This document shows positions 1 through 64,000 of a stretch of 64,000 nt of DNA, piece by piece. The translations under genes were made by a program, and so were the position numbers. The DNA is from a virus. The notes beneath the pieces are model-generated. The model did no database searches. It was not told the DNA's origin and worked only from the letters and a program-made list of their open reading frames with translations. Position 1 is the stretch's first letter. Every line of letters starts with the position of its first letter. The stretch covers positions 1 to 64,000 of the IMG/VR virus record IMGVR_UViG_3300026116_000003. One strand, 5' to 3'.

Positions 1-1029
1 GTCTTCGTCGTCGTCAGCCGGTTTCTTTTTCTTCTTTACAACGTGGTCTTTATCTTCATCGTCCACGTCGTCCTCGTCTTCGTCGTCGTCGGCCGGTTTC
101 TTTTTCTTAGGCGCGGGCTCCTCGTCCTCTTCCCAAGCGTCGTCGTCAGCCGGTTTCTTTTTCTTCTTTACAACGTGGTCTTTATCTTCATCGTCCACGT
201 CGTCCTCGTCTTCGTCTTCCGACTCAGCAGCTTTGCGCTTTTTCTTAGGCAGAGTTTCTGTAGTATCTTCTTCCTCGTCTTCTTCTTCGTCCTCTTCATC
301 TTCAGCCGTCTGGAGAAGGACTTTCTTCAAGTCGTCGTAGGGTTCTTGAACCAGCAACTTGTCCAGGCAGTGAGTCTCTTCCAGAATCTCGTCATCGTAT
401 TGCTCCTTGCGCGGCTTGAAATCGATGGTCTCTGCTTCGACAAACGAATTGCCGGCAAAAGACTTCTCAGTAAAACCGACCTTCAACGTGAACCCATCCT
501 CCAGGAAAAAGAACTTCTCCCAGCCATCGTCTTCGTCTGAGTCGCGTATCCGCAAGTCCAGCAACCTTCCGAACAAGTGGTAAGAGATATCCCACAACTG
601 AACTCCCTTGTCCGGCTCTTTGAGATTGATGACGTTGAAGAGCTGGCGCTGCTTCGGAGACAGGTCCTTCGCTGCCGCTTCTTTGTCTTCGTCGCCGTCG
701 GCCGACTTGAGCAAGCTCAGCCGGTGCTCACAAACGGGGCAGCGCCCCTTGCTGGACATCCGCGCGCACAAGTAGGAATCTTCATTCGCTCCGATACCGC
801 GATGGGAGTAATACGTCCGCTCATAATGGAGGTTGCCGGGTTCCGCCCACGGGTTGCCTTTGCCGACGATATACGGGATAATATCCAGCAATATCACTCC
901 AGCTTTCGCTTTGAATAGCGTAACCTTATCTGGCAACTTCAGGTAAGGAGCGGAGTAACCCGTCGACTGCTTGTCAGCTCGCTCTCGGGCCGACGTGTAT
1001 CTGCGTTCTGATTTATTTGACCTACTCAT
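1..1029 (-). CDS. gp32-like single-stranded DNA-binding protein (C-terminus off window)
   Basis: The reading frame is open from the ATG at 1029 to the window edge (343 codons, no stop), so the C-terminus is missing. The N-terminal two thirds look like a T4 gp32-type ssDNA-binding core: a basic N-terminus, then a compact domain with a Cys/His cluster (CARMSSKGRCPVCEHR, around residues 90-105) that could bind zinc. The last third is a low-complexity tail of alternating KKKKPADDD and DEDEDDVDDEDKD blocks; acidic tails of SSB proteins normally recruit partner replication proteins. The start overlaps the stop of the small membrane protein upstream (TGA/ATG). It is the most downstream visible gene of the replication run. 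The SSB assignment is inferred from motif, tail and position. Confidence 0.72.
   Translation of the reverse strand, partial: MSRSNKSERRYTSARERADKQSTGYSAPYLKLPDKVTLFKAKAGVILLDIIPYIVGKGNPWAEPGNLHYERTYYSHRGIGANEDSYLCARMSSKGRCPVCEHRLSLLKSADGDEDKEAAAKDLSPKQRQLFNVINLKEPDKGVQLWDISYHLFGRLLDLRIRDSDEDDGWEKFFFLEDGFTLKVGFTEKSFAGNSFVEAETIDFKPRKEQYDDEILEETHCLDKLLVQEPYDDLKKVLLQTAEDEEDEEEDEEEDTTETLPKKKRKAAESEDEDEDDVDDEDKDHVVKKKKKPADDDAWEEDEEPAPKKKKPADDDEDEDDVDDEDKDHVVKKKKKPADDDED
6..216. repeat. in-frame tandem repeat in the SSB acidic tail
   Basis: A 79-bp stretch at 6-84 is repeated without mismatch at 138-216, offset 132 bp (44 codons). A partial third unit starts at about 79. The repeat keeps frame and duplicates the Lys-rich/Asp-rich cassette of the tail, so copy number could vary by slippage without disrupting the protein. 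Confidence 0.85.
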
Positions 1030-1178
1030 TGTTTCTCTCTTTCATTTTTTTGGTTTTGCTCATCGCGCCTCTTGGCCCGAAAATATCCAGATGCTCCGAA
1101 CTTGACTACCATATAAGCTAGAACCGGCAACGCGACGCACGCCAGGCAGCCGTAGAGCAGGATGGTAAGCAAGCTCAT
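1026..1178 (-). CDS. 50-aa single-span membrane protein
   Basis: A 51-codon frame begins with MSLLTILLYGCLACVALPVL, a hydrophobic stretch of about 24 residues, and ends in a Lys/Arg/Glu-rich tail (FRAKRRDEQNQKNEREKQ). It is linked at both ends by overlaps: its ATG overlaps the TGA of the coiled-coil gene upstream, and its TGA overlaps the ATG of the SSB gene. The perfect fit between two genes argues that it is real. The orientation is probably N-out/C-in with the charged tail in the cytoplasm. No family is recognised; a membrane tether for the replication complex is only a guess. Confidence 0.6.
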   Translation of the reverse strand: MSLLTILLYGCLACVALPVLAYMVVKFGASGYFRAKRRDEQNQKNEREKQ

Positions 1179-1648
1179 CAGTCAGTATGGCGGCGCACTT
1201 TGCGTTGCGTCATCTGCTCGACTGCTTCCCGGCCGCGCTCGGAAACTTTGGGGCTGGAGAAGTAGCCCATTCCGTGCAGCTCGACCAGTAGAGTCAAAGT
1301 CCGCTTCTTCGTCTCCAGCGCCCAGACCACTGCCTGACTCAAGTCGGATTGATAGCGAGCTTCGCGGACCTTCTTAGAAGCAGCCTTGAAAGTTTCCCGA
1401 GTCTCGATAGCTGCCTTGACTGCTGCTTCGGTAATCTTTTCGATACCGTAGACTTCCGGGTTGACCCGAATCTTCTTAGCCAGCTCGGCTTCGACTACAT
1501 CCAGCTCTGCTTCCGCTTCCGCCACGTCCCGCTTAGCGTCGGCTGCCTGGTGGGCATACTTGAGATACTGAGACGGCAGCCGAATGCATTCCCGGTCCAG
1601 ATTATGCTCGTCAATCTGGACCACTGACTCCGTATTGTTTTCGCTCAT
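1178..1648 (-). CDS. helical protein, possible UvsY-like recombination mediator
   Basis: 156 aa, almost entirely helical, with heptad-like Ala/Glu/Lys runs (AADAKRDVAEAEAELDVVEAE) and a C-terminal segment VELHGMGYFSSP. Its size, the Tyr-rich LPSQYLKYA start and its place beside an SSB recall T4 UvsY, which loads recombinase onto SSB-coated DNA; this is structural resemblance only. I chose the ATG at 1648 (MSENNTES) over the in-frame start at 1687, because a GATAAT box lies 6 nt upstream of it and the longer form would run into the clamp-loader gene. Confidence 0.45.
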   Translation of the reverse strand: MSENNTESVVQIDEHNLDRECIRLPSQYLKYAHQAADAKRDVAEAEAELDVVEAELAKKIRVNPEVYGIEKITEAAVKAAIETRETFKAASKKVREARYQSDLSQAVVWALETKKRTLTLLVELHGMGYFSSPKVSERGREAVEQMTQRKVRRHTD

Positions 1649-1654
1649 AGTTGT

Positions 1655-1660
1655 ATTATC
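1655..1660 (-). promoter_or_regulatory. -10 box GATAAT placed for a leaderless start
   Basis: GATAAT lies 6 nt before the ATG at 1648 and overlaps the TAG stop of the clamp-loader gene. The spacing matches that of the promoter array further right, so transcription would begin at or next to the start codon. No CTAAAGTAT box is visible upstream. Confidence 0.45.
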
Positions 1661-2583
1661 TACTTCATACAGACTACTTCGTAACAAGCCGCCGCCAGTC
1701 CAGCCTGTTTCGAGTCATAAAAGTTCTTGGAAAAGATATCAATAATCTTGAAAGCTCGCGGAGCCAATTGCTGGTTCGCCAGCAAGACCGAGCGAGCGTA
1801 GCCCAACACGAGGTAGCGAAGTCCTTCGGGGTCTTCGTCTTTCAAGTCTTTGAGCAGCGTCGCTACCGGAGCCCATTGCGCCCGGGGGTTGATTAGTCCA
1901 CGAGCCAAGTCTATCGCCGCCGACTTGTTGACAGAGCTCGCTTGCACTCCGCGCATCTGCTCGGCGTCTCCTTCCAGACCGGCTACCTGCCCCAATACTA
2001 CCAGCGCTTTGCGAGCAGAGCCATCTGCGCACTCGACAATCCCCTGGATGACGTCTTCCGATACCGCAAGCTTCTCCGCGGCTACTACGTCTTCCAGGAG
2101 CCCTTTCAGTAATTTGTCCGACAGAGCAACCAGGCGGACTTCTGTGCAGCGCGTATGGATAGCTTTGATAAGCTTGGAAGAGTCCGTAGTCAGCAGCATA
2201 AAATAAACGTGGCTCGGGGTATCTTCCAGCATTTTAAGGACTGCGTTCTGCGCGTCGTTAGTCAGCTTGTGCGCTTCGTCGAGCACCCAAATCCGGCAAG
2301 CGCCTTCCAACGGGCTCAAGTTCATCCGCCGGCGGATTATCCGAATAGATTCCACTCCGCGGTCGTCTCCAGAATTCACTTCGGTAAAGTCAGTGCCGCC
2401 ACAGTCCAGAGACCGGCGCAAGATTCTAGCGATAGTTGTCTTGCCACAGCCAGAAGGTCCAGTCAGCAAGAGTGCGTGTGGAAGCCCCTTGTCTAATTGC
2501 TTCTGCAGCGAAGCGATAGCTACTTCCTGCCCGATTACTTTGTCCAGTGTTCGCGGACGGTATTTCTTGTAAAGTTCTGCCAT
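1660..2583 (-). CDS. AAA+ clamp loader (RFC/gp44/DnaX-like) subunit
   Basis: 307 aa from the ATG at 2583 (MAELYKKYRPRTLDKVIGQE). The opening YRP..L..VIGQ is the signature of clamp-loader ATPases. Walker A is GPSGCGKT (residues 42-49), Walker B is WVLDEAH, sensor 1 is LTTD, and the SRC arginine-finger motif appears as TRC (HTRCTE). A helical lid and collar domain follow. It should load the beta-type clamp at 5742-6791 in an ATP-dependent way for the phage polymerase. The ATG at 2583 is favoured over a TTG 90 nt upstream because the family begins at this point. No separate small subunit was seen. Confidence 0.9.
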   Translation of the reverse strand: MAELYKKYRPRTLDKVIGQEVAIASLQKQLDKGLPHALLLTGPSGCGKTTIARILRRSLDCGGTDFTEVNSGDDRGVESIRIIRRRMNLSPLEGACRIWVLDEAHKLTNDAQNAVLKMLEDTPSHVYFMLLTTDSSKLIKAIHTRCTEVRLVALSDKLLKGLLEDVVAAEKLAVSEDVIQGIVECADGSARKALVVLGQVAGLEGDAEQMRGVQASSVNKSAAIDLARGLINPRAQWAPVATLLKDLKDEDPEGLRYLVLGYARSVLLANQQLAPRAFKIIDIFSKNFYDSKQAGLAAACYEVVCMK

Positions 2584-2685
2584 ATTAAAATTGACGCTGG
2601 TTGCCTGGGAAATTTGCTTCGCCAGTTTATCGCATTGCAGCAAATAGCCCGCCACTGGGTTAGGTTTAAGCAACCAGCATATTTA

Positions 2686-4143
2686 TTATCTTTTTCTTGG
2701 CTTCGTATATCCTCTTACGATTCCTTTTTCGCCAGCTCCATCGTTGTGATTGGGACTAACACCCTCTTCTTTCTGATACCAGTTACCGCCGGGCGGAGCT
2801 ACCGCATATTCAATCTGCGGCGGCACAACGAGGAAAGGATAGTGGCGCGGTAGTCCGACCGTTACTACGTGGTCAACAATCCGCATGTATTTTTTCAACT
2901 CGGTTGTCTTTACGTCTCCGACCAAGCTATCGTGAATTTGACCGACTACCATACTTTCCATCCGCTCTTTGCGGAGGATACGGTTGACTTGAATTAGAGT
3001 CCACAGCAAGCAATGGAACGCCGAGCCTTGAATCGGGTAGTTGCAGACCTGCTTCCGGTTGAATACTCCAGGCACGCGGAAGCCGGTCAGCAAATCAAAG
3101 TAACCATTTTCCAAATACTTTTTATACCAGACCCGGCGCCACTCTCCATACTTTTGAAAGCGTCGATTCCAAAAGTCATTCTCCACGTCCCGAACGTGCT
3201 TTTCAAACGTGCCATCCAGCGGGTCAATCTCAGGGTCGCACGCGCCGAGCGTTACAATTCCTTTATACTTCAAGTGCTCGTAAAGCGATACTCCAGCCGG
3301 AGTCGTCAGCTTCCCGCGCCCAATCCATTCCCAAAGCGAGCGAGCGCAGCTCACGTAGAAGTCTCCGTAGAACTGGGGGAACACGAACATATTCTTGGCT
3401 CCGTAGCGAGCTTCTTTGCTGACTTCGGATGGCTTGAGCTTGTAGAGTTGAGCCGCCATATCCCGATGCATATCCTTCCCCGGCGTAGAAATATACTCGA
3501 TGAACACCGGGTCCTTGTGATAAGCTGCGGACAAGGCAACTTCGATTCCTTTAAAGTCATTCTCGACTAACTGATGCCCCTCCGACGCAATAAAGAGCGA
3601 GCGGATAATTTTGCTAATCTCCTCGTCGCGGACGGGCATATTCTGAAAGTTGGGAGAGTCGGAGCTAGAGCGGTGCGAGCGAGCGAGATGGAGGTTGTAG
3701 CTCGGATGGATACGGTCTCCGACAATCTCCCGCTCGATGCCTTTGATAAACGTCCCCAGCGCTTTCTCATACTTGAGGAACTTCGCCATCTTTTTTACAA
3801 AGGGGTGGTCGACTTTCTGGAGAGCTTCCGCGTCGGTCGATGGCGCTCCGCTCTCCGTCTCCGTATGGACTTTGTAGCCCATAATCTCAAAGAGCACGGT
3901 CCCGAGCTGACTGTGCGAAGTAAAGTTAGCTTTAGTTCCGAATCGCTTGCGCCACATCGCCCACACTTTATCCTGCTCCATCTCCGCTTTGAGCGTGCGG
4001 ATTCTTTCGGCCAGCTTCGCTTTCGTGCGCTCCAGCCGAGCTAAGTCAATCCGGATTCCATTCGCTTCGACGCGAGCCAGCTCAATCAGCCCGTCGTGGA
4101 ACAGCTGGTAGCCTTGCTGGCGAATGGCGTGAATCTTTTTCAT
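2686..4143 (-). CDS. family A DNA polymerase, polymerase domain only
   Basis: 485 aa. Motif A is DFKGIEVA (D196, E201), motif B runs from ARYGAK to FYG (R246, K250, Y259), the conserved NYPIQGSA block follows, and motif C is QIHDS (H404, D405). These are the palm and finger elements of the Pol I family. The polypeptide lacks a 3'-5' exonuclease domain; that activity is in the next gene upstream (4235-5416). The start at 4143 (MKKIHAIRQQ) overlaps the TGA of the 32-aa membrane peptide as ATGA; an in-frame start 15 nt earlier is less likely. The stop (TAA) overlaps a GATAAT box of the following gene. Confidence 0.92.
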   Translation of the reverse strand: MKKIHAIRQQGYQLFHDGLIELARVEANGIRIDLARLERTKAKLAERIRTLKAEMEQDKVWAMWRKRFGTKANFTSHSQLGTVLFEIMGYKVHTETESGAPSTDAEALQKVDHPFVKKMAKFLKYEKALGTFIKGIEREIVGDRIHPSYNLHLARSHRSSSDSPNFQNMPVRDEEISKIIRSLFIASEGHQLVENDFKGIEVALSAAYHKDPVFIEYISTPGKDMHRDMAAQLYKLKPSEVSKEARYGAKNMFVFPQFYGDFYVSCARSLWEWIGRGKLTTPAGVSLYEHLKYKGIVTLGACDPEIDPLDGTFEKHVRDVENDFWNRRFQKYGEWRRVWYKKYLENGYFDLLTGFRVPGVFNRKQVCNYPIQGSAFHCLLWTLIQVNRILRKERMESMVVGQIHDSLVGDVKTTELKKYMRIVDHVVTVGLPRHYPFLVVPPQIEYAVAPPGGNWYQKEEGVSPNHNDGAGEKGIVRGYTKPRKR

Positions 4144-4238
4144 TTTCGTCGCGTGCAAACCACAATCAAAATTACTAACAGAACGATAGATATCGACTGC
4201 TTGAACATGATATGCTCCAGCATCTCGTGGTCCGTCAT
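4140..4238 (-). CDS. 32-aa membrane peptide between the exonuclease and polymerase genes
   Basis: The frame reads MTDHEMLEHIMFKQ, then an uninterrupted hydrophobic run (SISIVLLVILIVVC), then TRRK and stop. It is locked between two DNA polymerase pieces by ATGA overlaps on both sides (start in the TGA of the UDG-exonuclease gene, stop in the ATG of the polymerase gene). A single membrane span with a basic C-terminus is the simplest reading. Alternatively it is a coupling ORF whose translation matters more than its product. Confidence 0.55.
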   Translation of the reverse strand: MTDHEMLEHIMFKQSISIVLLVILIVVCTRRK

Positions 4239-5416
4239 AAGCCCATATCTTTCATTTGCACCATCGCCAGTTTGTATTCTAGCCGAGCGTCCATGCCGTT
4301 GTAGAGCAGCAACGCCGGCGGATAAATTTCGTCAATCCGGTTGTAGGGACTACCCTTGACATTCGCTAAGTAGGGCTCAGTTGTCTCGTTGAAAGACGGG
4401 ACGCCGAGCCGGACCAGCGCCTGGAACTTGAGCGAGCAAATCCCCGGGCGATTGTCCAGGCAATGCGCCGCCAGCATCGTATCCCAGCCCCAGTTTGTTA
4501 CTCCGTGCCCGAACGTCTTCAACGTCCAGCGCTCTTCCATTTTCAAGTTGCTCGAAATCTTTTGGCTACGCTTCGACTGGAGCAGCAGCTTAGTAACCAG
4601 CGAAGTTTGAACAGTCCACAAGTAAGCAATCGTCCTCCGTCCGTTGGATAGAGCGCAAGAAATTATCTGGCCGTCCGGCCACTCTGGTTTGAGGCAAGTC
4701 GTTTCGTAGTCGACGGCCATCCAACCACCCACTTCTTCCATCTCTCTTATCGCGCGGCAAGCCGCTTCGTCCTCGAGCAAGCATTCAATCCCCTCTTCCC
4801 ACTTCGGCTGCCGCGGCGGAAGCTCGTCCAGCTCAAACGCGGCTTGCAGATGGTTGAGGAATAAACAATCCAGCAAAGCGTCTTTCATCCGTAGCAGGTA
4901 AGCCGGATGGTAAGTCGGGCAAATCCAGTGGCGCTCAACCGGCATCCGCCAGCCGGTCCAACGGTCGAGCGCTCCGATATCTCTCCAGTAACCCTCGAGC
5001 ACGCTAACCAGCGCCGAGCGCCCGAGCGTCAAGACAACTTGCGGCTCATACTTCCGGATAGCGTTGAGCAAGTTCGGCCGGCAGTAGGAGATTTGCTTGG
5101 CGTCTGGCGTGGCGTTTTTCGGCGGGCGGCAAATCAAAGCGTTAGTTGTCCAAGCGTCTCTATCCAAGTCCACTCCGATTCGCTTCAACGAAGAGCGAAG
5201 AAACAAACCAGACTTACCGACGAAGGGACGCCCTTGCTCGTCTTCTTCTACGCCCGGAGCTTCGCCGACAACCAAGACTCTCTTTGCGCCCTGACCATAC
5301 GGCTTAATCTTCGGACTCTCGCAAGTCTTGTAGAGTCCGCAAGCGCCACACTTCGGGACAAACCCGAATTCCGGCTTGTCTTTCTGGACTTTAGATGATT
5401 CGAAAAACCCGCGCAT
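4235..5416 (-). CDS. family 4-type uracil-DNA glycosylase fused to a 3'-5' exonuclease
   Basis: 393 aa with two domains. Residues 1 to about 195 match Fe-S uracil-DNA glycosylases: cysteines C23, C26/C32, C96 and C112 for a 4Fe-4S cluster, motif GEAPGVEEDEQGRPFVG, and the late YHPAYLLR motif. Residues from about 225 to the end match a DnaQ-like proofreading exonuclease: ExoI VDYET (D236, E238), ExoII SSNLKMEE with D312, and ExoIII YNGMD. Some phage Pol I enzymes carry UDG, exonuclease and polymerase domains in one chain; here the polymerase domain is a separate gene after a 32-aa peptide. The two products presumably associate to give a proofreading polymerase. Confidence 0.85.
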   Translation of the reverse strand: MRGFFESSKVQKDKPEFGFVPKCGACGLYKTCESPKIKPYGQGAKRVLVVGEAPGVEEDEQGRPFVGKSGLFLRSSLKRIGVDLDRDAWTTNALICRPPKNATPDAKQISYCRPNLLNAIRKYEPQVVLTLGRSALVSVLEGYWRDIGALDRWTGWRMPVERHWICPTYHPAYLLRMKDALLDCLFLNHLQAAFELDELPPRQPKWEEGIECLLEDEAACRAIREMEEVGGWMAVDYETTCLKPEWPDGQIISCALSNGRRTIAYLWTVQTSLVTKLLLQSKRSQKISSNLKMEERWTLKTFGHGVTNWGWDTMLAAHCLDNRPGICSLKFQALVRLGVPSFNETTEPYLANVKGSPYNRIDEIYPPALLLYNGMDARLEYKLAMVQMKDMGL

Positions 5417-5442
5417 TGCGCTATAGTATCTCTGGCCAGCGC

Positions 5443-5516
5443 TCCTATTCCGTCAGGATTGCACGATAGGACCGGTTTTTATTTGATTTGAGTGTCAACA
5501 TAGCGGCAACTTAGGG
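5443..5516 (-). promoter_or_regulatory. class-2 repeat element (promoter-like core plus hairpin) before the UDG-exonuclease gene
   Basis: In the minus direction it reads CCCTAAGTTGCCGCTATGTT then GACACTCAAA, followed by a stem TCCTAT/ATAGGA (5443-5448 with 5466-5471) whose loop holds AATCCTGACGG. The same layout recurs at 15019-15093 and 48584-48654, and the core alone at about 10201-10215. TATGTT at 5497-5502 could be a -10 box, with CCCTAA 8 nt upstream as in the class-1 promoters. The hairpin would then lie in the 5' leader of the gene starting at 5416. Confidence 0.5.
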
Positions 5517-5536
5517 TCATTCGCTAGGAACGAAAC

Positions 5537-5749
5537 CTAGTCTTTTGCGACTACCTGCAAAAGCCTTTGACCGTGAGCAACGACGCAACCGACTTTGTGG
5601 CGAATCTCGGGCGGAGTAGCAGCAAAAGCGTCGCAGTAGACGCAACGAAAACCCCGGCCCATCAACTCTCCGCTACGAGCCGGCTTGAGCGCCAAGTCTA
5701 CGAACTGCCCGACCAGCTGAACCATTTCCTTTTGAATTGCTTCAGTCAT
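5537..5749 (-). CDS. 70-aa putative zinc-binding protein
   Basis: The C-terminal half has a CVYCDAF pair followed by HKVGC and a second His (AHGQ), a plausible C2HC zinc site. The N-terminal half is one amphipathic helix (IQKEMVQLVGQFVDLALK). It starts inside the last 8 nt of the sliding clamp gene, so the two are translationally coupled. No family recognised. Confidence 0.55.
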   Translation of the reverse strand: MTEAIQKEMVQLVGQFVDLALKPARSGELMGRGFRCVYCDAFAATPPEIRHKVGCVVAHGQRLLQVVAKD

Positions 5750-6791
5750 TGTCTTTCTCTTCTCCCCTCTCCGGCTCTTCTTCCTCTTCCTGCGGCTTGC
5801 CCAAGACCGTGATGTATTCCCAATGCCCGCCGACGACTTTCAACTTCGTTTCTCCGATTACCGCGTCATCATAGTTCTCAGAAATATACTTGAGCAAGTC
5901 CGGAGCGATACAGAAGTCCAGCGCTGGTCCCTTGTAGTTGACCTTCTTCGATTCCTTATACCAGCCGGACAGCCCTTCTCCCCGAACGCGAATCACTCCA
6001 GTCGTCAACGATACCGATACCAGCGGGTCTCCGGACTTGTCGGCGGCGAAGATAGCCGCCCGGTCGGTCGCTTCCATCAGCCCTTTCGGGATAACGATAT
6101 CGTGACCGTCGACCTCGATAACTTTGTCCAGCGCGGGGTAGTCTTCGGTATAGCGACGGCAGGAGAAGATTAGCCCCGATTGACTCTTGAAATGAATCCA
6201 GCACTTGGTCATCGCCACTTCGTCCATCCCGAGCGATACGATATGGCGCAACGAAGTCCCGCGCACTAAGACCGAAGACTTGATACCGGTCTTTACTTTT
6301 ACCCGCATGATTTGCATGTTGTCGCACGCTTCCACATGCTCCGGATGAATGTGGATGCAAGTCAGAAGAAAGCGCGACTCGTCTGTACTAACGCAATGCT
6401 GGACTCGACTCACGGCTTCAGTAAACTCCTTGACAAGCGGGTGCCAATGCTTCGGAGTCTCGACTCTGTCAATCGGGAGAAATATCTCCGCGTCTTTCGT
6501 CACGCCGAACCGCTTTTTCTTGCCACGAAACTCCAGCTCTCCTTTCTCGTTTTCTTCCACCAGCAACTCGGGGTCAGTCAGCTTCCCCAAAATCGCCAGC
6601 AACGAAGCCGCCTGCACGGCGCCAGTCACTTTGATTCCGACTTTCATCCGGCAAGCCACTTCGTCGTTGAAAGTCATCACCATCCCGTCCTGGAAAGCGA
6701 AGCAACTCGATTGCTCCAGGAATTCTCGCGGAGACAAGCCAGCCTTGACCAGCTCCAAAACATTCAGAAACTCTTCTCGGTTGATTTTCAT
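5742..6791 (-). CDS. DNA polymerase sliding clamp (DnaN/beta-like)
   Basis: 349 aa, close to the bacterial beta clamp length (about 366). Clamp-like pattern elements include LLTCIHIHPEHVEACDN in the middle domain, and RAAIFAADKSG followed by VSLTTGVIRVRGEG in the third domain, as in beta clamps. The C-terminus is a Glu-rich tail (EEEEEPERGEEKDND). It would tether the polymerase to DNA and be loaded by the AAA+ subunit at 1660-2583. A GATAAT box lies 8 nt before the start and a strong hairpin terminator separates it from the gene upstream, so it has its own promoter. Confidence 0.8.
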   Translation of the reverse strand: MKINREEFLNVLELVKAGLSPREFLEQSSCFAFQDGMVMTFNDEVACRMKVGIKVTGAVQAASLLAILGKLTDPELLVEENEKGELEFRGKKKRFGVTKDAEIFLPIDRVETPKHWHPLVKEFTEAVSRVQHCVSTDESRFLLTCIHIHPEHVEACDNMQIMRVKVKTGIKSSVLVRGTSLRHIVSLGMDEVAMTKCWIHFKSQSGLIFSCRRYTEDYPALDKVIEVDGHDIVIPKGLMEATDRAAIFAADKSGDPLVSVSLTTGVIRVRGEGLSGWYKESKKVNYKGPALDFCIAPDLLKYISENYDDAVIGETKLKVVGGHWEYITVLGKPQEEEEEPERGEEKDND

Positions 6792-6799
6792 TCAATCGT

Positions 6800-6805
6800 A
6801 TTATC
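6800..6805 (-). promoter_or_regulatory. -10-like GATAAT before the clamp gene
   Basis: GATAAT 8 nt upstream of the clamp ATG, directly downstream of the terminator hairpin at 6817-6850. No convincing -35 box. Confidence 0.35.
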
Positions 6806-6816
6806 TCAAAGCAAAT

Positions 6817-6850
6817 GAAGAAAGCGTGCAGAGTATTGCACGCTTTCTTC
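6817..6850 (-). terminator. hairpin terminator after the 217-aa gene
   Basis: Perfect 14-bp stem (6817-6830 with 6837-6850) and a 6-nt loop, followed on the minus strand by ATTTGCTTTG. It sits between the stop at 6872 and the clamp promoter, so it should separate the two transcription units. The stem ends in AAGAAAG/CTTTCTT, so the U-rich side lies partly inside the stem. Confidence 0.7.
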
Positions 6851-6871
6851 CGAACTGGCGAGTCTTTACTT

Positions 6872-7525
6872 TTACTCTTTGGCCGCTTTGGCCAAGCGAT
6901 ACTCGTTCTTGCCATTCTCTTTGCGGACTTCCAGCAAACCGCTCTTGACCTGGTCGGCCAAGTTGCCGTTGATTTTGCCGGGAGGGACGCCAGACTCTTC
7001 TTCAATCTGAGCGATGGTTTTCCACGCTCGGGAAAAGGCCGTATTCGTCTGGGCGCGAATCGTCCCGAGCCGGCAGCCGTATTTGTCTTTCTCGACCGTC
7101 GACTTGCCGCCAGCTTTCTTTGCCTTGGCCGGCTTGCTCTTTTTGACTTTCCGCGCCGGAGTCTTCGCCAGAAGCTTCTTCAACTTCTCTTTGACGCTAG
7201 CAATGGAATCTTTCGCCCGAATCTTGATGTCCAGCTTGCGCTCTTCGATGAAAGCGCGAATAGCCGCCTTGTCCATCGAGTCGACATCAATCACTTCGTC
7301 AACTTCTTCCTCTTCGGCCGGAGCTTCGTCCGCCAGCTGGATATCGCCGTCGGCCGCAATCAACTCGTTCAACAGAGGAACGAATTGCGCTTTCACGTCG
7401 CTCTCGCTGACCTTCGTCGGCACCAGCTGGATTTTCTTGAGCAGCTTGGCGTCGTCCCAATCAGCGGCGCTCGGAAAGCCCAAATCGACCAACATAGCAA
7501 CCGCGTCATTTCTCTTGATTTTCAT
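6872..7525 (-). CDS. 217-aa protein with acidic linker and winged-helix-like C-terminus
   Basis: No family recognised. The N-terminal 70 residues are helical. An acidic stretch (APAEEEEVDEVIDVD) leads to a SAP-like helical pair (MDKAAIRAFIEERKLDIKI), then a Lys/Ala-rich basic linker, then about 60 residues resembling a winged helix (TIAQIEEESGVPPGKINGNL). The basic linker and wing suggest DNA binding. It sits between the helicase and clamp genes and has its own class-1 promoter, a 110-nt leader with a perfect hairpin, and an A-rich stretch before the ATG. Confidence 0.7.
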   Translation of the reverse strand: MKIKRNDAVAMLVDLGFPSAADWDDAKLLKKIQLVPTKVSESDVKAQFVPLLNELIAADGDIQLADEAPAEEEEVDEVIDVDSMDKAAIRAFIEERKLDIKIRAKDSIASVKEKLKKLLAKTPARKVKKSKPAKAKKAGGKSTVEKDKYGCRLGTIRAQTNTAFSRAWKTIAQIEEESGVPPGKINGNLADQVKSGLLEVRKENGKNEYRLAKAAKE

Positions 7526-7592
7526 ACTGTTTTCCTTCTTTTGTTTTGAAGCCGTTATGGCCTCGATTGTTTTTATTATCTCCTTAGAGCGG

Positions 7593-7623
7593 AAAGATTC
7601 CCCATTTATTTTTGGGAATCTTT
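7593..7623 (-). other. perfect hairpin in the leader of the 217-aa gene
   Basis: AAAGATTCCC (7593-7602) pairs perfectly with GGGAATCTTT (7614-7623) around an 11-nt A/T loop. It lies between the class-1 promoter at 7636 and the start codon at 7525. There is no U-tract on either side, so it is unlikely to be a simple terminator; an RNA-stability or protein-binding element is possible. Confidence 0.5.
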
Positions 7624-7635
7624 TCCACTACCCCA

Positions 7636-7664
7636 TCTATCGACCGCTTGTGGAAATACTTTAG
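7636..7664 (-). promoter_or_regulatory. class-1 promoter before the 217-aa gene
   Basis: CTAAAGTAT (7656-7664), 14-nt spacer, GATAGA (7636-7641). Matches the array consensus in both box and spacing, but unlike most copies lies 110 nt before the ATG. Confidence 0.55.
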
Positions 7665-7671
7665 GGGAAAT

Positions 7672-9078
7672 TTACCACGTAGAAATCATTGCGGGGTTGA
7701 CGAGCGCCAGAGAGCCGGCGACAGTGACGCACTTCGTCTCGTAATAAACTCCTTCGCGAAGGAGAATCCAGTTCAAGCGAAATATCCCCAGCTGCTTTTC
7801 CTTCTCCGTTTGATTCAGCCCCACCATTCCAGTAACGTGAGAAAGCTTGCGCTTGTCTTCGCTGAAATTGCTCCGGCGCAAAAGGACGCCGTCGTATGAC
7901 GCCGCGTCCGATTGAGTAGCCGTCAGAACCAAGCAGTGGTAATCTTGCGACAAGCGACGCAAAGCTTTCCACGTCTCGTTCGTTTGGTGCCGGAAGTCTT
8001 GCCCCTTCAATCCAGCTTCCGGCGCTAGGATATCCGCGTAGTCAACCACCACGACGTCTGGATACCAACCCTCGTGGATTTTCGCATCCATACTGACGCG
8101 AATATCCGCGACGGTCGTGGTCGAATTCGAAGAGCACTCCAACTCCAGTAAAGAAGAAGTTGATGCAGTCAATTTCAGAATTGTCTCTTGAGCTAGACGA
8201 GCTTCGCTTTCTTTCAGTCGAGAATCGTAACTAGAAAACCGAAACTTCACTTTTGGTTTCCCATCAGGTCCGAGTTTGATTTTAACGGGGCGCGATACGT
8301 CGCCAGCTTCCAGCGGCCGGCGCGCAGCGCGAGCAATAAACCGCCGCATCATTTGGTTCTTGGACATATCCCCTACCGAAAAGAACATCGTCCGGCGCTT
8401 GGACTTCGCTGCGGCTCTCCACGCCACGTCAATCAACCAAAAAGATTTGCCGCGCTTCTCCGGCGCGAGGAAAGCGATAAACCCATCCCGGCAGAGATGC
8501 TGGCCGAAGAATTCCCCGATATCCCCAGGGTAAAGAACCAGAGACTGGTCTTCATTTATCACCAGCGCTTCTCTCCACGCTTCAAAGTCAGTAAAGACGG
8601 AAACTCCAGCGCGAGCGTCAAACGATACGGGGTTGAATTGCGCCATCTTCTCTTTGACCGTATCCAAATCTTTCCGCAACAAACTTTCCTCCAGAGAGTC
8701 TTTCAAGCGAGTATACCGAATCTCCGAGAAATAGCGGGACGCAGAATCAACTAAGTAATCCGCGTTGAGCTCCTTCGCCAAAGCTTTGTAATCGTCGCTC
8801 AGAGAGCCCAAATATTTTTCAATCAAATCCACTTCCGGAGAGTCTCCGTGCTTATCCGCAAAGCCGCTAAACAGAAGTCGGATATTTTCTCGGGGCGCTT
8901 TTCCATACTCGTTGTAGAAGTCCCGGCACCAAACGTAGATTTGATTGGACCACTTCGACCGAAACGGCTTGGCTTCCTGCTTGAGCCCAGAAACTACTTT
9001 GCCCAATACTCGGGAGTTGACGATTAGCGCAGTCAAGATGGACCGTTCTTCGTCGCTCTGGTATTTCTGGACTTTCAT
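7672..9078 (-). CDS. DnaB-family replicative helicase
   Basis: 468 aa from the ATG at 9078, which overlaps the TGA of the initiator gene as ATGA. The N-terminal 150 residues are a helical DnaB-N-like domain. The RecA-type motor has a degenerate Walker A (APEKRGKS instead of GxxxxGKS), a TMFFSVGDMS strand where DnaB has its E-S-L-M-S block, and Walker B VVVVDYADIL. The later segment NETWKALRRLSQDYHCLVLTATQ fits helicase motifs. It should unwind the fork and be loaded by the protein of the upstream initiator gene. The primase gene is distant (20.4 kb). Confidence 0.85.
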   Translation of the reverse strand: MKVQKYQSDEERSILTALIVNSRVLGKVVSGLKQEAKPFRSKWSNQIYVWCRDFYNEYGKAPRENIRLLFSGFADKHGDSPEVDLIEKYLGSLSDDYKALAKELNADYLVDSASRYFSEIRYTRLKDSLEESLLRKDLDTVKEKMAQFNPVSFDARAGVSVFTDFEAWREALVINEDQSLVLYPGDIGEFFGQHLCRDGFIAFLAPEKRGKSFWLIDVAWRAAAKSKRRTMFFSVGDMSKNQMMRRFIARAARRPLEAGDVSRPVKIKLGPDGKPKVKFRFSSYDSRLKESEARLAQETILKLTASTSSLLELECSSNSTTTVADIRVSMDAKIHEGWYPDVVVVDYADILAPEAGLKGQDFRHQTNETWKALRRLSQDYHCLVLTATQSDAASYDGVLLRRSNFSEDKRKLSHVTGMVGLNQTEKEKQLGIFRLNWILLREGVYYETKCVTVAGSLALVNPAMISTW

Positions 9079-9923
9079 CTCCACGTCTTCGGATTATTAA
9101 CATCAAAATCTTTTATCTCTTTCCCGTCCACAACAGAGTCGTATTCTGGAACTTTGTAATCTATTTGCTCGGAAGACCCCTTCTTCATTTGCATCTCTAT
9201 CTCCACAAACTTGTCGCAAAAAGAACTAAATGTATTGCACCGCTTGGAATACTCTTCTTTCCAATGCTCGAAATACCAACGCAAGACTTTCCGAACTTGT
9301 TGCTTGTCGCCATCTAGTTGCTTGAGCAAAAGCCTGCACCGAACAATCCATTGAGTTATTGTCTTTTCTGACCAGCCGGAACGAGTCGAGCCTTGTTTGC
9401 CCGCATGCAGTCGATTCTTTATATTCCAATTGGCATACTCTTCTACTATTTTTGCCGCGACGCTTTTCTTGGTTTGCAGACTCTCACCTTCCTCCGGAAA
9501 AATACAACCGCCGCCTCGCGGCGTATGTTTGTATTCTTTGTAAGAGTCTCTACGTAGTAGAGACGATTTGTTTTGCGCTTTTGTCGATACTAGTTTTGCG
9601 CTTTTGTCGAAACTAGTTTTACAGATTCTAAAATGGAGGATTGCTGGAAGTCCTTTTAGTTTCTCTTCAACTAAACCAGATAGTCTCAATACTTTCCGAG
9701 CAGTAGCTTGCTCTCTCGTAGATAGCCCAGTCTCTTCTTCCCACTCTATAGCCGATTTGTAAATCCAACCTTCGGAGTCTTTTGTTCGCTTAGTCCAGTA
9801 GACGAGTTGCGAGAGCATAAGCGCAGCGTTTACACTTCCAGTCCATTCTACGAAGATTCGATGAAACGCAATTGGTCGGTCGAGCAATTCAAGCGGACTG
9901 GTTTCGGTTATTTCATACTGCAT
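9075..9923 (-). CDS. replication initiator / helicase-loader-like protein with internal iterons
   Basis: 282 aa. The first 100 residues are a winged-helix domain of the kind found in phage replication initiators (LMLSQLVYWTKRTKDSEGWI, then EEETGLSTREQATARKVL). A basic low-complexity middle (KSAKLVSTKAQNKSS) follows, then a helical C-terminal domain with WSEKTITQWIVRCRLLLKQL that may contact the helicase. Its stop overlaps the helicase ATG, the classic initiator-helicase pairing. The middle is encoded by two 23-bp direct repeats next to a palindrome, as in phages whose origin lies inside the initiator gene. A canonical promoter and a folded leader lie upstream. Confidence 0.65.
   Translation of the reverse strand: MQYEITETSPLELLDRPIAFHRIFVEWTGSVNAALMLSQLVYWTKRTKDSEGWIYKSAIEWEEETGLSTREQATARKVLRLSGLVEEKLKGLPAILHFRICKTSFDKSAKLVSTKAQNKSSLLRRDSYKEYKHTPRGGGCIFPEEGESLQTKKSVAAKIVEEYANWNIKNRLHAGKQGSTRSGWSEKTITQWIVRCRLLLKQLDGDKQQVRKVLRWYFEHWKEEYSKRCNTFSSFCDKFVEIEMQMKKGSSEQIDYKVPEYDSVVDGKEIKDFDVNNPKTWR
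9546..9564. repeat. perfect inverted repeat beside the iterons
   Basis: GTCTCTAC and GTAGAGAC (9546-9553, 9557-9564) separated by GTA. It lies 5 bp from the first iteron inside the initiator gene. Confidence 0.7.
9570..9616. repeat. two tandem 23-bp iterons, candidate replication origin
   Basis: Copies at 9570-9592 and 9593-9615, each reading GTTTTGCGCTTTTGTCGA then an ACTA end, differ at one base (9588/9611); a third copy begins with GTTTT at 9616. The 23-bp period is not a multiple of three, so the repeats encode different peptides in successive frames, which suggests selection on DNA rather than on protein. With the adjacent palindrome they resemble the iteron-type origin inside lambda gene O. 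Confidence 0.5.
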
Positions 9924-9931
9924 ACTTTTTC

Positions 9932-10021
9932 AAAAAGAAAAGCCGCCGTTCCGGGAGGTAAGAATTGGCGGAGCACCCTTTCCTCAACTACGAGTTGCGC
10001 CTTCTCCCTAAACGACGGCTT
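9932..10021 (-). terminator. branched terminator/attenuator in the initiator leader
   Basis: On the minus strand AAGCCGTCGTT (10011-10021) pairs with AACGGCGGCTT (9940-9950; 11 bp, one G-T), followed by TTTTCTTTTT, a terminator signature. Inside are nested stems GGGAG/CTCCC, GGCG/CGCC and CAACT/AGTTG. An upstream GAGTTGC (10063-10069) is exactly complementary to GCAACTC (9992-9998) in the inner hairpin, so an alternative fold is possible. It lies between the promoter at 10082-10109 and the initiator ATG at 9923. Confidence 0.55.
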
Positions 10022-10081
10022 AAAATCTAAATTTCAACTCTCTTAGGCTTCTTACGGCCTTTGCAACTCTTTCGTCAGTCT

Positions 10082-10109
10082 ATTATCTCGCTCGAACGAG
10101 ACAAGTCAA
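10082..10109 (-). promoter_or_regulatory. sigma70-type promoter of the initiator gene
   Basis: TTGACT (10104-10109), 16-nt spacer, GATAAT (10082-10087). This is one of the few canonical -35/-10 pairs seen. It would give a leader of about 150 nt containing the branched terminator. Confidence 0.6.
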
Positions 10110-10200
10110 AACTTGCCCTTTTTCTTCTCTCATATACGGGGCCGAATTGGTCTTTCTTTCGCGTGCAATACGCTCTAGGACCGTTCGGACTCGCCAGCGA

Positions 10201-10215
10201 GCGTCAATATAGCGG
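10201..10215 (-). promoter_or_regulatory. class-2 promoter-like core, partial copy
   Basis: CCGCTATATTGACGC matches the core of the class-2 elements at 5443, 15019 and 48584. The conserved hairpin is replaced here by CTCGC TG GCGAG. It lies just downstream (minus direction) of the structure at 10231-10303, in the 389-nt stretch without a gene between 9923 and 10313. Confidence 0.4.
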
Positions 10216-10230
10216 TTTCAAAGCAAAAGA

Positions 10231-10303
10231 GCGGGGCCGCGTATCAGGAGAACAAATCTGGCGCCTGACAAAAAGCGCCAAACAAACCCGATACGGGCCC
10301 CGC
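10231..10303 (-). terminator. branched GC-rich terminator after the 84-aa gene
   Basis: GCGGGGCC (10296-10303 on the minus strand) pairs with GGCCCCGC (10231-10238), extended by CGTATC/GATACG across a one-base bulge. An inner hairpin TGGCGC/GCGCCA (10259-10264 with 10275-10280) branches from the loop. TCTTTTGCTTT follows on the minus strand. It should end transcripts from the gene at 10313-10567. Confidence 0.6.
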
Positions 10304-10312
10304 AAAATCAAA

Positions 10313-10567
10313 TCAACAAGCGAGCCGAGCCGCTTTCTGTTCTTCCACTACTTTCGCGTGGAGCACGAAGTCTTCGTATTGAGCGACGCAACGACACAGC
10401 GGGCATCCATACCAAGGTCCCTTATCGTTGCTTGTTACCATTACTGGCTGCTTAAAGCGAACAGCAATTCCCGGACAAGGGACGTCGCCGCCGGCCATCT
10501 TTGAAGTCTTGTTGCAAGCCATAGACAGCGGATAAGCTTCGTCTCCGATTCTTCCTTTTGGATTCAT
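10313..10567 (-). CDS. 84-aa cysteine-rich protein
   Basis: From the ATG at 10567 (MNPKGRIGDE); a TTG five codons earlier is also in frame. It has scattered cysteines (MACNK, VPCPG, GCPLCRC), and GCPLCRC may form a zinc knuckle with one of the earlier cysteines. No family recognised. It is bracketed by two branched hairpin structures, so it may be a separate transcription unit. Confidence 0.55.
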   Translation of the reverse strand: MNPKGRIGDEAYPLSMACNKTSKMAGGDVPCPGIAVRFKQPVMVTSNDKGPWYGCPLCRCVAQYEDFVLHAKVVEEQKAARLAC

Positions 10568-10585
10568 ATTATTTTGATTCAACTA

Positions 10586-10640
10586 TTCATTGCGCGACTA
10601 GCGATGGGCCTAGCACTTACACGCTTGGCCGCGCAATGAA
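10586..10640. other. 11-bp inverted repeat with structured loop
   Basis: TTCATTGCGCG (10586-10596) and CGCGCAATGAA (10630-10640) form a perfect stem around a 33-nt loop that contains further short complementarities (GGCC/GGCC). It fills the gap between the DUF932 gene and the 84-aa gene. No U-tract follows, so it is either a weak terminator or a binding site. Confidence 0.5.
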
Positions 10641-10651
10641 AGTTGAAAAGC

Positions 10652-11548
10652 TTAGTTGAGCAAGAGTTCATACGCCCGCGTGCGGAGCGTATCGTTGCGG
10701 CTCAAGACTGACTCAAACCGATTGATTTCCGGAGCAGTCAAGTCCGTGTGGCGATGCACGCGGTGGTGCGTCACGTGCTCCGTAACCGCGTTGAGCGCAT
10801 CCCAGCGGCTGCGCCCTTGATTGCCGTCGCCGAAGACGAACAGCTCCAGCATATTCTCGCGCTGGTTCTCGGTGCGCGTCGAGTCTCCAGGCATCAGCTT
10901 GCCGAGAAACTCCCTGCACTCCGGCAACGTCATCCGCACTTGCGCGAGATGGACGAATTGCTTCTGGACGATATCAATCTGCTCTTTCGCCGACGCCAGG
11001 AAGATAGTCTTCGCGGCCGCGTAGCGGATGTTCTGGCGCTCGGTATGCGACACCCACAAGTCGCTCGACAACTCCCGAGTAGTCATCCCGTTCTTGCAAG
11101 TCAAGCGCTCCATGAAGAGCTGCGACTTGCGCGGCGTTCCGCCATCCCACCCGTCGACCGAGTGAATAAAGACGTTCGTAATATCGCCCTTCTCCCGGAT
11201 GTTCTTGGGGAAAGAGATATCTTGCTTGAGCTTGATGAACGCGAAGGCGCGAGAGCGCTCCGGCAGGAAGCCGGCGCGAACCACCGTCCCGTCTATCGAC
11301 TCTGCAAACTCGTATTGAGATTGCAAGAACTGCCGGGGGTCGCTTGGCGGGTAATCTTCCCCGACAATCCCCAGCGGCGCTTTCGTATCGCTCCGGTAGA
11401 GGAGCTTCTTCCGCAGCGCCTGGATTCCAGTAGCGGTCCCCGAGATGGTATCCGCTTCCGGTTGCCAGTCCAAGTCCGCCAGTTTTAGCGTCTCTTCAAA
11501 GCTCGACGCCGCCGCTACACCGACCGTTTCAATTACTGATGTATTCAT
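10652..11548 (-). CDS. DUF932 (phage/plasmid-like TIGR03299) protein
   Basis: 298 aa with the DUF932 layout: N-terminal TLKLADLDWQPEADTI, then LGIVGEDYPPSDPRQFLQ, central FIHSVDGWDGGTPRKSQLF with LTCKNGMT, and a C-terminal region with HRHTDL. The function of DUF932 is unknown; these proteins are common on phages and plasmids near replication or recombination genes. A GATAAT box 6 nt before the ATG predicts a leaderless mRNA. Confidence 0.8.
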   Translation of the reverse strand: MNTSVIETVGVAAASSFEETLKLADLDWQPEADTISGTATGIQALRKKLLYRSDTKAPLGIVGEDYPPSDPRQFLQSQYEFAESIDGTVVRAGFLPERSRAFAFIKLKQDISFPKNIREKGDITNVFIHSVDGWDGGTPRKSQLFMERLTCKNGMTTRELSSDLWVSHTERQNIRYAAAKTIFLASAKEQIDIVQKQFVHLAQVRMTLPECREFLGKLMPGDSTRTENQRENMLELFVFGDGNQGRSRWDALNAVTEHVTHHRVHRHTDLTAPEINRFESVLSRNDTLRTRAYELLLN

Positions 11549-11554
11549 ATTCTT

Positions 11555-11560
11555 ATTATC
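11555..11560 (-). promoter_or_regulatory. -10 box GATAAT for the DUF932 gene
   Basis: GATAAT, then AAGAAT, then ATG: the leaderless spacing (6 nt) of the array, but without the CTAAAGTAT box. Confidence 0.45.
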
Positions 11561-11583
11561 TCGTTTAGGTTAAAGTTTTGCTC

Positions 11584-12174
11584 TCAAGAATACATCCCTG
11601 GATACTCGACGCCGTCTGCTTCGTCGGCTGCGTTAGTAACGTCTTCGGCCAGCTGGCGAATCTCGTCCTTCTTGTCGTCATCCAAGACCAGACCCTCGGG
11701 CAGCGTCGCTCCTTCTTCCAGCAACTCTTCCAGGCGCTCGGCCGCTTGACGCAACGCATACGCCGCTTGGCTTCCGCGATGCGCCCGGCTCGTCTCGTCG
11801 CTCGGCGCAACGAATACTCTGACCGGCTCCAGATACTCTGGCACGTCGAGCGTATTCGCTACGTTATCCAAAGCCGAAATCGCTTCTTGCAGCTGGTCTC
11901 CCTTATCTCCGTTCTGGAACCCTTCCGGCAAGTTGTCATACCAGTCCTGGAGCTCGTCCCGTAGCGTCTCAAACTCGGAGATGGCGTCAGGAATTACCGA
12001 CGTCACCGACGTGGTATACATAGCTGTCAACATAGCCTTGAATTCTTCTACCGTAGGCAAGTCGATAACTATTTGATACCAGCCCTTGCGAGATGACTTG
12101 AGTCGCGCTTGCAATACCCTAAGGGCGTGCGGCCCGTAGGTCTTGTTCAATTTGATTTTGCTGATTTCGTTCAT
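11584..12174 (-). CDS. 196-aa helical protein of unknown function
   Basis: Acidic and helical, with heptad-like runs (LRQAAERLEELLEEG, DEIRQLAEDVTNAADEAD). The N-terminus is basic (MNEISKIKLNKTYGPHALRVL). No family recognised. It is preceded by a 35-nt A-rich leader (CAAACAAAAAC before CAGTATG) without a Shine-Dalgarno sequence. Confidence 0.65.
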   Translation of the reverse strand: MNEISKIKLNKTYGPHALRVLQARLKSSRKGWYQIVIDLPTVEEFKAMLTAMYTTSVTSVIPDAISEFETLRDELQDWYDNLPEGFQNGDKGDQLQEAISALDNVANTLDVPEYLEPVRVFVAPSDETSRAHRGSQAAYALRQAAERLEELLEEGATLPEGLVLDDDKKDEIRQLAEDVTNAADEADGVEYPGMYS

Positions 12175-12209
12175 ACTGTTTTTGTTTGTTTTTTGTTTGC
12201 CCTGCGAAA

Positions 12210-12791
12210 TTACTTAGCTGCCGGGATGCGGACGAATTGAGCCGGCGTGAACCGAACGGCTTGCGAGCGCAAAGAATCGTTGAAGATACCGAGCGCAAGT
12301 TCCATCTTCTCTTGATTCGCTAGGGCTCGATTGTAGGGCAAGCGAGTCCAGCCGACTGTCCCGCTCGCGGTATGCTTGACGAAATAGCGAGTTGTCCAGC
12401 CGACGTCTTTGAATTCGACCTCGATTGCATCGCCTACTTTCAAGTCAAACAGGCCGTTCTCGCTGGCGATATTCTGCCGCGCTTGCTTGCGGGCAAACTC
12501 GCTTGAGCGACGCTTTTCCTTCAAGTCCATTGCTTCGACTTGCGCCGCGTGGACCGTTGCGCTAGCGACGTTCCCCAGCACTGTCAACATGCGGAAAGGA
12601 ACGGTCCAGAGTCCCTTCGATTCCCCTTCTGGCATTACTTCAGCGACTTGATGCTGGATGGAGGGGAGCCCGAACTTGGCGAATTTGCGCCCGCGTTCAA
12701 TCGTCTTGAGCCGAACCACGACTCCAGTAACTTGACCGCGACGCCCGTTAAACCGCACTCTTGCACCGACTTTGATTTCGTTTTTTGTCAT
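12210..12791 (-). CDS. 193-aa protein with SH3/KOW-like beta-barrel segments
   Basis: Two segments read like small beta barrels: IKVGARVRFNGRRGQVTGVV at the N-terminus and LKVGDAIEVEFKDVGWTTRY in the middle, separated by a helix (AAQVEAMDLKEKRRSSEFA). Such repeats often bind nucleic acid or ribosomal partners, but no family is assigned. It has a class-1 promoter 5 nt before the ATG. Confidence 0.65.
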   Translation of the reverse strand: MTKNEIKVGARVRFNGRRGQVTGVVVRLKTIERGRKFAKFGLPSIQHQVAEVMPEGESKGLWTVPFRMLTVLGNVASATVHAAQVEAMDLKEKRRSSEFARKQARQNIASENGLFDLKVGDAIEVEFKDVGWTTRYFVKHTASGTVGWTRLPYNRALANQEKMELALGIFNDSLRSQAVRFTPAQFVRIPAAK

Positions 12792-12796
12792 ACTAA

Positions 12797-12825
12797 GTTA
12801 TCGACGCCCTGTGGAAATACTTTAG
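12797..12825 (-). promoter_or_regulatory. class-1 leaderless promoter
   Basis: CTAAAGTAT (12817-12825), N14, GATAAC (12797-12802), 5 nt, ATG at 12791. The TAA stop of the gene upstream lies inside the CTAAAG box. Confidence 0.7.
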
Positions 12826-13163
12826 CTCTTTGTTCCGATAAAAGTTACCGGAGTCGTAAAGTGCGCTAGGGAGAGCGGATAGCGCTCTTTTCCCAAGTGC
12901 AAAAGGACTTGCTTTGCGTGGTCGAGCGCATGGGCTTGAATCTTCGGCCAGTTGCGGTCGCTGACGAACCAGCGCTTGTTTTCTTTGTCAGCGAGCGCAA
13001 AGAAGTGGTCTGGAATCAAGTTGCGCCGCGCGTCGTCTTTGCTATAGTCGCTCAACTTAGCCGGAGTCCGTCCGCTAGCTAATATACATTCGCAGCCCTT
13101 GAGCCACGTATAAACCATCCACTCGCCCGCTTCCCGATTCAGTTGTCTTATTGTTCGTTTCAT
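12822..13163 (-). CDS. 113-aa protein of unknown function
   Basis: Starts at the ATG 6 nt after a class-1 -10 box (MKRTIRQLNREAGEWMVY); longer in-frame starts run through the promoter and are rejected. Features are TWLKGCECILASGRTP, a charged middle (DYSKDDARRNLIPDHF) and a C-terminal helix (AHALDHAKQVLLHLGKE). No family recognised. Confidence 0.65.
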   Translation of the reverse strand: MKRTIRQLNREAGEWMVYTWLKGCECILASGRTPAKLSDYSKDDARRNLIPDHFFALADKENKRWFVSDRNWPKIQAHALDHAKQVLLHLGKERYPLSLAHFTTPVTFIGTKS

Positions 13164-13169
13164 ACCAGT

Positions 13170-13198
13170 ATTATCGTCAGCCCTTAGGGATACTTTAG
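13170..13198 (-). promoter_or_regulatory. class-1 leaderless promoter
   Basis: CTAAAGTAT (13190-13198), N14 with CCCTAAGGG palindrome, GATAAT (13170-13175), 6 nt, ATG at 13163. The stop of the 60-aa gene upstream (TAA, 13195-13197) lies inside the first box. Confidence 0.75.
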
Positions 13199-13377
13199 TC
13201 CAATTGAAACATATCTTTGATTGCCTCCAGGATATCGCAATCCCGTATCGGCGGCAGGTCGCCGGCGATGTAATGCTCGAAAGCGCCCTTGCGATACCAA
13301 TTGTCAAACTTCTGGCTTTTAAGCGTATCCAGTATCTTTTGAGCCACTTTGTCTTGATTCGATTTGTTTTTATTCAT
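13195..13377 (-). CDS. 60-aa protein of unknown function
   Basis: MNKNKSNQDKVAQKILDTL is followed by FDNWYRKGAFEHYIAGDLPP and a final helix (DILEAIKDMFQLD). The start is fixed by a class-1 promoter 6 nt upstream. No family recognised; the charged N-terminal helix and aromatic centre suggest a small protein-binding factor. Confidence 0.6.
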   Translation of the reverse strand: MNKNKSNQDKVAQKILDTLKSQKFDNWYRKGAFEHYIAGDLPPIRDCDILEAIKDMFQLD

Positions 13378-13383
13378 ACCAGT

Positions 13384-13412
13384 ATTATCGTCAGCCCTTA
13401 GGGATACTTTAG
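13384..13412 (-). promoter_or_regulatory. class-1 leaderless promoter
   Basis: CTAAAGTAT (13404-13412), N14, GATAAT (13384-13389), 6 nt, ATG at 13377. Box, spacer and -10 are identical to the copy at 13170-13198. Confidence 0.75.
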
Positions 13413-13801
13413 CTTTTCTTTTTGCACTCCGGCCCGATACCGGATTCGATTGATTCCGGAACCGTGAGCTTGCGACCGCAGCGGCAACATTTGCCGGCGT
13501 GCTGGATTTCAACTTTCCCGGCGAGCTCGTTCAAGTGAGACCAGATATACGCGAAGGCTACCGCGCTAGGAGCGCTTGGAGCAATCGAAGAGCGAAGTCC
13601 ATGGCGGTAATTCTCTCCGTTGAAAATCGTCCCGAGGAACGTATAGCTCGATTCGTTGTCGGGGCCCGTAAGGACTTTGACGAAGTGGGGCGACTCCGGC
13701 TTGGGCTGACGAATCTTGTAAGTAAAGCGAGTCCCGGTCTTGAGCGACGTAGCGGTAAACGTAGCGTTCCCCGCCAGCGCGAATTCTTTAATATTTATCA
13801 T
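13409..13801 (-). CDS. DUF6011-like zinc protein
   Basis: 130 aa. The C-terminus has CCRCGRKLTVPESIESG then IGPECKKKS, the DUF6011 type of zinc motif (CxxCGRxLxxxxSxxxGIGPxC), common in phage proteins of unknown function. The N-terminal 90 residues (FTATSLKTGTRFTYKIRQP) are a beta-rich domain that such proteins often carry. Class-1 promoter 5 nt before the ATG; the TAA stop lies in the next promoter. Confidence 0.75.
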   Translation of the reverse strand: MINIKEFALAGNATFTATSLKTGTRFTYKIRQPKPESPHFVKVLTGPDNESSYTFLGTIFNGENYRHGLRSSIAPSAPSAVAFAYIWSHLNELAGKVEIQHAGKCCRCGRKLTVPESIESGIGPECKKKS

Positions 13802-13806
13802 ACAAG

Positions 13807-13835
13807 TATATCGTCAGCCCTTAGGGATACTTTAG
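13807..13835 (-). promoter_or_regulatory. class-1 leaderless promoter
   Basis: CTAAAGTAT (13827-13835), N14 with CCCTAAGGG, GATATA (13807-13812), 5 nt, ATG at 13801. Confidence 0.7.
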
Positions 13836-14593
13836 CTGACTAACTTCATTTCAGAAGGCTTGGTCCCCGGTGCGAATCGGACTTCACTTGCGAAGCTGGC
13901 TTTTAGCGCTTTCATCGCTTCAGCTTGCTTGACGCGAAGAGCCACGATTTTCTCCCATTGCCCGACTGTGAACGTCTCGCCCTTGTAGGTGAGCTTGCCG
14001 TTCTCTTCGACGCGAAACCCCTCTGGCGTCGAGTATTCCGACAACCAGCTCTGCTGAGTAAGTTGCTTGACGAATTCCTTGCTAATAGGGGCGGCGATGA
14101 ACGTCCGATAGCGAGCTTCTGTTGCCGCTTTGATTTGCTCGACCGAGCGCTCGTGTTGAGCGACGCCGACGATTTCCCGAATCTTCTCTAGCGCTTTGGC
14201 TTTCTGCTTTGCGTCGAGCCCGAGCTCCCGGCCGTTGCCGATTTTCAGCCACTTAGTATCGCCGTAATCGCCGATAACGAGCTTCCAGCCAGTGCAATGC
14301 CCACTGGACCACTTGCTTGAGCCCGTATACATATTCTCAATTCGAACGCGAACACCGAGCGCCCTAGTCCCGTCCGTAGCCGGGTCGAGTTGCCGCAAGA
14401 CCGCGAGCTCGGCTACATTTTGCTCAATTTGCGCTTGAGCGCGGGAAGCCAGTTCTTGCTCGTGCTTTACGATACGCTCGGAGGGTTCGATACCGTTCAT
14501 CATTCCAGCTTCAATCGCGTCTTTGTTGATATCGTTGAATTCGGTACAGAACTGCGTGGACTTTTCGACTTTGATATTTTGATTCGTTGTCAT
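13832..14593 (-). CDS. 253-aa protein of unknown function
   Basis: Helical N-terminus (EQELASRAQAQIEQNVAELA), a central beta segment (RVRIENMYTGSSKWSSGH, then WKLVIGDYGDTKWLKIGNG) and a long helical C-terminal half. No family recognised. Its class-1 promoter lies 33 nt upstream rather than 6, and the leader is A-rich (AAAAAAACAAAATCAAAAT) without a Shine-Dalgarno sequence. Confidence 0.65.
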   Translation of the reverse strand: MTTNQNIKVEKSTQFCTEFNDINKDAIEAGMMNGIEPSERIVKHEQELASRAQAQIEQNVAELAVLRQLDPATDGTRALGVRVRIENMYTGSSKWSSGHCTGWKLVIGDYGDTKWLKIGNGRELGLDAKQKAKALEKIREIVGVAQHERSVEQIKAATEARYRTFIAAPISKEFVKQLTQQSWLSEYSTPEGFRVEENGKLTYKGETFTVGQWEKIVALRVKQAEAMKALKASFASEVRFAPGTKPSEMKLVS

Positions 14594-14626
14594 ATTTTGA
14601 TTTTGTTTTTTTGCCCTTGTAAGAGA

Positions 14627-14655
14627 GTTATCGTCAGAGTAGGGAAATACTTTAG
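14627..14655 (-). promoter_or_regulatory. class-1 promoter with A-rich leader
   Basis: CTAAAGTAT (14647-14655), N14, GATAAC (14627-14632). The ATG is 33 nt downstream, so this transcript has a short leader. Confidence 0.65.
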
Positions 14656-14656
14656 C

Positions 14657-14854
14657 TCAAACTTTAGAAACTCGAACGAACGCCAGCCCGTAAGAGCTAG
14701 AGTCTTGAGCGATATCGTTGTGCTTCGCCCAAGCTCTCAAAGCTTCCAGCGTGAATAATGAACCCGCGTATTGCTTCGACGTTGCTTCAACCGTTAGCTC
14801 AGTCGTCTCGTATCCGACCGCCGTTACCGTTACTTTGAATTTGTTCGTTTTCAT
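14657..14854 (-). CDS. 65-aa small beta/alpha protein
   Basis: MKTNKFKVTVTAVGYETTEL, then a short helix with the aromatic core YAGSLFTLEALRAWA, then YGLAFVRVSKV. A strand-helix-strand mini-domain of unknown function. It is led by one of two duplicated promoter/leader modules (see 14855-14990). Confidence 0.6.
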   Translation of the reverse strand: MKTNKFKVTVTAVGYETTELTVEATSKQYAGSLFTLEALRAWAKHNDIAQDSSSYGLAFVRVSKV

Positions 14855-14990
14855 ACTCCCCTAATAGCAAGCTCGATACCACTACTGTATTATCTCTAAC
14901 ACGTTGAGTTTAAGCCAAACCTTAAATCGACTCTTTCCCTAGTGTCCCAAATCGAGATAGACACTGTCTCAAATTTGGACTGGAGCTTCT
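14855..14990 (-). repeat. duplicated promoter/leader module, copy 1
   Basis: The stretch next to the gene (AGTAGTGGTATCGAGCTTGC, then TATTAGGGGAGTATG) is almost identical to that at 17445-17575. It contains GATAAT (14889-14894), TTAAACTCAA and TTTGGCTTAA further upstream, and an AGTGTC...GACACT inverted repeat near 14941-14966. The mRNA would have a leader of about 30 nt with GGGGAG close to the ATG. Confidence 0.6.
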
Positions 14991-15018
14991 TTCGCGTAGC
15001 GTCTCGCTTCGGAAAGAC

Positions 15019-15093
15019 GTCCTAATCCGTCAGGATTGCACGCCAGGACCGTTTGGATTTGCTTTTGAGTGTCAATATAGCGGCCTGCTAGGG
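15019..15093 (-). promoter_or_regulatory. class-2 repeat element
   Basis: Minus direction: CCCTAGCAGGCCGCTATATT, GACACTCAAAAGC, then a stem GTCCT/AGGAC (15045-15049 with 15019-15023) with AATCCTGACGG in the loop. TATATT at 15074-15079 is the -10 candidate. It lies directly after the stop of the 166-aa gene and would transcribe towards the 65-aa gene. Confidence 0.5.
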
Positions 15094-15100
15094 TAACGTC

Positions 15101-15601
15101 CTATAACTTAAAGCTCAAAGCGTAGCGAGTCGCTACTTCGTTCGGCTCGTAGAAGTGGCCCTCGGCTGCGGCTTGAGATACGTCTTGCCAGAGGAAGTCC
15201 GGCGGCTTAGGGGCGAGCCATTCCATCCCGAGCGTCGAGACGAAAGCCGGGAACGTCCCGGTAGAGAAGTCTACTATCTCGTTCGTATCCGGCAACGCAA
15301 TCCAGACATGCATCTCGGGGATTCCTCCGGACGCCATAGCGAGTATTGAGTTGAAGTCCGTCGGGCTCCACTTGAAAGCGAAGTGCGTCCCGCGCACGCC
15401 GTCGTCGAGATGCTTGGGGACGATTTCCCATTGCATCGTCCCCGCTTGCAGGACGGGGCGATAGAAGCGCGGGTAACGGCTCAAGACTTCCATCCCAATC
15501 TTCGCTAAGTAAGCGCAAGCGCGGTGCGGTTCGATATCCGCGTGGCGCTCTTTGAAGAGCCGCTGGACCAGCTCAAAGATTCGTTGACGAGCTTCGTTCA
15601 T
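15101..15601 (-). CDS. 166-aa protein with transglutaminase-like HxW...D motif
   Basis: The centre reads GIPEMHVWIALPDTNEIVDF, resembling the His/Asp part of transglutaminase-like or NlpC-type folds (HVW then D); a cysteine at HRACAYLAK could complete a triad, but this is speculative. The N-terminus is helical (EARQRIFELVQRLFKERHA). The start overlaps the stop of the 155-aa gene as ATGA. Confidence 0.6.
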   Translation of the reverse strand: MNEARQRIFELVQRLFKERHADIEPHRACAYLAKIGMEVLSRYPRFYRPVLQAGTMQWEIVPKHLDDGVRGTHFAFKWSPTDFNSILAMASGGIPEMHVWIALPDTNEIVDFSTGTFPAFVSTLGMEWLAPKPPDFLWQDVSQAAAEGHFYEPNEVATRYALSFKL

Positions 15602-16065
15602 ATCCCTGCCTTTAGCTTGAGCTTTTCCAGCGCAGCTCTCGCTTTAACTTTGATTTGCCCTTCCCATTCGGTATCCTGCCGCCCGAGCGTCAGGCCGTGG
15701 TATGCGTCGAGCAAGTCCTTCAGCGCCTGCCAATCTTCGCTCGCTCGCTCGTCTCTCTTGCTTCGTCGCTTGTCGCAATCGCAAGCAACTACGTGCCCGT
15801 GTTTGTCGCACCAGTGCGTCGGTCGTTTGGGGTGGCAATCTAAACTTCCGTCAATCCGATAGTCTTGCGGCAAGTAATCTTCGGTCTCAATCCACTGGCG
15901 AATTGCTTTCGCTTCTTCCGCGCTAAAGTAAGCCTCTATCGGCCCGCGGCGAAAGAGCAGTGCGTCTCTTCGCTCTTTCGTAATCGTGTGCCCGTGGACT
16001 AGCAATCGCCCAGCTTCCGTTGCGTTGAGGTCTCGCACCAGTTTGTCTCTTGTATTGATACTCAT
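15598..16065 (-). CDS. 155-aa protein with a His/Cys cluster
   Basis: A central cluster DCHPKRPTHWCDKHGHVVAC could bind one or two metals. Helical flanks (AEEAKAIRQWIETEDYLP; ALKDLLDAYHGLTLG) surround it. No family recognised. Coupled by ATGA to the 166-aa gene downstream and one base from the zinc-ribbon gene upstream. Confidence 0.6.
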   Translation of the reverse strand: MSINTRDKLVRDLNATEAGRLLVHGHTITKERRDALLFRRGPIEAYFSAEEAKAIRQWIETEDYLPQDYRIDGSLDCHPKRPTHWCDKHGHVVACDCDKRRSKRDERASEDWQALKDLLDAYHGLTLGRQDTEWEGQIKVKARAALEKLKLKAGI

Positions 16066-16066
16066 A

Positions 16067-16375
16067 TCAGTAATCTCCAGTCGGTTCGTTGCGCCCCATG
16101 ACTTCGTTGTAATATCCCATCGGGTCGGCTTCTCGCGTGCAACTATCGCAGTGGTATCCGTGCGCTTTTTGATACGACGAGCGCAAGCGAGATTTGCACG
16201 TCGGGCACAATAGCGGATGATTTTCAGGAGGAAGTCCGTTCGTCTCTTTCTCTACTTTCGGGATTCCAGTGGCGCAAGCTTTGCACTTCCCGGCGTGCTC
16301 TCTAGCGTATTTCTTCGACGTAAGAGCACCGCACGAACACCGGACCGTAAACTGCTTGAATTGAAAGTTGCTCAT
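16067..16375 (-). CDS. 102-aa double zinc-ribbon protein
   Basis: Two Cys4-type ribbons: CSCG...CKAC near residues 13-34 and CPTC...CDSC near residues 57-79. Such small ribbon proteins often bind nucleic acid or RNA polymerase. No catalytic domain. The start overlaps the stop of the DUF2786 gene as ATGA. Confidence 0.7.
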   Translation of the reverse strand: MSNFQFKQFTVRCSCGALTSKKYAREHAGKCKACATGIPKVEKETNGLPPENHPLLCPTCKSRLRSSYQKAHGYHCDSCTREADPMGYYNEVMGRNEPTGDY

Positions 16376-17085
16376 ATTCCAATCCTCCCATTCGCTTTGC
16401 CGCTGCCGACTTGATTGAGGCGAATCTGCTGCCCCTTAGCTCGCCCGAAAGCGTAAGCCGAGTTGCTGACTTGTTGCGCCCGAGCTTTCGAGCGAATCAA
16501 TACGGGGAAGTCTTGCGCCACGCGCTTCGATATCAGAGCGTCTTTATTGACGACAATCAGCGCCCAGCAACTCGCTTCCTTCGGAGTCAGCTTCGCTTCT
16601 TCGCGCCGGTTCACTTCGATAATTCCGTCGCAGAGCCCGCGAAAGACTCCGTTCTTGTTTGCGGCGCAACTGACCATCCCGTTTTTCTCGGCGTGGTAAT
16701 ACGTCGAGGGAAAGACTTTCTCCAGATAGGGGAAGAGCTCCCGGCAGATGGCGACGTCCGTCGCTTCTCCGATAAAGATAGCCTTCGTGCCACTGATGAT
16801 AACTTGAACGCCGAAGCACTGGCGCAGCACGCGATAAATCCACGTATGGTAGGGCTTTTGAGCGCTCGTCTTTATCTGGATATCGGCGCGGTCGATTTCA
16901 ATCGACGAGCCAGCAGAACGACCGGCCGCCATATCAATCGACGCCAGTTCAATCCCGTGCTTCATGGCCAGCTCTTTCGCTTTGCCCATCGCCGCTTCCA
17001 TCTCGCCTTGCGAAGCGTTGCCGTGAGACAGCGCGAGGCACTTGCGAATCTTTTCAATCACCGCCGAGTTCATTTGATTTGTCAT
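16372..17085 (-). CDS. DUF2786 domain protein
   Basis: 237 aa. The N-terminus has the DUF2786 helix pair IRKCLALSHGNASQGEMEAA, then KAKELAMKHGIELASI. A middle domain (HTWIYRVLRQCFGVQVIISG) follows, then a basic C-terminus (IRSKARAQQVSNSAYAFGRA). Function unknown; widespread in phages. Its class-1 promoter is 32 nt upstream with an A-rich leader (GAAACAAAAAAAACAAG). Confidence 0.8.
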   Translation of the reverse strand: MTNQMNSAVIEKIRKCLALSHGNASQGEMEAAMGKAKELAMKHGIELASIDMAAGRSAGSSIEIDRADIQIKTSAQKPYHTWIYRVLRQCFGVQVIISGTKAIFIGEATDVAICRELFPYLEKVFPSTYYHAEKNGMVSCAANKNGVFRGLCDGIIEVNRREEAKLTPKEASCWALIVVNKDALISKRVAQDFPVLIRSKARAQQVSNSAYAFGRAKGQQIRLNQVGSGKANGRIGI

Positions 17086-17117
17086 AACTTGTTTTTTTTG
17101 TTTCGCCCTGTGGAAAG

Positions 17118-17146
17118 TATATCGTCAGCCCTTAGGGATACTTTAG
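17118..17146 (-). promoter_or_regulatory. class-1 promoter with A-rich leader
   Basis: CTAAAGTAT (17138-17146), N14 with CCCTAAGGG, GATATA (17118-17123); ATG 33 nt downstream at 17085. The TGA stop of the 98-aa gene abuts the first box. Confidence 0.65.
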
Positions 17147-17147
17147 C

Positions 17148-17444
17148 TCAAATCGAGAAATCAATTACGACGCTCGCAACTGTCGCAACCACAACCGTGA
17201 ACTTTACCCACCAGTGCGATTGATTCGCTACGCTCGCTCCGCCGCGGAACGCCGCGTAGTGCTCGCCCTCGTCGACTAACACTGCGCCGGGAACGGCCGC
17301 GATTACTTGAGCCGCGTAGCTTTCCGCGCTACCGCCGTGACGATAGTAGAACCCGTGGCGAGCAGTAAAGACGCCATTCCGCAAGCTTATTGAATCCGCC
17401 GATATTAGTTCCTCGATTTGCTTTATTGTCATTTTGTTTTTCAT
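17148..17444 (-). CDS. 98-aa protein with C-terminal membrane span
   Basis: The soluble N-terminus (MKNKMTIKQIEELISADSIS, then FYYRHGGSAESYAAQVI) is followed by a hydrophobic C-terminal segment (WWVKFTVVVATVASVVIDFS) that could anchor the protein. No family recognised. Led by duplicated leader module copy 2. Confidence 0.6.
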   Translation of the reverse strand: MKNKMTIKQIEELISADSISLRNGVFTARHGFYYRHGGSAESYAAQVIAAVPGAVLVDEGEHYAAFRGGASVANQSHWWVKFTVVVATVASVVIDFSI

Positions 17445-17575
17445 ACTCCCCTAATAGCAAGCTCGATACCACTACTGTATTATCTCTAAGTGCTTGAGTT
17501 TAAGCCAAACCCTAAATTGAAGATTCCCCTAGTGTCTCGCTCCTAGATAGACAGTGTCCCGTTTCGAGTCAAAAC
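17445..17575 (-). repeat. duplicated promoter/leader module, copy 2
   Basis: Near-identical to 14855-14990 over the gene-proximal ~75 nt, more diverged further out, where the CCTAGTGTC and TAGACAGTGTC half-sites persist. GATAAT lies at 17479-17484, about 34 nt before the ATG. Confidence 0.6.
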
Positions 17576-17847
17576 CCCCGAGTTTGCCCGAAAGTTCCCC
17601 ACTTGCTGATAAATTCCAGGTCCAGGAGGACTTGCTTCGTTATCGGGCTCACCGCAGGTTCTGCCGGAACGCTAGCCAGGGCGCGTGAACGCACGCTCGC
17701 TTGACGTTGCTCGACGAGCGCCGGGATTGACGCTAGGTTGGTCGAGACGTAGAGCAAACAAGCGAGAGCCAGCCAGAACGTCTTGAGACTCGCTACCGCT
17801 GGCGTCGGTCCAACCAGCACGTCGAATTCGAAAGCGTCATTGTTCAT
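17569..17847 (-). CDS. 92-aa protein with one membrane span
   Basis: Acidic N-terminus (MNNDAFEFDVLVGPTPAVAS) then a hydrophobic span (FWLALACLLYVSTNLASIPAL) and an Arg-rich segment (VEQRQASVRSRALASVP). No signal peptidase site is obvious. A GATTTT box lies 6 nt before the ATG but no CTAAAGTAT box, so promoter assignment is weak. Confidence 0.5.
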   Translation of the reverse strand: MNNDAFEFDVLVGPTPAVASLKTFWLALACLLYVSTNLASIPALVEQRQASVRSRALASVPAEPAVSPITKQVLLDLEFISKWGTFGQTRGF

Positions 17848-17865
17848 ACTGGTAAAATCGCTAAA

Positions 17866-18057
17866 TCAATGAGCCGAAGCTACATACCACTTGTTATCTA
17901 CGCCGAGCACAATTTGAAACTTTCCCTTGTGAGAGACGAAAACAGCCGGCGGCATTCCGCAGGGGCGAGGACGAAGCTCTACAATCGCCGCCGTCAAAGG
18001 CACGCCATTTTCAATTTCGACTTGCACTAAATCACCGACTTTTAAGTTTTTCTTCAT
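17866..18057 (-). CDS. 63-aa beta-rich protein
   Basis: MKKNLKVGDLVQVEIENG, then VFVSHKGKFQIVLGVDNKWY reads as a small SH3-like barrel. Start fixed by the class-1 promoter 6 nt upstream. Function unknown. Confidence 0.6.
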   Translation of the reverse strand: MKKNLKVGDLVQVEIENGVPLTAAIVELRPRPCGMPPAVFVSHKGKFQIVLGVDNKWYVASAH

Positions 18058-18063
18058 ACTAGA

Positions 18064-18092
18064 GTTATCGTCAGCCCTTAGGGATACTTTAG
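18064..18092 (-). promoter_or_regulatory. class-1 leaderless promoter
   Basis: CTAAAGTAT (18084-18092), N14 with CCCTAAGGG, GATAAC (18064-18069), 6 nt, ATG at 18057. Confidence 0.75.
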
Positions 18093-18099
18093 CTTTATC

Positions 18100-18489
18100 T
18101 CAAAGCTTTGCAGCCGCAAGCACTTCAGCCCGGAGCTTAGCCGCGCAGGGAGCGCAGTAGCCGTGAGAGACGAAGCTCCCAAGCGCCTTGCTGCGCTCTT
18201 TGTTATCGCAAGCGCAACAGAGCCAGAGCATAATCTCTTTGCCACGACAAGCAGCTTCGCGGACGAGCGCCAGCGCCGTCAAGTCCGTAATCTTTACTAG
18301 CTCGCTCGTTGAGCACCGAGTCCAGTCTCCGCCGCTAACGGTAAATCCGGCCGGAGCGCCCGTATAGTGCAAGCGCGGGCGGATTTCAGTTTTCGTCCCG
18401 TCCAAGTCCCAAATATTGTAGCCGACGCCAGGAGCGGTCGATTCCAGAGACTTTACCGCCGCCGCAAGTTTGATTGTCATATTCTTCAT
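18100..18489 (-). CDS. 129-aa protein with C-terminal Cys cluster
   Basis: The N-terminal 90 residues are mixed alpha/beta (VGYNIWDLDGTKTEIRPRL). The C-terminus carries WLCCACDNKERSK and SHGYCAPCAAKL, a likely Cys4 zinc site. No family recognised. Class-1 promoter 6 nt upstream. Confidence 0.65.
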   Translation of the reverse strand: MKNMTIKLAAAVKSLESTAPGVGYNIWDLDGTKTEIRPRLHYTGAPAGFTVSGGDWTRCSTSELVKITDLTALALVREAACRGKEIMLWLCCACDNKERSKALGSFVSHGYCAPCAAKLRAEVLAAAKL

Positions 18490-18495
18490 ACCCTA

Positions 18496-18524
18496 GTTAT
18501 CGACGCCCTTAGAGAATACTTTAG
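18496..18524 (-). promoter_or_regulatory. class-1 leaderless promoter
   Basis: CTAAAGTAT (18516-18524), N14, GATAAC (18496-18501), 6 nt, ATG at 18489. The TAA stop of the 52-aa gene upstream (18521-18523) lies in the first box. Confidence 0.7.
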
Positions 18525-18679
18525 GGGCGATTGATATATCCACTGGGGTTGCGCTTAGCGTCTTCCAGCAAGAGAGCCAGGAGGAACAAAGTATCAGTCT
18601 CGCTTTGCGCCATACCGAGCGACTCCGCGCGCTTCCGGTCAGCGATTAGCGAGTCAATTATTTCATCAAAAGTTTTCAT
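18521..18679 (-). CDS. 52-aa helical protein
   Basis: The frame starts MKTFDEIIDSLIADRKRAES, continues with LFLLALLLEDAKRNPSGY and ends INRP. Its ATG overlaps the TGA of the next gene upstream. A short two-helix protein of unknown function. Confidence 0.55.
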   Translation of the reverse strand: MKTFDEIIDSLIADRKRAESLGMAQSETDTLFLLALLLEDAKRNPSGYINRP

Positions 18680-18858
18680 ATCATTCCGTTCGCGTCGAGC
18701 TCGTCATAGAGCGCTTTCGTCTTCGTTACCATATTATTGTCTCGCTTGAGCCGGCGGAGCTGAACCAAGACGTCGATTACTTCCTCGTCAGTTATCGGCT
18801 CGCCCAAATACTTTGCCATAATTTGCTTCGCCGTGAGTTTCTTTGTTTTGCTTTTCAT
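18676..18858 (-). CDS. 60-aa helical protein
   Basis: MKSKTKKLTAKQIMAKYLGE, then DEEVIDVLVQLRRLKRDNN and a final helix (ALYDELDANGMI). The ATG at 18858 is inside the end of the 81-aa gene. No family recognised. Confidence 0.55.
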   Translation of the reverse strand: MKSKTKKLTAKQIMAKYLGEPITDEEVIDVLVQLRRLKRDNNMVTKTKALYDELDANGMI

Positions 18859-19100
18859 AAAATTGTAACGCACGGAGCGAAGTGAAAATCCCGCATTGCT
18901 TGTTCGATAGTCATCCCTTCAGCTTCGCCCGTAACAAAGTCTCCATACATCAATTCGGCTGCGTCTGCCCGAGTCTCGAAGTCTCCAGTATATTGCTCTT
19001 CGTGCTTTAGTTTTTTGCAGTCCTTGCAATCAGCAGCGTGGACAATAAAGACGCCTTTGGATTGGTCCCGCAAATTAGGTCCGAAAATTGTCAGTTTCAT
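18855..19100 (-). CDS. 81-aa protein of unknown function
   Basis: MKLTIFGPNLRDQSKGVFIV, then ADCKDCKKLKHEEQY (a CxxC pair), TGDFETRADAAELMYGD and a C-terminal FAPCVTIL. This could be a small redox- or zinc-type fold. It overlaps its neighbours on both sides by 4 nt. Confidence 0.55.
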   Translation of the reverse strand: MKLTIFGPNLRDQSKGVFIVHAADCKDCKKLKHEEQYTGDFETRADAAELMYGDFVTGEAEGMTIEQAMRDFHFAPCVTIL

Positions 19101-19393
19101 AAATCTTGCAAGTAGGGGTTGGGTTTGTAGGTCGGTTCGGGCTTGACGTTGAGCTTTTTGGGCATCATGGCGAGCGCTCGTTCCATCGGAGTTTGCTTTA
19201 CGTCGAAGTGAATCAAGACCGGTTGGTAAACGAAGACTCCACGACGACCGGCGTAAGCGCGCACGTCTTCGATACTTTCGAAGCGAGTTGCCTTTTCGTG
19301 ATTGCGTATCGACTTGAATCCAGTCGGCGGGACGTCTACTAAATACACGTTTTTCTTCTCAAACCAAATTACCCATTTGCTATCAATTTTCAT
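19097..19393 (-). CDS. 98-aa protein of unknown function
   Basis: MKIDSKWVIWFEKKNVYLVD and RFESIEDVRAYAGRRGVFVY suggest an alpha/beta fold; the tail is Pro/Lys-rich (KPEPTYKPNPYLQDL). It is the first gene of a coupled set of four (19393 to 18521) behind one class-1 promoter. Confidence 0.6.
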   Translation of the reverse strand: MKIDSKWVIWFEKKNVYLVDVPPTGFKSIRNHEKATRFESIEDVRAYAGRRGVFVYQPVLIHFDVKQTPMERALAMMPKKLNVKPEPTYKPNPYLQDL

Positions 19394-19398
19394 ACTGG

Positions 19399-19427
19399 TA
19401 TATCGACGCCCTGTGGAAATACTTTAG
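19399..19427 (-). promoter_or_regulatory. class-1 leaderless promoter
   Basis: CTAAAGTAT (19419-19427), N14, GATATA (19399-19404), 5 nt, ATG at 19393. Confidence 0.7.
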
Positions 19428-19428
19428 C

Positions 19429-19710
19429 TCAAGCTTTGAAATACTTTGCGATATCGGGAAAGTCTCGCTTGAGCGACGCTACAGCGAGCCGAGCGATTTC
19501 ATTATCAACTTTGCGAATCTCCGCGTTGACTTGCTTGCAAGTTGCGTCAGCCATAAGCTTTATCGCTATGGGCGTGCAACCGTCGTATTTCCCGAAAGAT
19601 GCTTGCTTGCTCAAAGCGTCTCGGATTTGGACAGTATTCCAGCCGGCGTTTAGAAGCTCGCCGATTGCTTTTTGCAGTCTCGCTACCACCGTTTCGTTTA
19701 TCTCGTTCAT
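19429..19710 (-). CDS. 93-aa helical protein
   Basis: Predominantly helical (ETVVARLQKAIGELLNAGWN; LMADATCKQVNAEIRKVDNE). Ends FPDIAKYFKA. No family recognised. Its upstream promoter copy has lost the -10 box (see 19711-19740). Confidence 0.6.
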   Translation of the reverse strand: MNEINETVVARLQKAIGELLNAGWNTVQIRDALSKQASFGKYDGCTPIAIKLMADATCKQVNAEIRKVDNEIARLAVASLKRDFPDIAKYFKA

Positions 19711-19740
19711 ACTAGAGTTCAGCCCTTAGGGATACTTTAG
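19711..19740 (-). promoter_or_regulatory. class-1 promoter copy lacking the -10 box
   Basis: CTAAAGTAT (19732-19740) and CCCTAAGGGCTGA are intact, but compared with 18064-18092 the five bases CGATA are deleted, leaving CTGAACTCTAGT before the ATG. The promoter is probably weak or dead. Confidence 0.6.
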
Positions 19741-19741
19741 C

Positions 19742-19924
19742 TCAATCTTGAAGAGCGATTGCAGCCGCGCGGGCAAGCTCGACGCCCTTGCTAATCCGGT
19801 CCCGTTCGATTAAGAGCAACGGCTTGAGCATCGTCGATACTCGCGGCGACTTGATTAAGCGGTCGAGACGGTCCCAATCGGCTCGGATAGAGCGAAACTC
19901 TGCATGGGCTTGTAAATAAGTCAT
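19742..19924 (-). CDS. 60-aa helical protein
   Basis: MTYLQAHAEFRSIRADWDRL, then LIKSPRVSTMLKPLLLIERD and a short final helix. No family recognised. It follows the 60-aa coiled-coil gene after 6 nt and probably shares its promoter. Confidence 0.5.
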   Translation of the reverse strand: MTYLQAHAEFRSIRADWDRLDRLIKSPRVSTMLKPLLLIERDRISKGVELARAAAIALQD

Positions 19925-19930
19925 AAAAGC

Positions 19931-20113
19931 TTAGTTTTCAAAACATTGGACCCACTTAACGACTTGAGACGTAGAGCTACGGATTGTGCTCAAGACGCGC
20001 CTGGCGCGGCTCGGCTCGATATCCATCGGGAGCAATCCTTCAAGCCGCTCGATTGCTTGTTTCATTTGCGTCAGCTCTTCCTGGATTCTATCGTATTCGA
20101 TTGATTTATTCAT
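19931..20113 (-). CDS. 60-aa coiled-coil protein
   Basis: Starts at the ATG 6 nt after the class-1 -10 box (MNKSIEYDRIQEELTQMKQA), with a heptad run (QMKQAIERLEGLL) then a basic second helix. A TTG two codons earlier is in frame but lies in the promoter. Function unknown. Confidence 0.55.
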   Translation of the reverse strand: MNKSIEYDRIQEELTQMKQAIERLEGLLPMDIEPSRARRVLSTIRSSTSQVVKWVQCFEN

Positions 20114-20119
20114 ACTCAA

Positions 20120-20148
20120 GTTATCGACGCCCTTAGGGAATACTTTAG
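20120..20148 (-). promoter_or_regulatory. class-1 leaderless promoter
   Basis: CTAAAGTAT (20140-20148), N14, GATAAC (20120-20125), 6 nt, ATG at 20113. The stop of the 80-aa gene (TAA) lies in the first box. Confidence 0.75.
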
Positions 20149-20387
20149 CTCAAAGTTGCAAAGACTTCAGAGATAACATAAGCCCAGCCCCGTCGATTGA
20201 ACTGCTGACGAATCCCGTTCCCTACCATTACATTATACGGTTCGAGATTTGCGCCGGCATCTTTGACAAGCTTTAAGATAATCCAGCGTCCGTTGTCGCT
20301 CGATATTCGATAGAATTGGCATTCCACGATTCTGTGGTCGATTTTGAATTGCCCGACTTGCGATTGACTTGTTGCTATATATTTCAT
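20145..20387 (-). CDS. 80-aa beta-rich protein
   Basis: MKYIATSQSQVGQFKIDHRI, then ECQFYRISSDNGRWIILKLV, and IRQQFNRRGWAYVISEVFA at the end. Alternating strands suggest a small barrel or sheet. No family recognised. Class-1 promoter 6 nt upstream. Confidence 0.6.
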   Translation of the reverse strand: MKYIATSQSQVGQFKIDHRIVECQFYRISSDNGRWIILKLVKDAGANLEPYNVMVGNGIRQQFNRRGWAYVISEVFATLS

Positions 20388-20393
20388 ACTAGA

Positions 20394-20422
20394 GTTATCG
20401 ACGCCCTTAGGGAATACTTTAG
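20394..20422 (-). promoter_or_regulatory. class-1 leaderless promoter, rightmost copy
   Basis: CTAAAGTAT (20414-20422), N14, GATAAC (20394-20399), 6 nt, ATG at 20387. Last copy of the array before the primase gene. Confidence 0.75.
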
Positions 20423-20429
20423 CCCTTAT

Positions 20430-21296
20430 TTACAGTCCAGCAACTTTGCGAATCAATCGAAGCTCTTTCTTCGAAGACTCTGCCGGGTCTTTCGCGTCAA
20501 TTACGATATTCTCCGTTACCCCAGGGAAGCAAGCGAGCAAGTCCGCCAGCTCCCGCGCCCGCGCTTGAGCGTCGAGCGACGAGTCCAGGCAGATGTAACG
20601 TCTCGGAAACCCAGCCAGCGTCTTTACTTGCTCGCTTGTCCAGGCGAGCCCAAAGAGCGCTCCAGCGCCGGGACCGACGGCCCAAGCGTCAATAGGGCCC
20701 TCGACGATTACGACGGCGTGGCGGCACCAATCCGCTCCATAAATAACGTGTTTGAGATTGATACTCGCTTCCGTCTCGGGCGCAGACAAGTATCGCTTCG
20801 CTGCACGGTCTCCGATTGCGCGAGTTGTCCAGCTAACGCGGACTCGCTTGCTCAATATCGGAATGTAGATTCGCCAAGCGAGTCGAGCGTCTATCCCGAT
20901 TCCCTCGACTTGCCAGAGACGCTGAATCTCTTCGGGGTCAAATCCACGACGCTTGAGATAGTCCCGGTGGCAGCGTTGCAACGGGCCCCGTCCGCCGGGC
21001 TCTTTCAATCTCCCAGACCACTCCGCTTTCTCCGGCTCTTTCCCTAGCTCGTAATCGTGGAGAAACTCCCGGATGGTTGACGACGAGACTCCGAGCTTGA
21101 GCAACGTCTCCCAAACCGGATGCCAGCGACATTTCCAGCAAGCGAAAAACTTGTCAGAGAGATTGAACCCCAAGTGGTAATTTTGCGAGCCGCAAAAGGG
21201 ACAAACTCTAACTTGCAGCCAGCCAGTCCGGCAATGGTTGTGTCCCGACTCCAGATAGTCGAGTCCAGCGCCAGCTAGTAATTCCTGGATAGTCAT
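20430..21296 (-). CDS. DnaG-like primase (zinc ribbon plus Toprim)
   Basis: 288 aa from the ATG at 21296 (MTIQELLAGAG). Zinc ribbon C32-x2-C35 ... C53-x2-C56 (VCPFCGSQ, FFACWKC) recognises template, followed by a linker and a Toprim domain: VVIVEGPIDAW (E199), YICLDSSLDA (D238) and IDAKDPAE. The usual Toprim DxD pair is DSS here, so the second metal ligand is altered. At 288 aa it is shorter than DnaG and lacks its C-terminal helicase-binding domain, as in many phage primases. It would supply primers for the DnaB-like helicase/polymerase set. Confidence 0.8.
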   Translation of the reverse strand: MTIQELLAGAGLDYLESGHNHCRTGWLQVRVCPFCGSQNYHLGFNLSDKFFACWKCRWHPVWETLLKLGVSSSTIREFLHDYELGKEPEKAEWSGRLKEPGGRGPLQRCHRDYLKRRGFDPEEIQRLWQVEGIGIDARLAWRIYIPILSKRVRVSWTTRAIGDRAAKRYLSAPETEASINLKHVIYGADWCRHAVVIVEGPIDAWAVGPGAGALFGLAWTSEQVKTLAGFPRRYICLDSSLDAQARARELADLLACFPGVTENIVIDAKDPAESSKKELRLIRKVAGL

Positions 21297-21448
21297 TTCC
21301 TCAGGATATATTGGCGCATCAACTTGACGATAGCCTCCTGCATCGTCTGCCCCTTGCGAGCGCAAGCCGCCTTGAATTGGTTCTTGGTATCAATCGGGAT
21401 ACCCTTGAAAAACAAAACACCTTTGTGGTGCTGCAGTTCCGATTTCAT
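21293..21448 (-). CDS. 51-aa ribbon-helix-helix regulator
   Basis: The frame MKSELQHHKGVLFFKGIPID, then KNQFKAACARKGQTMQEAIV, then a second helix ending YILRK has the Arc/CopG ribbon-helix-helix pattern: one strand followed by two helices. It is wedged between the SNF2 helicase and primase genes with ATGA overlaps on both sides. A related C-terminal half is found on the plus strand at 23749-23838. Likely a small DNA-binding repressor; its operator is unknown, but the palindrome at 23619-23643 is a candidate. Confidence 0.65.
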   Translation of the reverse strand: MKSELQHHKGVLFFKGIPIDTKNQFKAACARKGQTMQEAIVKLMRQYILRK

Positions 21449-22797
21449 AATTTCTCTGTTCGTATTATCTCCAGCAAGTCTTCGAAGATATTGAAGCTCT
21501 GAGCGTCTTCTTCTCCGTTCAATACTGCGTCTAGGATATCCGACTTCTTCCGCAGAATTCGCACCAGCTTCTCTTCGATAGTCCCTAACGCCGTCAAGTA
21601 ATGAATGACGACTTTCTTCTTTTGCCCGATACGATGGATACGGTCCTCGCCCTGCAGCAAGTCGCCGGGACTCCAAGGGAAGTCCAGAGCCGCCGCGTTG
21701 CTGGCCGCATGCAAAGTAATTCCGACTCCGGCTGCTTTCCAATTTCCCAACAGCAGATTGACGCGACGATTGGATTGGAACTTCCGTACGGTCTCGTCCC
21801 GCTTGCGCCCGACTACGCGGCCATCGATAACGACGCTGGACGGGAATCTCTCTTTCAATTGGTCGATGACAAAAGTATGCATGGTCAACGCCACGAGTTT
21901 CTCTCCGGGGTGCGCGATAAAGAATTCCTCAATCCATTGCTTGGTCCATTCCATTTTCAACTTGGCTACGAGCCGCAACAGATATCCGACTTTGACGAGC
22001 GCCAGACTCTTCTTCGCCCGCATCGCTCGGGATGGGCTGGTCTCTTTGAGCCAGACCAGAAACTCGTTATCAGCCCTACGATATTCCTTGTAAGACGCCA
22101 GCCGGAACGGAACGATACGCCGAGTCTTGGCCGGCAGCTCCAGCAGCACGTCTTTCTTGAGCCGGCGAATCATGCACTCCGAGCGGAGAATCCGGTTCAG
22201 TTGTTTCAAGTTCGTTGCGCCATCGTATCTCCAGCCCCACGGAGTATATCGCGGCTTGCAATACGCCCAAGCATACTCTTCCCGGGATGGAAACAAATCG
22301 GGGCGGATGATTCGCAAGATGGACCAGAGCTCAATCGGCCGGTTCGTCAACGGAGTCCCGCTCAGCCCGATAACCGAAGAAGCTTTCTTGACCAGCCTCC
22401 GGCTGGCTCTGGTTCGTCTCGCTCTCGGCGTCTTCAGGTAATGCGCTTCGTCAAAGATTACCGTTTGCGGTTTAGCTTTCAATAGAACCGGCAACCACGA
22501 TTCCAGGATATCGTAATTGATAATAACTACAGAGCCGGGAAGCGGCTGGCGTCGCTTCATCTGGCCTTCCAAGACTTCCGTCCGCATATTGAAGTGGATG
22601 GCCGCTTCCGACTGCCAAGTATATTTGACTGAAGCGGGGACTACGATAACGACTGGCCGTCGGCGTGGCGTCTTGAGAATCCAATAGAGCGATTGAATAG
22701 TCTTGCCCAATCCCATTTCATCAGCCAGCAAAGCTCGCCCTTTGAACGCTCGGATTTGACGAGCGCCAGCCAACTGAAATGGTTTAAGCTTGGTCAT
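21445..22797 (-). CDS. SNF2-family DEAH helicase (SMARCAL1/RapA-like)
   Basis: 450 aa. Motif I is DEMGLGKT, motif Ia VVPASVKYTW, motif II DEAH, motif III LSGTPLTN, motif IV-V GVGITLHAASNA, motif VI QGEDRIHRIGQ: a complete SNF2 ATPase. It lacks extra DNA-binding domains. SNF2 proteins translocate on double-stranded DNA and remodel forks or displace proteins; phage versions usually sit in replication/recombination modules, as here. ATGA overlaps couple it to the gene on each side. Confidence 0.9.
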   Translation of the reverse strand: MTKLKPFQLAGARQIRAFKGRALLADEMGLGKTIQSLYWILKTPRRRPVVIVVPASVKYTWQSEAAIHFNMRTEVLEGQMKRRQPLPGSVVIINYDILESWLPVLLKAKPQTVIFDEAHYLKTPRARRTRASRRLVKKASSVIGLSGTPLTNRPIELWSILRIIRPDLFPSREEYAWAYCKPRYTPWGWRYDGATNLKQLNRILRSECMIRRLKKDVLLELPAKTRRIVPFRLASYKEYRRADNEFLVWLKETSPSRAMRAKKSLALVKVGYLLRLVAKLKMEWTKQWIEEFFIAHPGEKLVALTMHTFVIDQLKERFPSSVVIDGRVVGRKRDETVRKFQSNRRVNLLLGNWKAAGVGITLHAASNAAALDFPWSPGDLLQGEDRIHRIGQKKKVVIHYLTALGTIEEKLVRILRKKSDILDAVLNGEEDAQSFNIFEDLLEIIRTEKL

Positions 22798-23036
22798 TTC
22801 GCATAATAAGCCGAGTCTAATTTTCCTTCGCGTTCTAATTCTTCAAGGTCTTTTTTGTCGTTGAAAAACTCGAAGCCCGTAATGTTTTGAGACATTGTAT
22901 GCATGTGACGAAACCGCTTATATTCGCCCGGCTTCCACGATTGATGCCGATACCACGATACGTCGGGGATGGTTTTCGTAAAAGGAACTTCGGTCAAGTT
23001 CTCTACTTGCGGAGGAGTATCTTTGTTTGTTTTCAT
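22794..23036 (-). CDS. 80-aa protein of unknown function
   Basis: MKTNKDTPPQVENLTEVPFT, then DVSWYRHQSWKPGEYKRFRH, FFNDKKDLEELEREGKLDSA at the end. Rich in aromatic and charged residues; no family recognised. ATG at 23036 chosen because it lies 5 nt after the sigma-like gene stop; overlaps the helicase start by 4 nt. Confidence 0.6.
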   Translation of the reverse strand: MKTNKDTPPQVENLTEVPFTKTIPDVSWYRHQSWKPGEYKRFRHMHTMSQNITGFEFFNDKKDLEELEREGKLDSAYYAK

Positions 23037-23040
23037 AAAT

Positions 23041-23610
23041 TTAATGAGCCCACACTTCCCAAAACCGCAATTCAATCTCTCGTTGCGCTCGCTCGATGCG
23101 TCGCTTGTCCAGGCCTTTGCTCTGGAGATATTCTTTGACTCTCGCCAGCAGTTGCTTCGGCGTCATCTTGCTCCCCAAGTCCAGACTTTCTCCGCGACGC
23201 GGGCCAGCAGCAATCCGCCCCACTTCCAGAATCTCCGCCGGGGTCTCCAGCAGGAGACTGATTATCTCTTGAGCGTCTTCCGACAAGCCACCAATCATAT
23301 CCATAATCTCGCTACGTTGCTCCGGCGCGAATCCAGTCAACTCGTCGTTCATCTCCGTGCAGATTAGCGGGTCTCTCGTCCGCTTCGTTATCCAGCTGCG
23401 CAAGCTCGTCCAGACCTTAAAGTAGCACCAGGAAGAGAACTTAGAACCGCGGCGGCTATCGTAAGTTTGACAAGCGAGCATGAAGGCCAGATAAGCCTCG
23501 CTCCGCGACTCTTCGAAAGTTACTGGACAAGCTTGCGCGACTTTCCACGCCAGACTGCAGAGCATTTTTTCCACTTTGGGAAATTCAATTTGCGGGTCGA
23601 TTTTTGTCAT
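23041..23610 (-). CDS. sigma-70-like RNA polymerase sigma factor
   Basis: 189 aa. The first 80 residues match sigma region 2: EFPKVEKMLCSLAWKVAQAC, then EAYLAFMLACQTYDSRRG and KFSSWCYFKVWTSLRSWITK, as in region 2.1-2.4 (core binding and -10 recognition). The C-terminal part (MTPKQLLARVKEYLQSKG) could be a reduced region 4. It is a candidate to recognise the repeated class-1 promoters, whose boxes depart from TTGACA/TATAAT. The promoter region overlaps a 25-bp palindrome, suggesting repression. Confidence 0.65.
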   Translation of the reverse strand: MTKIDPQIEFPKVEKMLCSLAWKVAQACPVTFEESRSEAYLAFMLACQTYDSRRGSKFSSWCYFKVWTSLRSWITKRTRDPLICTEMNDELTGFAPEQRSEIMDMIGGLSEDAQEIISLLLETPAEILEVGRIAAGPRRGESLDLGSKMTPKQLLARVKEYLQSKGLDKRRIERAQREIELRFWEVWAH

Positions 23611-23618
23611 TTGTCGTT

Positions 23619-23643
23619 GGTTAGAAAGTATACCTTTCTAACC
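23619..23643. promoter_or_regulatory. operator palindrome at the sigma-like gene promoter
   Basis: GGTTAGAAAG (23619-23628) and CTTTCTAACC (23634-23643) are perfect inverted repeats around TATAC. On the minus strand TATACT inside it can serve as a -10 box with TTGACA about 14 nt upstream, so a bound repressor would block the sigma-like gene. It begins 8 nt from the start codon. Confidence 0.65.
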
Positions 23644-23748
23644 CGGTGTCAACTCTCAAAAGATAATAAGACGTTAGGTTTATATTTACGTATTAAAAGA
23701 CCCAAGAACTTTAGAGATTCGTTATGTAGGAGCCCACCGGAACTTAAA

Positions 23749-23838
23749 ATGCAATTCAAGTCGGCTTGCGCTCGTGATAGAGAAACGATGCAAGAAGCAA
23801 TCGTAAGGATGATGCAAGAATTTTCAGACGAGAGATAA
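23749..23838 (+). pseudogene. remnant of a ribbon-helix-helix gene
   Basis: The frame MQFKSACARDRETMQEAIVR, then MMQEFSDER and stop matches the C-terminal half of the 51-aa regulator at 21293-21448 (NQFKAACARKGQTMQEAIVK). The upstream frame is open and reads RSPPELK before the Met, similar to RHH domains, but there is no good start codon, so this looks like a decayed or truncated paralogue. It lies at the divergent junction (23611-23846, a 236-nt stretch with no other gene). Confidence 0.45.
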
Positions 23839-23839
23839 T
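23834..23839 (+). promoter_or_regulatory. -10 box GATAAT for the rightward operon
   Basis: GATAAT, 7 nt, then the GTG start at 23847: the same near-leaderless layout as on the minus strand. A second GATAAT lies at 23662-23667. No CTAAAGTAT box. Confidence 0.4.
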
Positions 23840-23846
23840 AAGCAAC

Positions 23847-24905
23847 GTGAAACTAGAGTCGATTACGCTAAACAATTTCCAAGCGCACGAGCGCCTAGAA
23901 ATAAAGTTCTCTCCGACGATTACCACCATCAAGGGCGCTACTGACAAGGGCAAGAGTGCAGTCCTGCGGGCGTTGCGTTGGGTCTGCTTAAATGACACGG
24001 CAGGGGTGGACTTCATTAAGGAGGGGACCAAACGGGCTATCGTTACGCTGACTGTCGTTCACGAGCCGGCTCCGTTAGTCCGGTTGGAAGAAGTGATAGT
24101 CCGCAGCAAGAACGTCGACGGAGCGACTAATACGTATGCACTGGACGGGAAGGAATTCAAAGCGTTCGGGCAAGGCGTCCCTCCAGACATCGCCAAAACC
24201 CTAGCTCTAAGTGAAATCAATTTCCAGGGGCAGCACGACTCTCCATTTTGGTTTGCCGAGACGTCTGGAGAAGTATCGCGGAGATTGAACGCAGTGATTG
24301 ACTTGTCGATAATTGATACAGCGCTGGCTAATATCGGCGCCGAAGTCCGTCGAGCTTCAGAGCGGAAAAGCTTGGGCGAAGAGCGATTGAACGAAGCGAA
24401 GACGCAACTGGAAGAGCTCGCCCCGCAGCGGGAACGGATTGAGGAATTTCACAATGTTAAAGTCAAACAAACTACGCTTAAAGCCGTTGCTGAAGATTAC
24501 GATAAACTGGCAGACGTCCTGGAGCGGGCAAGTTCTAATCAAGCAAGGGTCCTTGCTGCCAAAGCAGCCGACGGCGGTGAGCTATTGGCAGCAATACTAT
24601 CCGCTCGTCGAGCGCAACGAAGTGCTGAAATGCTGGAGGAGATTATCTATTCAATAGGCAAGTGGCAAAGCAAAGCAAAGCCGCCGCCGGACTTTCACCC
24701 AGTACAGATGGCTTGGGGAACTTGGGCAGACGCACGAGCGAAAGCAGAGAGACTATCAACTTTGACTGGTATCGTATTTGATAAACTTTCTATTATTCGC
24801 ACACTAGCGGAAGAAGCTCAACAAGCCGAAGCAAAGTTTCACGCGCAAGTGCGCGGCAAAGTTTGTCCGCTATGCAAACAGATAATTGAACTTGATGAAA
24901 GATAA
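23847..24905 (+). CDS. SbcC/Rad50-like ATPase, N-terminal half
   Basis: 352 aa, GTG start. Begins MKLESITLNNFQAHERLEIK; Walker A is GATDKGKS (residues 30-37), followed by the ATPase lobe with a Q-loop-like INFQGQHDSPF, then about 170 residues of coiled coil, ending at CPLC (residues 340-343), the CxxC zinc-hook motif. The protein stops 9 residues later. The second coiled coil, signature motif and Walker B that complete Rad50/SbcC/gp46 are missing here but present in the gene at 26465-27094. It overlaps the nuclease gene by 11 nt. Confidence 0.85.
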   Translation: MKLESITLNNFQAHERLEIKFSPTITTIKGATDKGKSAVLRALRWVCLNDTAGVDFIKEGTKRAIVTLTVVHEPAPLVRLEEVIVRSKNVDGATNTYALDGKEFKAFGQGVPPDIAKTLALSEINFQGQHDSPFWFAETSGEVSRRLNAVIDLSIIDTALANIGAEVRRASERKSLGEERLNEAKTQLEELAPQRERIEEFHNVKVKQTTLKAVAEDYDKLADVLERASSNQARVLAAKAADGGELLAAILSARRAQRSAEMLEEIIYSIGKWQSKAKPPPDFHPVQMAWGTWADARAKAERLSTLTGIVFDKLSIIRTLAEEAQQAEAKFHAQVRGKVCPLCKQIIELDER

Positions 24906-25842
24906 GCCTTATCCGATAGCCCTAGCCGTTGCCGACTTGCATCTCTCTTTGCTCCAGCCGGCTTGCCGAGCCGATAAGAGCTGGACGGACGTGCAAGCGG
25001 GATACCTCGAGCAACTAAAAGAGATTGCTGAAATTCGAATGACAGACGGTTCGCTTAGAACTTTGCCTATCCTCTGCGCGGGAGATATTTTTGATAGATG
25101 GAACGCCAGCCCCGAGTTGATTAACTTTGCATTGCACTGGTTACCCGATGGTATGCTGTGCGTCCCTGGCCAGCACGACTTGCCGCTCCACCGGAGCGAC
25201 TTGATGCACCGCTCCGGATACGGAGTATTGAAAAAAGTAGGGAAGATTAGAGACTTGTCTGAAGATGTGGTAACGATAGCAGCGGAGAGATTGATGGTGC
25301 ATGGATACGGATGGGAGCAAGAAATTGAACCGCTGGAAAGTAAATCCCGAGACCGCTTTCTCTACGTCGCCCTCATTCACCGCTACGTATGGACAGTCGA
25401 AGCTGGCTATCCGGGAGCGCCACAGTCTTCCCACTTGAGCTCGCTAATGAAAAGCTTGAAGGGTTACGACGTGGCAATCATCGGGGACAACCACAAGCCC
25501 TTTTTGAAAGAGCTAAAGAACGGCTGCACGGCTTACGGGTGCGGAACTTTTATCCGCCGCAAGACGGACGAGATTGACTACGCTCCTAGCGTGGGAATTA
25601 TTTACTCTGATGGAAAGGTAAAGCGCAAGCTGCTCGACATCTCTGGAGACCGCTTCCACGAAAGCGCTAAAGACCGTCCAGAGACAGCTTTTAATATGAA
25701 AGAGTTTATCGAAGGGCTGGAAGAGCTCGGCGAGCACGGGCTGGACTTTAAGGCAGCCGTTGAGAATCACCTCAAGAATGAGGACGTTCATCCGCAAGTA
25801 AAGGAAATTATCTTGGCCGCGTTAGATAATACGAGAGTATGA
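24895..25842 (+). CDS. SbcD/Mre11-like metallophosphoesterase nuclease
   Basis: 315 aa from the ATG at 24895 (MKDKPYPIALAVADLHLS). The metal-binding set is VADLHLS, AGDIFDRW, PGQHDLPLH (GQHD instead of the usual GNHD), ALIHRY and IGDNHK, as in gp47/SbcD nucleases. A C-terminal helical segment (NMKEFIEGLEELGEHGLD) may bind the ATPase. It would process DNA ends with the split Rad50-like subunits on either side. Overlaps both neighbours by a few bases. Confidence 0.88.
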   Translation: MKDKPYPIALAVADLHLSLLQPACRADKSWTDVQAGYLEQLKEIAEIRMTDGSLRTLPILCAGDIFDRWNASPELINFALHWLPDGMLCVPGQHDLPLHRSDLMHRSGYGVLKKVGKIRDLSEDVVTIAAERLMVHGYGWEQEIEPLESKSRDRFLYVALIHRYVWTVEAGYPGAPQSSHLSSLMKSLKGYDVAIIGDNHKPFLKELKNGCTAYGCGTFIRRKTDEIDYAPSVGIIYSDGKVKRKLLDISGDRFHESAKDRPETAFNMKEFIEGLEELGEHGLDFKAAVENHLKNEDVHPQVKEIILAALDNTRV

Positions 25843-26153
25843 AAGTAATGCCCGTTCAATGCGCCACTTGTCCCTTCCGGAACGATGTGGACGAAGAGCA
25901 CAAGTCCGTAATGGTTCCGACAATGGAGATGTGCATAAGCCCGGGCGGAGCCTCTCGCATCTGCCATTCGACGGGCCGAGACAATACGTTCCATAAGCGC
26001 ACGGGCAAGAAAGAAATGATTTGCCGCGGGGCCCGCAACTTCCAACTCCAATTCCTTGCTGCCATCGGATTCTTAGAAGCTCCGACGGACGCAGCGTGGC
26101 TAAAGAAATGTCGAGAGCTAGGGATTCAACCGGACCAGGGAAAACTAAGATGA
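25839..26153 (+). CDS. 104-aa four-cysteine protein (CxTCPFR family)
   Basis: MKVMPVQCATCPFRNDVDEE, CISPGGASRICHSTG, MICRGARNFQLQFLAAIGF: a pattern of C-x2-C-P-F-R followed by C, C-H and C that I recognise from uncharacterised phage proteins; it fits a zinc or iron-sulphur site. ATGA overlaps with both neighbours place it inside the recombination operon, so an accessory role with the nuclease complex is possible. Confidence 0.65.
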   Translation: MKVMPVQCATCPFRNDVDEEHKSVMVPTMEMCISPGGASRICHSTGRDNTFHKRTGKKEMICRGARNFQLQFLAAIGFLEAPTDAAWLKKCRELGIQPDQGKLR

Positions 26154-26350
26154 CGAAGCACGATAAAGATTGCGAGCTCGGAGACAACCACAAAGACTGC
26201 CGCGCTTGTCGAGAGAATAATTATGAGCAACGAAATCACAGAAGAGAAGTATCGAAAGTTAAAGCAGCAAGTCGAAGAGACGAAAGCCGAAGCAAGCCGG
26301 GCCCAGGGAGCGTTGGACCAGCTGCTCACCCGGCTGAAAGAGGAGTTTGA
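26150..26350 (+). CDS. small Cys-rich ORF overlapping the coiled-coil gene
   Basis: Starts in the TGA of the 104-aa gene (ATGA) with MTKHDKDCELGDNHKDCRAC, then CRENN, and stays open for 66 codons, overlapping the next gene (26223) by 128 nt in another frame. The first 24 codons fill the only gap in this tightly packed operon and carry a C/H cluster; the rest (basic, Pro-rich) looks like the shadow frame of the coiled-coil gene. A peptide may be made, or the frame may only couple translation. Confidence 0.35.
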   Translation: MTKHDKDCELGDNHKDCRACRENNYEQRNHRREVSKVKAASRRDESRSKPGPGSVGPAAHPAERGV

Positions 26351-26468
26351 TTGCTCTAGCTTGAAGGAAGCAAAAGCCAAGCTGACCGAACTGGAGGCAA
26401 AGAAAAAGAAAGCGGAGTCCGTATTTGAAAAAGTGCTGGCCGACTACGAGGAGAAATGGAAGCAATGA
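26223..26468 (+). CDS. 81-aa coiled-coil protein
   Basis: MSNEITEEKYRKLKQQVEET, continuous heptads (RAQGALDQLLTRLKEEF; LKEAKAKLTELEAKKKKAES). Its position directly before the C-terminal half of the Rad50-like ATPase and ATGA coupling to it suggest it supplies part of the missing second coiled coil. It lacks any zinc hook. Confidence 0.7.
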   Translation: MSNEITEEKYRKLKQQVEETKAEASRAQGALDQLLTRLKEEFDCSSLKEAKAKLTELEAKKKKAESVFEKVLADYEEKWKQ

Positions 26469-27094
26469 GACCCTGCCCGCCCGATAGAGACCCTATGTTT
26501 TGGAGGGAAGATGAGGAGAATAGAATGACGGACCTTGCTGCCGAAGAAAAAGAAATAGTCGAGCTGGCCCTCCGCTTGTCCCACTTAAAAGGGGCAGTCG
26601 AGGACGAGACCGAGGCGCTAAAGAAAGCGGAGCGCACCTTGCAGCGCACGCAGGAGGCGCAAGAGATACTTCAACTCATCGCCCAAGCCGTCCAGCAGCA
26701 AGCTCACGAAAAGATTTCCACCGTAGTTACCAAATGCCTCGAGTCCGTCTTTGAAGACCCTTACGCTTTCAAAATAGAGTTTGAACGTAAGCGGGGACGG
26801 ACCGAGGCAACCTTACGCTTCGTCCGGCGAGAGCTCGACGCGGACCCGCTCAGCTCGACTGGCGGCGGCGTGGTCGACATCGCTGCTTTCGCTTTGCGCG
26901 TCGCTTGCTTGATGCTCCATCGCCCTCGCTTGAGCCGAGTCGTTATCCTAGACGAGCCGTTCAAGTTTGTTAGCGCTCAGTATCGAGAGAATATGCGGAC
27001 GATGCTGGAAGAGCTGGCTAAGGATTTGCAGATTCAAATTGTAATGGTTACTCATTCCGAAGAGTATGAAACCGGAAAAATAATCGAGTTATGA
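26465..27094 (+). CDS. SbcC/Rad50-like ATPase, C-terminal half
   Basis: 209 aa from the ATG at 26465, which overlaps the previous TGA. A coiled coil (VEDETEALKKAERTLQRTQE) leads into the C-terminal ATPase lobe: ABC signature STGGGVVDIAAFALRVA, Walker B RVVILDEPF, and H-loop VTHSEEY. There is no Walker A, so it must pair with the N-terminal half encoded at 23847-24905. No CxxC hook here. The N-terminus (MRPCPPDRDPMFWREDE) is unusual. Confidence 0.85.
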   Translation: MRPCPPDRDPMFWREDEENRMTDLAAEEKEIVELALRLSHLKGAVEDETEALKKAERTLQRTQEAQEILQLIAQAVQQQAHEKISTVVTKCLESVFEDPYAFKIEFERKRGRTEATLRFVRRELDADPLSSTGGGVVDIAAFALRVACLMLHRPRLSRVVILDEPFKFVSAQYRENMRTMLEELAKDLQIQIVMVTHSEEYETGKIIEL

Positions 27095-27288
27095 AGCCGC
27101 TAGAAGACTTATCCCCAATGCCCTTCGGCAAACATAAGGGCGCTCCTATGCAAGACGTGCCAGCTTCTTACCTGCACTGGCTTTGGACCAACGGCCTGAG
27201 TAAAGATAAACAAAGCTCCGTCGCTGACTATATCCGGCGGAACTTGCACGCTTTGAAACAAGACCATCCAGACGGAATTTGGGATTGA
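27091..27288 (+). CDS. DUF3820 protein
   Basis: 65 aa: LSPMPFGKHKGAPMQDVPAS, then YLHWLWTNGLSKDKQ. The MPFGKxKG...PxxYLxW motif is diagnostic of DUF3820, small proteins often next to phage nucleases and exonucleases. It is the last gene of the rightward operon (ATGA overlap) and converges on the minus-strand zinc-finger gene. Confidence 0.8.
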   Translation: MKPLEDLSPMPFGKHKGAPMQDVPASYLHWLWTNGLSKDKQSSVADYIRRNLHALKQDHPDGIWD

Positions 27289-27418
27289 TTCGGTAGCCTC
27301 TCCCACTGCAAGCTTTGCAGTGGTGTCCGTTGACTAAACACGAAGCGTCAAAAGCTCTCCCCGTCCCGTAGCAGGCTGCACAAGGAGCCACCTTCTTGTT
27401 CTGAGACGTCCCTCTCAT
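27146..27418 (-). CDS. 90-aa DnaJ-type zinc-finger protein
   Basis: The N-terminus carries two CxxCxGxG-type motifs, APCAACYGTGRAF and HHCKACSGRGYRI, typical of the DnaJ/ribosomal zinc finger. The C-terminus (SQRRSFVYLYSGRWSKAS) is basic. It is oriented with the tail genes, and its last ~140 nt overlap the convergent DUF3820 gene, so the true 3' end or the expression is uncertain. Confidence 0.5.
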   Translation of the reverse strand: MRGTSQNKKVAPCAACYGTGRAFDASCLVNGHHCKACSGRGYRINPKFRLDGLVSKRASSAGYSQRRSFVYLYSGRWSKASAGKKLARLA

Positions 27419-27463
27419 GCCCGCAAATTAGCAGACTGGGGACTATCTGCAAGAACTTTTTAG

Positions 27464-30400
27464 CTAGGCGGGGTAGGCGGGAATAGTTTGCTGAGCGGTA
27501 ATATTGACGAAAGCTCCGTCTCCGTTCGCGTCGAATACGCTCACGCGCCAGTAGTGTAGCGCGTGCGCTCCGTCCGAGTCCAGCGGGAGGCAGACGATGG
27601 TGGACGTCGGAATCTCGCTGGCTTCCTCGTCAATCAGAGGAGTAACTGTCTCCGGGTCGAAGCTCTCCGTTTCCGACAGCCACAAAATCCATCCGACTAG
27701 ATTGCTTACCGCGGGGACCGTCCAGCTTAGCACATAGCACACTTGGTCACTCTCTTCGCTGTCAATAACCGCGCTTAGCGCAGTCGGAGGCGTGGGGACG
27801 ATAGCGAGACTGCTAATCTCCAGCGAGCCGTAAACCCACTCTCCTTGCCCTTCGTTGACTCCGGCCACGCGCACGTAGAACGTCCCGAGCAGGACTTGCA
27901 GCTGAATGGACGTGCGCGTAAGGACTCCGCGCTCCTGCCAGTTCTCTCCGTCTTCGCTCGTCTGCACGATGTAATACTGAGCGCCATACGCTGGCGGCCA
28001 GAGCACTTGCACGAGCGACGCCACGCCGCCGATTTGAGTAACCGTTACCGAGTCGACTGTTGGCAGCGCCGGAACTTCTGGCGCCGCCGGCGGCAAGTTG
28101 AGCACCGGCGCTTCCAGGGAGTCGAAAGAATAAATCAAGTCATTGCTATTGGCAGCGGAGATTCTAATCCGCTCTCCACCGAGCGGCTCCACTCGAACCA
28201 CGCGCCAGTAGCGAGTCACTTCGGCCACTGTGCCGAATACGAATAGCATCGGCTCGGTCTGCCCTCCGAGCAGGAAGTCCATAGCTGTTTCGTCCGACTG
28301 GATTTTTACCTGCTTCGGGTCGCTCGTCTCCCGCGCGATAAAGGGCCCAATTACCTCTCCGGCTCTCCCGCGCAACGCAATTTGATACTCGGCTGTCTCG
28401 GCGAAGTCCAGCGGCTCTGATACATACAAGTTATACCAGTTGTCTCCCATGTGAATAGCGTTGACTATGTAGCCAGCCTGCGCCCAGTTCGGCACGTCAT
28501 GAGCGAAAGCAAACAAGTCTCCGTAAGAAAGAATATGGCCTTCCAATCCAGTCTCAAACGTAATATTGTCCCGAAGGTATTTGTCTACGGCCAGCAAGTA
28601 AAGCGCTTCGCGGTAAGCGCGAGTCCGGTCCTGGCACCCGATGAACCGGATATTTTGCGGCCGGTCTGTAGTGCCACCTGGTAGCGTGGCGTGAACTTGT
28701 TCCTGCTTGTAGCCAGTATCGGGGTCTGTATATTCCATCAGGATGGAATCAAACTCGCCCAAGTCCCAAAGCTTTATCGACCAATCAAAACTATCCTTGA
28801 TGATATTGTCGGGAGTAAATAGCGTGACTGGAATCTCTGCAGCAGCGTCCCGCTTCATCGAGATAAGCGAACCGACGAGCATCGGCACAGCTCGGCCAAC
28901 TCTAGCTACCGCCCGAGCTGCTTCCCATACTGTAATGGCGTCTCGAAAAGTGAAGTCAAAGTAGTCCCCACGGTCGCTATAAATAGCGTCCAGCGCTTCC
29001 AGCGCATCCCAGTCAAAGAACACGTCGTCGGTAATCCGAGCGCCGTAAGTACTCCAGAAGATATCAACGAAAGCCCACACAATGCTCCGCGTGGCTACCG
29101 GAAGGATAATCGTCATCCCGTCGGAATCCCTACTGATAAGGAGCTTGCGCGTGCAAAGGACGTTGAGTTGCTTTTGGCTTTGAGAATTAAGGTTGTTCGT
29201 TGCGCGAATGATTACTGCGAGCATCGTCACCGCTCCGAATACCGGGTCTTCGTTCAAGTAAGTCCGCATCCCCGCCCACTCGGCTTCGTGTCCAGAACGG
29301 TAAGAGTCATCGAACGTATCCGTCCGCCGCATCCGGACTTCGTAGCGGGCGGCAGTAACTGAAGTGCGATACGTCTTGCGCTGTGGCGTCGTAGTGGTCC
29401 CGGTAATCGTCAGCGCTGTAGTGGAAGTGGAAATCGTAGTAACAGTCTTGGTTACTCCTTCCCGGTCGGTCGGGTCGTTATCTCCAGCGTCGCTATAGAC
29501 GGTAGTCACTGTCCCTTCTGGCGGGTCGCCACCAGCCCACGGAACGTAAGTAGTGGAAGTGTGAGCCCAAACCCAGGTAATCGACGGAGCCCCGCGCCAG
29601 ATGAGCGAGCGGGAAGTAGCAGTATAAACTTCTACTTGCTTGCCGATAAAGATATCTGCCCAAGCTCCGACCGGGTCGCCGGCGTCGTCGATGGTCCGCG
29701 CTTGCACTTGAATGGTAATGGAACGCGGAGACAAGCTGCCGTCGTCGTTGGCGTGGTAGAGTCCTTTAGGGAATAGCAAGTCCACCTGCAGCTGCACGGC
29801 TTCTGTATTTGCGGGGTTAGCCACGAACGGACCAATCCAACCATCTGGCAGAGGGTAGTCCTCTTGAGTAGCCGCAAGAACTTTCTGGCCGCCGGCTTCT
29901 GCTGAAGTATAGACGTTGGTCGGGAAGATAGTCACCTGCCCCGCTGGAGGGATTACTTCATACTGCACTTCCTGAAAGTTGGAGAGTAGCGTATCTCCGA
30001 TTTTTATTTCCTCTATTTCATACTCCCCTTGCCCCAGGCAGAACAAGCTGAATTGGTATTGGTCATTGTCGCGGTATTCATAGTAGGGCCGCGCCGCGTA
30101 GGAAGGGTAGACTCGATTTCTCCCATAGTTGCATTCAATCGGCTCGGCCAGCCGGATGGAATTCGCCTGCCCCTTGATGGTATAAACGGGGTCGCTAGCC
30201 GGAGCTTCTCCAGGAGTCGTCGGAGTCGGCGTCGACATCAGCAGCGTGACTCCGAGCATTACGATGGTAATGACGATGGAGATAATGGCTATCCAGGTGG
30301 CGGGGCATCCAGGCAACGTAAGGAAGTTAACCACGTCGTCTGGTTTGAGCAGGTAATCCCAGCCAGCTCGCAGCAACGGGTCTCCGTTGACGACACAAAT

Positions 30401-30532
30401 AGTCGGGTGGTCAAAGTCCGGAGCTCTCAAGAAAGACTTCACCCACTCGCGGACAGATATCCCCGCTTCCACTATGTGCTTCTCGGACTTCGCTGGCTCA
30501 AAAGCGTTCGGCGTATAAATTACGTAGGCCAT
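27464..30532 (-). CDS. tail tip (J-like host specificity) protein with I-like N-terminus
   Basis: 1022 aa from ATG 30532 (MAYVIYTPNAFEP). The first 110 residues resemble a tail assembly I-type domain (VREWVKSFLRAPD, VVNGDPLLRAGWDYLLKPDD) with a hydrophobic span (WIAIISIVITIVMLGVTLLM). Then come J-like blocks (IRLAEPIECNYGRNRVYPSY, VDIFWSTYGARITDDVFFDW), and FN3-like repeats near the C-terminus (VDSVTVTQIGGVASLVQVLW). J proteins form the central tail fibre that contacts the receptor. It overlaps the NlpC/P60 gene by 13 nt, as K, I and J are arranged in lambda-like tails. Confidence 0.8.
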   Translation of the reverse strand: MAYVIYTPNAFEPAKSEKHIVEAGISVREWVKSFLRAPDFDHPTICVVNGDPLLRAGWDYLLKPDDVVNFLTLPGCPATWIAIISIVITIVMLGVTLLMSTPTPTTPGEAPASDPVYTIKGQANSIRLAEPIECNYGRNRVYPSYAARPYYEYRDNDQYQFSLFCLGQGEYEIEEIKIGDTLLSNFQEVQYEVIPPAGQVTIFPTNVYTSAEAGGQKVLAATQEDYPLPDGWIGPFVANPANTEAVQLQVDLLFPKGLYHANDDGSLSPRSITIQVQARTIDDAGDPVGAWADIFIGKQVEVYTATSRSLIWRGAPSITWVWAHTSTTYVPWAGGDPPEGTVTTVYSDAGDNDPTDREGVTKTVTTISTSTTALTITGTTTTPQRKTYRTSVTAARYEVRMRRTDTFDDSYRSGHEAEWAGMRTYLNEDPVFGAVTMLAVIIRATNNLNSQSQKQLNVLCTRKLLISRDSDGMTIILPVATRSIVWAFVDIFWSTYGARITDDVFFDWDALEALDAIYSDRGDYFDFTFRDAITVWEAARAVARVGRAVPMLVGSLISMKRDAAAEIPVTLFTPDNIIKDSFDWSIKLWDLGEFDSILMEYTDPDTGYKQEQVHATLPGGTTDRPQNIRFIGCQDRTRAYREALYLLAVDKYLRDNITFETGLEGHILSYGDLFAFAHDVPNWAQAGYIVNAIHMGDNWYNLYVSEPLDFAETAEYQIALRGRAGEVIGPFIARETSDPKQVKIQSDETAMDFLLGGQTEPMLFVFGTVAEVTRYWRVVRVEPLGGERIRISAANSNDLIYSFDSLEAPVLNLPPAAPEVPALPTVDSVTVTQIGGVASLVQVLWPPAYGAQYYIVQTSEDGENWQERGVLTRTSIQLQVLLGTFYVRVAGVNEGQGEWVYGSLEISSLAIVPTPPTALSAVIDSEESDQVCYVLSWTVPAVSNLVGWILWLSETESFDPETVTPLIDEEASEIPTSTIVCLPLDSDGAHALHYWRVSVFDANGDGAFVNITAQQTIPAYPA

Positions 30533-30966
30533 AATTTGTGACGGTAGAATTTGATGACAAAGAACCCCTTCGGCCAAAGCCAATTCAAAGAGACTGCTTC
30601 GACATTTTGCGGCTGCAAACAATGAACGACTTTGCCACCGTCAGCTGCTGCCCAAATACCGACGTGGTGCAGGATAGTATTCTTGCTCATCGCTACTCCG
30701 CACCCGTCAATCGGCTTGGCAATCTCGGTCCACGAGGCGCTTTCCTGCTCAACGATTTCCCGGAGCATCTTAGCAGCCGGCTTCGTATTCCATGGAAGCC
30801 CCGGAACTTCCGGCAGCTCGATACCAAACTCCTCTTTGTAGACGAGTCGCAAGAGTCCCCAGCAATCCACGCCTTGCTTGTCTCGACCGCCCGCTACCCA
30901 AGGAATCGACAAATACTTGTAAATCCAATGTAACTTGTTCTTTATCAATGTGTTGCTTTGACTCAT
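30520..30966 (-). CDS. NlpC/P60 tail assembly peptidase (K-like)
   Basis: 148 aa. WVAGGRDKQGVDCWGLLRLV holds the catalytic cysteine (DCWG), TILHHVGIWAA the catalytic histidine, and the fold ends in a WPKGFFVIKFYR strand. In lambda-like tails this K protein is a tail-tip peptidase that may cut peptidoglycan during infection. Order (DUF1833, K, J) matches that role. Confidence 0.85.
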   Translation of the reverse strand: MSQSNTLIKNKLHWIYKYLSIPWVAGGRDKQGVDCWGLLRLVYKEEFGIELPEVPGLPWNTKPAAKMLREIVEQESASWTEIAKPIDGCGVAMSKNTILHHVGIWAAADGGKVVHCLQPQNVEAVSLNWLWPKGFFVIKFYRHKLWPT

Positions 30967-30969
30967 ACG

Positions 30970-31086
30970 CTAAAACGCAAGGAATTGAGATTTGCGCTCG
31001 CCCGGGAGCTTCGCTAGAGATTCTTCAACCGAACGCTTGAAAATCGCTCTTAGCGCAAAATCCGTTCGAAATTCGCTTAGATTCAT
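30970..31086 (-). CDS. 38-aa peptide between tail genes
   Basis: MNLSEFRTDFALRAIFKRSV, then EESLAKLPGERKSQFLAF and a TAG stop. It fills the gap between DUF1833 and NlpC/P60 with 3-4 nt spacing on both sides. One amphipathic helix; function unknown. Confidence 0.5.
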   Translation of the reverse strand: MNLSEFRTDFALRAIFKRSVEESLAKLPGERKSQFLAF

Positions 31087-31090
31087 ACGC

Positions 31091-31594
31091 TTATCCCAAG
31101 CTCGGAAAGCGGTCCCGCGTATAGAGCTCTGAGGGGAACTTCTTGTTCACTACGTCCATGAACGTCGCTTTCCCCGTTACTTGCAATGTGCTAATTCGGA
31201 TATCTTTCAGGTAGAGAATCAGTGGCGGTATCATTTGCGGTCGTGACAAGTCGTCGCTCAAGAAAGGACGATAGACAACTTCCACCGGGACTTGCTCCGA
31301 CTTGGCAGTCTCTACGAAGTCTTTCACGCGCCGGCCTACATTGTCGATGGAAATATTGAGGCTCTGGAATCCTTGGTCGTCGGTCGGCGGCAAAGTAAAT
31401 TGGAATCCGACGGGCTCAAACTCGCGCACGTTTCCGTCTTCGTCCGTTGCCGTGATAGCTTGGTGACTACGGACAATAAAAACAGAGTCCTGCACTCCAG
31501 GCTGGCGTATCTCCAACGTATCGTAAATCACCACGCTCGAAGGGCAGGAAGCGAAAGCTTCCTTGATGGCATCTTGTAGAGAAGTGTTAGGCAT
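31091..31594 (-). CDS. DUF1833 tail protein
   Basis: 167 aa from ATG 31594 (MPNTSLQDAIKEAFASCPSS). DUF1833 features are LEIRQPGVQDSVFIVR, FEPVGFQFTLP, LNISIDNVGRRVKDFVE and VVYRPFLSDD. These proteins sit just before NlpC/P60 in lambda-like tail clusters and are thought to be tail-tip components. The start overlaps nothing; the longer frame would enter the upstream gene. Confidence 0.8.
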   Translation of the reverse strand: MPNTSLQDAIKEAFASCPSSVVIYDTLEIRQPGVQDSVFIVRSHQAITATDEDGNVREFEPVGFQFTLPPTDDQGFQSLNISIDNVGRRVKDFVETAKSEQVPVEVVYRPFLSDDLSRPQMIPPLILYLKDIRISTLQVTGKATFMDVVNKKFPSELYTRDRFPSLG

Positions 31595-31595
31595 G

Positions 31596-33305
31596 TTATG
31601 GAAGAGCTGAGAGGCGGAAGAAAGCATCCAAGTCCCCGTCGGCCGAAGTAGGGTCTACGGCTGCGTCCATCGCTTCGTCTACTGCCGCGTTGACAGCATC
31701 CGCTGTAGCGCCGGGGCCGCTTGTGTCGGGAGCTTCAATAATTATCGTCTCTCCGCCATACGTTATTTCCACCGTTCCGTTCATCGGTGGAATATCCCGC
31801 AAGACTAAAGCAGAACTGAAAATTGTATAACAGTATATCGTCGCCACTGATTCATAAATCGTATAACCGCCTCCCCAATCATCATACGGAGTAGTTCCAT
31901 GGTCGGGTTCGGGAACGCCGGGAGTAGTTACCGAGCTGCCCCGTTTGTAGCTGCTAAGCGGCACGCAATTCCCGGCGTCTTTAGCTGCCTGGGCTATAGC
32001 GAGGAGCGGGGCAATAGAACCTGGATAGCCTAAAGTTTGGCACGAGTCTCCAGCATACGTTGTGGTTTCAACTACATGATAGAAAAGCGGAGGAACACTA
32101 TCGGCTACGGGGAAACGGTGGAAGTCCGGCCCGCGGCACCCGCCTACAGAAACAGCGGCAGTCCCGAATATCATTCCGCTTTCTATCAAGTCCCACGTCC
32201 GGTCCAGCGCGATAACGAGGGGCGGCGACATACAACCGGTTCCGGTATCAATCGCCGCCGCTTTGTAGACTCCCGAAAAGCTTTCCTCCGATGGGTCTTG
32301 CGGCGTGGTTGGGCTAGAAGCGGTAGGAGTAGAGTTGTCACTGGTGACTCTTAATTCCGTGCCGGGCGGAAGGTTAAAAGTTGGCGCCCCTACTCCTGAC
32401 GCTTCGACGTTCATATCGTATCGCTCGCCAACCAACAAATAACTCCCTTCGGGAACAAGCAACGGAGCGTCAGTATGAGTCAACAAGCCCGGCGTCCCGC
32501 GCGTAGATACCGAAGCCCCGCTAAAAGAAGCAACGGTCGGAGCAGCGATATCCGGAGTGGCTACGGCAACCGCATCAGAATCTAGGCTAGTAAAGTCCCC
32601 GACTACCCGGTGAGCCCTTATGTTCCGCCCACCGTAATCGTTTTCCAAAGTAACCGAATCGACCACCGCCAAATCTTCCGGCTCCAGCAGGAGGAGCGTT
32701 TCATAGATGCCCGAGCCGGGCGCCGTCTCCACTTCTATTTCCAAAGAATCCCCGGGGCTCACATCTCCCCACGCCAGCGTAAGCGTCCGGTTGCACTCGC
32801 CCATCGTTAAGTCCAGCACCGGAATAAAAGGAATGTGGCCCGTCCCCTCCCAAGGCAAGTCGGGGTCTGCTCCCACCCAAGGAGCAAAGCTTCCCGCCCA
32901 GAAACCGGGGTTGAGAATCAGCCTGGTGGATATATCGCTCGCCAGTACAGTCGCCGTTACTTCAAACTCGTTGTCCCGTCGGCTAAATAAATACTGGCTA
33001 TCGAGGAACGCATACTCGCGGATTACTTCTGTCAGCAAGCCGGGGTTGACGTTCGGTGTATACGTAGTGGCTTCAAAGGGTAGCGAGCCGTTTTCCAAAT
33101 CCGTGTGGACATACTCTTCGAAGATTTCAAACTGGTCCAAGATAAACGTCCAAGTAACGTCAATCGTCTCCAGCGGGACCAGATACTTGCGACGGTTGCG
33201 GAGCCGGCCGGTCTCCATCTGCACAGCTTCAGAGCGCGGAGCAAACTTGGGCTGCCTGTTAATCCGGAAAACAGGCAGCGTCGAAGGCCAAACAGAAACG
33301 CTCAT
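31596..33305 (-). CDS. 569-aa minor tail protein with WPxxLP N-terminal domain
   Basis: The N-terminal 120 residues (MSVSVWPSTLPVFRINRQPK, then METGRLRNRRKYLVPLETID, VTWTFILDQFEIFEEYV) parallel the 162-aa gene at 41650-42138 (VWPTELP, YVPASVSWRLNETQYAAFQT) and look like a tail-tip ring domain. The rest is beta-rich, Thr/Pro/Gly-rich (PTASSPTTPQDPSEESFSGV) and may form a fibre or Ig-like decoration. Last residues code for an acidic helix (DAVNAAVDEAMDAAVDPTSA). Confidence 0.65.
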   Translation of the reverse strand: MSVSVWPSTLPVFRINRQPKFAPRSEAVQMETGRLRNRRKYLVPLETIDVTWTFILDQFEIFEEYVHTDLENGSLPFEATTYTPNVNPGLLTEVIREYAFLDSQYLFSRRDNEFEVTATVLASDISTRLILNPGFWAGSFAPWVGADPDLPWEGTGHIPFIPVLDLTMGECNRTLTLAWGDVSPGDSLEIEVETAPGSGIYETLLLLEPEDLAVVDSVTLENDYGGRNIRAHRVVGDFTSLDSDAVAVATPDIAAPTVASFSGASVSTRGTPGLLTHTDAPLLVPEGSYLLVGERYDMNVEASGVGAPTFNLPPGTELRVTSDNSTPTASSPTTPQDPSEESFSGVYKAAAIDTGTGCMSPPLVIALDRTWDLIESGMIFGTAAVSVGGCRGPDFHRFPVADSVPPLFYHVVETTTYAGDSCQTLGYPGSIAPLLAIAQAAKDAGNCVPLSSYKRGSSVTTPGVPEPDHGTTPYDDWGGGYTIYESVATIYCYTIFSSALVLRDIPPMNGTVEITYGGETIIIEAPDTSGPGATADAVNAAVDEAMDAAVDPTSADGDLDAFFRLSALP

Positions 33306-33347
33306 TCCACGAATCTAAATCATCTGATTAGCGATACAAGCAAGAAA

Positions 33348-33971
33348 CTAGGCAGCCTTCTTTCTCTTGTCAGCCATCTGCGTGGCGTGCGCTGCCCACC
33401 ATGCCGCCGCTACCAGCTTGCGAGCCGCGCGAGTGCGGATAAGGTAGTCAGTCCGATGCTGACGCTTTAGTTCGGGAGTAAGGCGATACCGGCCGACTCG
33501 TCGTTGAGCAAGACAAAGAGCGGAGCAAGTCGTTCGGCCTTTAGTGCACTGATTGCCGCATACGACGCACAAGCGCAGCTTTACAATACGCTTAGCTCGT
33601 GGAGTCTCTGTAATCCGTTCGGCCTTGAGCTTGGGCGCGACGGAAGGTAGCTTCGACGCTGGCTCTTCGTATTTGCGTTCCGGACGGAGATAGGACTTGG
33701 GCGTAAGCAAATGAGCTACTCGGTCGAAAGCCGCGTTGAGATTCTGCGCTTGTTCTATATTGCCGCCCTTGTCGGGGTGGTCGGTCTTTATCCGGCTCCA
33801 CCAAACCGAACGGCAATCGCGCAGTACCCAACTTCTTTCTTCCGCGTCCAGGCGGGAAAGCTCCAAACGGTTTCGCTTTATACCGAATAGAGCGAGCAAC
33901 GAAACCAACGTCATCCGGTCGATAGCAGACTTCGGCCGGATAGCTAAGCGCCGGGGAGCAGTAAGCGTCAC
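33348..33971 (-). CDS. J-domain (DnaJ-like) protein with zinc site
   Basis: 207 aa, GTG start overlapping the tailspike TGA as GTGA reversed. WWSRIKTDHPDKGGNIEQAQ carries the HPD tripeptide of J domains, which stimulate Hsp70 ATPases; helix IV follows (LNAAFDRVAHLL). The C-terminal third has CVVCGNQCTKGRTTCSALC, a likely Cys4 zinc site, and a basic tail (RTRAARKLVAAAWWAAHA). A J-protein among tail genes may recruit the host DnaK for virion assembly. Confidence 0.7.
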   Translation of the reverse strand: MTLTAPRRLAIRPKSAIDRMTLVSLLALFGIKRNRLELSRLDAEERSWVLRDCRSVWWSRIKTDHPDKGGNIEQAQNLNAAFDRVAHLLTPKSYLRPERKYEEPASKLPSVAPKLKAERITETPRAKRIVKLRLCVVCGNQCTKGRTTCSALCLAQRRVGRYRLTPELKRQHRTDYLIRTRAARKLVAAAWWAAHATQMADKRKKAA

Positions 33972-35647
33972 AGCTTTTGCGTCTCTACAATCAGAGACTT
34001 GATAAAGCCTAACGTCTGCTTGGTTTGCGGGTCCGTTGTTGCGTTCTGAGCTGCGGTAATTTGAGCGCTGAGTACTTCCAGCGGAGTCTGCGTATTCGGC
34101 ACAGGCGGAGGTGGAGGAGGCGGAGGCAGAGCAGCTGCAGTTCGTATCAAAACAAAGGCGCCGAATTCGGGGAACGTGCTAGGCACGGGCGTAGCCGCAG
34201 CACCGTAAGGAATCGAAGTCGAATGCCCAAACATATTGAGAGCTATCGTTCCGTCAGCCTGCACCGTAGCCGAGCTCACGTCTGAGTAATAGTTCTGGGC
34301 GTTACGGATATTCACAACGGTTCCGGGGAGCCAGCCGAGCGAAGCTACGTTGACAGCTAGCGCTGAAGCTTTGCTCCAGTTGTAAATACAAACATGGGCT
34401 CGATTAGCGTCATAAGCATTATTCTGCACGACGATTTTGGGGCTTGTTGGAGCAGCGCCCACCGTCGAATTCAAATCGTAGCCCGTCTTCGTGCGCCAAG
34501 CTGCCAGCGATACGGCGCCCGTTCCCATGTCGAACACGGGCGCAGTGGGCGAAGAGAAGACGTAATTATTCCGGTCAAAGCTCCAGGGGATTACTACGCC
34601 GTTATTGAGAACAAGCGATACGTTCCCGTAAGTAACGTCTGCTTCGTCAATCAGAGTGTTGCCGGTAAAAGTAAGAGTTTTCCAGCTGCCCAACCCTACT
34701 TTGCATTTCACCAAGTAGTTGTTCGTCACCACCAGGTCTCGATAGGCGTTGGCGTCGGGCTGATAAACGGTATTAAGGTCTGCTCCGTAAAAGCAGTTGT
34801 TGGTGATTTGGTTATCGACGACACGGTCAGCCACCCCGCCAGTACGAGTCCCAATAAGGACTTCTCCACGCTGGCCTTGCAGTCCAACGGCAAAGTTTTC
34901 ATCGAAGCGGAAGTGCGAGCATTCGGCGATAGAGCTTCCATACATTTGAGCGTTCCGGTCGAAAGGGGAAACGAGCAAGTTGCGCTTGATTATTTTATAG
35001 CCAGACCACGTAGCTCCGTGCTGGAGATACAAATTGTGCCCGTGCTGGTGCGTGCTTCCCTGCCAGCCGTTATTGTAAATCAAACACCCGTAAATTTCAG
35101 CTTGCTTGCTCTGCGTCCAGGCGGAGATTCCCGTGCTCAAGTCATGCACGATACAGTTCAAGATTTTAACTCCGCTACCGTAGATGTTGATTCCGTCGCT
35201 ACGGGTAAGGTCGAGTGGGAAACTCGTATCGTCGGTGGACTGCCGTTTCTCCAAAGAGCTGGAGAATACTTCCAAGTCTTGCAGCGTAACAAAGTTCCCC
35301 AGGCTGGCGTCGCTCGGGTCTCCGACTTTAATAGTCGGCCGCGCCATAGCGTGATAGCTAAGAGCCCCGCCGCCAAACGCTCCGCCGTCTATCCGAGCCT
35401 GTTCGCCCGGATAGCCGCGGAACGTGATGGGAGCGCCGGAAGAGCCGGACACACTGACGCGGAAAATATAACCCTCGTAATTCAAAGCGACGGCTTGCGG
35501 CGTATGAACGTAGACTCCGCCCCGCAACCAAACTAAATCTCCAGGCTGAACCAGCGGGCTATCGAAAGCCGTCTGCAAGTCCAGCGGGGAACTTATCAAG
35601 CCAGAGCCATTGGGAGAGCCATTCGGAGAAACGTAGAGGGTTTTCAT
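33968..35647 (-). CDS. tailspike-like right-handed beta-helix protein
   Basis: 559 aa. The N-terminus MKTLYVSPNGSPNGSGLISS begins a DUF1565/pectate-lyase-like beta-helix with regular coils (DGINIYGSGVKILNCIVHD, IYGCLIYNNGW, NNCFYGADLN). A Pro-rich linker of eight prolines (PPPPPPPP) leads to a helical C-terminal stalk (LEVLSAQITAAQNATTDPQT). Such proteins often degrade or bind surface polysaccharide; catalytic residues could not be assigned. No signal peptide. Confidence 0.65.
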   Translation of the reverse strand: MKTLYVSPNGSPNGSGLISSPLDLQTAFDSPLVQPGDLVWLRGGVYVHTPQAVALNYEGYIFRVSVSGSSGAPITFRGYPGEQARIDGGAFGGGALSYHAMARPTIKVGDPSDASLGNFVTLQDLEVFSSSLEKRQSTDDTSFPLDLTRSDGINIYGSGVKILNCIVHDLSTGISAWTQSKQAEIYGCLIYNNGWQGSTHQHGHNLYLQHGATWSGYKIIKRNLLVSPFDRNAQMYGSSIAECSHFRFDENFAVGLQGQRGEVLIGTRTGGVADRVVDNQITNNCFYGADLNTVYQPDANAYRDLVVTNNYLVKCKVGLGSWKTLTFTGNTLIDEADVTYGNVSLVLNNGVVIPWSFDRNNYVFSSPTAPVFDMGTGAVSLAAWRTKTGYDLNSTVGAAPTSPKIVVQNNAYDANRAHVCIYNWSKASALAVNVASLGWLPGTVVNIRNAQNYYSDVSSATVQADGTIALNMFGHSTSIPYGAAATPVPSTFPEFGAFVLIRTAAALPPPPPPPPVPNTQTPLEVLSAQITAAQNATTDPQTKQTLGFIKSLIVETQKL

Positions 35648-35655
35648 TTAGAGGA

Positions 35656-35686
35656 CTGGCCGGGAGTCTTTCAGTATCCCGGCCAG
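35656..35686. other. 10-bp GC-rich hairpin upstream of the tailspike gene
   Basis: CTGGCCGGGA (35656-35665) and TCCCGGCCAG (35677-35686) pair perfectly around an 11-nt loop. It has no U-tract on either strand, so a terminator is possible but not typical. It lies 9 nt before the tailspike ATG. Confidence 0.5.
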
Positions 35687-35751
35687 CATAACCTGCGGCG
35701 GAATTAGCATTTAATCTTTTTCATTTTGGTGCGCTACAGGGTGGAGGAGGG

Positions 35752-35940
35752 TTATGAAATAATACCACGCTGAGCGTCAGTCTTCGCGTATTCCTGTTCC
35801 CAAATACCTTTGACGCGATTGCGCTCAGCTTGAGCTTCTTCAGCTGTCATCTCGCCCTTTGCTTCTGCACTCTTGGTAATCGATATCCACAACTGAACCA
35901 AGTGAGTAATGGCAGAGATTATCCATTCATAGTTTTTCAT
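35752..35940 (-). CDS. 62-aa small protein with hydrophobic N-terminus
   Basis: MKNYEWIISAITHLVQLWIS, then a charged coiled coil (KSAEAKGEMTAEEAQAERNR). The N-terminus is amphipathic rather than a full membrane span. Proximity to lipoprotein and spanin-like genes makes a lysis-related role conceivable; not established. Confidence 0.5.
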   Translation of the reverse strand: MKNYEWIISAITHLVQLWISITKSAEAKGEMTAEEAQAERNRVKGIWEQEYAKTDAQRGIIS

Positions 35941-35941
35941 A

Positions 35942-36418
35942 TTATTTCTTTTCGTTGGTTTGATAACTCAGCGCAGACGCGATGGCGCTTTGCAGCACCG
36001 CGAGGATTTGCTGCAGGTTAGTTTTAGCTTCTGGAGCGCCCCGATTGCTTTGGTAAGCGACTTTCGCCTTGTCGAGGTCGTTAATCCAAGTCTCGCCGTG
36101 AGCGCGGACTTCTTCAGCGAGCTTGTGGATAGCTGGCGACTTGGCGGCGAGCGTGGCTTCATTGTTACGTTCAAACTCCATAAACGATTTGAACGTATCG
36201 GCAGCCACTTTCCCCGTTTTCTCGGCGGCCACGACAAGCTTGTCAGCTTGAGCGTCCTTATCGTAGACGCCAGTACTCGGGTTGTAAGTCCCCGTCTGCG
36301 TGCCAGCGCAGCCCGAGCAACCGACAAGGACCGCCGCCAAAGGCGGCATAAGAAGGAGGGAAGGAGTTGCGAGTGCGAGAGTCCCGGCCAGCATTAGTGA
36401 ACTTAGAAGTTTCTTCAT
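35942..36418 (-). CDS. 158-aa lipoprotein
   Basis: Signal peptide MKKLLSSLMLAGTLALATPS with a lipobox near residue 34 (AAVLVGC|SGCAG). The mature part is helical (AEKTGKVAADTFKSFMEFER) and may be periplasmic. No enzyme domain. It follows a strong terminator, so it starts its own transcript. Possible superinfection-exclusion or lysis-related lipoprotein; function not known. Confidence 0.7.
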   Translation of the reverse strand: MKKLLSSLMLAGTLALATPSLLLMPPLAAVLVGCSGCAGTQTGTYNPSTGVYDKDAQADKLVVAAEKTGKVAADTFKSFMEFERNNEATLAAKSPAIHKLAEEVRAHGETWINDLDKAKVAYQSNRGAPEAKTNLQQILAVLQSAIASALSYQTNEKK

Positions 36419-36455
36419 ATTGACATAGTAAGTTCCTTATCGACTAGAGACAAGC

Positions 36456-36497
36456 TAATAAAAAACCCGCCCAGAAGGGCCACTTCCAGACGGGTTT
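36456..36497 (-). terminator. rho-independent terminator
   Basis: On the minus strand AAACCCG (36491-36497) pairs with CGGGTTT (36463-36469), extended inwards by partly paired arms, and is followed by TTTATTAG. It lies between the 56-aa gene and the lipoprotein gene. Confidence 0.75.
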
Positions 36498-36511
36498 GAA
36501 CACCCAGACTT

Positions 36512-36682
36512 TCAGAGCTGTTTTTTTCTAGTGGCTGGCAGCTCTGTTTGACCAGTCACTAATTTTGAAGCTCTATCGATACGCGGCGGCGGAAGGCGGT
36601 CGAGTTTATCCAAAATCTTCCTTACGTCCCTAGCTAGCTGGTCGATTGCGTCCAGCATCCGTTGTTCTTCGTTAGAGGTCAC
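36512..36682 (-). CDS. 56-aa coiled-coil ORF (GTG start)
   Basis: GTG at 36682 overlaps the TGA of the secreted-protein gene. The frame reads TSNEEQRMLDAIDQLARDV, RKILDKLDRLPPPRIDRASK and ends TRKKQL. The 3' part also encodes two mutually exclusive hairpins (36513-36546 and 36529-36561) before the terminator. Confidence 0.5.
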   Translation of the reverse strand: MTSNEEQRMLDAIDQLARDVRKILDKLDRLPPPRIDRASKLVTGQTELPATRKKQL

Positions 36683-37185
36683 GGTTCGAGGAGCCGGAGG
36701 AACAGCTGGTTAGAGTTTGTAGGGAAGCACTCAGCCCACTGATAATAAGTAGAGTTGTTAAGCACTTGCCCATCTACCCACGCCACTAAGTCAGTACTCC
36801 GTTGCACGCGCCACACGGCCAGCGGGTCGGCGTTAGTTACCATAACTGAAATGCAGCCGTTGGTCATCGGCTCCAGCACAAGCGCCGTCGGGTCGAAGCG
36901 GTGGGCAGTAACCGTAATCACCCCGCTCCCTCCGGTATAGGGGACGCTGATAGACGTAGGGGTGATAGTGAATACGCAGTTAGTCGGTAGAGCAGCTGAG
37001 CGGAAAGTACGCGTCGGAATCGCTGGAGCTTGAGCTACCTGAATGGGAATAGCGTAAAGCGGAGTATGCGTAGCCGCCAGCATCTCCCGCACCGGCCGAG
37101 CCGGAATCCGTAGCTGCGCGACGGCTTCAAGTATAAACGCAAAGCAGATTATTATTCCGGCCAGTCGAAGTAGGTTATTTTTCAT
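36679..37185 (-). CDS. secreted 168-aa protein with RSTDLVAW-type C-terminal module
   Basis: Signal peptide MKNNLLRLAGIIICFAFILE, then AVAQLRIPARPVR. A beta-rich middle (VFTITPTSISVPYTGGSGVI) leads to a C-terminal module VWRVQRSTDLVAWVDGQVL then NQLFLRLLEP. The RSTDL..W ... F(Y)R pattern is one I associate with secreted proteins of Verrucomicrobiota; if right, it hints at the host clade. Start overlaps the response-regulator TGA. Confidence 0.6.
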   Translation of the reverse strand: MKNNLLRLAGIIICFAFILEAVAQLRIPARPVREMLAATHTPLYAIPIQVAQAPAIPTRTFRSAALPTNCVFTITPTSISVPYTGGSGVITVTAHRFDPTALVLEPMTNGCISVMVTNADPLAVWRVQRSTDLVAWVDGQVLNNSTYYQWAECFPTNSNQLFLRLLEP

Positions 37186-37568
37186 TTTGTATTTGTATGC
37201 ACCCAAAAATCAACGATGTGTTTGACGGACTTGCTAAACTGAGTAAAGTCAATGGACTTGATTACATAGGCATTAGTTCCGGCTCGATAGCAGTTTTCAA
37301 TATCTAAGGGACTGCTGGACGAAGAAAATACCACTATCGGCAAGCTGTACGAGTTAGCGCGAAGAGCCTTGACCAGCTCCAGCCCGCTTAATTGCGGGAG
37401 GTGCAAATCGATAATCACAACCGAAGGCAAATTAGAGCACTCGCGCAAGTAACTCACTGCTTGGGGACCGTCGATAACAAATGTAATTCGCTCTTTGTGC
37501 TCCCACTGGGACAAGATAGATTGGATTAAAAGCCGGTCTCTCGTATTGTCTTCTACGAATAAAATCAT
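37182..37568 (-). CDS. single-domain response regulator (CheY/Rcp1-like)
   Basis: 128 aa, one receiver domain and no output domain. The acidic pair is E6/D7 (ILFVEDN), the phosphoacceptor D54 (VVIIDLHLPQLSG), the Ser/Thr position S82-S84 (VFSSSSS) and the invariant Lys K104 (AYVIKSI). All catalytic residues are present, so the fold should be phosphorylated by a host histidine kinase. It has ATGA overlaps with both neighbours. A phage copy could rewire or titrate host signalling. Confidence 0.85.
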   Translation of the reverse strand: MILFVEDNTRDRLLIQSILSQWEHKERITFVIDGPQAVSYLRECSNLPSVVIIDLHLPQLSGLELVKALRANSYSLPIVVFSSSSSPLDIENCYRAGTNAYVIKSIDFTQFSKSVKHIVDFWVHTNTK

Positions 37569-38143
37569 GGAACAATACTTTGTTTTAATGCTCTCTCCCT
37601 AACTATTCTGACCCGCTCATCCGCCCGAGCTTGAGCTTCCATGTGGTCCAAGTAGTCTTTCTCCGCTGCTCGTGCGTTAGCTGCGTCTTCCGCAGTAGCC
37701 CCAGGACGTTGAAGAATAGCTAAAGCAAATTCCCAAGTCTTCTTCTTCTGAGCGCCCATCTTCGAATTCACATCCACGTGAATCTCTTCCATCTTAATCT
37801 GCTGAGCTACTGTTGCTTTGGTAAGCGAGTCTTTTACTTCTTTTGCAGCCCGAGCTGTCTCCAAGTTTTGTGCTTCCAGCTTGTCGCTCAATTCGCGGGC
37901 TCGCTTCTCTAATTGCTGCTCGACCTGCTTCGCCACTTCCAGTTGAGCGAGCCTCTGCTTCTCTAATTTCTCCGCCGTCTGCAAGCGAGCGAGCTCGGCG
38001 GCTTCAGCCACTCGTTTAGCTTTGTCCGCCTCCAGCTTTTGCATTACCAGAGAAATGATAAGAGCTATCGGCGTCGCTATAGCTCCAAGCTCTCTAGCGT
38101 TTTCCATAAAACCGCTAGCAGCAAACAAAATTAACTCATTCAT
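37565..38143 (-). CDS. membrane-anchored coiled-coil protein, i-spanin candidate
   Basis: 192 aa: N-terminal hydrophobic segment (ELGAIATPIALIISLVMQK) followed by about 100 residues of coiled coil (AEAAELARLQTAEKLEKQRL). Directly upstream is a short lipoprotein gene (3-nt gap), the arrangement of two-component spanins (inner membrane coiled coil plus outer membrane lipoprotein). Endolysin is not nearby. It could also be a structural or holin-associated protein. Confidence 0.5.
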   Translation of the reverse strand: MNELILFAASGFMENARELGAIATPIALIISLVMQKLEADKAKRVAEAAELARLQTAEKLEKQRLAQLEVAKQVEQQLEKRARELSDKLEAQNLETARAAKEVKDSLTKATVAQQIKMEEIHVDVNSKMGAQKKKTWEFALAILQRPGATAEDAANARAAEKDYLDHMEAQARADERVRIVRERALKQSIVP

Positions 38144-38146
38144 TTT

Positions 38147-38341
38147 TCAAAACGGTGGCGAAGAATTCCGGCCGAGTTCCAACAGGAGCTCATGTTCAAT
38201 CCGGAGCCGCGCCAGCTCGTATCTTAACTGGGCTACTTCGTTTGGGCAAGCCATAGGCCACCGCTCCTTCGGCAAGTCCAGCTTGTCGGTGGGCGCTGTC
38301 GTGCAGGCCGTGAGCAGCAAAAGCAAAAGGAAAAGTTTCAT
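38147..38341 (-). CDS. Rz1-like small lipoprotein, o-spanin candidate
   Basis: 64 aa from ATG 38341: MKLFLLLLLLTACTTAPTDK has a short signal peptide and lipobox (LLTAC). The mature part is charged/helical (EVAQLRYELARLRIEHELLL). Size, lipobox and neighbour fit an o-spanin. The start overlaps the TAA of the LamG-like gene. Confidence 0.6.
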   Translation of the reverse strand: MKLFLLLLLLTACTTAPTDKLDLPKERWPMACPNEVAQLRYELARLRIEHELLLELGRNSSPPF

Positions 38342-39078
38342 TAAGGCAGTCCCCACTTGGCTTTTAGATAGTTGTCGTAAAGGTTATCCACTTCTGCGTC
38401 GCTCCGGTGAGCTGTATAAGCAATAGCTTCGGCAATATCTCCTTTCATAATCGCACCGATATTGATTCCTTGACCCATGTGTGTAATGCCAAACACTCCG
38501 GGGTGTGTCGTTGTCCCGCGTGCTGTTTTATTCTCCCGATACCAAACCGTGACCCCATTACTTTTCAAGGTCATCATGTGAACGCTGCTGCTGACCGTAG
38601 CCAGAGTAGAAGAAGTGGCGTTCCCTCCTCCCATAGTTGACCCCATTTGCTCTACGCTTCCGGCCGTGAAAATCCTCGACATTTTATCATTACCAGCAGG
38701 GTTTCCCCAGATAGCAAATAAATCGCCTGCCACCATCGTAAATTTCCCAATAACAATCAGCGTAAATGAGCCGTTGAGTGAGATAGCTGAAGTCAGAAGA
38801 AGTTTGTCATTGTTGGGGCTGGCTACTCCGTCGAACCGGATGACGGACCGGCCGTTGATGATATTAGTTTTGAGCTGCGGCCGATTGGCTGCCGTCGCTT
38901 GAATAAGGTGGTTGGCGTTGCTGCTCCGGTCAGTGAACTTGGCGCTTGCGTTGTCAATCGCGGTGGCGTCCGCATAACCAAGATAGTCCGCGTCCCACCA
39001 GCCAGCAAGATTAGCGTAGTCTGTCGGGGCGGCGGCTGCGGCGGAAGGAGCCAGGAAAGGTAAAGTAGAAAAGTTCAA
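38341..39078 (-). CDS. LamG/concanavalin-like tail fibre protein
   Basis: 245 aa. After a low-complexity N-terminus (APSAAAAAPTDYANL) the sequence GWWDADYLGYADAT, then NRPQLKTNIINGRSVIRFDG and GDIAEAIAYTAHRSDAEVDN, is a LamG-type jelly-roll, common in phage fibres and capsid decorations. Overlaps the SGNH fibre gene by 4 nt. Confidence 0.7.
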   Translation of the reverse strand: MNFSTLPFLAPSAAAAAPTDYANLAGWWDADYLGYADATAIDNASAKFTDRSSNANHLIQATAANRPQLKTNIINGRSVIRFDGVASPNNDKLLLTSAISLNGSFTLIVIGKFTMVAGDLFAIWGNPAGNDKMSRIFTAGSVEQMGSTMGGGNATSSTLATVSSSVHMMTLKSNGVTVWYRENKTARGTTTHPGVFGITHMGQGINIGAIMKGDIAEAIAYTAHRSDAEVDNLYDNYLKAKWGLP

Positions 39079-41645
39079 GGTTGTGCTTTGTAAGAGTAAT
39101 AGACTAGCGCCTCTGTGCTCCCTTTACAGTGCAGCGCCAGCACTCCCACCTTGTTAGCAGCCAGGCTGGCGTCGATAGCTGCTCCAATCGGAATCCAGCT
39201 AGCGTTGACTGCCAGGTTCCGCAGCGTGCCATCGCTGACAATCCAAATCGTTTTCTTCTTCCCGTCGCCCCGGTTGCTCGTCGTCATGCTGGTAACGGCG
39301 GCAGTGAGAGACATGGTTTCTTCCTCCGCTGCGTCGAAGTCCCACACGGGCGTTGCGCTTGGGGTCTTGGTAGCAACGGAGGCGACGTAGTTCAATGCGC
39401 TCACTAAGTTCTTGCTGCCGTCAGTCCGGACGATTTGCGAGGCAGTAAGGCCGGCCATGTTTACGGTCCCGGTAAAGCTAGGGCTGGCCAGCGGTGCTTT
39501 GAGCGCAAGGTCTGTGTCTAGGTCGTAGCTGACCAGGTTCTTGCTGGCGTCCGTCTTCACCCAGCGCGACGCAGTTAAGTTAGGAATGTTAGCCACTCCC
39601 GCCGTCAAGCTCAGCGCCGTTGACCCGCTGTTCTGCAACAGGATTGTAGAGCCGCGAATCGTTATTGGAACCCACGCTGCCCCGCCCCGGTTGTAGCTGG
39701 TGATATAAGAAATTCCGCCATTGTATTCCAGTTCAAAGCCGCCCGTGCCGCCGGGGGAAACCATGCTGCCGAGCACCTGGAGCCCGCCGGCCATTGAGTT
39801 GTCAATCCCCGTGACGCCAATCTGCAAGCGGTCGCTGGCGTCCAAGCCGAGAATTGTTTTGACTACTCCGGCAAAAGTCAGCGCGTTCAAGCTCTGCGCG
39901 TTAGCCAGCAGCGCGTAGCTAGGGAGCCAGCGGTATCCGGCAGTGAAGTTATTTATCGCGCTGGAAACAATTCCAGCCACTAGCGCGTAGCCGGTCGCGT
40001 TCAAGTGGATAGCGTCGACGTTGTAGTAGGTCGTGTTCGAGTAGGAGCCATCCGTTCCCAAGTGGGTATTGCTAGCTAGGTCCGCCAGCCCATCGGCGAA
40101 GGTCGGCCAGTGCAACCGAATCAAAGCGTTGAAGGTATTTTTCAGCGAGTCCAGCGTCGCGGCCCCAATGCCCGTGCCTGTCCGGGAAATCATCGTGCAG
40201 ACAATGACGCTCCAGCCCGCTTTGCGACGGTAGTTGCAATAAGCGAGCAGCCGGTTGAATACAGTTTCGACGCTCGCCAAGTCTACCGCGAAGTCATTTG
40301 TCCCGCCCCAAATCACCACGACGTTCCGCCGCCCGCAGCGCGTGAATAACGTATCGACTGTATGGAAGGACGCATCCTGCATCATCAGCAAAGTACGGCC
40401 ACTCACTGCGGCTTGGGTTGCGGTAAACGTCTCCGTAGTGGAGAGCCCCGCTTGATACGTGGCGACAGATAGCGAGTCCCCGTCAGTAACTAGCGTACTC
40501 GTTACCACTGCTGTGCCGTTCTTAGCATCTTCCAAGCAGCGCCACTTCGTTGATGTATTGTCGTAGACTAAGAGCACTATTTGAGTAGGGATAACAATCA
40601 AGTCCTGCGTTAGGGAGAACTGGTTGCCGGCCGAACTGGAACTGGAAAGCTTTTTTAGCACCAGGTTGAAGCTGCCCACGTTGGCTAGCGCGATTACCCG
40701 GCCCGAAGCTCCACCAGTCAACCCCGTCAAGTTGCGAGAAGCGTCAGTGCTCACCCGAATAATACTGGCGGCTGACAATCCAGTAGGCGCCCAGTCGTCA
40801 GTATCAGCGCTAAGTTGAGTAGGAGTAATCACACCCGGCAGCGCGAAGCTTGTGCTCGCTTGCGTAACGACTGGCAAAGCAGCAGTGCCAGCTAAGTCTC
40901 CAGCCAGCTTGACCCGGCCCTTGAGTGCGGTCGTGGCGTCTTCTTCCGTATTGTCGATTTTATCCCATATCGTGCCGTTGAAAACAATCAAGTCCCCTAC
41001 GTTCCATTCAGCAATACCATCAATCGACGTAGTGCCAGCGACGCTTACCTTGTAGTAGAAGCCTTTAGTCCCGACTCCATCGGCCAGAGCCGGGGAATTC
41101 GTGCTGGAATTCCAAGTCCCCTGGTAATTCAGTCCGCCGACAACTGCTACCGGAAGGTCAGCTAGAACCAGAGAGCGGTAAGTCGGCGCAGCGTCAGCTC
41201 CAGTAGTCGGTCCGGCTTTGATTTTGTTGGCAGCTTGAGCATTTTCTGTTACCGCAAAACCACCCGCTCCGGTTACTGGCGAGCCCGCAACGCCGAAGTC
41301 TGACGGCATAGATAGAGCTACGCTGGTAACTGTCCCCGCTCCCGGCGTCGGAATAATTACCCAGCCACGCTGCGTGCTTTCCGGGTCGCTATCTGGAATA
41401 ATCAAGTCGGGAGAAGATTCCTGGTCGGTAGTCTCCTGGAGCTGATAGTGAGACAAGACGCCAGCAATGACTACTTTTACCGTAGGCCCCGTAACAATAC
41501 CAGTCACGTCGACGCCATCTAGGTTCCCCGCGCCTCCGCCCGTTAGCCCGGTGATACTCCACAACGGGAACGCCCACCGCGCTTTGTTCACCGCGTCGTC
41601 TACGTTGACGCCGGGATGTTCCGAAAGATAAGGAGTTAGTGCCAT
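39075..41645 (-). CDS. tail fibre with SGNH/GDSL esterase domain
   Basis: 856 aa. N-terminal repeats (LTGGGAGNLDGVDVTG) and a triple-helix-like middle (LPGVITPTQLSADTDDWAPT). A central SGNH hydrolase: TDGDSLSV (block I, Ser), VVIWGGTNDF (GxND, block III) and DAIHLNATGYALVAG (DxxH, block V). Such domains deacetylate polysaccharide or host glycans during adsorption. The C-terminus is fibre-like with repeated KDLVSYDLDTDLALKAPLAS-type segments. Confidence 0.75.
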   Translation of the reverse strand: MALTPYLSEHPGVNVDDAVNKARWAFPLWSITGLTGGGAGNLDGVDVTGIVTGPTVKVVIAGVLSHYQLQETTDQESSPDLIIPDSDPESTQRGWVIIPTPGAGTVTSVALSMPSDFGVAGSPVTGAGGFAVTENAQAANKIKAGPTTGADAAPTYRSLVLADLPVAVVGGLNYQGTWNSSTNSPALADGVGTKGFYYKVSVAGTTSIDGIAEWNVGDLIVFNGTIWDKIDNTEEDATTALKGRVKLAGDLAGTAALPVVTQASTSFALPGVITPTQLSADTDDWAPTGLSAASIIRVSTDASRNLTGLTGGASGRVIALANVGSFNLVLKKLSSSSSAGNQFSLTQDLIVIPTQIVLLVYDNTSTKWRCLEDAKNGTAVVTSTLVTDGDSLSVATYQAGLSTTETFTATQAAVSGRTLLMMQDASFHTVDTLFTRCGRRNVVVIWGGTNDFAVDLASVETVFNRLLAYCNYRRKAGWSVIVCTMISRTGTGIGAATLDSLKNTFNALIRLHWPTFADGLADLASNTHLGTDGSYSNTTYYNVDAIHLNATGYALVAGIVSSAINNFTAGYRWLPSYALLANAQSLNALTFAGVVKTILGLDASDRLQIGVTGIDNSMAGGLQVLGSMVSPGGTGGFELEYNGGISYITSYNRGGAAWVPITIRGSTILLQNSGSTALSLTAGVANIPNLTASRWVKTDASKNLVSYDLDTDLALKAPLASPSFTGTVNMAGLTASQIVRTDGSKNLVSALNYVASVATKTPSATPVWDFDAAEEETMSLTAAVTSMTTSNRGDGKKKTIWIVSDGTLRNLAVNASWIPIGAAIDASLAANKVGVLALHCKGSTEALVYYSYKAQP

Positions 41646-41649
41646 AAGC

Positions 41650-42138
41650 TTATTCTATAACCCAAAATTCAAAGCCGTCCGAAGTAATAAAGAGCACGTG
41701 GTCTGGACCGCTCTCCACTTCAAATGGACCGTAGCCAACCAGCTCAGCTTCCGCGTCTATTTCCGACTTGTCAATCAAATCAATGCGAGCAGTTACCGAC
41801 CATATTCCCTCCAGATACTCGCAAGCATAGCCGCCGATAAATCTTACCATCCAAACAGTCAGCTCTGTATTCTTCGGATAGCGAAGCTCAAGCGAGAAAG
41901 CAGCGGCTCCATTGCCGAGAGTATCAGCAAAGAAAGTTTGGAAAGCAGCATACTGGGTTTCGTTCAAGCGCCAGCTGACCGAAGCGGGGACATAGAACTT
42001 GTCGAACCGAGAGCGGCGCACAATCGGCCCGTCGTCAAACGAGCTGGAGATGGTAGCGTTGCGGTTCGCGCCCGCGTAGTCGATAAAGGGCAACGGGAGC
42101 TCAGTGGGCCAAACAATATCGATGGTAAGGACGCTCAT
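41650..42138 (-). CDS. minor tail protein (WPxxLP family)
   Basis: 162 aa: MSVLTIDIVWPTELPLPFID, then RRSRFDKFYVPASVSWRLNE and AAAFSLELRYPKNTELTVWM. Parallels the N-terminal domain of the 569-aa protein at 31596. In lambda-like tails a similar small protein (M/L region) connects tape measure and tip. Overlaps the tape-measure gene by 4 nt. Confidence 0.6.
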   Translation of the reverse strand: MSVLTIDIVWPTELPLPFIDYAGANRNATISSSFDDGPIVRRSRFDKFYVPASVSWRLNETQYAAFQTFFADTLGNGAAAFSLELRYPKNTELTVWMVRFIGGYACEYLEGIWSVTARIDLIDKSEIDAEAELVGYGPFEVESGPDHVLFITSDGFEFWVIE

Positions 42139-44684
42139 TTGCCCCTCCGGCGCAAGTCGAAGGACTTCTCCATCGCAGTCGGCACCACGCCGGAACCGTT
42201 CCGGATATCTCCACTGATTTCATTCTTTACCCGGCGAATCATTACCTCGATGACCCGCTCTGAGTCGTCGTTCTTTTCAGTAACTCGCGGCTGGACGTCC
42301 GTATAGTTGTTCACAACGACGCGCACCGGCTGGCTTCCGCCGAGCTTGTGGTTCGGAATAATCGTCCCCGACTGCGAAGGGGCAAAGAGCTCTGGCCCCT
42401 TTTCTCCGACGAGGAACGTAGAGCCCGGCGATACAGAACCACCCATGGCTTTGCCGCCAGCGAAAGAGAGCTTTACCGCCATCATGCTGGAAAGAATACC
42501 GGCGGTCTGCGAAGCAATAATAGCGACGGCAGCCAGCTTCTCCCATATCGTAGTCCCCTGGGCAAACCCATCAGAGATGGCTTTTTGGATATTGAGCATA
42601 GCCGAAGCAATCGAGAAAGCTTTTTGCATCGCGAACATGGCTTGATAGGCAACAGACTGCTTCCCTGCAGACTGCTCGACTATGGAAGCCAGCGTGCCAA
42701 ACGTCGACTCGCCAGCAGCCAGAGCTATCTGCTGCTGAGCTTGCGTCAGCTCTCTTACCTTGTTGTAATAATCAGTCAAGAGAGCCTTGCGCTTATCGTT
42801 GTGCTCTTTGTCGAGGCTCAACTCCAAATCGTGGAATGACTTCAGCTTTTCTATTTCTCCTTTGTAAAAAGCAATCTCAGAACCCGGTCTTCTCCCCGAT
42901 AGGCCCATCTTATCGATAGCCGCTGAAGCTTCTTCCACGCGCTTCTGGTGCGCCAGCGAGGCCGCGTTAGAAACCGCTACCGTCTTCTTGACACTCTTTT
43001 CTATCTCTTCGTTGTAGCCCTTAACGTGCGCGGTCGCTCCAGTAACTATCTTGCTGTATTCAGCGAGCAGTTTGTCGGAGAACTTGCCCTCGGTAACAAT
43101 CTTCCCCAGGTATACAGAAGCCGCTGCAGCGTCTTTAACGAGCTTGTCCGCCAGCTTGTCTGCGTCGGAAGCGTCGATATTCAGTTTGAACTTGAGCTCA
43201 TCGATATGCTTGCCACTCTTAGAGCCCATCCAGTCCGGCAGCTTGTCCGTAATGGCGTTGATGGTCCGGATGGCCAAATTCGCTCCAGCGACAATTCCAT
43301 TAATCGCGCCTTCTATTCCCCAAGTAATCCCCTTGACTACTGCTCCAACAACTTTCAGCAGCCCCGCCAGCGCCAGCTCAATAGCAATCTCCACGCCGAG
43401 AAACCCGACTTTGAAATACATCCAAGCGTCGCCGACTGCCCCGATAGCCGTAATAAACGTATCGCGGAAAAGCTCAGCAGCATGCTCCGCCGTCTCGGCA
43501 AAGTGAGTCGTGTCGTCCGTCGCTTTCAGCATCCACTTGGCGCCCATTTGCAAGATGGGCATAATCGCCAGCCCAATGCCGAGCAGGAAGTCTTTTACCC
43601 GATTCCAAATCGTCGTCATCTGCTTGCCGAAAGTCTCGTAGGAAAGCTCCGCCGACTTAGCCAGAGCTTCGTGATGCTCCCATTCATGAGCCGACATTCC
43701 CATCGCTTTGGCAAAGAGCGCGGTATTGCCGGCGGCTTTGAGCAGGACTACATCAATCTGCGCGCCGCTTAACCCCAAATTTTCCAAGATACCAAGAACG
43801 TCCCCGCCACGCTTCTGCACTTGGTTCAGCCCATCCATAAAAGAAAGGATGGCTCCGGCCGCGTCTTCTTTGAAAGCTTTGGTGAAAGCGTCGCCAGTCA
43901 TCCCCGCCGTCGCGGCAAACCGCTGGAGATTCGCGTCCTGAGCCGCGACAGACTTCGTCATATCTCCGAGCATCTTGTTGAAAGCCATCCCTCCACGTCC
44001 GGCGTCGACTCCAGCCGAAGTCAGACCAGCCGACAAGCCCATAATCTGAGGCGCAGTCAGCCCCGCAGCTTTGCCCATAGCTCCGATTTTAGCGGTCATG
44101 TCCAGCACTTCTCCAGCCGAAGTAGAGAGACGAGCGCCAAGCTTGACTGCGCTGGAAGCAACTCGTTCCAGTTCATTCTGCGGAATTTCCAGTAGCTGCC
44201 CAAACCGGATAATCTGCTTGGAAGATTCCTCTACCGATTCGTGAGTTACCGTTCCGAAGTCTACCATCGTCTTGGTAAACTCGACTATATTCTCCTTAGA
44301 GACTCCGAGCCTCAGCGCTGCGCTGGCTACCTTGTTGATTTCATTTACGTTGACCGGAATTGCCCGGGAAAGCTCCCGAAATGCTTCCTCCAGCCGATGA
44401 GTATCGTAGTAGTTTCCTTGCATCCGTTTGGAGATAGCGAGGAAAGACTCTTCAAACTCGTCGGCCAGGTGGACTGCCGCCAGACCTACGGCAGTAAAAG
44501 CCGCCGCGGTAGTCGCCGCCAAGCCAGCAACTGCTTTAACCATCTTGTCGGAGCCCTTGCTGACCGCGACTACCGCGTGCTCCATCCCTTTGACGAGCTC
44601 AGTAGAGTCAGCAGTAAGTTTGAGGAGCAGAGTCCCCAAACTCCCCGCGCCGAGAGCTTCTAAGATATGAGCGGCTTCAGACAT
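42135..44684 (-). CDS. tail tape measure protein (TP901 family)
   Basis: 849 aa. N-terminal MSEAAHILEALGAGSLGTLL, TP901-type core (AGLTAPQIMGLSAGLTSAGV; GGMAFNKMLGDMTKSVAAQD), hydrophobic segments (LAGLLKVVGAVVKGITWGIE; DFLLGIGLAIMPILQMGA), Gly-rich C-terminus (SVSPGSTFLVGEKGPELF). Tape measure proteins set tail length; 849 aa predicts a tail of about 125 nm by the usual 1.5 angstrom per residue rule. Confidence 0.9.
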   Translation of the reverse strand: MSEAAHILEALGAGSLGTLLLKLTADSTELVKGMEHAVVAVSKGSDKMVKAVAGLAATTAAAFTAVGLAAVHLADEFEESFLAISKRMQGNYYDTHRLEEAFRELSRAIPVNVNEINKVASAALRLGVSKENIVEFTKTMVDFGTVTHESVEESSKQIIRFGQLLEIPQNELERVASSAVKLGARLSTSAGEVLDMTAKIGAMGKAAGLTAPQIMGLSAGLTSAGVDAGRGGMAFNKMLGDMTKSVAAQDANLQRFAATAGMTGDAFTKAFKEDAAGAILSFMDGLNQVQKRGGDVLGILENLGLSGAQIDVVLLKAAGNTALFAKAMGMSAHEWEHHEALAKSAELSYETFGKQMTTIWNRVKDFLLGIGLAIMPILQMGAKWMLKATDDTTHFAETAEHAAELFRDTFITAIGAVGDAWMYFKVGFLGVEIAIELALAGLLKVVGAVVKGITWGIEGAINGIVAGANLAIRTINAITDKLPDWMGSKSGKHIDELKFKLNIDASDADKLADKLVKDAAAASVYLGKIVTEGKFSDKLLAEYSKIVTGATAHVKGYNEEIEKSVKKTVAVSNAASLAHQKRVEEASAAIDKMGLSGRRPGSEIAFYKGEIEKLKSFHDLELSLDKEHNDKRKALLTDYYNKVRELTQAQQQIALAAGESTFGTLASIVEQSAGKQSVAYQAMFAMQKAFSIASAMLNIQKAISDGFAQGTTIWEKLAAVAIIASQTAGILSSMMAVKLSFAGGKAMGGSVSPGSTFLVGEKGPELFAPSQSGTIIPNHKLGGSQPVRVVVNNYTDVQPRVTEKNDDSERVIEVMIRRVKNEISGDIRNGSGVVPTAMEKSFDLRRRGK

Positions 44685-44693
44685 AATTTAGTT

Positions 44694-45382
44694 TTAGTTT
44701 TTCTTGCTAACGTCCAGCTGGAGGAACGCGGCCCAAGCCGCTTTAGATTTCTGCATCTTTTCTTTAGCTTCTTCGACTACTTCCGTTGTACCAAGCAAGA
44801 AGTCCATCAGCTTGACTTTGTTCGGGTCAGCGACGAAAGAGCGCCGGACTTCGGAAGCGATTTGCGCCAGATACCAATCCTGCTTGGTCGTGACCCGCTG
44901 CTCCTGCTTCAAGTATTCCAGCCACTCGAGGAATTCGCTGAACGGCATTCGCTCGCGGAGCTCGTTGACTGGAATTCCTAAGTGAGAAGCAACGTCGAAC
45001 CAGCCATACCGCTCGCTTAATCTTTTTTTGTGCCGTCGGCCGCTTCCTCTTTAGTGCCAGAGAGCAGGTTGATACGCTGCGCTTCGTCGAACAAGCTCGA
45101 TACAGTTCCCGAAGGCCAGCTTTGAATCTCTTCCTTCTTTACGAGTATGCCCTCAACAGTATAAAGGCAGGAAGCGAGTAGCGCTGTTTGGAGCCCGTCG
45201 AACTTCTTTACCCCAGCCACCTTCCCCTTCTCGTCGAGCTTCATTCGCTCCCCCAGCTGGTCCAGATACTTGTCGCGCTGGCTGGCCGACATCTCCCGCA
45301 GCTCGTAGTGGACTTCTTTGCCGTCTAGCCCGGTGAGTATTACCGGCTCGGTCCGGGCCAGCAGAGTAAAGTTCAAACTCAT
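44694..45382 (-). CDS. tail assembly chaperone GT (frameshift product)
   Basis: Joins the G frame (45382 to the slip site) to the T frame (MPFSEFLEWLEYLKQEQRVT, ending KAAWAAFLQLDVSKKN) by a -1 shift at 45023-45029. With the shift, G reads on as RLSERYGWFDVASHLGIPVN into T, giving 229 aa. G and GT chaperone the tape measure during tail assembly; the two-product arrangement and place (between tube and tape measure) are classic. Confidence 0.8.
45017..45382 (-). CDS. tail assembly chaperone G
   Basis: 121 aa, MSLNFTLLARTEPVILTGLD, LREMSASQRDKYLDQLGERM, EEAADGTKKD at the end. Short mixed domain followed by an acidic tail that leads to the slippery site. Unshifted product of the G/GT pair. Confidence 0.8.
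   Translation of the reverse strand: MSLNFTLLARTEPVILTGLDGKEVHYELREMSASQRDKYLDQLGERMKLDEKGKVAGVKKFDGLQTALLASCLYTVEGILVKKEEIQSWPSGTVSSLFDEAQRINLLSGTKEEAADGTKKD
45023..45029 (-). promoter_or_regulatory. programmed -1 frameshift site A AAA AAA
   Basis: In the G frame the codons read ACA AAA AAA GAT TAA, so the heptamer A AAA AAA fits X XXY YYZ and lies two codons before the stop. A -1 shift continues in the T frame. Confidence 0.8.
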
Positions 45383-45389
45383 AAGACTC

Positions 45390-45836
45390 TTAAGATTCGC
45401 CTTCGGCCGCGTAAGCCGGAGCCACTTCCGCCCCTGACTCGTTAGTCAAACTCGGATGGAATACCAACGAAGCTGTAGGCTGGTCCCCTTCCTTGTGCTG
45501 GCTCGGAGTAAACGAATCAATCCAGCCCCAAAACTCGATAGTGGAATCGTCGGGGAAAGTAACAGTGATTGGTTGGTTGACTTGAACCTGAGCCACGATT
45601 TGTTCGAACGCTTCCGTAGCGTAAGCGCACGTGGCTGAGACTTGTCCGAACGTCTTCAGCTGCTTCGGAGCGGCTGTGCGCCAGCCTAAGCTCCGCATAT
45701 TGGTAATATCAATCGGCCCGCCTCCAGAGACCGGAGGCGGAGTGACTTCCTTCTCGTAAAGCTTAACGGTCGGAATATTAGCGAGCGTGATGATGGTCCG
45801 GAAACCATCTTTGAGCATGATTGCATTGGATGACAT
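45390..45836 (-). CDS. major tail tube protein
   Basis: 148 aa, MSSNAIMLKDGFRTIITLAN, with TPPPVSGGGPIDITNMRSLG, the loop between beta strands, and QPITVTFPDDSTIEFWGWID typical of Siphoviridae tube proteins (gpV fold). Position directly after the G/GT genes supports it. Confidence 0.8.
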   Translation of the reverse strand: MSSNAIMLKDGFRTIITLANIPTVKLYEKEVTPPPVSGGGPIDITNMRSLGWRTAAPKQLKTFGQVSATCAYATEAFEQIVAQVQVNQPITVTFPDDSTIEFWGWIDSFTPSQHKEGDQPTASLVFHPSLTNESGAEVAPAYAAEGES

Positions 45837-45841
45837 AAGTT

Positions 45842-46261
45842 TTATTCTAAGGTAACTACTGCGTTGATTGTGAAGTGCTGGCGGCGACGTCCGCCCTCTT
45901 CCTCAATCCCTACCGGAATAATATCACCGGTCCGAGACACGTTGAGGAGAGAATATACTTCCGTACTTGAAATAGCAACGATAACTCTGCCTAGGGAATC
46001 CAGTTCGGTAGCGATAGCATTAGCCTTCTCCCAGACGTCTGGATACGAGAGGCCACGCACTCTGATTTGAATCCCCGGATGCGTTACTTGCAAGCCGGTC
46101 GCCATTACTCGTCCGTCCATCTTTCCTGCGGTATCATAGACGCAAATGGCATTGTCTGGCGACTCTGGAAGGAAAGAAACAAAAGCCGTCCAGCTCCCAC
46201 TGGTTGCTGCCTGCCCCAGGTCGAGCAGGAGCTGGCGGATAATATCAGCAGGAGAGCTCAT
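45842..46261 (-). CDS. tail terminator / minor capsid 3-type protein
   Basis: 139 aa: MSSPADIIRQLLLDLGQAAT, AICVYDTAGKMDGRVMATG, HPGIQIRVRGLSYPDVWEKA. This pattern is typical of tail terminator (gpU/Minor_capsid_3) proteins which cap the tube. Flanked by the tube gene and the HK97 gp10-like gene. Confidence 0.75.
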   Translation of the reverse strand: MSSPADIIRQLLLDLGQAATSGSWTAFVSFLPESPDNAICVYDTAGKMDGRVMATGLQVTHPGIQIRVRGLSYPDVWEKANAIATELDSLGRVIVAISSTEVYSLLNVSRTGDIIPVGIEEEGGRRRQHFTINAVVTLE

Positions 46262-46264
46262 AGT

Positions 46265-46708
46265 TTAATGGGCAGAATGGCCACCAGAGTGGGAACCAGC
46301 CATTTCGTCGGCGACAATCTTCCTTATCTCTGGCTGAAGCCGGCGAGCTGGCTCTTCGAGGAACTTGGCTTGACCCTGGCCTTGAGGGTCCCAGTAGCTC
46401 CCGTGCGCGCCCTTACCCGTGCGCGGGAGTCCTTTTAGTTTCATCCCTACAGCTTCGTGTACGTAGAGAGCATACCCGGCGGTATAGCCGACTTCCACTA
46501 CCGTCTTCATACCTTCTCCGCGATGCCTGGTAAAAGCCGAAGCTTTCAAGTTCCCCAAGTCGACCGGAACAAGCTTCTGAGACTCGCGCTGGAGCATAAG
46601 CCCCGCTTTCTTCAGCCCTCGCTCACAGCCCTTGCCAAGATTCTCCTGCTTCTCTTTGAATTTTTTCAGAACTTCGGCCAGACCCGATAGTTCGTTCATG
46701 TTTGCCAT
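46265..46708 (-). CDS. HK97 gp10-like head-tail protein
   Basis: 147 aa from ATG 46708 (MANMNELSGLAEVLKKFKEK). The segment AGLMLQRESQKLVPVDLGNL, then KASAFTRHRG and YALYVHEAVGMKLKGLP is characteristic of HK97 gp10-type proteins. It directly follows a strong terminator and starts 9 nt after it. Confidence 0.85.
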   Translation of the reverse strand: MANMNELSGLAEVLKKFKEKQENLGKGCERGLKKAGLMLQRESQKLVPVDLGNLKASAFTRHRGEGMKTVVEVGYTAGYALYVHEAVGMKLKGLPRTGKGAHGSYWDPQGQGQAKFLEEPARRLQPEIRKIVADEMAGSHSGGHSAH

Positions 46709-46716
46709 AATTAAAA

Positions 46717-46749
46717 GTCCACGCACTCTGTGGAAGGGAGTGCGTGGAC
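46717..46749 (-). terminator. rho-independent terminator within the head-tail genes
   Basis: GTCCACGCACTC and GAGTGCGTGGAC (46717-46728, 46738-46749) form a perfect 12-bp stem with a 9-nt loop, followed on the minus strand by TTTTAATTA. It sits after the 141-aa gene and just before the gp10-like ATG, so it should cut head transcripts from tail transcripts unless antiterminated. Confidence 0.8.
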
Positions 46750-46767
46750 GCACAGAGCCCTGTGTAA

Positions 46768-47193
46768 TTACCTTCGTCGGGCGCCTTCTGCGGGCGGGTC
46801 TTCAGTTACGTCCGGAATCGTATCATCGAACGCCTGGAGCTCGGCTTTGAAGTCGGTGATGCTCGTCTCCACTGCTGCCGGGAGCTCGACATTTTCCAAA
46901 CTGGCTTTGAGCTTGTCAAACTCGATAACCAAGTTGTCATACTTCTTTTGCTGCTCGCCCCAAATCTTTTTGACTTCGGCGCGGATGCCCGACACTTCGT
47001 TGCCTAGTTCGCTTAGTTTTATTGCCATACGTTCTATCCATTCATGTAGGTCTTGTTTCGTTGCGAGTGCGGAGTGCGACCTGTTACGCTCCCACTCTTG
47101 CTTGCTTGCTTCCGTGAAGTCCCTCACCGCGTCGGTGAGACACGAAATTGAATGAGCGATGCTGGAATGTTGTTCTCCCATACCTTGTTTCAT
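46768..47193 (-). CDS. 141-aa coiled-coil protein in the head-tail cluster
   Basis: From ATG 47193 (MKQGMGEQHSSIAHSISCLT). Long heptad region (IKLSELGNEVSGIRAEVKKI; NLVIEFDKLKASLENVELPA), acidic tail (ITDFKAELQAFDDTIPDVTE). No family recognised. The start overlaps the stop of the connector gene by one base pair's spacing. Confidence 0.6.
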   Translation of the reverse strand: MKQGMGEQHSSIAHSISCLTDAVRDFTEASKQEWERNRSHSALATKQDLHEWIERMAIKLSELGNEVSGIRAEVKKIWGEQQKKYDNLVIEFDKLKASLENVELPAAVETSITDFKAELQAFDDTIPDVTEDPPAEGARRR

Positions 47194-47194
47194 T

Positions 47195-47536
47195 TTAGAG
47201 GTAAGCCGTATATAAATTCTCCGTATTCCGGAGATTAGGAAGGACGTCAAATCTTTCCACCAAGTAAGAGCCTGCATGGTTAATAGGGTCGTCCGGCGTA
47301 TCGCTATCCATCGGGCCCTGGGCCAGCCGGTCTCCCATAGCCATCTTGCGGTCTACGTAGACGATGGCGCGAGAGAGCTGCTTCTCCCCTTGAGCGCTGA
47401 GATACTCCTGGCCGACTTCTTCCCAGCGGCAAGCTACTTCCACCGGAGCGTCGAAAGAGTCCGTTCCGTATTGGTCGGTCGCTCCTTTCTTCCACCAGAT
47501 GGCCGTCTGCCGGCGCATGCTTTTAATCAAGCTCAT
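47195..47536 (-). CDS. head closure/stopper-like connector
   Basis: 113 aa from ATG 47536 (MSLIKSMRRQTAIWWKKGAT). The beta-rich body (VEVACRWEEVGQEYLSAQGE, AIVYVDRKMAMGDRLAQGP) resembles head-tail stopper proteins, which plug the portal channel. Located between adaptor and gp10-like genes. The longer frame upstream is the shadow of the DUF115-like gene. Confidence 0.65.
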   Translation of the reverse strand: MSLIKSMRRQTAIWWKKGATDQYGTDSFDAPVEVACRWEEVGQEYLSAQGEKQLSRAIVYVDRKMAMGDRLAQGPMDSDTPDDPINHAGSYLVERFDVLPNLRNTENLYTAYL

Positions 47537-48180
47537 ACAGCCACCTCCGCCGGAGCTAAAATCACATCCAGTTGCTCGAACGTCATCGCCGGAAATACCA
47601 TCAGCTTGGAACCGCCGTCGGTCACGTTGAGCACTTGCACGTCCGGGCGGAGCGAAGCGAGGCTGGCCGCCAGGCACTTGAACCCTTTTTGGAACCGGAC
47701 GAAAGATACGTTATCCGTAGGCTTGCTCCGGTGCTTGTGCCAGTGACTCTTGCCGCCCGTGCAAGCCATATCAAACCCCAGCAGGAAGATGCGAGCAGCG
47801 CCGAGCCGGACAGCCAGATTAATCGCCGCCGCTCCAGTGGAATAGTTCCAAGCCAAAGACGTCCCCGATTCCTGGAGACCATCTCTGACTCGATTCATCC
47901 GGTAAAGCCACGGAGAACCTAAATTGATAAGCGAAGGAGCGCACGAGAGCACTCGCCCGCGAAACTTCTCCAGCTCCCACTTGGTCCGGTGGAACCAGCT
48001 GGCGTCCCCGAACAAGCAGACGCGGACTACTTCCGCGCCGAGCCGAAAAGCATCATTGCAACCGATAGTATTTCTTCCCTTGAGCTTGTCCCAAGCAAAG
48101 TTCTCCAACGAAGAGCCGCCGCCGATAATAAAAGCGTCCGACTCTTTCCATTCTTCAATTGGAGACCATAGTGGCATCAT
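47533..48180 (-). CDS. DUF115-like glycan-associated protein
   Basis: 215 aa. FIIGGGSSLENFAWDKLKGR, then TIGCNDAFRLGAEVVRVCLF, TSLAWNYSTGAAAINLAVRL and ARIFLLGFDM form the DUF115/Rossmann-like pattern found beside sialic acid, pseudaminic acid or flagellin glycosylation genes. It is unusual for it to sit between head connector genes; with the glycosyltransferase island 4 kb away it may serve the same pathway. Confidence 0.6.
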   Translation of the reverse strand: MMPLWSPIEEWKESDAFIIGGGSSLENFAWDKLKGRNTIGCNDAFRLGAEVVRVCLFGDASWFHRTKWELEKFRGRVLSCAPSLINLGSPWLYRMNRVRDGLQESGTSLAWNYSTGAAAINLAVRLGAARIFLLGFDMACTGGKSHWHKHRSKPTDNVSFVRFQKGFKCLAASLASLRPDVQVLNVTDGGSKLMVFPAMTFEQLDVILAPAEVAV

Positions 48181-48566
48181 TCGTCAACCGTGCCGACCCA
48201 AGTAACCGACGCAACCCGGCTCCCGCCGCCAGCCAGTGACCGGTTGAGCGCCGTCAGCCCGCCTTGCGTATCAAGCACCATCGCCTGCTGGCCGTAGCGG
48301 GTAAGAGCAAGGTTTAAGTCCACCTTCGACTCGAAAGAAGCGCCGACGCTGCCAGCTTTCTCGTTCGTTGTGCGCGGGTCCCGTATCGCGTAAAAGTGGG
48401 CAGCCAGCCAGCGCTCGATTAGCTCCAGCCGCTCGATAGAATATCCGGCAATCGCGCAGACTTCAGTAACGAGCTCCGACGCGGTAAAAATAAAAGGGTC
48501 GAGGTCGATTGTAACATCAACCTCGATGATTCCGGCGACAAGCGCTGGAGTAGTGCGAACAGCCAT
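48177..48566 (-). CDS. head-tail adaptor (DUF4054-like)
   Basis: 129 aa, MAVRTTPALVAGIIEVDVTI, helical core ELVTEVCAIAGYSIERLELI, LAAHFYAIRDPRTTNEKAGS, C-terminal strand (GGGSRVASVTWVGT). The layout matches HK97 gp6/DUF4054 adaptors, which bind the portal. Overlaps the DUF115-like gene by 4 nt. Confidence 0.7.
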   Translation of the reverse strand: MAVRTTPALVAGIIEVDVTIDLDPFIFTASELVTEVCAIAGYSIERLELIERWLAAHFYAIRDPRTTNEKAGSVGASFESKVDLNLALTRYGQQAMVLDTQGGLTALNRSLAGGGSRVASVTWVGTVDE

Positions 48567-48583
48567 AAGACTTTCTCTTTGCT

Positions 48584-48654
48584 AACACGTCCTAACCGTC
48601 AGGATTTGACTTATAGGACGTGTTTATTGCTTTTGAGTGTCTACGTAGCGGTAG
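48584..48654 (-). promoter_or_regulatory. class-2 repeat element in the head cluster
   Basis: Minus direction: CCGCTACGTAGACACTCAAA, then AACACGTCCTA/TAGGACGTGTT (48614-48624 with 48584-48594), a perfect 11-bp stem whose loop holds AATCCTGACGG. It is the best-formed hairpin of the three full copies and lies in the leader of the adaptor gene (ATG at 48566). Confidence 0.55.
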
Positions 48655-48662
48655 CTAATGGC

Positions 48663-48971
48663 TTACTTGTCTCGCATCGTTTGACGCGCAGCCGTATGCT
48701 TGTGCGCTACAGCGGGCTTCTCTTCGTCTTCTTCCAGAAGCTGCGACCGGCGAGAGCCACCGACGCGAAGCTCTTCAGCCTTCTCTCCTTCGTCCCAATC
48801 GCCCGCGGTCGAAGCGCCGCTGACTCGCTCAAACTTTTGCGGGAAGAGCTTTATCAAATCGTGCGGAGAGTCGACGATTTGGCCCTTAGTATACCGCTTG
48901 TTTCCCTCTATGTGAATCCCGGTTACCACGCGGAACTTGTTTCCCTCGGTTTTCGTTTCTTCTTTAGCCAT
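48663..48971 (-). CDS. 102-aa head cluster protein
   Basis: MAKEETKTEGNKFRVVTGIH, then YTKGQIVDSPHDLIKLFPQK (a KGQIV.S..DL..LFP.KF pattern seen in small phage head proteins), with a charged C-terminus (SQLLEEDEEKPAVAHKHTAA). It lies between the major capsid and adaptor genes; possible head completion or decoration factor. Confidence 0.65.
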   Translation of the reverse strand: MAKEETKTEGNKFRVVTGIHIEGNKRYTKGQIVDSPHDLIKLFPQKFERVSGASTAGDWDEGEKAEELRVGGSRRSQLLEEDEEKPAVAHKHTAARQTMRDK

Positions 48972-49005
48972 AATTTTTATTGGTGAACTTTGTTGGTTTT
49001 CGAGT

Positions 49006-50061
49006 TTACGGAGCCACGCTGTGGATGATACCCGAGTTGCCGTTGTAGTCAGAGCGCAGTTGCGGAACCATGATGCACATGACTTTGAAGTTGAGCCTCA
49101 TCCCGCCGAGAGTCTCCCATTGCACCGTTGTGATATCCATGCCGATAACCAAACGGATAACGTCGCTGGTCATTTGCACGAGCACCGCCTGCGTTCCGGT
49201 AAGGTAATCCGCCGTACGGATATCTGTGATGCCGTTAATCTGCATGAGGCGTTGCCGCACGCTGTTGTCTCCCTTGAGCGGGCTATAATCGTTGTCGAGG
49301 AACAAGTCCCACGCGGGCGATACGTAGAGCACCCACGGACCGTGATGGAAGTTGTCCACCGAGTCCTGCCGGAGCGCCAGGATTTCTCCGAGCAATACTG
49401 CTGGAGTCCAGCCGCTTGCAGTCGGAGCTGTCAGCACTCGCGTTACCCGTCCGGGAAAGTTAGTCATCCCGTAAACTGTCCCGCCGCCGTAAGTAAACGT
49501 CGGCGCGATTCCGAGCACCAGCTTCTCGGCTTCCTCTGCCACCCGACGGGCAGCAAGCTGCGCCGTTGCAGTATCAATCGAAGAGCCGAGATTGCGCGAC
49601 ACAGCGATTTGACGAGCCGAGAAAAAGAAGTCCTTGTGAATTACCGGCAAGGGCAAGTTCACGAGGTCGAATTCCGGCCGGTCTGACTCGCTCTGGCGAA
49701 TCGGGTCCATACTGATGGTTGCCGGCGTGATATCGCCCATCGTCTCGCTTTCCAGTACTGTCCGGCTCATACCGTTCGGGATATTGAGGACGAGCCCGGC
49801 GGAGCGCAAGTCGGCGACTACCCGAAGGCGCTCTTTCGCCGCCACAGAAATCGAGTCGTCAATCAGCTTCCACTCTTCCCGGCGGAGCGAAGCCGTGTTG
49901 TTGGTCGGAACCGCCACCATCTTGCCGTCGCCTTGATTGCGAGCGATGTAAGACCGCCCATCCTTACCTTGCCAGGGGCGCAAAGCAGCAACGTCAAACC
50001 CGCTATGCAGTAATTGGGTGGCTACGTTACCGTTCGCCTGCCCGTTTAGAATAAAGTCCAT
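49006..50061 (-). CDS. major capsid protein (HK97 fold)
   Basis: 351 aa. N-terminal arm MDFILNGQANGNVATQLLHS, then SMDPIRQSESDRPEFDLVNL, PLPVIHKDFFFSARQIAVSR, TATAQLAARRVAEEAEKLVL, AWDLFLDNDYSPLKGDNSV. These blocks match the encapsulin/linocin-like branch of HK97-fold capsid proteins. Its A-rich leader (AACAAAAACAAAAGACAG) lacks a Shine-Dalgarno sequence. Neighbours (decoration, protease/scaffold) confirm it. Confidence 0.85.
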   Translation of the reverse strand: MDFILNGQANGNVATQLLHSGFDVAALRPWQGKDGRSYIARNQGDGKMVAVPTNNTASLRREEWKLIDDSISVAAKERLRVVADLRSAGLVLNIPNGMSRTVLESETMGDITPATISMDPIRQSESDRPEFDLVNLPLPVIHKDFFFSARQIAVSRNLGSSIDTATAQLAARRVAEEAEKLVLGIAPTFTYGGGTVYGMTNFPGRVTRVLTAPTASGWTPAVLLGEILALRQDSVDNFHHGPWVLYVSPAWDLFLDNDYSPLKGDNSVRQRLMQINGITDIRTADYLTGTQAVLVQMTSDVIRLVIGMDITTVQWETLGGMRLNFKVMCIMVPQLRSDYNGNSGIIHSVAP

Positions 50062-50093
50062 ATTGATTTTTTCTGTCTTTTGTTTTTGTTGGT

Positions 50094-50576
50094 TTAGAGA
50101 ATACGGACTTTGATACGTGAATCAGTGTCGTCCGAATTGCTTTGGTCCACTGCTTCTACGGCAACGCAAAGGCGTGACTGCCCCGCTTCGCTGCCTGCTT
50201 CCACTTGGAGCGTTCCGTCTCCGTTGGAGATTAGATAATCTCCGACGTTGGCTGCTTCTCCGCCCGACAACCACGCTTGCACTACGTCGCCCTTGTTGGC
50301 GATGACGTAGAATACCCGCTCGCCGACTGCATAAGCGTCGTCAATCGTCCGGCCCTGAAGGGCATCTTCGGTAGCAAAGGCGGCTTCACACGGACCACCG
50401 ACTTCGTTGTGCTTGATAGCCCGGCGGTCGTAGCCGCTATCCGTCGGAGGGATAGTAATCCCCGCCGAAGTAATCTTGATTAAGTGTCCCGGCTTGATAA
50501 TCCCCGCGGCGGTCGCTTCCTCATAGCGGCCATCGCCGATAAGGTGAATCTTTGAAGGTCTGCCAGCTGCATTCAT
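50094..50576 (-). CDS. head decoration-type protein
   Basis: 160 aa, MNAAGRPSKIHLIGDGRYEE, IKPGHLIKITSAGITIPPTD, beta-rich; VGDYLISNGDGTLQVEAGSE near the end. Matches head decoration/stabilisation proteins that sit between protease and capsid genes. No enzyme motif. Confidence 0.7.
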   Translation of the reverse strand: MNAAGRPSKIHLIGDGRYEEATAAGIIKPGHLIKITSAGITIPPTDSGYDRRAIKHNEVGGPCEAAFATEDALQGRTIDDAYAVGERVFYVIANKGDVVQAWLSGGEAANVGDYLISNGDGTLQVEAGSEAGQSRLCVAVEAVDQSNSDDTDSRIKVRIL

Positions 50577-50633
50577 ATTTTTTAAGTATCGTTTTTGGTT
50601 TTAGTTTCGGTCTATGACCTAATCCCGTTTTAG

Positions 50634-51203
50634 TTACGCTGCCTTCGCCTTCTCAAAGTTCATCGTCGGGAGCGCCAGAACTTCTTCTGCTTCCACATTG
50701 CCAGTCGGAACTGGAGCCTGTCCGGCGTAGTTCGCCGGGCGTTGCGCCACTTCTGCACCACCAGCCAGCCGCGCCAGACTCTTCAGTTCGCCGAGCGGAC
50801 GGTTGTTCAAGTCCTCCTTCGAGAAGGAATTATTCTTGTTGGCGGTAATGATATCCACGAGCCGCTGCTTCTCTTCGTTGTGGAGCGCCATGCTATTAGT
50901 CAGCACGTCGCGCAATGCCTTGGGAGCATTCTGAATATACTCTTCAGCCGTTATCGGAACGGGCGGCTCCTTAGGCGCCGTTGTGGGCTGAGATGTGTTG
51001 CCGACTGGAGCCGCCGCTGGAATCGCTGTCGTGCCCGTAGTCGTTGCCGCGGGCAGTGGGACAATGGTCTCCTTTGCCGGAAGCTTGATTTTCTCCAAAG
51101 ACTTTAGGGGAAGCGCCTGGAGCGTGGCGCGGTCCTCTTCTACCCAACCCGCGTTGCCGATTAAGGCGTCGACGAGTGCTTTCTTTTGTTCTGCTTCAGT
51201 CAT
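50634..51203 (-). CDS. nested scaffold protein from an internal start
   Basis: An in-frame ATG at 51203 (MTEAEQKKALVDALIGNAGW) gives a 189-aa scaffold-only product. It is preceded by CAAAACAAACAAGAAACGAA, an A-rich stretch just like the leaders of the capsid, 196-aa and 81-aa genes, although here it is inside coding sequence. This copies the lambda C/Nu3 arrangement. Inferred, not shown. Confidence 0.55.
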   Translation of the reverse strand: MTEAEQKKALVDALIGNAGWVEEDRATLQALPLKSLEKIKLPAKETIVPLPAATTTGTTAIPAAAPVGNTSQPTTAPKEPPVPITAEEYIQNAPKALRDVLTNSMALHNEEKQRLVDIITANKNNSFSKEDLNNRPLGELKSLARLAGGAEVAQRPANYAGQAPVPTGNVEAEEVLALPTMNFEKAKAA

Positions 51204-52163
51204 AACTGTTTTCGTTTCTTGTTTGTTTTGGTTCCCGACAAAGGCCCCTGCTACGCTGCGGTATTCAGTGACCCTTTTTACTTCTGTCGGCTCTCCTTTA
51301 TCCAACGACACACCTCCATCGTCGTCGGTAGTATAGCCGAGTCTCCAAAGTTTCCCGTCTTTGGAGAAGATAAAAAAATTCGAATAGACGTCCTGCACCC
51401 AAGGCCCCGAGATTTCGCCGGACTTGGAAGCAGTAGAGAATCTGGCGCGCAGCAACTCGCCAAGCGTAGAAGAGATGTTGCCGAACGAAGACTCGTTGAG
51501 CGAGACGTCCTTGTGGACTTCGTTCCGGAGGAAGCCAGCGCCATCGGCAATAGAGCACGCGCCAACTTTGTCTGGCAGCAAAGCAAGGTGGTCCGGACGA
51601 TAGTTGCGGGCAATCGCCACGTAGTCTTCTTTTTGCCACTTGCCGGGAGTCTTGTCTTCGTCGACAAAGACGCCGGTAGACAGCTCCATCATCTCGTTGG
51701 CTTTGACCGCCGCCATTATCCGCTCGTCGATTATATCGGCTCGGGACTTTTCAATCCACGCTTCCGACTTCAGCCGCCCCTTTTCATACTTAGTATTGAG
51801 CATAACGCCCACTTTGCGATTGTTGATAATCGTGGGGTCGCATGCAGAGATACCTTGCCCGTTGAGCTCGGGATGATAGACGACTACTGGCTTGTGATTC
51901 CAAGCTGCCGGCGTCTTGCTAAGCTCTTCCTTCGGATATAAAAGTGGCCCGTCGCTTCCGGCGTGCACTCCCTCGGTAAGTATCACCATGGGGACAACCA
52001 AGTGCTCCCGTCCTTCCAGCGTCTCGTAGCGGCACTGATTCGGCAGCAGGTTGCAAGTGAAACTTTGAAGGTGACCCGGAGTGTTCTCGTTTCGGACTAG
52101 CTTTGACTTTCTGGTTTTATTCAGCACATTGCGGAGACTATCCTCTCCCAATGCATAAGTCAA
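50634..52163 (-). CDS. prohead protease (DUF2213) with C-terminal scaffold
   Basis: 509 aa, TTG start at 52163 adjoining the upstream TAG, uncertain because the next in-frame ATG is at residue 58. DUF2213 region: REHLVVPMVILTEGVHAGSD, then LYPKEELSKTPAAWNHKPVV and MELSTGVFVDED. The C-terminal 190 residues are Pro/Ala-rich and helical (LKSLARLAGGAEVAQRPANY), a scaffold. The protease would mature the prohead. The scaffold can also be made alone from 51203. Confidence 0.8.
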   Translation of the reverse strand: MTYALGEDSLRNVLNKTRKSKLVRNENTPGHLQSFTCNLLPNQCRYETLEGREHLVVPMVILTEGVHAGSDGPLLYPKEELSKTPAAWNHKPVVVYHPELNGQGISACDPTIINNRKVGVMLNTKYEKGRLKSEAWIEKSRADIIDERIMAAVKANEMMELSTGVFVDEDKTPGKWQKEDYVAIARNYRPDHLALLPDKVGACSIADGAGFLRNEVHKDVSLNESSFGNISSTLGELLRARFSTASKSGEISGPWVQDVYSNFFIFSKDGKLWRLGYTTDDDGGVSLDKGEPTEVKRVTEYRSVAGAFVGNQNKQETKTVMTEAEQKKALVDALIGNAGWVEEDRATLQALPLKSLEKIKLPAKETIVPLPAATTTGTTAIPAAAPVGNTSQPTTAPKEPPVPITAEEYIQNAPKALRDVLTNSMALHNEEKQRLVDIITANKNNSFSKEDLNNRPLGELKSLARLAGGAEVAQRPANYAGQAPVPTGNVEAEEVLALPTMNFEKAKAA

Positions 52164-52391
52164 CTATTCCATTTTCCTCATCTTTTTGATGGCACTACGC
52201 GGAATGGTGAGCTGGTCCATATAGCGCCGGCGCTGGCTAACGCTAGTGGAAATAGTTACCGAATGTTTGCCTTCGTAGACGAGCAATCCCACAGAGAGGA
52301 TATAGTGACGGCCGTCTCGTTGCGGGCTATCCCAGCCAGGGCTGGTAAACGAGTCCTCCCACTTAATCTGAACTACTTTAAGCTTTTTCAC
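52164..52391 (-). CDS. 75-aa protein of unknown function
   Basis: MKKLKVVQIKWEDSFTSPGW, then GRHYILSVGLLVYEGKHSVT and a basic end (QRRRYMDQLTIPRSAIKKMR). Likely a small beta barrel. Overlaps the glycosyltransferase gene by 14 nt; last gene before the protease. Confidence 0.6.
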   Translation of the reverse strand: MKKLKVVQIKWEDSFTSPGWDSPQRDGRHYILSVGLLVYEGKHSVTISTSVSQRRRYMDQLTIPRSAIKKMRKME

Positions 52392-53193
52392 GCTTCTGTA
52401 TGTAGTCGAGCAATACTCGACGGTTCGCGTCCATGTGCGTGCGGTAAGCGTTAGCGACGGAACGAGCGTGCCAGCGGTGCAGCAAGCAGAGCCACCTGTT
52501 GCGCTGAAATAATTCCCAAGCTTTGACTCGGCTAATCTCGTCCCGGCAGCGCCACGTCACGTTCGTAATATCCAACCGGCCGGATAGCGGACAAGCTCCA
52601 CGCTGATAGCGCTCCAGCATATAGATTTGCTGGTAGTCTTCCCAGCCGTAGCCGGCAAAGCGTTCATCACACCCGCCCAAGTCCAGATACTCCTGGCGCC
52701 GGCAGATAAAGTTAGTCCCGGCCGGGCGCAAGTAGGAGTTGGCCGAGTAAAAGCCGGGGTTCTCCATAATCTCCGTATAGTTGCGCTCGGTAAGGTCTTT
52801 TGTATCCAGCAGAGCAGAAGCTTTGCGGTTCAAGTAAAGCATTCCGCCATTGAACCACTCCCGCGGAGCCGCCCAAACGAGAATCGGCAAGAGCTCTTTG
52901 AAGTAACGGGGATTGGGAAGCGTGTCTATATCGAGCTTCATTATCCACTCCGACGTGGTCATCTTCGCTCCTTCGTTGTGGTAATAGCCGATGGAACGTC
53001 CCTCTTTGAAATGGATTCCGATAACGTCAACAGTCCACAAATCCGTAAAGTCTAGCTCTTTGCGCGGAGCTACTTCACCAATAAAGAAAATGAGGTGGTT
53101 TACTTCGGGGTGAGCGGCAGCCCGGATAGCTTTGAGCCATACTTTCAGCGCGTCCGGCCGGTTCCAGACGGGAGTAATAGTTGTGAGGGTCAC
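52378..53193 (-). CDS. GT2/GT7-C-type glycosyltransferase
   Basis: 271 aa, MTLTTITPVWNRPDALKVWL (GT-A opening), IMKLDIDTLPNPRYF with a DxD, and GGCDERFAGYGWEDYQ, the Glyco_transf_7C acceptor motif. It transfers a sugar from a nucleotide donor. First (most downstream) member of the glycan island; ATGA-coupled to the MazG-like gene. Confidence 0.85.
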   Translation of the reverse strand: MTLTTITPVWNRPDALKVWLKAIRAAAHPEVNHLIFFIGEVAPRKELDFTDLWTVDVIGIHFKEGRSIGYYHNEGAKMTTSEWIMKLDIDTLPNPRYFKELLPILVWAAPREWFNGGMLYLNRKASALLDTKDLTERNYTEIMENPGFYSANSYLRPAGTNFICRRQEYLDLGGCDERFAGYGWEDYQQIYMLERYQRGACPLSGRLDITNVTWRCRDEISRVKAWELFQRNRWLCLLHRWHARSVANAYRTHMDANRRVLLDYIQKREKA

Positions 53194-53834
53194 GCCCGGT
53201 GGTGGTGCTTGGAATCGGGCCGTTTCATACGAGAAGGAGACTCCGCTACTTTTTGAATCTCTAGCTTGTGCTTAAGGCAATCGGGGCAATCTACTTCGTC
53301 CCAATACGCTGACCACAAGTGGCCAGACGGCCAGACTTTTGGAACGCCTTGGATTCCGCAAGGAGCTCGTCCGGCTCGCAAGTAATGAACGACAAGAACA
53401 GGGTTCCTAGCGTGCGCGGGTTGCGTTGCGTCTACTCTTGCCGCGTCCCACTCTGTTTCTTTTACTAAAGCACCAACGTCAGCCAGTGCTTTGTCAGCCC
53501 GCTCCGCTGCCTTCTTGTCGGAGTATTTCAAATCGTTGTAGCGTTTGGTGAGCTTGAGGATGTTAGCGTCCAGCGTCTCTTGCCGCGAGATATCCATCGC
53601 TTGCCGGAGCCCTTCCATATAGAATTCCAAATCGCCGAGCTCTTCGATAACGTTAGCGCGGTCGAGCGGCTTGCGGTAGATAACCGGGCGCTTAATCGCG
53701 TCGAACAGTTCTCCGGCTTCGCTGCAAATACAAGACGACATGTGCCAAACATTGCAGTCCCAAGCGGTCAGCTCGTTCAAGATATCTTCTCCAGGCTTGG
53801 TCAGCTTCGCTACTAATTCGGGGTGAGTAATCAT
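53190..53834 (-). CDS. MazG-like nucleotide pyrophosphohydrolase with zinc tail
   Basis: 214 aa. CICSEAGELFDAIKR and VIEELGDLEFYMEGLRQAMD are the EAGE / ExxD metal-binding motifs of MazG-type all-alpha NTP pyrophosphatases. The C-terminal 80 residues include VDCPDCLKHKLE and His-rich ends (KHHHRA), possibly a zinc site. Phage MazG proteins adjust nucleotide or alarmone pools. Confidence 0.75.
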   Translation of the reverse strand: MITHPELVAKLTKPGEDILNELTAWDCNVWHMSSCICSEAGELFDAIKRPVIYRKPLDRANVIEELGDLEFYMEGLRQAMDISRQETLDANILKLTKRYNDLKYSDKKAAERADKALADVGALVKETEWDAARVDATQPAHARNPVLVVHYLRAGRAPCGIQGVPKVWPSGHLWSAYWDEVDCPDCLKHKLEIQKVAESPSRMKRPDSKHHHRA

Positions 53835-54088
53835 TGCGAGTTGTGGTTTTTAGTTATCCGTTTAATTTCCCTGTCAATATAGTATCTGGCCTTCTGCAAG
53901 TCCTGCAGCGCGTCCCCTTTCTCTCCAGCCCTCCAGATATATTTCATCGCATTGCCTAAGCAAAAGTTCATATGCTCGACCACTTCAATGCATTCAATCC
54001 CCGAAGGAGAGACGTTATAGTGCTTGGCGCGATTGATTACGTCGAATCCGAGAGGAACTGGGTCCACAACTTTTAATTTGGTTTTCAT
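53831..54088 (-). CDS. DUF3310 protein
   Basis: 85 aa: VINRAKHYNVSPSGIECIEV, then FCLGNAMKYIWRAGEKGDAL, DLQKARYYIDREIKR. The HY..GIEC, GNA.KYI.RAG.KG, DL.KA.WY pattern is diagnostic of DUF3310 (nucleotide-kinase-associated family of unknown role), common in phages. Confidence 0.85.
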   Translation of the reverse strand: MKTKLKVVDPVPLGFDVINRAKHYNVSPSGIECIEVVEHMNFCLGNAMKYIWRAGEKGDALQDLQKARYYIDREIKRITKNHNSQ

Positions 54089-54291
54089 AGTTCAGCTTCG
54101 CGCAGCGCCGCGAGCAGCGCGGTTGATTTTGCCGCTCCTTCTCCTTGCGGAAGAGACTTGACATAATCGAACCACCGGACTGACACCAGCCGCGGCCGGA
54201 ACTGCAAAATAAATTCGTTCAATACGAAGCCGTCCTTCTCTGGGTCTATCCGGTGAGCCACTGGAATCTTAATCATCTGCCCCTCGGTCAT
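54085..54291 (-). CDS. 68-aa protein of unknown function
   Basis: MTEGQMIKIPVAHRIDPEKD, then LNEFILQFRPRLVSVRWFDY, ending STALLAALREAEL. Overlaps both neighbours by 4 nt. No family recognised. Confidence 0.55.
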   Translation of the reverse strand: MTEGQMIKIPVAHRIDPEKDGFVLNEFILQFRPRLVSVRWFDYVKSLPQGEGAAKSTALLAALREAEL

Positions 54292-54917
54292 ACCCGCAAG
54301 TAAAAAGCATCGCCCCAGCCGCTGCCGGTCATCTTGATTTCCTTCCGACTAAAGCCCTTCTCCCAAAAGAATGCATCGATATCCTTTAGCAACGGACACC
54401 CTATGTAGAGCTCTTTCACATTTACTTCAATATAAGCCGAATCAAATTCCCAAAACAAGTCGCCCATTCCTTTTAGCGCCAGCAGCTCGGCTCCTTGCAA
54501 GTCGATGTTGAGCAACCATCCGGGCCCTACTTCCAGCTTGTTTTGCCGGAGCAAAGTATCAACCCGAATCGTCGCCATCCGAATCGTCTTTACGTAGCGA
54601 ACCGTAGGGTGCGCTTGCGCGTGCGTCCCTAGCTCGAAGAACGAAGAGCTTTGCCCATCATTAGAAGCCACATGGAAGTCTACTTGTTGATTGTCTACGT
54701 CGCTTAGGCACGCTAATAGCGCAACGGAACCGCGTATAGGAGCGATTTTCTGCTTCAGGACGTCAAATACTTGCGGAAGAGCTTCCACCCAGATAACCCG
54801 CTCGATTCCTGCAGCTGCATAGGCTGGAGCTTCCTGTCCCTCATTTGCTCCTAAGTGGAGAACACCGGGCGGGCGGAGCGAATACTTTTTGCACAAATAG
54901 TCAAACGGTATCAGCAT
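54288..54917 (-). CDS. FkbM-family methyltransferase
   Basis: 209 aa. SAM motif I GVLHLGANEGQEAPAYAAAG, then FHVASNDGQSSSFFEL, TIRVDTLL and LNIDLQGAELLALKGM (the DLQGAE.L.L.G block of FkbM). FkbM enzymes O-methylate sugars or other hydroxyls, commonly in glycan loci. Confidence 0.88.
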   Translation of the reverse strand: MLIPFDYLCKKYSLRPPGVLHLGANEGQEAPAYAAAGIERVIWVEALPQVFDVLKQKIAPIRGSVALLACLSDVDNQQVDFHVASNDGQSSSFFELGTHAQAHPTVRYVKTIRMATIRVDTLLRQNKLEVGPGWLLNIDLQGAELLALKGMGDLFWEFDSAYIEVNVKELYIGCPLLKDIDAFFWEKGFSRKEIKMTGSGWGDAFYLRV

Positions 54918-55461
54918 AAGAATGAGCGTAGAACCACGCGCCGGCGTCCTCCGGCTTGTCTTCCGGCAAAGTGTTTACCTCGAGAAATCTTTCCTTAGCA
55001 AAGTCCAGCACTGCTTGATGAACTCCGTAGCTCGGGTTCAAGTAGTCGTGGAAAGCCATTACTCCTTTCTCAACCAGCTTCGGATACCACGCTCGAATAT
55101 CGTTCATCACGCCTTCGTAAGAATGGTCAGCGTCGATGTAAACGAGCCGCAGGCAGCGAGCTGGAATCCGCATCGCCACTTGCACTGAATCCCCTTTAAG
55201 AAAAGTGACCGCTGTCCGTACCGATTTCATTTTCTGCTTGGCTTGAGCGAAGTTGCTATCGTGCCAGGATTGCGGACAAGACGCATCTCCTTTCTGCGTC
55301 GGCACGCAAGCCCAACGGTCGACGCAGTAAAGCGTGGAGAAAATAATCGGCCAGTCGAGCATCTCCCGGCTAAAGTTTCCCTCTGCTACTCCAATCTCAG
55401 CGATACCGCCGGGGACGTTCTTGACTAGCTGCCACAAGTCACGTCGATATTGAATACTCAT
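54901..55461 (-). CDS. class I SAM methyltransferase (Methyltransf_24 type)
   Basis: 186 aa. GGIAEIGVAEGNFSREMLDW is motif I, VYIDADHSYEGVMNDIRAWY the downstream acidic/His block, then GVMAFHDYLNPSYGV. This is the Methyltransf_24 pattern, often acting on sugars (for example OleY-like O-methylation). Overlaps the FkbM gene by 17 nt. Confidence 0.85.
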   Translation of the reverse strand: MSIQYRRDLWQLVKNVPGGIAEIGVAEGNFSREMLDWPIIFSTLYCVDRWACVPTQKGDASCPQSWHDSNFAQAKQKMKSVRTAVTFLKGDSVQVAMRIPARCLRLVYIDADHSYEGVMNDIRAWYPKLVEKGVMAFHDYLNPSYGVHQAVLDFAKERFLEVNTLPEDKPEDAGAWFYAHSYADTV

Positions 55462-56402
55462 AAACCAGTCCGGTTGCCAAAAAGGTAATTCAAATAGTCA
55501 TAGCCATCGCCACCTGAAGTATATTGACCTTCACGGATAATCTTCAACCCCTTTACTGGAAGCTCCAACTCGTAGAGGAGCAAAGAAAATTGAGTCTCCG
55601 GAGCGAAAACATAGTCATTCTTTTGGGCAGTATTGTAAGTATTGTGCTTCCGGTTCGTAATCAAGCCCATCCGATTAAGATTAGGGAACAAGCGCTCGGC
55701 TACTTCCCGCCCAGAGAACCAACAAAAGTCATCAGCCCATTCCATCTCGTCAAATGAGATATTGCCGCGCACGCTCCCGCAAACAAATAGGGCATTCAAG
55801 TCGTCTATGTAGCGCCGGATATCCCAAGACCAGTCTACCACGAAGTCCGGCCGCGCTCGCATAACGTAAGCATAACGAGCGCCCCGCTGGACTTCGTGCC
55901 GCTCCATGGCTTCGTAGCACGTCCGCACACGGTGATACTGGTCAACTACGTAGCCAATCCCGGCGTCTTCCGGCAGCACGTCGTTCCCACTACACGGCGG
56001 CGGCAGTCTTCGTAATCTATTCTCCGCCTGATAGAGCTTGATTGCTTCGGCCATCTTCCGCCGGTTAAGCGCTACAGTCAGTTGGTCAGACAAGCTCTGG
56101 TCTTCGACGAACAATATCTGCTTGAGCACTTCCGGCCCGAGCAACTCGGCAATCTCCATTACTTCCGAACTGGTAACCAGACGCTCCTCTCGCACGATAG
56201 TCCTGCCTTTCTCGTGCCAGGTTAAGCGGTTGGCTGAAGAGACAACCAGCGGAGTAGACGGAGCCTTGCGAAGCATATTTTTCCACGACGTCACAATAAA
56301 GACGTCCGCTTCACTCGGCCGGGCTAAGTTGTCGCGCAAAGAGGGGAGCGAATTACGCCAACTCCCCAGCCGGCCGGATAATAAGATAGCCGTCTGGTTC
56401 AC
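55458..56402 (-). CDS. glycosyltransferase-like protein (DUF7796 type)
   Basis: 314 aa: MNQTAILLSGRLGSWRNSLP, EADVFIVTSW, RYAYVMRARPDFVVDWSWD (RxRPD), NDYVFAPETQFSLLLYELEL. The xxSGxxR ... DVFIxT ... RxRPD pattern occurs in polysaccharide-locus proteins of the DUF7796 type thought to be glycosyltransferases. Exact donor unknown. Confidence 0.65.
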   Translation of the reverse strand: MNQTAILLSGRLGSWRNSLPSLRDNLARPSEADVFIVTSWKNMLRKAPSTPLVVSSANRLTWHEKGRTIVREERLVTSSEVMEIAELLGPEVLKQILFVEDQSLSDQLTVALNRRKMAEAIKLYQAENRLRRLPPPCSGNDVLPEDAGIGYVVDQYHRVRTCYEAMERHEVQRGARYAYVMRARPDFVVDWSWDIRRYIDDLNALFVCGSVRGNISFDEMEWADDFCWFSGREVAERLFPNLNRMGLITNRKHNTYNTAQKNDYVFAPETQFSLLLYELELPVKGLKIIREGQYTSGGDGYDYLNYLFGNRTGL

Positions 56403-56644
56403 GCTCCCCGCTCGGCCATCGCTTTGTCCAGCTGCGCCACTTTTTCTGGAGTCAGCATGGCAATTACTTTTCGCGCATGCTCCGGCAGTTCCCGAAGGTG
56501 TTTGTCGCCGGGCAGTTTTAATACCCGCGATACGTCGAGCGTCAGCATCGTCATCTCGTTGATTTGGTTTTGCAGCTCGGCTAACTGCCGGCCGGCGTCC
56601 GGTTTGAGACTAGGACTAGGGTTTGGACTAGGACTTGGATTCAT
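56399..56644 (-). CDS. 81-aa protein with a Pro/Ser N-terminus
   Basis: From ATG 56644 (MNPSPSPNPSPSLKPDAGRQ), then helical (LAELQNQINEMTMLTLDVSR). The leader is A-rich (AGCAAACCAAAACAAAGGAA). No family recognised; may be a structural linker protein. Confidence 0.5.
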   Translation of the reverse strand: MNPSPSPNPSPSLKPDAGRQLAELQNQINEMTMLTLDVSRVLKLPGDKHLRELPEHARKVIAMLTPEKVAQLDKAMAERGA

Positions 56645-57408
56645 AATTTTCCTTTGTTTTGGTTTGCTTCGTGCCATTCAAATTTCGTCGGGTCAAAGTC
56701 TTCCATACGTTGCGCGAACCAGTATGGGCCGAGCTTGCTGAAGCCAGAGAAGATAGTCATCCCCTTGCCGATATCCGACTTGTTGTCTCGTTGAATAACG
56801 CTGCCGGGGACGAAAGCGAAAGTTTGCAACCGCGGTTGGATTTGAATCATTGCCCAGTCAATTCCCATACTCAAGTCCAGCCACTCGTCCAGCAGGTGCA
56901 ATACTCGCTCAATACTCCGGTCGCGCACGATGTAAGCGTAAGTGCAAAAAGCGCCGAACGTCCGCAAGATATGCGGGTCCTCGGTTGTCTCCGCGTCGCG
57001 CCCCAAGTCTTGCTTGTGCCAATACGGAGGGTTGACGTGGAACGTGGCGCCGAGCCACAGGATATCCCACCAATTGCACTTCGCTAAGTACTGCTCCATA
57101 TAATGCAACCGCAAGTGGAAGTCTTTGCAGAATATCAAATCGTCTTCCATTACCCAAGCGTGCTTCTTTTGCTTGAGTGCTTCCTGCATGATTTTGACTT
57201 GAGAAAACCAGCACCCTATCGCTCCAGGAGTCCGGTTCTGCATAACTTCCACTCGCTTGGGGTTGCCCTTGTATTCGCTCGGGAGCATCCCGCGCACGCG
57301 AGTAGCGGGGATATGAGCTTCGTTGCAAGCTTTCGTCATCAAGTCCAGCCGGTCCCAACGGCTATCGAGGTTGACGAAGCGGATACAACTTTCTTCAATT
57401 AAGTTCAT
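56641..57408 (-). CDS. GT25-family glycosyltransferase
   Basis: 255 aa. IRFVNLDSRWDRLDLMTKAC, then TPGAIGCWFSQVKIMQEALK, HAWVMEDDLIFCKDF: the GAIGC..S....W ... EDD signature of GT25 (LPS biosynthesis). Adds a hexose to lipooligosaccharide-type or protein-linked glycans. ATGA-coupled to the methyltransferase upstream. Confidence 0.88.
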   Translation of the reverse strand: MNLIEESCIRFVNLDSRWDRLDLMTKACNEAHIPATRVRGMLPSEYKGNPKRVEVMQNRTPGAIGCWFSQVKIMQEALKQKKHAWVMEDDLIFCKDFHLRLHYMEQYLAKCNWWDILWLGATFHVNPPYWHKQDLGRDAETTEDPHILRTFGAFCTYAYIVRDRSIERVLHLLDEWLDLSMGIDWAMIQIQPRLQTFAFVPGSVIQRDNKSDIGKGMTIFSGFSKLGPYWFAQRMEDFDPTKFEWHEANQNKGKL

Positions 57409-57932
57409 AAAGTAGGGAGGCGAGCGACGAGAATATCACCAATATATTCAGAAGAGTTGACGAAAGAGATTTCAAAGTCTGGATTGATTCTAGCCAGAGC
57501 CATCTTTACTTCGTCCAGCGCGGGGAGCTCTCCACCGAACAAGCGCACGTCATCAATCAGTATCGTATGGTCTTTGATTTCGTGTAGAGAGATAAGCAGC
57601 AGCTCTTCTATCAAGGGACAATCTTCCACATCTCCGCTACCAGAGCCGCAAGCGTGAGCGTCGAGCCAAAACGTGCAGCGGGTCGTTACTTGCGGCAGCA
57701 AGTCCCGGAGGAACTGGCGGGAATCTGTATTGTAAATATGGACCTTAGTCCCAAATTTCTCAAACCGGCAAGCGCACCAGCCATAGTCAAAGAGGTTGAG
57801 CTCTACCGAATAAATACATTTGAAGCCGGCGTCCAGCGCCGCTTGAATTCCATTGCCGCGATGGCTCCCCGTCTCGATAAAGACCTGGTTGCGGTAGTCG
57901 CTCAAGAAGTATTTGGGACGAGGGATTGGCAT
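57405..57932 (-). CDS. SAM-dependent methyltransferase-like protein
   Basis: 175 aa from ATG 57932 (MPIPRPKYFLSDYRNQVFIE; a TTG one codon upstream is in frame). VFIETGSHRGNGIQAALDAG resembles a Rossmann motif I, followed by IYSVELNLFDYGWCA, FWLDAHACGSGSGD and TILIDDVRLFG. Similar proteins occur in sugar-modifying clusters. The start overlaps the fucosyltransferase stop (TGATG). Confidence 0.7.
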   Translation of the reverse strand: MPIPRPKYFLSDYRNQVFIETGSHRGNGIQAALDAGFKCIYSVELNLFDYGWCACRFEKFGTKVHIYNTDSRQFLRDLLPQVTTRCTFWLDAHACGSGSGDVEDCPLIEELLLISLHEIKDHTILIDDVRLFGGELPALDEVKMALARINPDFEISFVNSSEYIGDILVARLPTL

Positions 57933-58684
57933 CAATCAAGTCTTTCCCACTCGGGCGGCACGATATCGCTCGTGTCTAAGTTCGCCCAGCCAGAAGTTAT
58001 CCAGTGAGCCGGCATGATGACTTGCTTTTCTACGTTCTGGTTCAGCCACGCTCCCCACCAACTGAACGTGCTGGCAGAGCAAATATGGTGCTCGCAACCA
58101 GACATCTTTTCCAAGTCGCTTTCTTCGTCCAATCCCTCCGAGAACCGGCAATCCGAACGAGCGCCAAACGTAGTCTTGCACCACTCGATATCGTCAGAGA
58201 AGAAAAGAAACTCAGCGCCGGGAAACTGTTCCATTGCCCGCTCATACCACTCCTTCGTTACCGGAGGGTGCTTGAACATGGCTCCACGCTTGACAGTCAA
58301 GTAGTCTCCACGTCGCACGTGCACTGATACCGTTCCGAGCAACGGAATCCAGCTGAAACTAAAAGCGTTCAGAATCTGGCGCCGGTAGTCCTTGAAATAC
58401 TTTTCGCTCTGCCAGTAGCCGTCGAGGATAATATTCTTGCTGCGCCAATACTCGTCGAAAGCAATCGGCGAGTAGTTGTGCCCCTTTTCTTTCAGCTTCA
58501 CCCAAGCATTCTTCGAGTCCCACTTGGGGTTGACCAGGTGCTGGAGATAAATCGGATGGTCAGTAGCGTCCCGAGTCGTGCTCGGCACGGTAAAATCTAG
58601 CGCGTGCTTCCAAGCGTAAGCCATCGCAGTGGCAGCTTGAAAAAGAAAGTTGCCCATGCGCCCGACGTTGTGAAACGTAACCAT
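57932..58684 (-). CDS. GT11 alpha-1,2-fucosyltransferase-like protein
   Basis: 250 aa from ATG 58684 (MVTFHNVGRMGNFLFQAATA). GRMGNFLFQAA, SVHVRRGDYL (HxRRGDY) and CSASTFSWWGAWLN are the three conserved blocks of GT11 fucosyltransferases. It would add fucose from GDP-fucose in a 1,2 linkage; donor specificity is inferred from the family. Confidence 0.88.
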   Translation of the reverse strand: MVTFHNVGRMGNFLFQAATAMAYAWKHALDFTVPSTTRDATDHPIYLQHLVNPKWDSKNAWVKLKEKGHNYSPIAFDEYWRSKNIILDGYWQSEKYFKDYRRQILNAFSFSWIPLLGTVSVHVRRGDYLTVKRGAMFKHPPVTKEWYERAMEQFPGAEFLFFSDDIEWCKTTFGARSDCRFSEGLDEESDLEKMSGCEHHICSASTFSWWGAWLNQNVEKQVIMPAHWITSGWANLDTSDIVPPEWERLD

Positions 58685-58761
58685 TATCGATTCTCTGTCC
58701 AGATTAAGAAGCCAACAGTGGCTAAGAACACGACCGCAACTATTGCATCGGCCCAATTCAT
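58684..58761 (-). CDS. 25-aa membrane peptide between glycosyltransferase genes
   Basis: MNWADAIVAVVFLATVGFLI, WTENR, stop. A single membrane span with a short charged end. It overlaps the GT2 stop (ATGA) and the fucosyltransferase start (TAATG), so it is coupled on both sides like the 32-aa and 50-aa peptides in the replication region. Confidence 0.5.
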   Translation of the reverse strand: MNWADAIVAVVFLATVGFLIWTENR

Positions 58762-59456
58762 TTCATTTCCCTTAGTTTCCGTTCGATTTGTTTTGCCAGA
58801 TTGCCGGTCTTATGGCACTCAGTTTTATAGTGGCTGCCGGCGTGAACTCGATGTTTGTATTGCAAACCAGGGACAAAGTAAAGTCGATTGCCATCCTTAA
58901 GCCAGTTGTAATTCTGAAACAGGCTATCTGCCGTATGCGGGTCTACTCGACTATCCCATACGCGAGAGTATTCGTCCCGGTTAAAGAAATAGTTAGCCGT
59001 ATTGAGCGCAGTAAGGAAAGAAGGGCGGTCTACATAGCTCGCCACGTTGTGCCGGTCAATCGTCTTGCCGGCAAAGTGGCGGTAGTCAAACGAAGGCGCA
59101 GCGTAAGTTGGCAAGTAAGCCGTCTGCGAGTCCCAAGGCATTTCGTGGAAGATTGCATCCAAGTAATCTGGCCCCATTATATTATCAGAGTCAAACAAAA
59201 TTACCCAGTCGCTCGGAGCTCGCTCGACAGCTTCTTTCTTGTTCCGGTAGCAGTCGAGGTTCTGCGCGTTGCGCGACAAGAGCACATTCGGATTGCCAGC
59301 GAAGTAAGCGAGCAGCTTTTCCCAGCTGCCATCGGTGCTGGCGTCGTCAGAGATAACAATCTCTCGAATCCGCGGGTCGTCTTTGACTTGAGCGATGGCT
59401 TCGAGGAGAAAGTCGAAGCGATTGAAAGTGGTTAAAGCTAAAGTAACCTGCCTCAT
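58758..59456 (-). CDS. GT2-family glycosyltransferase
   Basis: 232 aa, MRQVTLALTTFNRFDFLLEA, IVISDDASTDGSWEKLLAYF, WVILFDSDNIMGPDYLDAIF (the DxD-like block). A typical GT-A fold enzyme. Overlaps the 57-aa gene upstream by 4 nt. Confidence 0.88.
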   Translation of the reverse strand: MRQVTLALTTFNRFDFLLEAIAQVKDDPRIREIVISDDASTDGSWEKLLAYFAGNPNVLLSRNAQNLDCYRNKKEAVERAPSDWVILFDSDNIMGPDYLDAIFHEMPWDSQTAYLPTYAAPSFDYRHFAGKTIDRHNVASYVDRPSFLTALNTANYFFNRDEYSRVWDSRVDPHTADSLFQNYNWLKDGNRLYFVPGLQYKHRVHAGSHYKTECHKTGNLAKQIERKLREMK

Positions 59457-59626
59457 TTGCCCATATAAAGTCTTTCAGCTTCTTCTCTCGATACGCCCCG
59501 CGCTATCGCTTGCTTTACCGCCAGCTCGTCTGCAGCCCGCTCAGCGCGAGGATTGTCCAAGATTTCCTCATGGATTTCTTTGTCTTGCTTGACTCCGCCT
59601 TCTATATAAAACATTTCATCGCCCAT
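59453..59626 (-). CDS. 57-aa helical protein
   Basis: From ATG 59626 (MGDEMFYIEGGVKQDKEIHE), then NPRAERAADELAVKQAIARG, ending RLYMGK. Start fixed by GATAAT 6 nt upstream. No family recognised. Confidence 0.55.
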   Translation of the reverse strand: MGDEMFYIEGGVKQDKEIHEEILDNPRAERAADELAVKQAIARGVSREEAERLYMGK

Positions 59627-59632
59627 AGTCTT

Positions 59633-59638
59633 ATTATC
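59633..59638 (-). promoter_or_regulatory. -10 box GATAAT heading the glycan island
   Basis: GATAAT, AAGACT, ATG: 6-nt leaderless spacing; overlaps the TAA stop of the MuF-type gene. No CTAAAGTAT box. Confidence 0.45.
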
Positions 59639-61889
59639 TCTTCTGCGCGATATACTCCCTAAAAACTTTGTAGTCATCGGCATTAGTTAAGTTCAAAGCG
59701 CCATTCCAATTACTATTCAACAAAGCGGCTTTACCAACAGGTATCGGCTCTCCCTTTACAAATACTTTCCCGAATCCGAATCCCTTAATCGGGATAACTT
59801 CTTCCTTCAACGCGGCCAGCTCACGAATTGATTTGGGGTCTTTTGACGCGAAGATTCTTTCCAAAGCTGCCGCTGTCTCATCTGATACTGACATCTTGTT
59901 CGGTAAATAATTTGCGTCTCCTCTAATGCTCCTTTCCGCCGCTAACTCACTTTGTGAAATAAACCGAGCTCCAGTATATTTTTTCAATTCCTTCCACTCT
60001 GTAGCATTCGGGGTAAACCCGTATCGCGCCCACGCGTAGCCGCCCACGTCAATGTTTGCATTAAGCTCAATTCTTTCCACACCGAGATGGTCCCATATTT
60101 TGATTTGATTGCTGGCAAGAGTTTTAGAGATAGACCCTCCCTGAAGCCCGTCTCCTAGCTTTAGATAAGAATTTTCAACCGTCTTTGTGACGGGGTGGTA
60201 ATACCGATTGAAGCTTATGCTTATCTTGCCGATTTCTTCTTCTGTAGCGCTCGCCGGAAACATACTTAGCGGCTGGTATCCAGCAAATGACCAACGCTCG
60301 CCAGACCGACTTATTTGCAATTCAATCCCATGCTTCTCTACTCCGGCCAGCATAACTTTTTTGAACTTCTCCGGACTCATACTAAAGTCTTTTTGAAACT
60401 TCGCTATGTCCTCCGGCGTGCCGAACTGTATTCCTTTAGCTCCCAAATCTCTTCGTATTATTCCCAACTGGTAATCTGTCTTCCCCTCCGTCACAATCAA
60501 CTTGTCAGCAGCTTCTGTAAGGTGTCCTACTCCGTAGCGTTCGAAAGTAGCCGGCGCAGCTTCTTTGACTGCTTCTTTCGCCGCAGCTTGCTCGGCGAAT
60601 ATACGAATATTGACATTCTCGGCTTGAGCTTCTAACTCCGGCCAGTAGACTCTTGCTTTGATAGTATCGCGCCCCGCTACCGCAGCCGCTGCAGCTGTAT
60701 GGTGTCCGTCGTTTATTACATACCGGTCTCCGACTTTTACTACGTCCACTTGTGCTCTAGCCACGTTGAAATCTTCAGCGATGCCAGCAACTTTATCAGC
60801 TCCAATCCAGTCTTGCGTGACAATCAAATCCTTTATAGCTACCTCTTGACTCTTAATAAATTCACCCTTTTCTATAAATTCTGCTTGTCCAGCAAAGATT
60901 TTCGGAGCGTCTACCCATACTCCGGTAGTATCTCGCCAATCGATAGCTACTGGAGCTTGCTCGGCAACTTTCTCAGCTGTTGCTGGTATCCACGCGCAGC
61001 GGCAATTCGGGTGGAGCGGAATTAGCCCATGAGCGTCTTCCGCATCGAATACTTTCCCCTCCATCGCTGCGCACTCTTCGCATACGCGGTCGTCTCCGGC
61101 GGTAGACCACTCTGCTTTGACTCCGAGCTCAGTTACCCCTAGACGCTCGAAAGCATCGAGCTGCCCCTCAGCGTGAGCGAAGATTGTCTCGGTCCGGGCA
61201 ATCAATAGCGCCCGGGTATTCGTCAAGTTGTCGATATTGTCCGCCATCTCTTTGGCAATCTCCGTGGGACCGCTCCCGTCAATCATCCCTTGCGACAGGA
61301 TGCGGTTCATATTGCTCCCCATCTGCGCTGTCACGCCTTTCAAGTCCTCGAAAGAGCGAGTCGCCAGCAGTTCAATCTTCGACCGCGTTTCGGGCTGGTT
61401 GAAAGACTGGCGAAGAAACTCAGCTTGGCTTTGGTCGATATGCTTGGGGTCGGTCGAGTCGAGCGCACTACGGCTGGCGAGATAAGCGTTGAGCTGCCCT
61501 TGCTTGTAGGCGCTCGTAACGTAGGGAGTCATCCACGGCTTGTCGGCTGGCGTGCCTGGAGTCGGGGAAAAGATATCCGCCTTGACTTGTTGCGCGAACC
61601 ATTCCTGGAATGCGCTTATCTTGCCGGCGTCAGTGCGGAATTGAAACTCCCTGGGGCTGGCGTGAGTAACAAAGGGGTTTGTCTTTTCTCCGAGCCCTAG
61701 CGCGTCCTGCTCCGCGATAAACTCCTTGACGTGCGCTTTGAGCTTGCGAAAGCGCCGAGCCATCTCAGCTACGAAGCGCTTCCGGACCATCGTAGTCCGC
61801 GTCGGGTCTTTCTTGAGCGGATTGGCTCGATTACGGACGAAGCGAGTCCGCAAGTCCAGTTTCGGCGGCTTAGCAAGAGTTAAAAGCAC
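59634..61889 (-). CDS. MuF-type minor head protein with C-terminal effector-like domains
   Basis: 751 aa, GTG start. Residues 1 to about 310 are an SPP1 gp7/MuF head morphogenesis domain, ending VCEECAAMEGKVFDAEDAHG then LHPNCRCAW. Next, around residues 340-440, a ParB-like segment (DRYVINDGHHTAAAAAVAGR, TIKARVYWPEL). The C-terminal part contains VERIELNANIDVGGYAWARY, a block I link with effector-like or acetyltransferase-like domains of virion proteins, and ends in a helical tail. MuF proteins are packaged in the capsid; extra domains may act in the host on injection. Confidence 0.75.
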   Translation of the reverse strand: MLLTLAKPPKLDLRTRFVRNRANPLKKDPTRTTMVRKRFVAEMARRFRKLKAHVKEFIAEQDALGLGEKTNPFVTHASPREFQFRTDAGKISAFQEWFAQQVKADIFSPTPGTPADKPWMTPYVTSAYKQGQLNAYLASRSALDSTDPKHIDQSQAEFLRQSFNQPETRSKIELLATRSFEDLKGVTAQMGSNMNRILSQGMIDGSGPTEIAKEMADNIDNLTNTRALLIARTETIFAHAEGQLDAFERLGVTELGVKAEWSTAGDDRVCEECAAMEGKVFDAEDAHGLIPLHPNCRCAWIPATAEKVAEQAPVAIDWRDTTGVWVDAPKIFAGQAEFIEKGEFIKSQEVAIKDLIVTQDWIGADKVAGIAEDFNVARAQVDVVKVGDRYVINDGHHTAAAAAVAGRDTIKARVYWPELEAQAENVNIRIFAEQAAAKEAVKEAAPATFERYGVGHLTEAADKLIVTEGKTDYQLGIIRRDLGAKGIQFGTPEDIAKFQKDFSMSPEKFKKVMLAGVEKHGIELQISRSGERWSFAGYQPLSMFPASATEEEIGKISISFNRYYHPVTKTVENSYLKLGDGLQGGSISKTLASNQIKIWDHLGVERIELNANIDVGGYAWARYGFTPNATEWKELKKYTGARFISQSELAAERSIRGDANYLPNKMSVSDETAAALERIFASKDPKSIRELAALKEEVIPIKGFGFGKVFVKGEPIPVGKAALLNSNWNGALNLTNADDYKVFREYIAQKR

Positions 61890-61924
61890 GTAATTTAGCG
61901 CAAGGACACGCTTAGGAGCGATGT

Positions 61925-63418
61925 TTAAGCGTCGTTACGAGTAAACGGGGCCGGCTTGGCTGGCGCTCCGTTAGGCCGGCTTCCTGGCGGCTTCGCTCCA
62001 GGCGCCACGATAACTGGAACGGGGTCCGGCTTGCCGGCTTGCTTGAGCGTTCCGTCTTCGTCCAACGTCTGCTCTTCCGAAGCGTCGACGACAGCTTGGG
62101 CTTCTTCGTCGCTCATGCCCAGTATCAACGTAAGGTAAAGGAACGGCGGCATCAAAGCGTCGACTCCGCCCTGCACGTATTTCGCCAGCGCGTTGGTTTG
62201 CTTCTCGGTCACGTCGGCTTTCTCAGTATCGCTCGGGCTGTTCAAGTCTTTCCAGTCCACGCAAAGGTCGTTTTCTTCCTTGAGCTCCGGCAGGATTCCG
62301 ATATTGACCAGTCTCTGAATAAACGGGCGCACGATAAACGGGTTCACGTAGTCTTGCCGCCGGCGGTTCAAGCGTCGATTCCAAGTCCGCGTATCCTGCC
62401 CGCTAGCCAACTGAGCTTGCTCGCTTCCAATCAGCACGCGCCACGGGACTCCGAGCGTAGCCGAGATAAGCTTGAGGTGGACTTCCACGTGCGGACTGGG
62501 GTCAGCGATATTGACCGCGAGCGACTTTACTTGCAGCCCCACGGTAGCGATGTAGCGCTGGAGCCCGTTCATATAGTCTTCCATCTGCTTCTTCGTCGCG
62601 GGAATATCGAGCTCAATCTCTTCTCCGTCCTTGCCGGCGTTGGTTTCCAGGCTATAGCCAGGGAAGCCACCTTTCCAAAACATCTCGCCGGAACCGCCGG
62701 CTACTTTCCGCAAGTCGAGCAGACGGTTGAAGACTTTCTCCATGCGAGGCGTGCCATAAATCTCCGAGTTGGTCCGGTTGTCCGCGATATGAATAATCCG
62801 GCTCCAGTGGACGTCCACCAGCTGCGTCGAAGAAGTCTCGTTAGTAGCCGCTGTATCAGCAAACTGAATTTGATAAGACGTCGGCAAGCCGTAGCGCGGG
62901 TTCGTCGCATCTCCTTGCAACGCTCCGATAGTCACCAGAGACTCGTCGAGCGGGCGCACGTAAAGCAACTCCCGCTCCTGATTACTTACTTTGTCTCCAG
63001 CTTCGTCTATTCCATCGACCGGTTGATTCAGCGAAAGCCCATCATCTATCCCCAGCAAAATCACTCCGAACCGGCCGATGCCACTTAAGACGTCGGCCCG
63101 TTGGAGATAAGACAGGAGTGACATCCGGCCATTCAACTCTTTCCAAGCTGTCTCAAATTCTGTTTCTTCGGGGTCTTCAGTCTCGTAAATCTCGGGGTCG
63201 TCGCTCCAAGTCTCTTCCGGAATCACGCTGACGACTCGCGCTGCCAAGTCGCCACGCTTCCAGAATTGCATATAGTCAGAAGTAGTCAGAGAAGCGGGGT
63301 AGCCACATTCCTTGTCAAGGTCTTTGCGCGGGTCGAGCAGCTTGGCAAGCCACGCTTGGCGGGAAGTAAAAGTATTGCGAAGTAGTTGGGCGATATTGAA
63401 CGTCGGTTTCTTAGCCAT
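61925..63418 (-). CDS. portal protein (DUF1073 type)
   Basis: 497 aa. MAKKPTFNIAQLLRNTFTSR, YMQFWKRGDLAARVVSVIPE (typical DUF1073 portal opening), IIHIADNRTNSEIYGTPRME, GVPWRVLIGSEQAQLASGQD, then a tail rich in Pro (PGSRPNGAPAKPAPFTRNDA). It forms the dodecameric DNA channel. Located before the MuF gene, as usual. Confidence 0.88.
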   Translation of the reverse strand: MAKKPTFNIAQLLRNTFTSRQAWLAKLLDPRKDLDKECGYPASLTTSDYMQFWKRGDLAARVVSVIPEETWSDDPEIYETEDPEETEFETAWKELNGRMSLLSYLQRADVLSGIGRFGVILLGIDDGLSLNQPVDGIDEAGDKVSNQERELLYVRPLDESLVTIGALQGDATNPRYGLPTSYQIQFADTAATNETSSTQLVDVHWSRIIHIADNRTNSEIYGTPRMEKVFNRLLDLRKVAGGSGEMFWKGGFPGYSLETNAGKDGEEIELDIPATKKQMEDYMNGLQRYIATVGLQVKSLAVNIADPSPHVEVHLKLISATLGVPWRVLIGSEQAQLASGQDTRTWNRRLNRRRQDYVNPFIVRPFIQRLVNIGILPELKEENDLCVDWKDLNSPSDTEKADVTEKQTNALAKYVQGGVDALMPPFLYLTLILGMSDEEAQAVVDASEEQTLDEDGTLKQAGKPDPVPVIVAPGAKPPGSRPNGAPAKPAPFTRNDA

Positions 63419-63437
63419 GGCTGAGAACCCTACTACG

Positions 63438-63800
63438 TCAATTTGAAGTTACAAGCTTTTTAAGAACTTCCACCTCTTCGGGGTGCTCGTCCCGCCATTG
63501 CTGCCAGCTCTCGTCCGTCAGCTTGAACTTTATCCAGCTGGGGTGGTCCGGCTTCGGAGTAAATGGCGGCTGCGAAGTATCGCAACGCTTGCAGAATTGC
63601 TGGCCAGATTCAGCAATATACAGATGGTAGAAACAAAAGTAAAGGCCACAACCAAACTCTCCGCCGTAAGGTTCACCGCCGCAGACGTGCGCCAGCCCGC
63701 GGTCTATCTCGACGTTGCAACCGGGGTAGTCGCAGTAGGCCGGAACGCCGTAGCCGATATCCCGCTTCCACTTGCTATCGTATCCGATTGACCAGCCCAT
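63438..63800 (-). CDS. 120-aa zinc-binding phage protein
   Basis: MGWSIGYDSKWKRDIGYGVP, AYCDYPGCNVEIDRGLAHVC, GGEPYGGEFGCGLYFCFYHL, QQFCKRC. I recognise the MGWSIGYDS.W.RDIGYGVPA..D opening from a widespread phage protein of unknown function. Multiple CxxC-like pairs suggest two zinc sites. It often lies near terminase or portal genes, as here. Confidence 0.7.
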   Translation of the reverse strand: MGWSIGYDSKWKRDIGYGVPAYCDYPGCNVEIDRGLAHVCGGEPYGGEFGCGLYFCFYHLYIAESGQQFCKRCDTSQPPFTPKPDHPSWIKFKLTDESWQQWRDEHPEEVEVLKKLVTSN

Positions 63801-63951
63801 TTCGTATTCTCTTTTTATACGCCGCCTGCTTGCGCAGATGGTCGAGACACATATCGCTTATCGCAAAGCTTTTATTAGTGCAGAAGATGCACAGCCCCTT
63901 CTCCCGTTGCTTCGCTTGCCAGCGCAGCGTATTGGCGAGCCCTTGTCTCAC
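63775..63951 (-). CDS. 58-aa Cys-containing protein (GTG start)
   Basis: GTG at 63951 overlaps the TGA of the cut gene to the right (GTGA). RQGLANTLRWQAKQREKGL, then CIFCTNKSFAISDMCLDHLR and a basic tail. CIFC...C..H suggests a small zinc finger. It overlaps the 120-aa gene start by 26 nt. Confidence 0.45.
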   Translation of the reverse strand: MRQGLANTLRWQAKQREKGLCIFCTNKSFAISDMCLDHLRKQAAYKKRIRNGLVNRIR

Positions 63952-64000
63952 GGCCGCCAGATTTCAGAGTCGTAGTCTCTATACTCTCCATCCGGTGGCT
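63948..64000 (-). CDS. C-terminal end of a gene cut by the window, possibly terminase
   Basis: Only PPDGEYRDYDSEIWRP and a TGA stop are visible. Position (just before portal in the reading direction) is where the terminase large subunit is usually found, but the 17 residues do not prove it. Confidence 0.3.
   Translation of the reverse strand, partial: PPDGEYRDYDSEIWRP

Follow-up and report, generated by a model that had tools for sequence, protein, structure and literature searches.

Separate polymerase and UDG-exonuclease genes in a large uncultured virus group: a probable two-subunit family-A DNA polymerase

The textbook family-A DNA polymerase is a single chain that includes its own proofreading activity. 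In the bacterial Pol III core, formed by alpha and epsilon, proofreading resides in a separate subunit, and this core operates together with a clamp and a clamp loader. In Pseudomonas phage PaBG, the product gp205 unites a uracil-DNA glycosylase (UDG), an exonuclease and a polymerase on one chain (PMC7412058), and every annotated phage polymerase with a UDG domain that was retrieved for comparison is a single chain. In the T4-like Aeromonas phages 25 and 44RR, the halves of a split polymerase, 43A and 43B, co-purify with activity (PMC2988022). Moreover, PolA of the OM43 phages MEP401 and MEP402 is spread over two ORFs that flank a small ORF of unknown function, as in most of that group (PMC10580990), and phage MIJ3 carries a PolB in two parts with an intein at the break (PMC6892783).

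The stretch of DNA analysed here (the window, 64,000 nucleotides) corresponds to positions 1 to 64,000 of a 74-kb IMG/VR virus record. This record includes tail, portal, head, helicase and primase genes, which marks the source as a tailed virus, probably a bacteriophage, that brings its own replisome. Glycosyltransferases, an FkbM methyltransferase and a MazG-domain protein are found among the virion genes (window 52378-57408).

Organization and domains of the window locus

The polymerase locus and the replication genes around it comprise the following features.

7672-9084, minus strand: DnaB-like replicative helicase of the same replication block (phrog_19, 8.4e-24)
6791-5742, minus strand: sliding clamp (DNA polymerase processivity factor), upstream of the UDG-exonuclease gene (phrog_947, 2.9e-27)
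5749-5537, minus strand: small ORF between the clamp and UDG-exonuclease genes
5416-4235, minus strand: UDG-exonuclease subunit, 393 aa (Pfam, AF2 model, catalytic residues, dN/dS)
4238-4140, minus strand: 32-codon ORF with one hydrophobic stretch between the polymerase halves, overlapping both neighbours
4143-2686, minus strand: family-A DNA polymerase subunit, 485 aa, with motifs A, B and C and without an exonuclease domain (Pfam DNA_pol_A, 1.7e-52; phrog_17)
2580-1660, minus strand: clamp loader subunit, downstream of the polymerase (phrog_5846, 2.5e-61; Pfam DNA_pol3_delta2, 1.6e-23)

The UDG-exonuclease (UDG-exo), the 32-codon ORF and the polymerase occupy three different frames joined by ATGA overlaps, the ATG of the peptide (4238-4236) overlapping the TGA of UDG-exo (4237-4235), and the ATG of the polymerase (4143-4141) overlapping the TGA of the peptide (4142-4140). 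These ORFs, with their coordinates, frames and both overlaps, had been described in an earlier reading of the sequence alone (the sequence-only reading) and proved exact when the window was read again. A clear ribosome-binding site is absent ahead of the window polymerase, which, together with the ATGA overlaps, is consistent with coupled translation.

The UDG-exo chain is composed of an N-terminal family-4 UDG (approximately residues 20-195) followed by a DEDD 3'-5' exonuclease (approximately residues 205-390). Pfam recognizes the UDG at 2.3e-25 and places DNA_pol_A_exo1 just under its cut-off (19.9 vs 23.6 bits), and the exonuclease fold is clear in the AF2 model of the protein (mean pLDDT 92.8). 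The top structural match of this model by E-value (Foldseek) is the family-A polymerase of phiLo; other matches are the family-4 UDGs of Thermotoga, Thermus and Sulfolobus, with the Klenow exonuclease lower down, and the best solved sequence matches of the UDG part are the enzymes of Thermotoga maritima and Sulfolobus tokodaii. A UDG of this family was recognized by four Fe–S cysteines (C23, C26, C96 and C112), a motif A GEAPG (residues 51-55) and a motif B starting with HP (HPAYLLR, 170-176), and a PolA-type DEDD exonuclease by D-x-E in ExoI (D236/E238), N-x3-(D/E) and D in ExoII (N290/E294 and D312), and Y-x3-D in ExoIII (Y372/D376). For a family-A polymerase, motifs A, B and C with the catalytic Asp residues and the R/K of motif B were sought, and these are found as D196, R246, K250 and H404-D405, which are kept in 52-53 of 53 relatives.

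All the UDG, ExoI-III and Pol A-B-C motifs reported in the sequence-only reading are thus present, and they are also conserved across 53 ingroup rows, in which the four Fe–S cysteines and the catalytic residues of both exonuclease and polymerase hardly vary. The motif-B histidine of the UDG is replaced in about 10 of these 53 rows, so that some members of the clade may no longer have glycosylase activity. With dN/dS values of 0.09-0.12 for UDG-exo and 0.07-0.08 for the polymerase, both genes are intact and under purifying selection. Motif B of the polymerase (window 3364-3408, residues 246-260) reads RYGAKNMFVFPQFYG, in which K-N-x-FVFPQFYG is nearly invariant across the clade and the V occupies, by position, what we take to be the place of F762 in E. 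coli Pol I. At the C-terminus of UDG-exo, in turn, a Q-x-x-x-hydrophobic motif is nearly universal in the clade (Q in 52 of 53) and absent in all four single-chain outgroups. This motif sits at a helix end in the model, and only 20 of the 53 C-termini fit the clamp-binding pattern Q..[LIVM][hydrophobic]; the conserved end may contact the polymerase or the clamp.

The split among related viruses

IMG/VR was searched with the polymerase, which returned 76 relatives, and with a UDG-exo profile, which returned at least 545 on contigs partly shared with the first scan. Removal of near copies and edge fragments from the first scan, and addition of the window and one locus from the second, gave a set of 54 non-redundant loci with both parts present, and UDG-exo and polymerase are separate genes in 53 of them. 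The two genes touch or overlap in 23 of the 54 loci, a single type (L034, with its 97% twin L036) has one fused frame, and the rest, including the window, hold an insert between the genes, which in L054 amounts to a few bases only. One locus (L007) combines the split with a broken polymerase frame, perhaps through an error in that contig, and polymerase loci that lack UDG-exo all end near a contig edge. Seventy-nine loci were kept from the second scan, namely 72 split, one fused (from the same virus as L034/L036) and six without a polymerase in reach, which places the split in 72 of 73 informative loci. Two of these six have a polymerase approximately 4.2 and 4.7 kb downstream of UDG-exo, distances taken from coordinates, and the remaining four records are short fragments.

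The order of the cassette is also conserved, running from the sliding clamp through UDG-exo, cargo and polymerase to the clamp loader, with the clamp upstream of UDG-exo in 46 non-redundant loci and the loader downstream of the polymerase in 53. A separate proofreading gene thus adjoins the clamp and loader genes, and all three domains share one ORF only in L034/L036 within the clade, not in the window. The split is a stable design, not a broken gene. In this respect, the sequence-only reading was right that UDG-exo-pol is genuinely divided into two genes and that no sequencing error is involved, as both an identical contig (L001) and the conserved split in relatives attest; the UDG stays on the exonuclease chain, so that the glycosylase does travel with the exonuclease, and the proposed check of gene order in relatives found the same order in many related viruses.

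Other records show different arrangements. Weizmannia phage Youna2 (L082, 3468-6737) also has a broken family-A polymerase, but at a different point, with a 673-aa protein comprising UDG-exo and part of the polymerase, a separate 188-aa polymerase piece and an ORF between them. The polymerase frames of L065 (4953-7601) and L076 (3231-5831) are well over 485 aa with an interrupted match, a pattern suggestive of an in-frame insertion, perhaps an intein. A genome-collection scan matched only one contig (L099), which is binned with a Thermoplasmata archaeon MAG and appears to be the same contig as L023.

The model of the fused protein L034 superposes on the exonuclease and polymerase of Klenow as one body (Z 30.6, 530 residues, 2.9 A), and the Klenow-like fold of the polymerase was recognized through this fused homologue. 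In the L034 model, residues 364-388 form the last helix of the exonuclease and residues 391-413 the first of the polymerase, and the break falls between the two. The split is located at the exonuclease–polymerase domain boundary, the Klenow fragment linker, and each half is a complete domain set. In the concatenated tree, the split loci group together with fused L034 inside (SH-aLRT 100 for its group of 16); separate UDG-exo and polymerase trees recover the same group, and midpoint rooting agrees on the position of L034 inside the split clade. Few UDG rows are included in A2, the alignment that combines the fused protein with the two separate halves. The nested position of L034 points to a single ancient split followed by one re-fusion. 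Alternatively, L034 may retain the primitive form, since a single split clade without L034 has p 0.205 in the AU test, and the argument for re-fusion would then be weakened.

The polymerase gene of the window (2686-4143) is 89% identical to that of L005 (4998-6455) between flanks of 96-97% identity, and its synonymous divergence in this pair is approximately 3-4 times that of UDG-exo. Recombination has thus probably replaced the polymerase gene independently of UDG-exo, a kind of exchange open to genes for single subunits. Exchange of the polymerase alone in near relatives would also mean that any interface between polymerase and UDG-exo tolerates replacement, which counts against a two-subunit enzyme.

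Junction cargo and rival explanations

The inserts between UDG-exo and polymerase are tightly packed ORFs, mostly overlapping both neighbours, with contents that include MazG pyrophosphohydrolases, CsrA, DUF4326, an intein-containing ThyX, HNH endonuclease and CxxC proteins. In the two farthest pairs, the intervening ORFs look like ribonucleotide reductase, ThyX, PurE and thymidylate synthase, as judged by inspection and not by family search. Inserts of at least 90 nt are present at 18 of 46 clamp/UDG-exo, 29 of 53 UDG-exo/polymerase and 32 of 53 polymerase/loader boundaries. Since all three cassette boundaries take inserts, the UDG-exo/polymerase junction is simply one more boundary between genes in a conserved cassette.

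Individual inserts at this junction comprise a ThyX with an HNH-bearing intein (L067, 3290-4858; Pfam Intein_splicing and HNH), viral genes for CsrA, a global post-transcriptional regulator (L059, 4319-4495; L062, 4809-4994), and a different hydrophobic ORF in L071. The cargo proteins of L027 (3855-4403) and L050 (4456-5007), of 182-183 aa, are possibly small clamp-like proteins; the L027 cargo matches phrog_3007, a family that also matches the window clamp weakly.

Outside the window, the 32-codon peptide was found only in contig L001, which is 100% identical and represents the same virus, and it has no family match in Pfam or PHROG. An open frame of this length is nothing unusual, being retained in 14% of base shuffles, but hydrophobicity equal to that of the peptide is reached in only 0.07% of the open shuffles. 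The ORF is probably coding and, from its sequence, probably specifies a small membrane protein that is not a polymerase part. The sequence-only reading had treated this membrane peptide as part of the arrangement, a view that does not survive comparison, given that L002-L005, with UDG-exo 97-98% identical, have an unrelated 70-aa CxxC ORF in its place, other loci hold other genes, and the polymerase and UDG-exo genes abut or overlap in the 23 loci mentioned above. The window peptide is lineage-specific cargo unrelated to the polymerase.

These data also bear on how the split should be explained. That the split is an artefact of sequencing or assembly, or a sign of a polymerase in decay, is barely conceivable: nothing in the window points to it, and the broken frame of L007 may be a contig error, but L001 is identical to the window over 7.1 kb, relatives have the same split and dN/dS is approximately 0.1 in both halves. 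A sequencing frameshift was rejected on the identical contig and the conserved split. It is very unlikely that a homing endonuclease split the gene and left the peptide as an insertion remnant, despite the precedent of T4-like 43A/43B (PMC2988022) and the HNH endonuclease between the halves in L009 and L012, because most inserts are not endonucleases, the peptide lacks a family match, and L010, a close relative of L009, has no insert. No homing endonuclease was detected at the window break with Pfam or PHROG, HNH being confined to L009 and L012 among the inserts scanned, and a homing site special to the junction was rejected since both other boundaries take inserts too. Homing may account for the first split event, but not for the present peptide.

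A shade less probable again is the production of a single protein after all, through programmed frameshifting, a self-splicing intron or protein trans-splicing. In many loci the open polymerase frame reaches back beyond its start codon into the end of UDG-exo, as this explanation would have it, but both possible frame relations are used at adjacent junctions, slippery heptamers are rare and not conserved, and the inserts hold unrelated genes; a programmed frameshift was rejected on the first two of these grounds. A group I/II intron was likewise rejected, with no Rfam match in window 1500-7000 or in 13 loci, and so was a split intein, as Pfam finds no intein splicing domain on either half and both halves stop at the domain boundary. 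The independence of the two enzymes, with a polymerase devoid of proofreading and UDG-exo acting as a free repair nuclease and glycosylase that shares only the operon, has more in its favour and is nonetheless unlikely. The genes can lie 4.2-4.7 kb apart with other genes between them, and the polymerase is exchanged alone in near relatives; however, both co-occur wherever the sequence of the locus suffices, a fused form whose model has the Klenow domain arrangement lies inside the clade, and the exact domain set of the single-chain phage polymerases is retained.

A probable two-subunit polymerase and its known counterparts

The locus quite probably specifies a replicative polymerase of family A in two subunits, one for synthesis and the other, a docking UDG-exo protein, for proofreading and uracil excision. 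This reading is based on intact domains, purifying selection, the clade-wide split, gene order and a Klenow-like fused relative, and beyond them we infer docking, activity, translational coupling and a clamp that holds the assembly. The polymerase subunit would extend DNA, and the UDG-exo subunit would provide 3'-5' proofreading and carry the family-4 uracil-DNA glycosylase, both being made from one replication operon, shared with the sliding clamp and clamp loader, by overlapping genes that are probably translationally coupled. The subunits would very probably dock like the domains of Klenow, the primer end moving from polymerase to exonuclease in the docked pair, with the glycosylase beside them removing uracil and the clamp holding the assembly together. 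Docking is likely because of the fused relative and the co-purifying 43A/43B halves, and physical association of polymerase and UDG-exo is likely, given the fused form in L034/L036 and the conserved co-occurrence. More tentatively, a widespread virus group could possess a Pol III-like replisome built from family-A parts, in which UDG-exo, held to the polymerase and perhaps to the clamp via its C-terminal Q-x-x-x-hydrophobic motif, would check mismatches and uracil together.

The single-chain phage polymerases of PaBG (gp205), phiLo (PDB 9qhs), Lysinibacillus phage LysYB1 and MW202455 contain the same three domains in the same order, although in one ORF instead of the two genes of the window, and no clamp or loader resembling those of the window was found in approximately 8 kb around the single-chain genes. 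The 43A/43B system likewise spreads a replicative phage polymerase over two genes with intervening sequence, but it belongs to family B and has an endonuclease or untranslated spacer, whereas the window polymerase is of family A and is split at a domain boundary, a split that persists through a large clade with mixed cargo. MEP401 and MEP402 share with it a split family-A phage polymerase with a small ORF between the parts; however, their break lies inside the polymerase domain, the exonuclease stays on part of the polymerase, no UDG is reported and an intron is suspected (PMC10580990). MIJ3 differs in having a family-B polymerase and an intein, a domain that was not found on the window halves. 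The Pol III core probably resembles the window system in its separate proofreading subunit and clamp-dependent replisome, and differs in combining a family-C polymerase with DnaQ where the window has a family-A polymerase with a PolA-type exonuclease fused to a UDG. In organisation, the window system would thus parallel the alpha/epsilon pair of Pol III without belonging to that family.

In the open-access papers searched, there was no earlier report of the present clade, nor of any family-A polymerase divided at the editing/synthesis boundary throughout hundreds of viral contigs and accompanied by a clamp and loader. A large uncultured virus group with a separate editing subunit would provide a natural system to address why replicative polymerases part synthesis from editing, the parts of a naturally split polymerase could be mixed, and the fused relative L034 makes the comparison of split and fused forms directly testable. 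Split phage polymerases and single-chain UDG-exo-pol enzymes are already known, and what appears new, as judged from the papers searched, is a clade-wide split at the domain boundary.

Follow-up and report, generated by a model that had tools for sequence, protein, structure and literature searches.

Organization of the repeated element

What kind of signal stands, in near-identical form, before one small gene after another in this virus, which RNA polymerase would read it, and where would the resulting messages begin? The window, that is, the whole stretch of DNA analyzed here, comprises bases 1 to 64000 of a 74135-base IMG/VR virus contig (labelled G000 in genome comparisons). The contig derives from a tailed phage: it encodes portal, head, tape-measure, and tail proteins as well as helicases, a primase, a polymerase-A type enzyme, and a clamp with its loader. 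Protein searches for its host gave scattered best matches, with 28 to 38% identity over most of their length (TerL to Cellulophaga, capsid to Brevundimonas, portal to Halorubrum, and helicase to Rhodothermus). No tRNA, which was sought as a host clue, occurs within the window, no phage DNA matching the window was found, and a GTDB scan for the host returned two single matches only, which were judged to be chance.

An earlier, sequence-only reading had described an array of promoters of the form CTAAAGTAT-N14-GATAAY that would produce leaderless mRNAs. Scanning the window for this motif at up to 3 mismatches returned 13 matches versus 1.49 expected, a number reached by 0 of 100 shuffles. Twelve are intact CTAAAGTAT-N14-GATA copies (chance expectation, about 0.6 to 1.5), one at each of the 12 coordinates originally given and all on the minus strand; no plus-strand copy was found in the window, and the reversed control gave 0. 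The copies, located by sequence scan, are as follows.

7636-7664, minus strand: isolated sigma28-type copy (GATAGA) without a nearby ATG, conserved in the relative G001
12797-12825, minus strand: sigma28-type promoter, GATAAC ending 5 nt upstream of the ATG at 12791, 193-aa ORF
13170-13198, minus strand: sigma28-type promoter, 113-aa ORF, cassette only in G000
13384-13412, minus strand: sigma28-type promoter, 60-aa ORF
13807-13835, minus strand: sigma28-type promoter (GATATA), 130-aa ORF
14627-14655, minus strand: sigma28-type promoter, 33-nt A-rich leader, 253-aa ORF (start at 14593)
17118-17146, minus strand: sigma28-type promoter (GATATA), 32-nt A-rich leader, DUF2786 ORF (start at 17085)
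18064-18092, minus strand: sigma28-type promoter, 63-aa ORF
18496-18524, minus strand: sigma28-type promoter, 129-aa ORF
19399-19427, minus strand: sigma28-type promoter (GATATA), 98-aa ORF
19712-19740, minus strand: thirteenth, damaged copy with a 5-bp CGATA deletion; intact in G001 ahead of a homologous 93-aa ORF
20120-20148, minus strand: sigma28-type promoter, 60-aa ORF, cassette only in G000
20394-20422, minus strand: sigma28-type promoter, 80-aa ORF, cassette only in G000

The constant 14-nt distance between the boxes, originally counted from a longer first box, corresponds to an 11-nt spacer and is kept in all intact copies. Some details of the original description needed adjustment. 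The second box is GATAAY in eight copies, GATATA in three (13807, 17118, and 19399), and GATAGA in one (7636). It does end 5 to 6 nt upstream of an ATG, in nine copies rather than the eight first counted (12797, 13170, 13384, 13807, 18064, 18496, 19399, 20120, and 20394).

Match to the sigma28 promoter consensus

Promoters recognized by the flagellar sigma factor, sigma28 (FliA/SigD), have the published consensus TAAAGTTT-N11-GCCGATAA (PMC2859248). The window copies read TAAAGTAT-N11-G(A/T)CGATAA, with 2 to 3 mismatches in 16 to that consensus and a spacer of exactly 11 nt. A scan with that consensus itself, at N11 and allowing no more than 3 mismatches in the 16 positions, found 12 sites in G000. 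Dinucleotide shuffles gave 0.60 (2 at most), and spacers of 8, 9, 10, 12, 13, and 14 nt gave 0 to 3 sites each. The -35 octamer is TAAAGTAT in all window copies, a 7/8 match to TAAAGTTT, and the -10 octamer is GACGATAA or GTCGATAA (7/8 versus GCCGATAA) in most copies, with an extra mismatch in four. The boxes had been said to differ from TTGACA/TATAAT, and this was borne out: sigma70-type pairs at 16 to 18 nt occur at the level of chance in positions 11500 to 24000 (7 versus 8.1 expected), and none lies at an array copy. The element is thus not sigma70-like, as proposed, but it belongs to a known class rather than being the unusual phage promoter originally envisaged. An archaeal TATA element was also considered and was rejected, as neither the position of the box nor GATAA suits it.

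We consider it likely, from comparison of the sequences, that the array consists of sigma28-class (FliA/SigD/WhiG) promoters read by a host motility-type sigma factor, with leaderless starts at nine copies. The putative promoter would comprise the -35 element TAAAGTAT, an 11-nt spacer, and the -10 element G(A/T)CGATAA, with one copy per small accessory gene. RNA polymerase carrying the host motility-type sigma factor probably binds these copies, and we infer that the array is transcribed in this way. All window copies share two departures from the E. coli consensus (TAAAGTAT in the first octamer and GACGATAA/GTCGATAA in the second, i.e., TTT to TAT and GCC to GAC/GTC), so that the reader could be a related but different sigma factor.

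Conservation in relatives and cassette exchange

A 75-kb relative (G001) carries 14 copies; given how closely it is related to G000, the copies in the two are not independent. A diverged relative, represented by a 31-kb fragment (G002), has 7 sites at up to 2 mismatches as well as further, weaker ones. Two of them show 0 mismatches to the consensus core, and the -35 element there is TAAAGTTT. G002 retains TAAAGT..-N11-GCCGATA and the position next to the start codon, whereas the spacer sequence differs. On these comparisons, the conserved part of the element is both boxes and their spacing.

In the alignment of G000 and G001, three promoter-linked ORFs are found only in G000 and several only in G001, and the alignment breaks at or beside promoter copies. 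Units of promoter plus ORF are, on this evidence, cassettes gained or lost at the promoter, and the array evolves by unit exchange. The damaged copy at 19712-19740 and its intact G001 homologue form a natural loss-of-promoter pair.

Near-identical copies at gene junctions, located where cassettes recombine, could also be junction repeats without promoter function or operator- or stoperator-like sites for a phage repressor. The word CCCTAAGGG, which had been reported to recur in the spacer and is palindromic, would suit an operator, and it does occur in seven intact copies. However, it is absent from five intact copies and from G002, and yet the boxes and the 14-nt spacing persist; in the aligned window copies, the position of the CCCTAAGGG/AGGGC word varies by 1 nt against boxes whose spacing is constant. 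CCCTAAGGG as an operator was rejected because it is not conserved. It is, moreover, hard to explain otherwise why the copies match a known promoter consensus with its exact spacer, and we regard the operator and junction-repeat readings as very unlikely.

Predicted leaderless transcripts

If the elements are sigma28-class promoters, the start codons lie close to the expected transcription start. A start codon is found 12 to 14 nt from the C of CGATA at 9/12 copies in G000, 12/14 in G001, and 7/7 in G002, versus a background of 1 to 2%. In the E. coli aer promoter, whose start site has been mapped, CGA occupies positions -11 to -9 and +1 lies 6 bp past the octamer; applied to the nine G000 copies, this geometry predicts a 5' leader of 0 to 2 nt. 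Initiation 0 to 2 nt ahead of the A of ATG would yield leaderless mRNAs, and each of the small genes would be transcribed separately by host sigma28 polymerase as such a message. Across the phage genes, Shine-Dalgarno-like motifs precede 9 of 89 (background, 10.5%), and a signal no higher than background fits leaderless initiation. The central claim of the sequence-only reading, a promoter array with leaderless mRNAs, is therefore well supported by sequence comparison, the start positions being predicted.

A phage-encoded sigma-like protein and a second motif

The boxes had also been taken to hint at a dedicated sigma factor, and the phage does encode a candidate.

23041-23610, minus strand: phage-encoded sigma-like protein of 189 aa, Sigma70_r2 (Pfam and PDB profile)

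Its match to sigma-70 region 2 in Pfam has an E value of 4.2e-5 and 23.7 bits, versus a cutoff of 24, and scored 25.4 bits in a second search; the PDB profile matches listed for it are sigma factors. The AlphaFold model has a pLDDT of 72, and agreement with Foldseek is weak (E values of at least 0.07). As possible counterparts of region 4, that model has C-terminal helices at residues 151-164 and 169-187, for which Pfam gave no match.

A second motif, AGATAATA, occurs 16 times across the 74 kb of the contig, where 1.6 would be expected. Several of these sites lie 5 to 8 nt ahead of a start codon, and no conserved -35 element accompanies the motif. Sites are located as follows.

1661, 6806, 7581, 10088, 11561, 14895, 17485, 21470, and 59639, minus strand: AGATAATA sites
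23661, 23833, and 25824, plus strand: AGATAATA sites

Relatives of the sigma-like protein in other phages share about 42 to 49% identity with it. Ten loci encoding this family contain 46 AGATAATA sites versus 3.8 expected, 25 of them directly ahead of a start codon, whereas 35 other loci of similar G+C content contain 6 versus 11.9 expected, none in a leaderless position. The sigma-bearing records G015, G016, and G017 have no sigma28-type sites, and no phage sigma homologue was detected in the array-bearing records G002, G009 to G012, and G018, a comparison in which several records are fragments and related phages may share a host.

Could the phage sigma nevertheless be the dedicated reader of the CTAAAG/CGATA array? 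The protein combines sigma-70 region 2 with a helical C-terminal domain some 80 aa long, and GATAA is common to the array motif and AGATAATA. The double dissociation between sigma genes and sigma28-type sites argues against this, as does the association of the family with AGATAATA, and we find such a role improbable. An ECF-type promoter of the phage sigma was likewise rejected, as the sigma family occurs without the array. Because the family is associated with AGATAATA rather than with the array, host sigma28 is the likeliest array reader. In the simplest reading, the phage sigma would serve AGATAATA and a host sigma28-family factor would serve the array. The suspicion of a dedicated factor thus held insofar as a protein with sigma-70 region 2 is encoded by the phage, but the motif that accompanies its family is the second one.

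The phage sigma gene appears to be the first gene and head of a leftward operon, divergent from plus-strand genes. Directly upstream of it, beside a TTGACA, lies a near-perfect inverted repeat, GGTTAGAAAG-GTATA-CTTTCTAACC (23617-23641, minus strand), which is possibly an operator or promoter. We also observed a repeated leader of about 130 bp (14839-14971 and 17426-17558, minus strand) with AGATAATA and TTGGCT ahead of two different genes; further copies are present in G001.

Similar arrays in other virus contigs

Sigma28-type sites are numerous in several other virus contigs (28 in G008, 10 in G018, 9 in G011, 8 in G014, and 7 in G012; 0 to 1 in the reversed control). In G012, G018, G014, and most of G008, the element lies 24 to 50 nt upstream of start codons, most of which have a Shine-Dalgarno sequence. 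An element placed ahead of Shine-Dalgarno-bearing leaders is expected of a promoter and not of a ribosome-binding site.

Cluster K mycobacteriophages carry start-associated sequences (SAS), which resemble the array in being repeated, oriented elements just ahead of the ATG of many small non-structural genes (PMC3203893). The fixed short distance to the ATG and the single orientation would accommodate a translation-initiation element of that kind here. SAS, however, resembles a ribosome-binding site, is 13 bp long, and contains AGGAG, a core absent here; the aligned copies lack GGGATAGGAGCCC, the 13-bp cluster K sequence expected in ribosome-binding-site position. Two window copies stand 32 to 33 nt upstream, in other phages the element stands 24 to 50 nt ahead of Shine-Dalgarno-led starts, and two boxes at a fixed spacing are unexpected for a ribosome-binding site but would suit a promoter. 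We give a translational role the lowest probability of all the readings considered.

When IMG/VR was scanned for exact matches to CTAAAGTTT-N11-GCCGATA, at least 120 stretches were found, versus 21 singletons for the spacer-8 control; some of the single matches may be host-derived DNA within the collection. Among 111 newly fetched N11 loci, 36 have at least 2 sites, and other spacers gave counts near zero. No sigma28-type sites were found in the 50 kb examined of Ab18 and Simon (cultured relatives of G009) and of Brevundimonas phage MaInes. G014 encodes a full RpoD-like sigma factor with regions 1.2, 2, 3, and 4 (L127, 1423-2670, minus strand), and in the 153-kb contig G008, which has the 28 sites, an ORF of 365 aa (L142, 7391-8488, plus strand) matches sigma region 2 weakly, so that part of the array phages may themselves provide the factor.

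The presence of similar arrays in unrelated environmental phages suggests that many phages tie expression to the motility program of the host. As a broader proposal, to which we give somewhat less than even weight, many unrelated environmental phages may carry flagellar-sigma arrays and express accessory or early genes mainly in motile (sigma28-active) hosts, with leaderless mRNA as the output in this lineage and a second leaderless class, AGATAATA, served by the sigma factor that the phage encodes.

Comparison with known systems

The array shares both octamers, the 11-nt spacer, and the predicted start distance with known sigma28 promoters (PMC2859248), from which it differs in residing in a phage, in a tandem dozen, one per gene, and mostly without a 5' leader. 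No description of sigma28 promoters or arrays in phages was found in the literature searched, the coverage of which is incomplete. Since sigma28 is active in motile cells, we hypothesize that expression of the array genes could be restricted to, or boosted in, such cells. This would be analogous to the "lytic deferment" described for pili- and flagellotropic phages of Alphaproteobacteria with CtrA sites (PMC9437464), in which phage promoters are likewise placed under a host regulator linked to motility or the cell cycle, an arrangement that arose in several lineages; those are transcription factor sites, whereas the elements here are putative sigma-factor promoters. Repeated phage promoter classes are also a feature of Thermus phage P23-45 and of other systems with a phage-encoded sigma factor or RNA polymerase (PMC7403470).

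If the array is indeed read by sigma28, such phages would use the motility sigma factor of the host instead of the housekeeping one, infection would be coupled to motility, and the dependence of some phages on motile hosts would be explained. The arrays would also be a ready source of natural leaderless mRNAs together with their matching promoters, and TAAAGTTT-N11-GCCGATA would serve as a simple signature for finding such phages and guessing hosts with sigma28. T4 gp55 is a phage-encoded sigma system, and the phage sigma with its -10-only AGATAATA resembles T4 late logic; the array instead looks dependent on host sigma28.

Other features of the phage

The polymerase-A type enzyme is apparently split into two ORFs (2686-5416, minus strand) that match adjacent parts of phrog_17. 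A tally covering 24 to 64 kb of the window plus L071, in which individual members were not assigned, includes a response-regulator receiver domain and glycosyltransferases; the TET-associated TAGT among the latter suggests that the phage DNA may be hypermodified.
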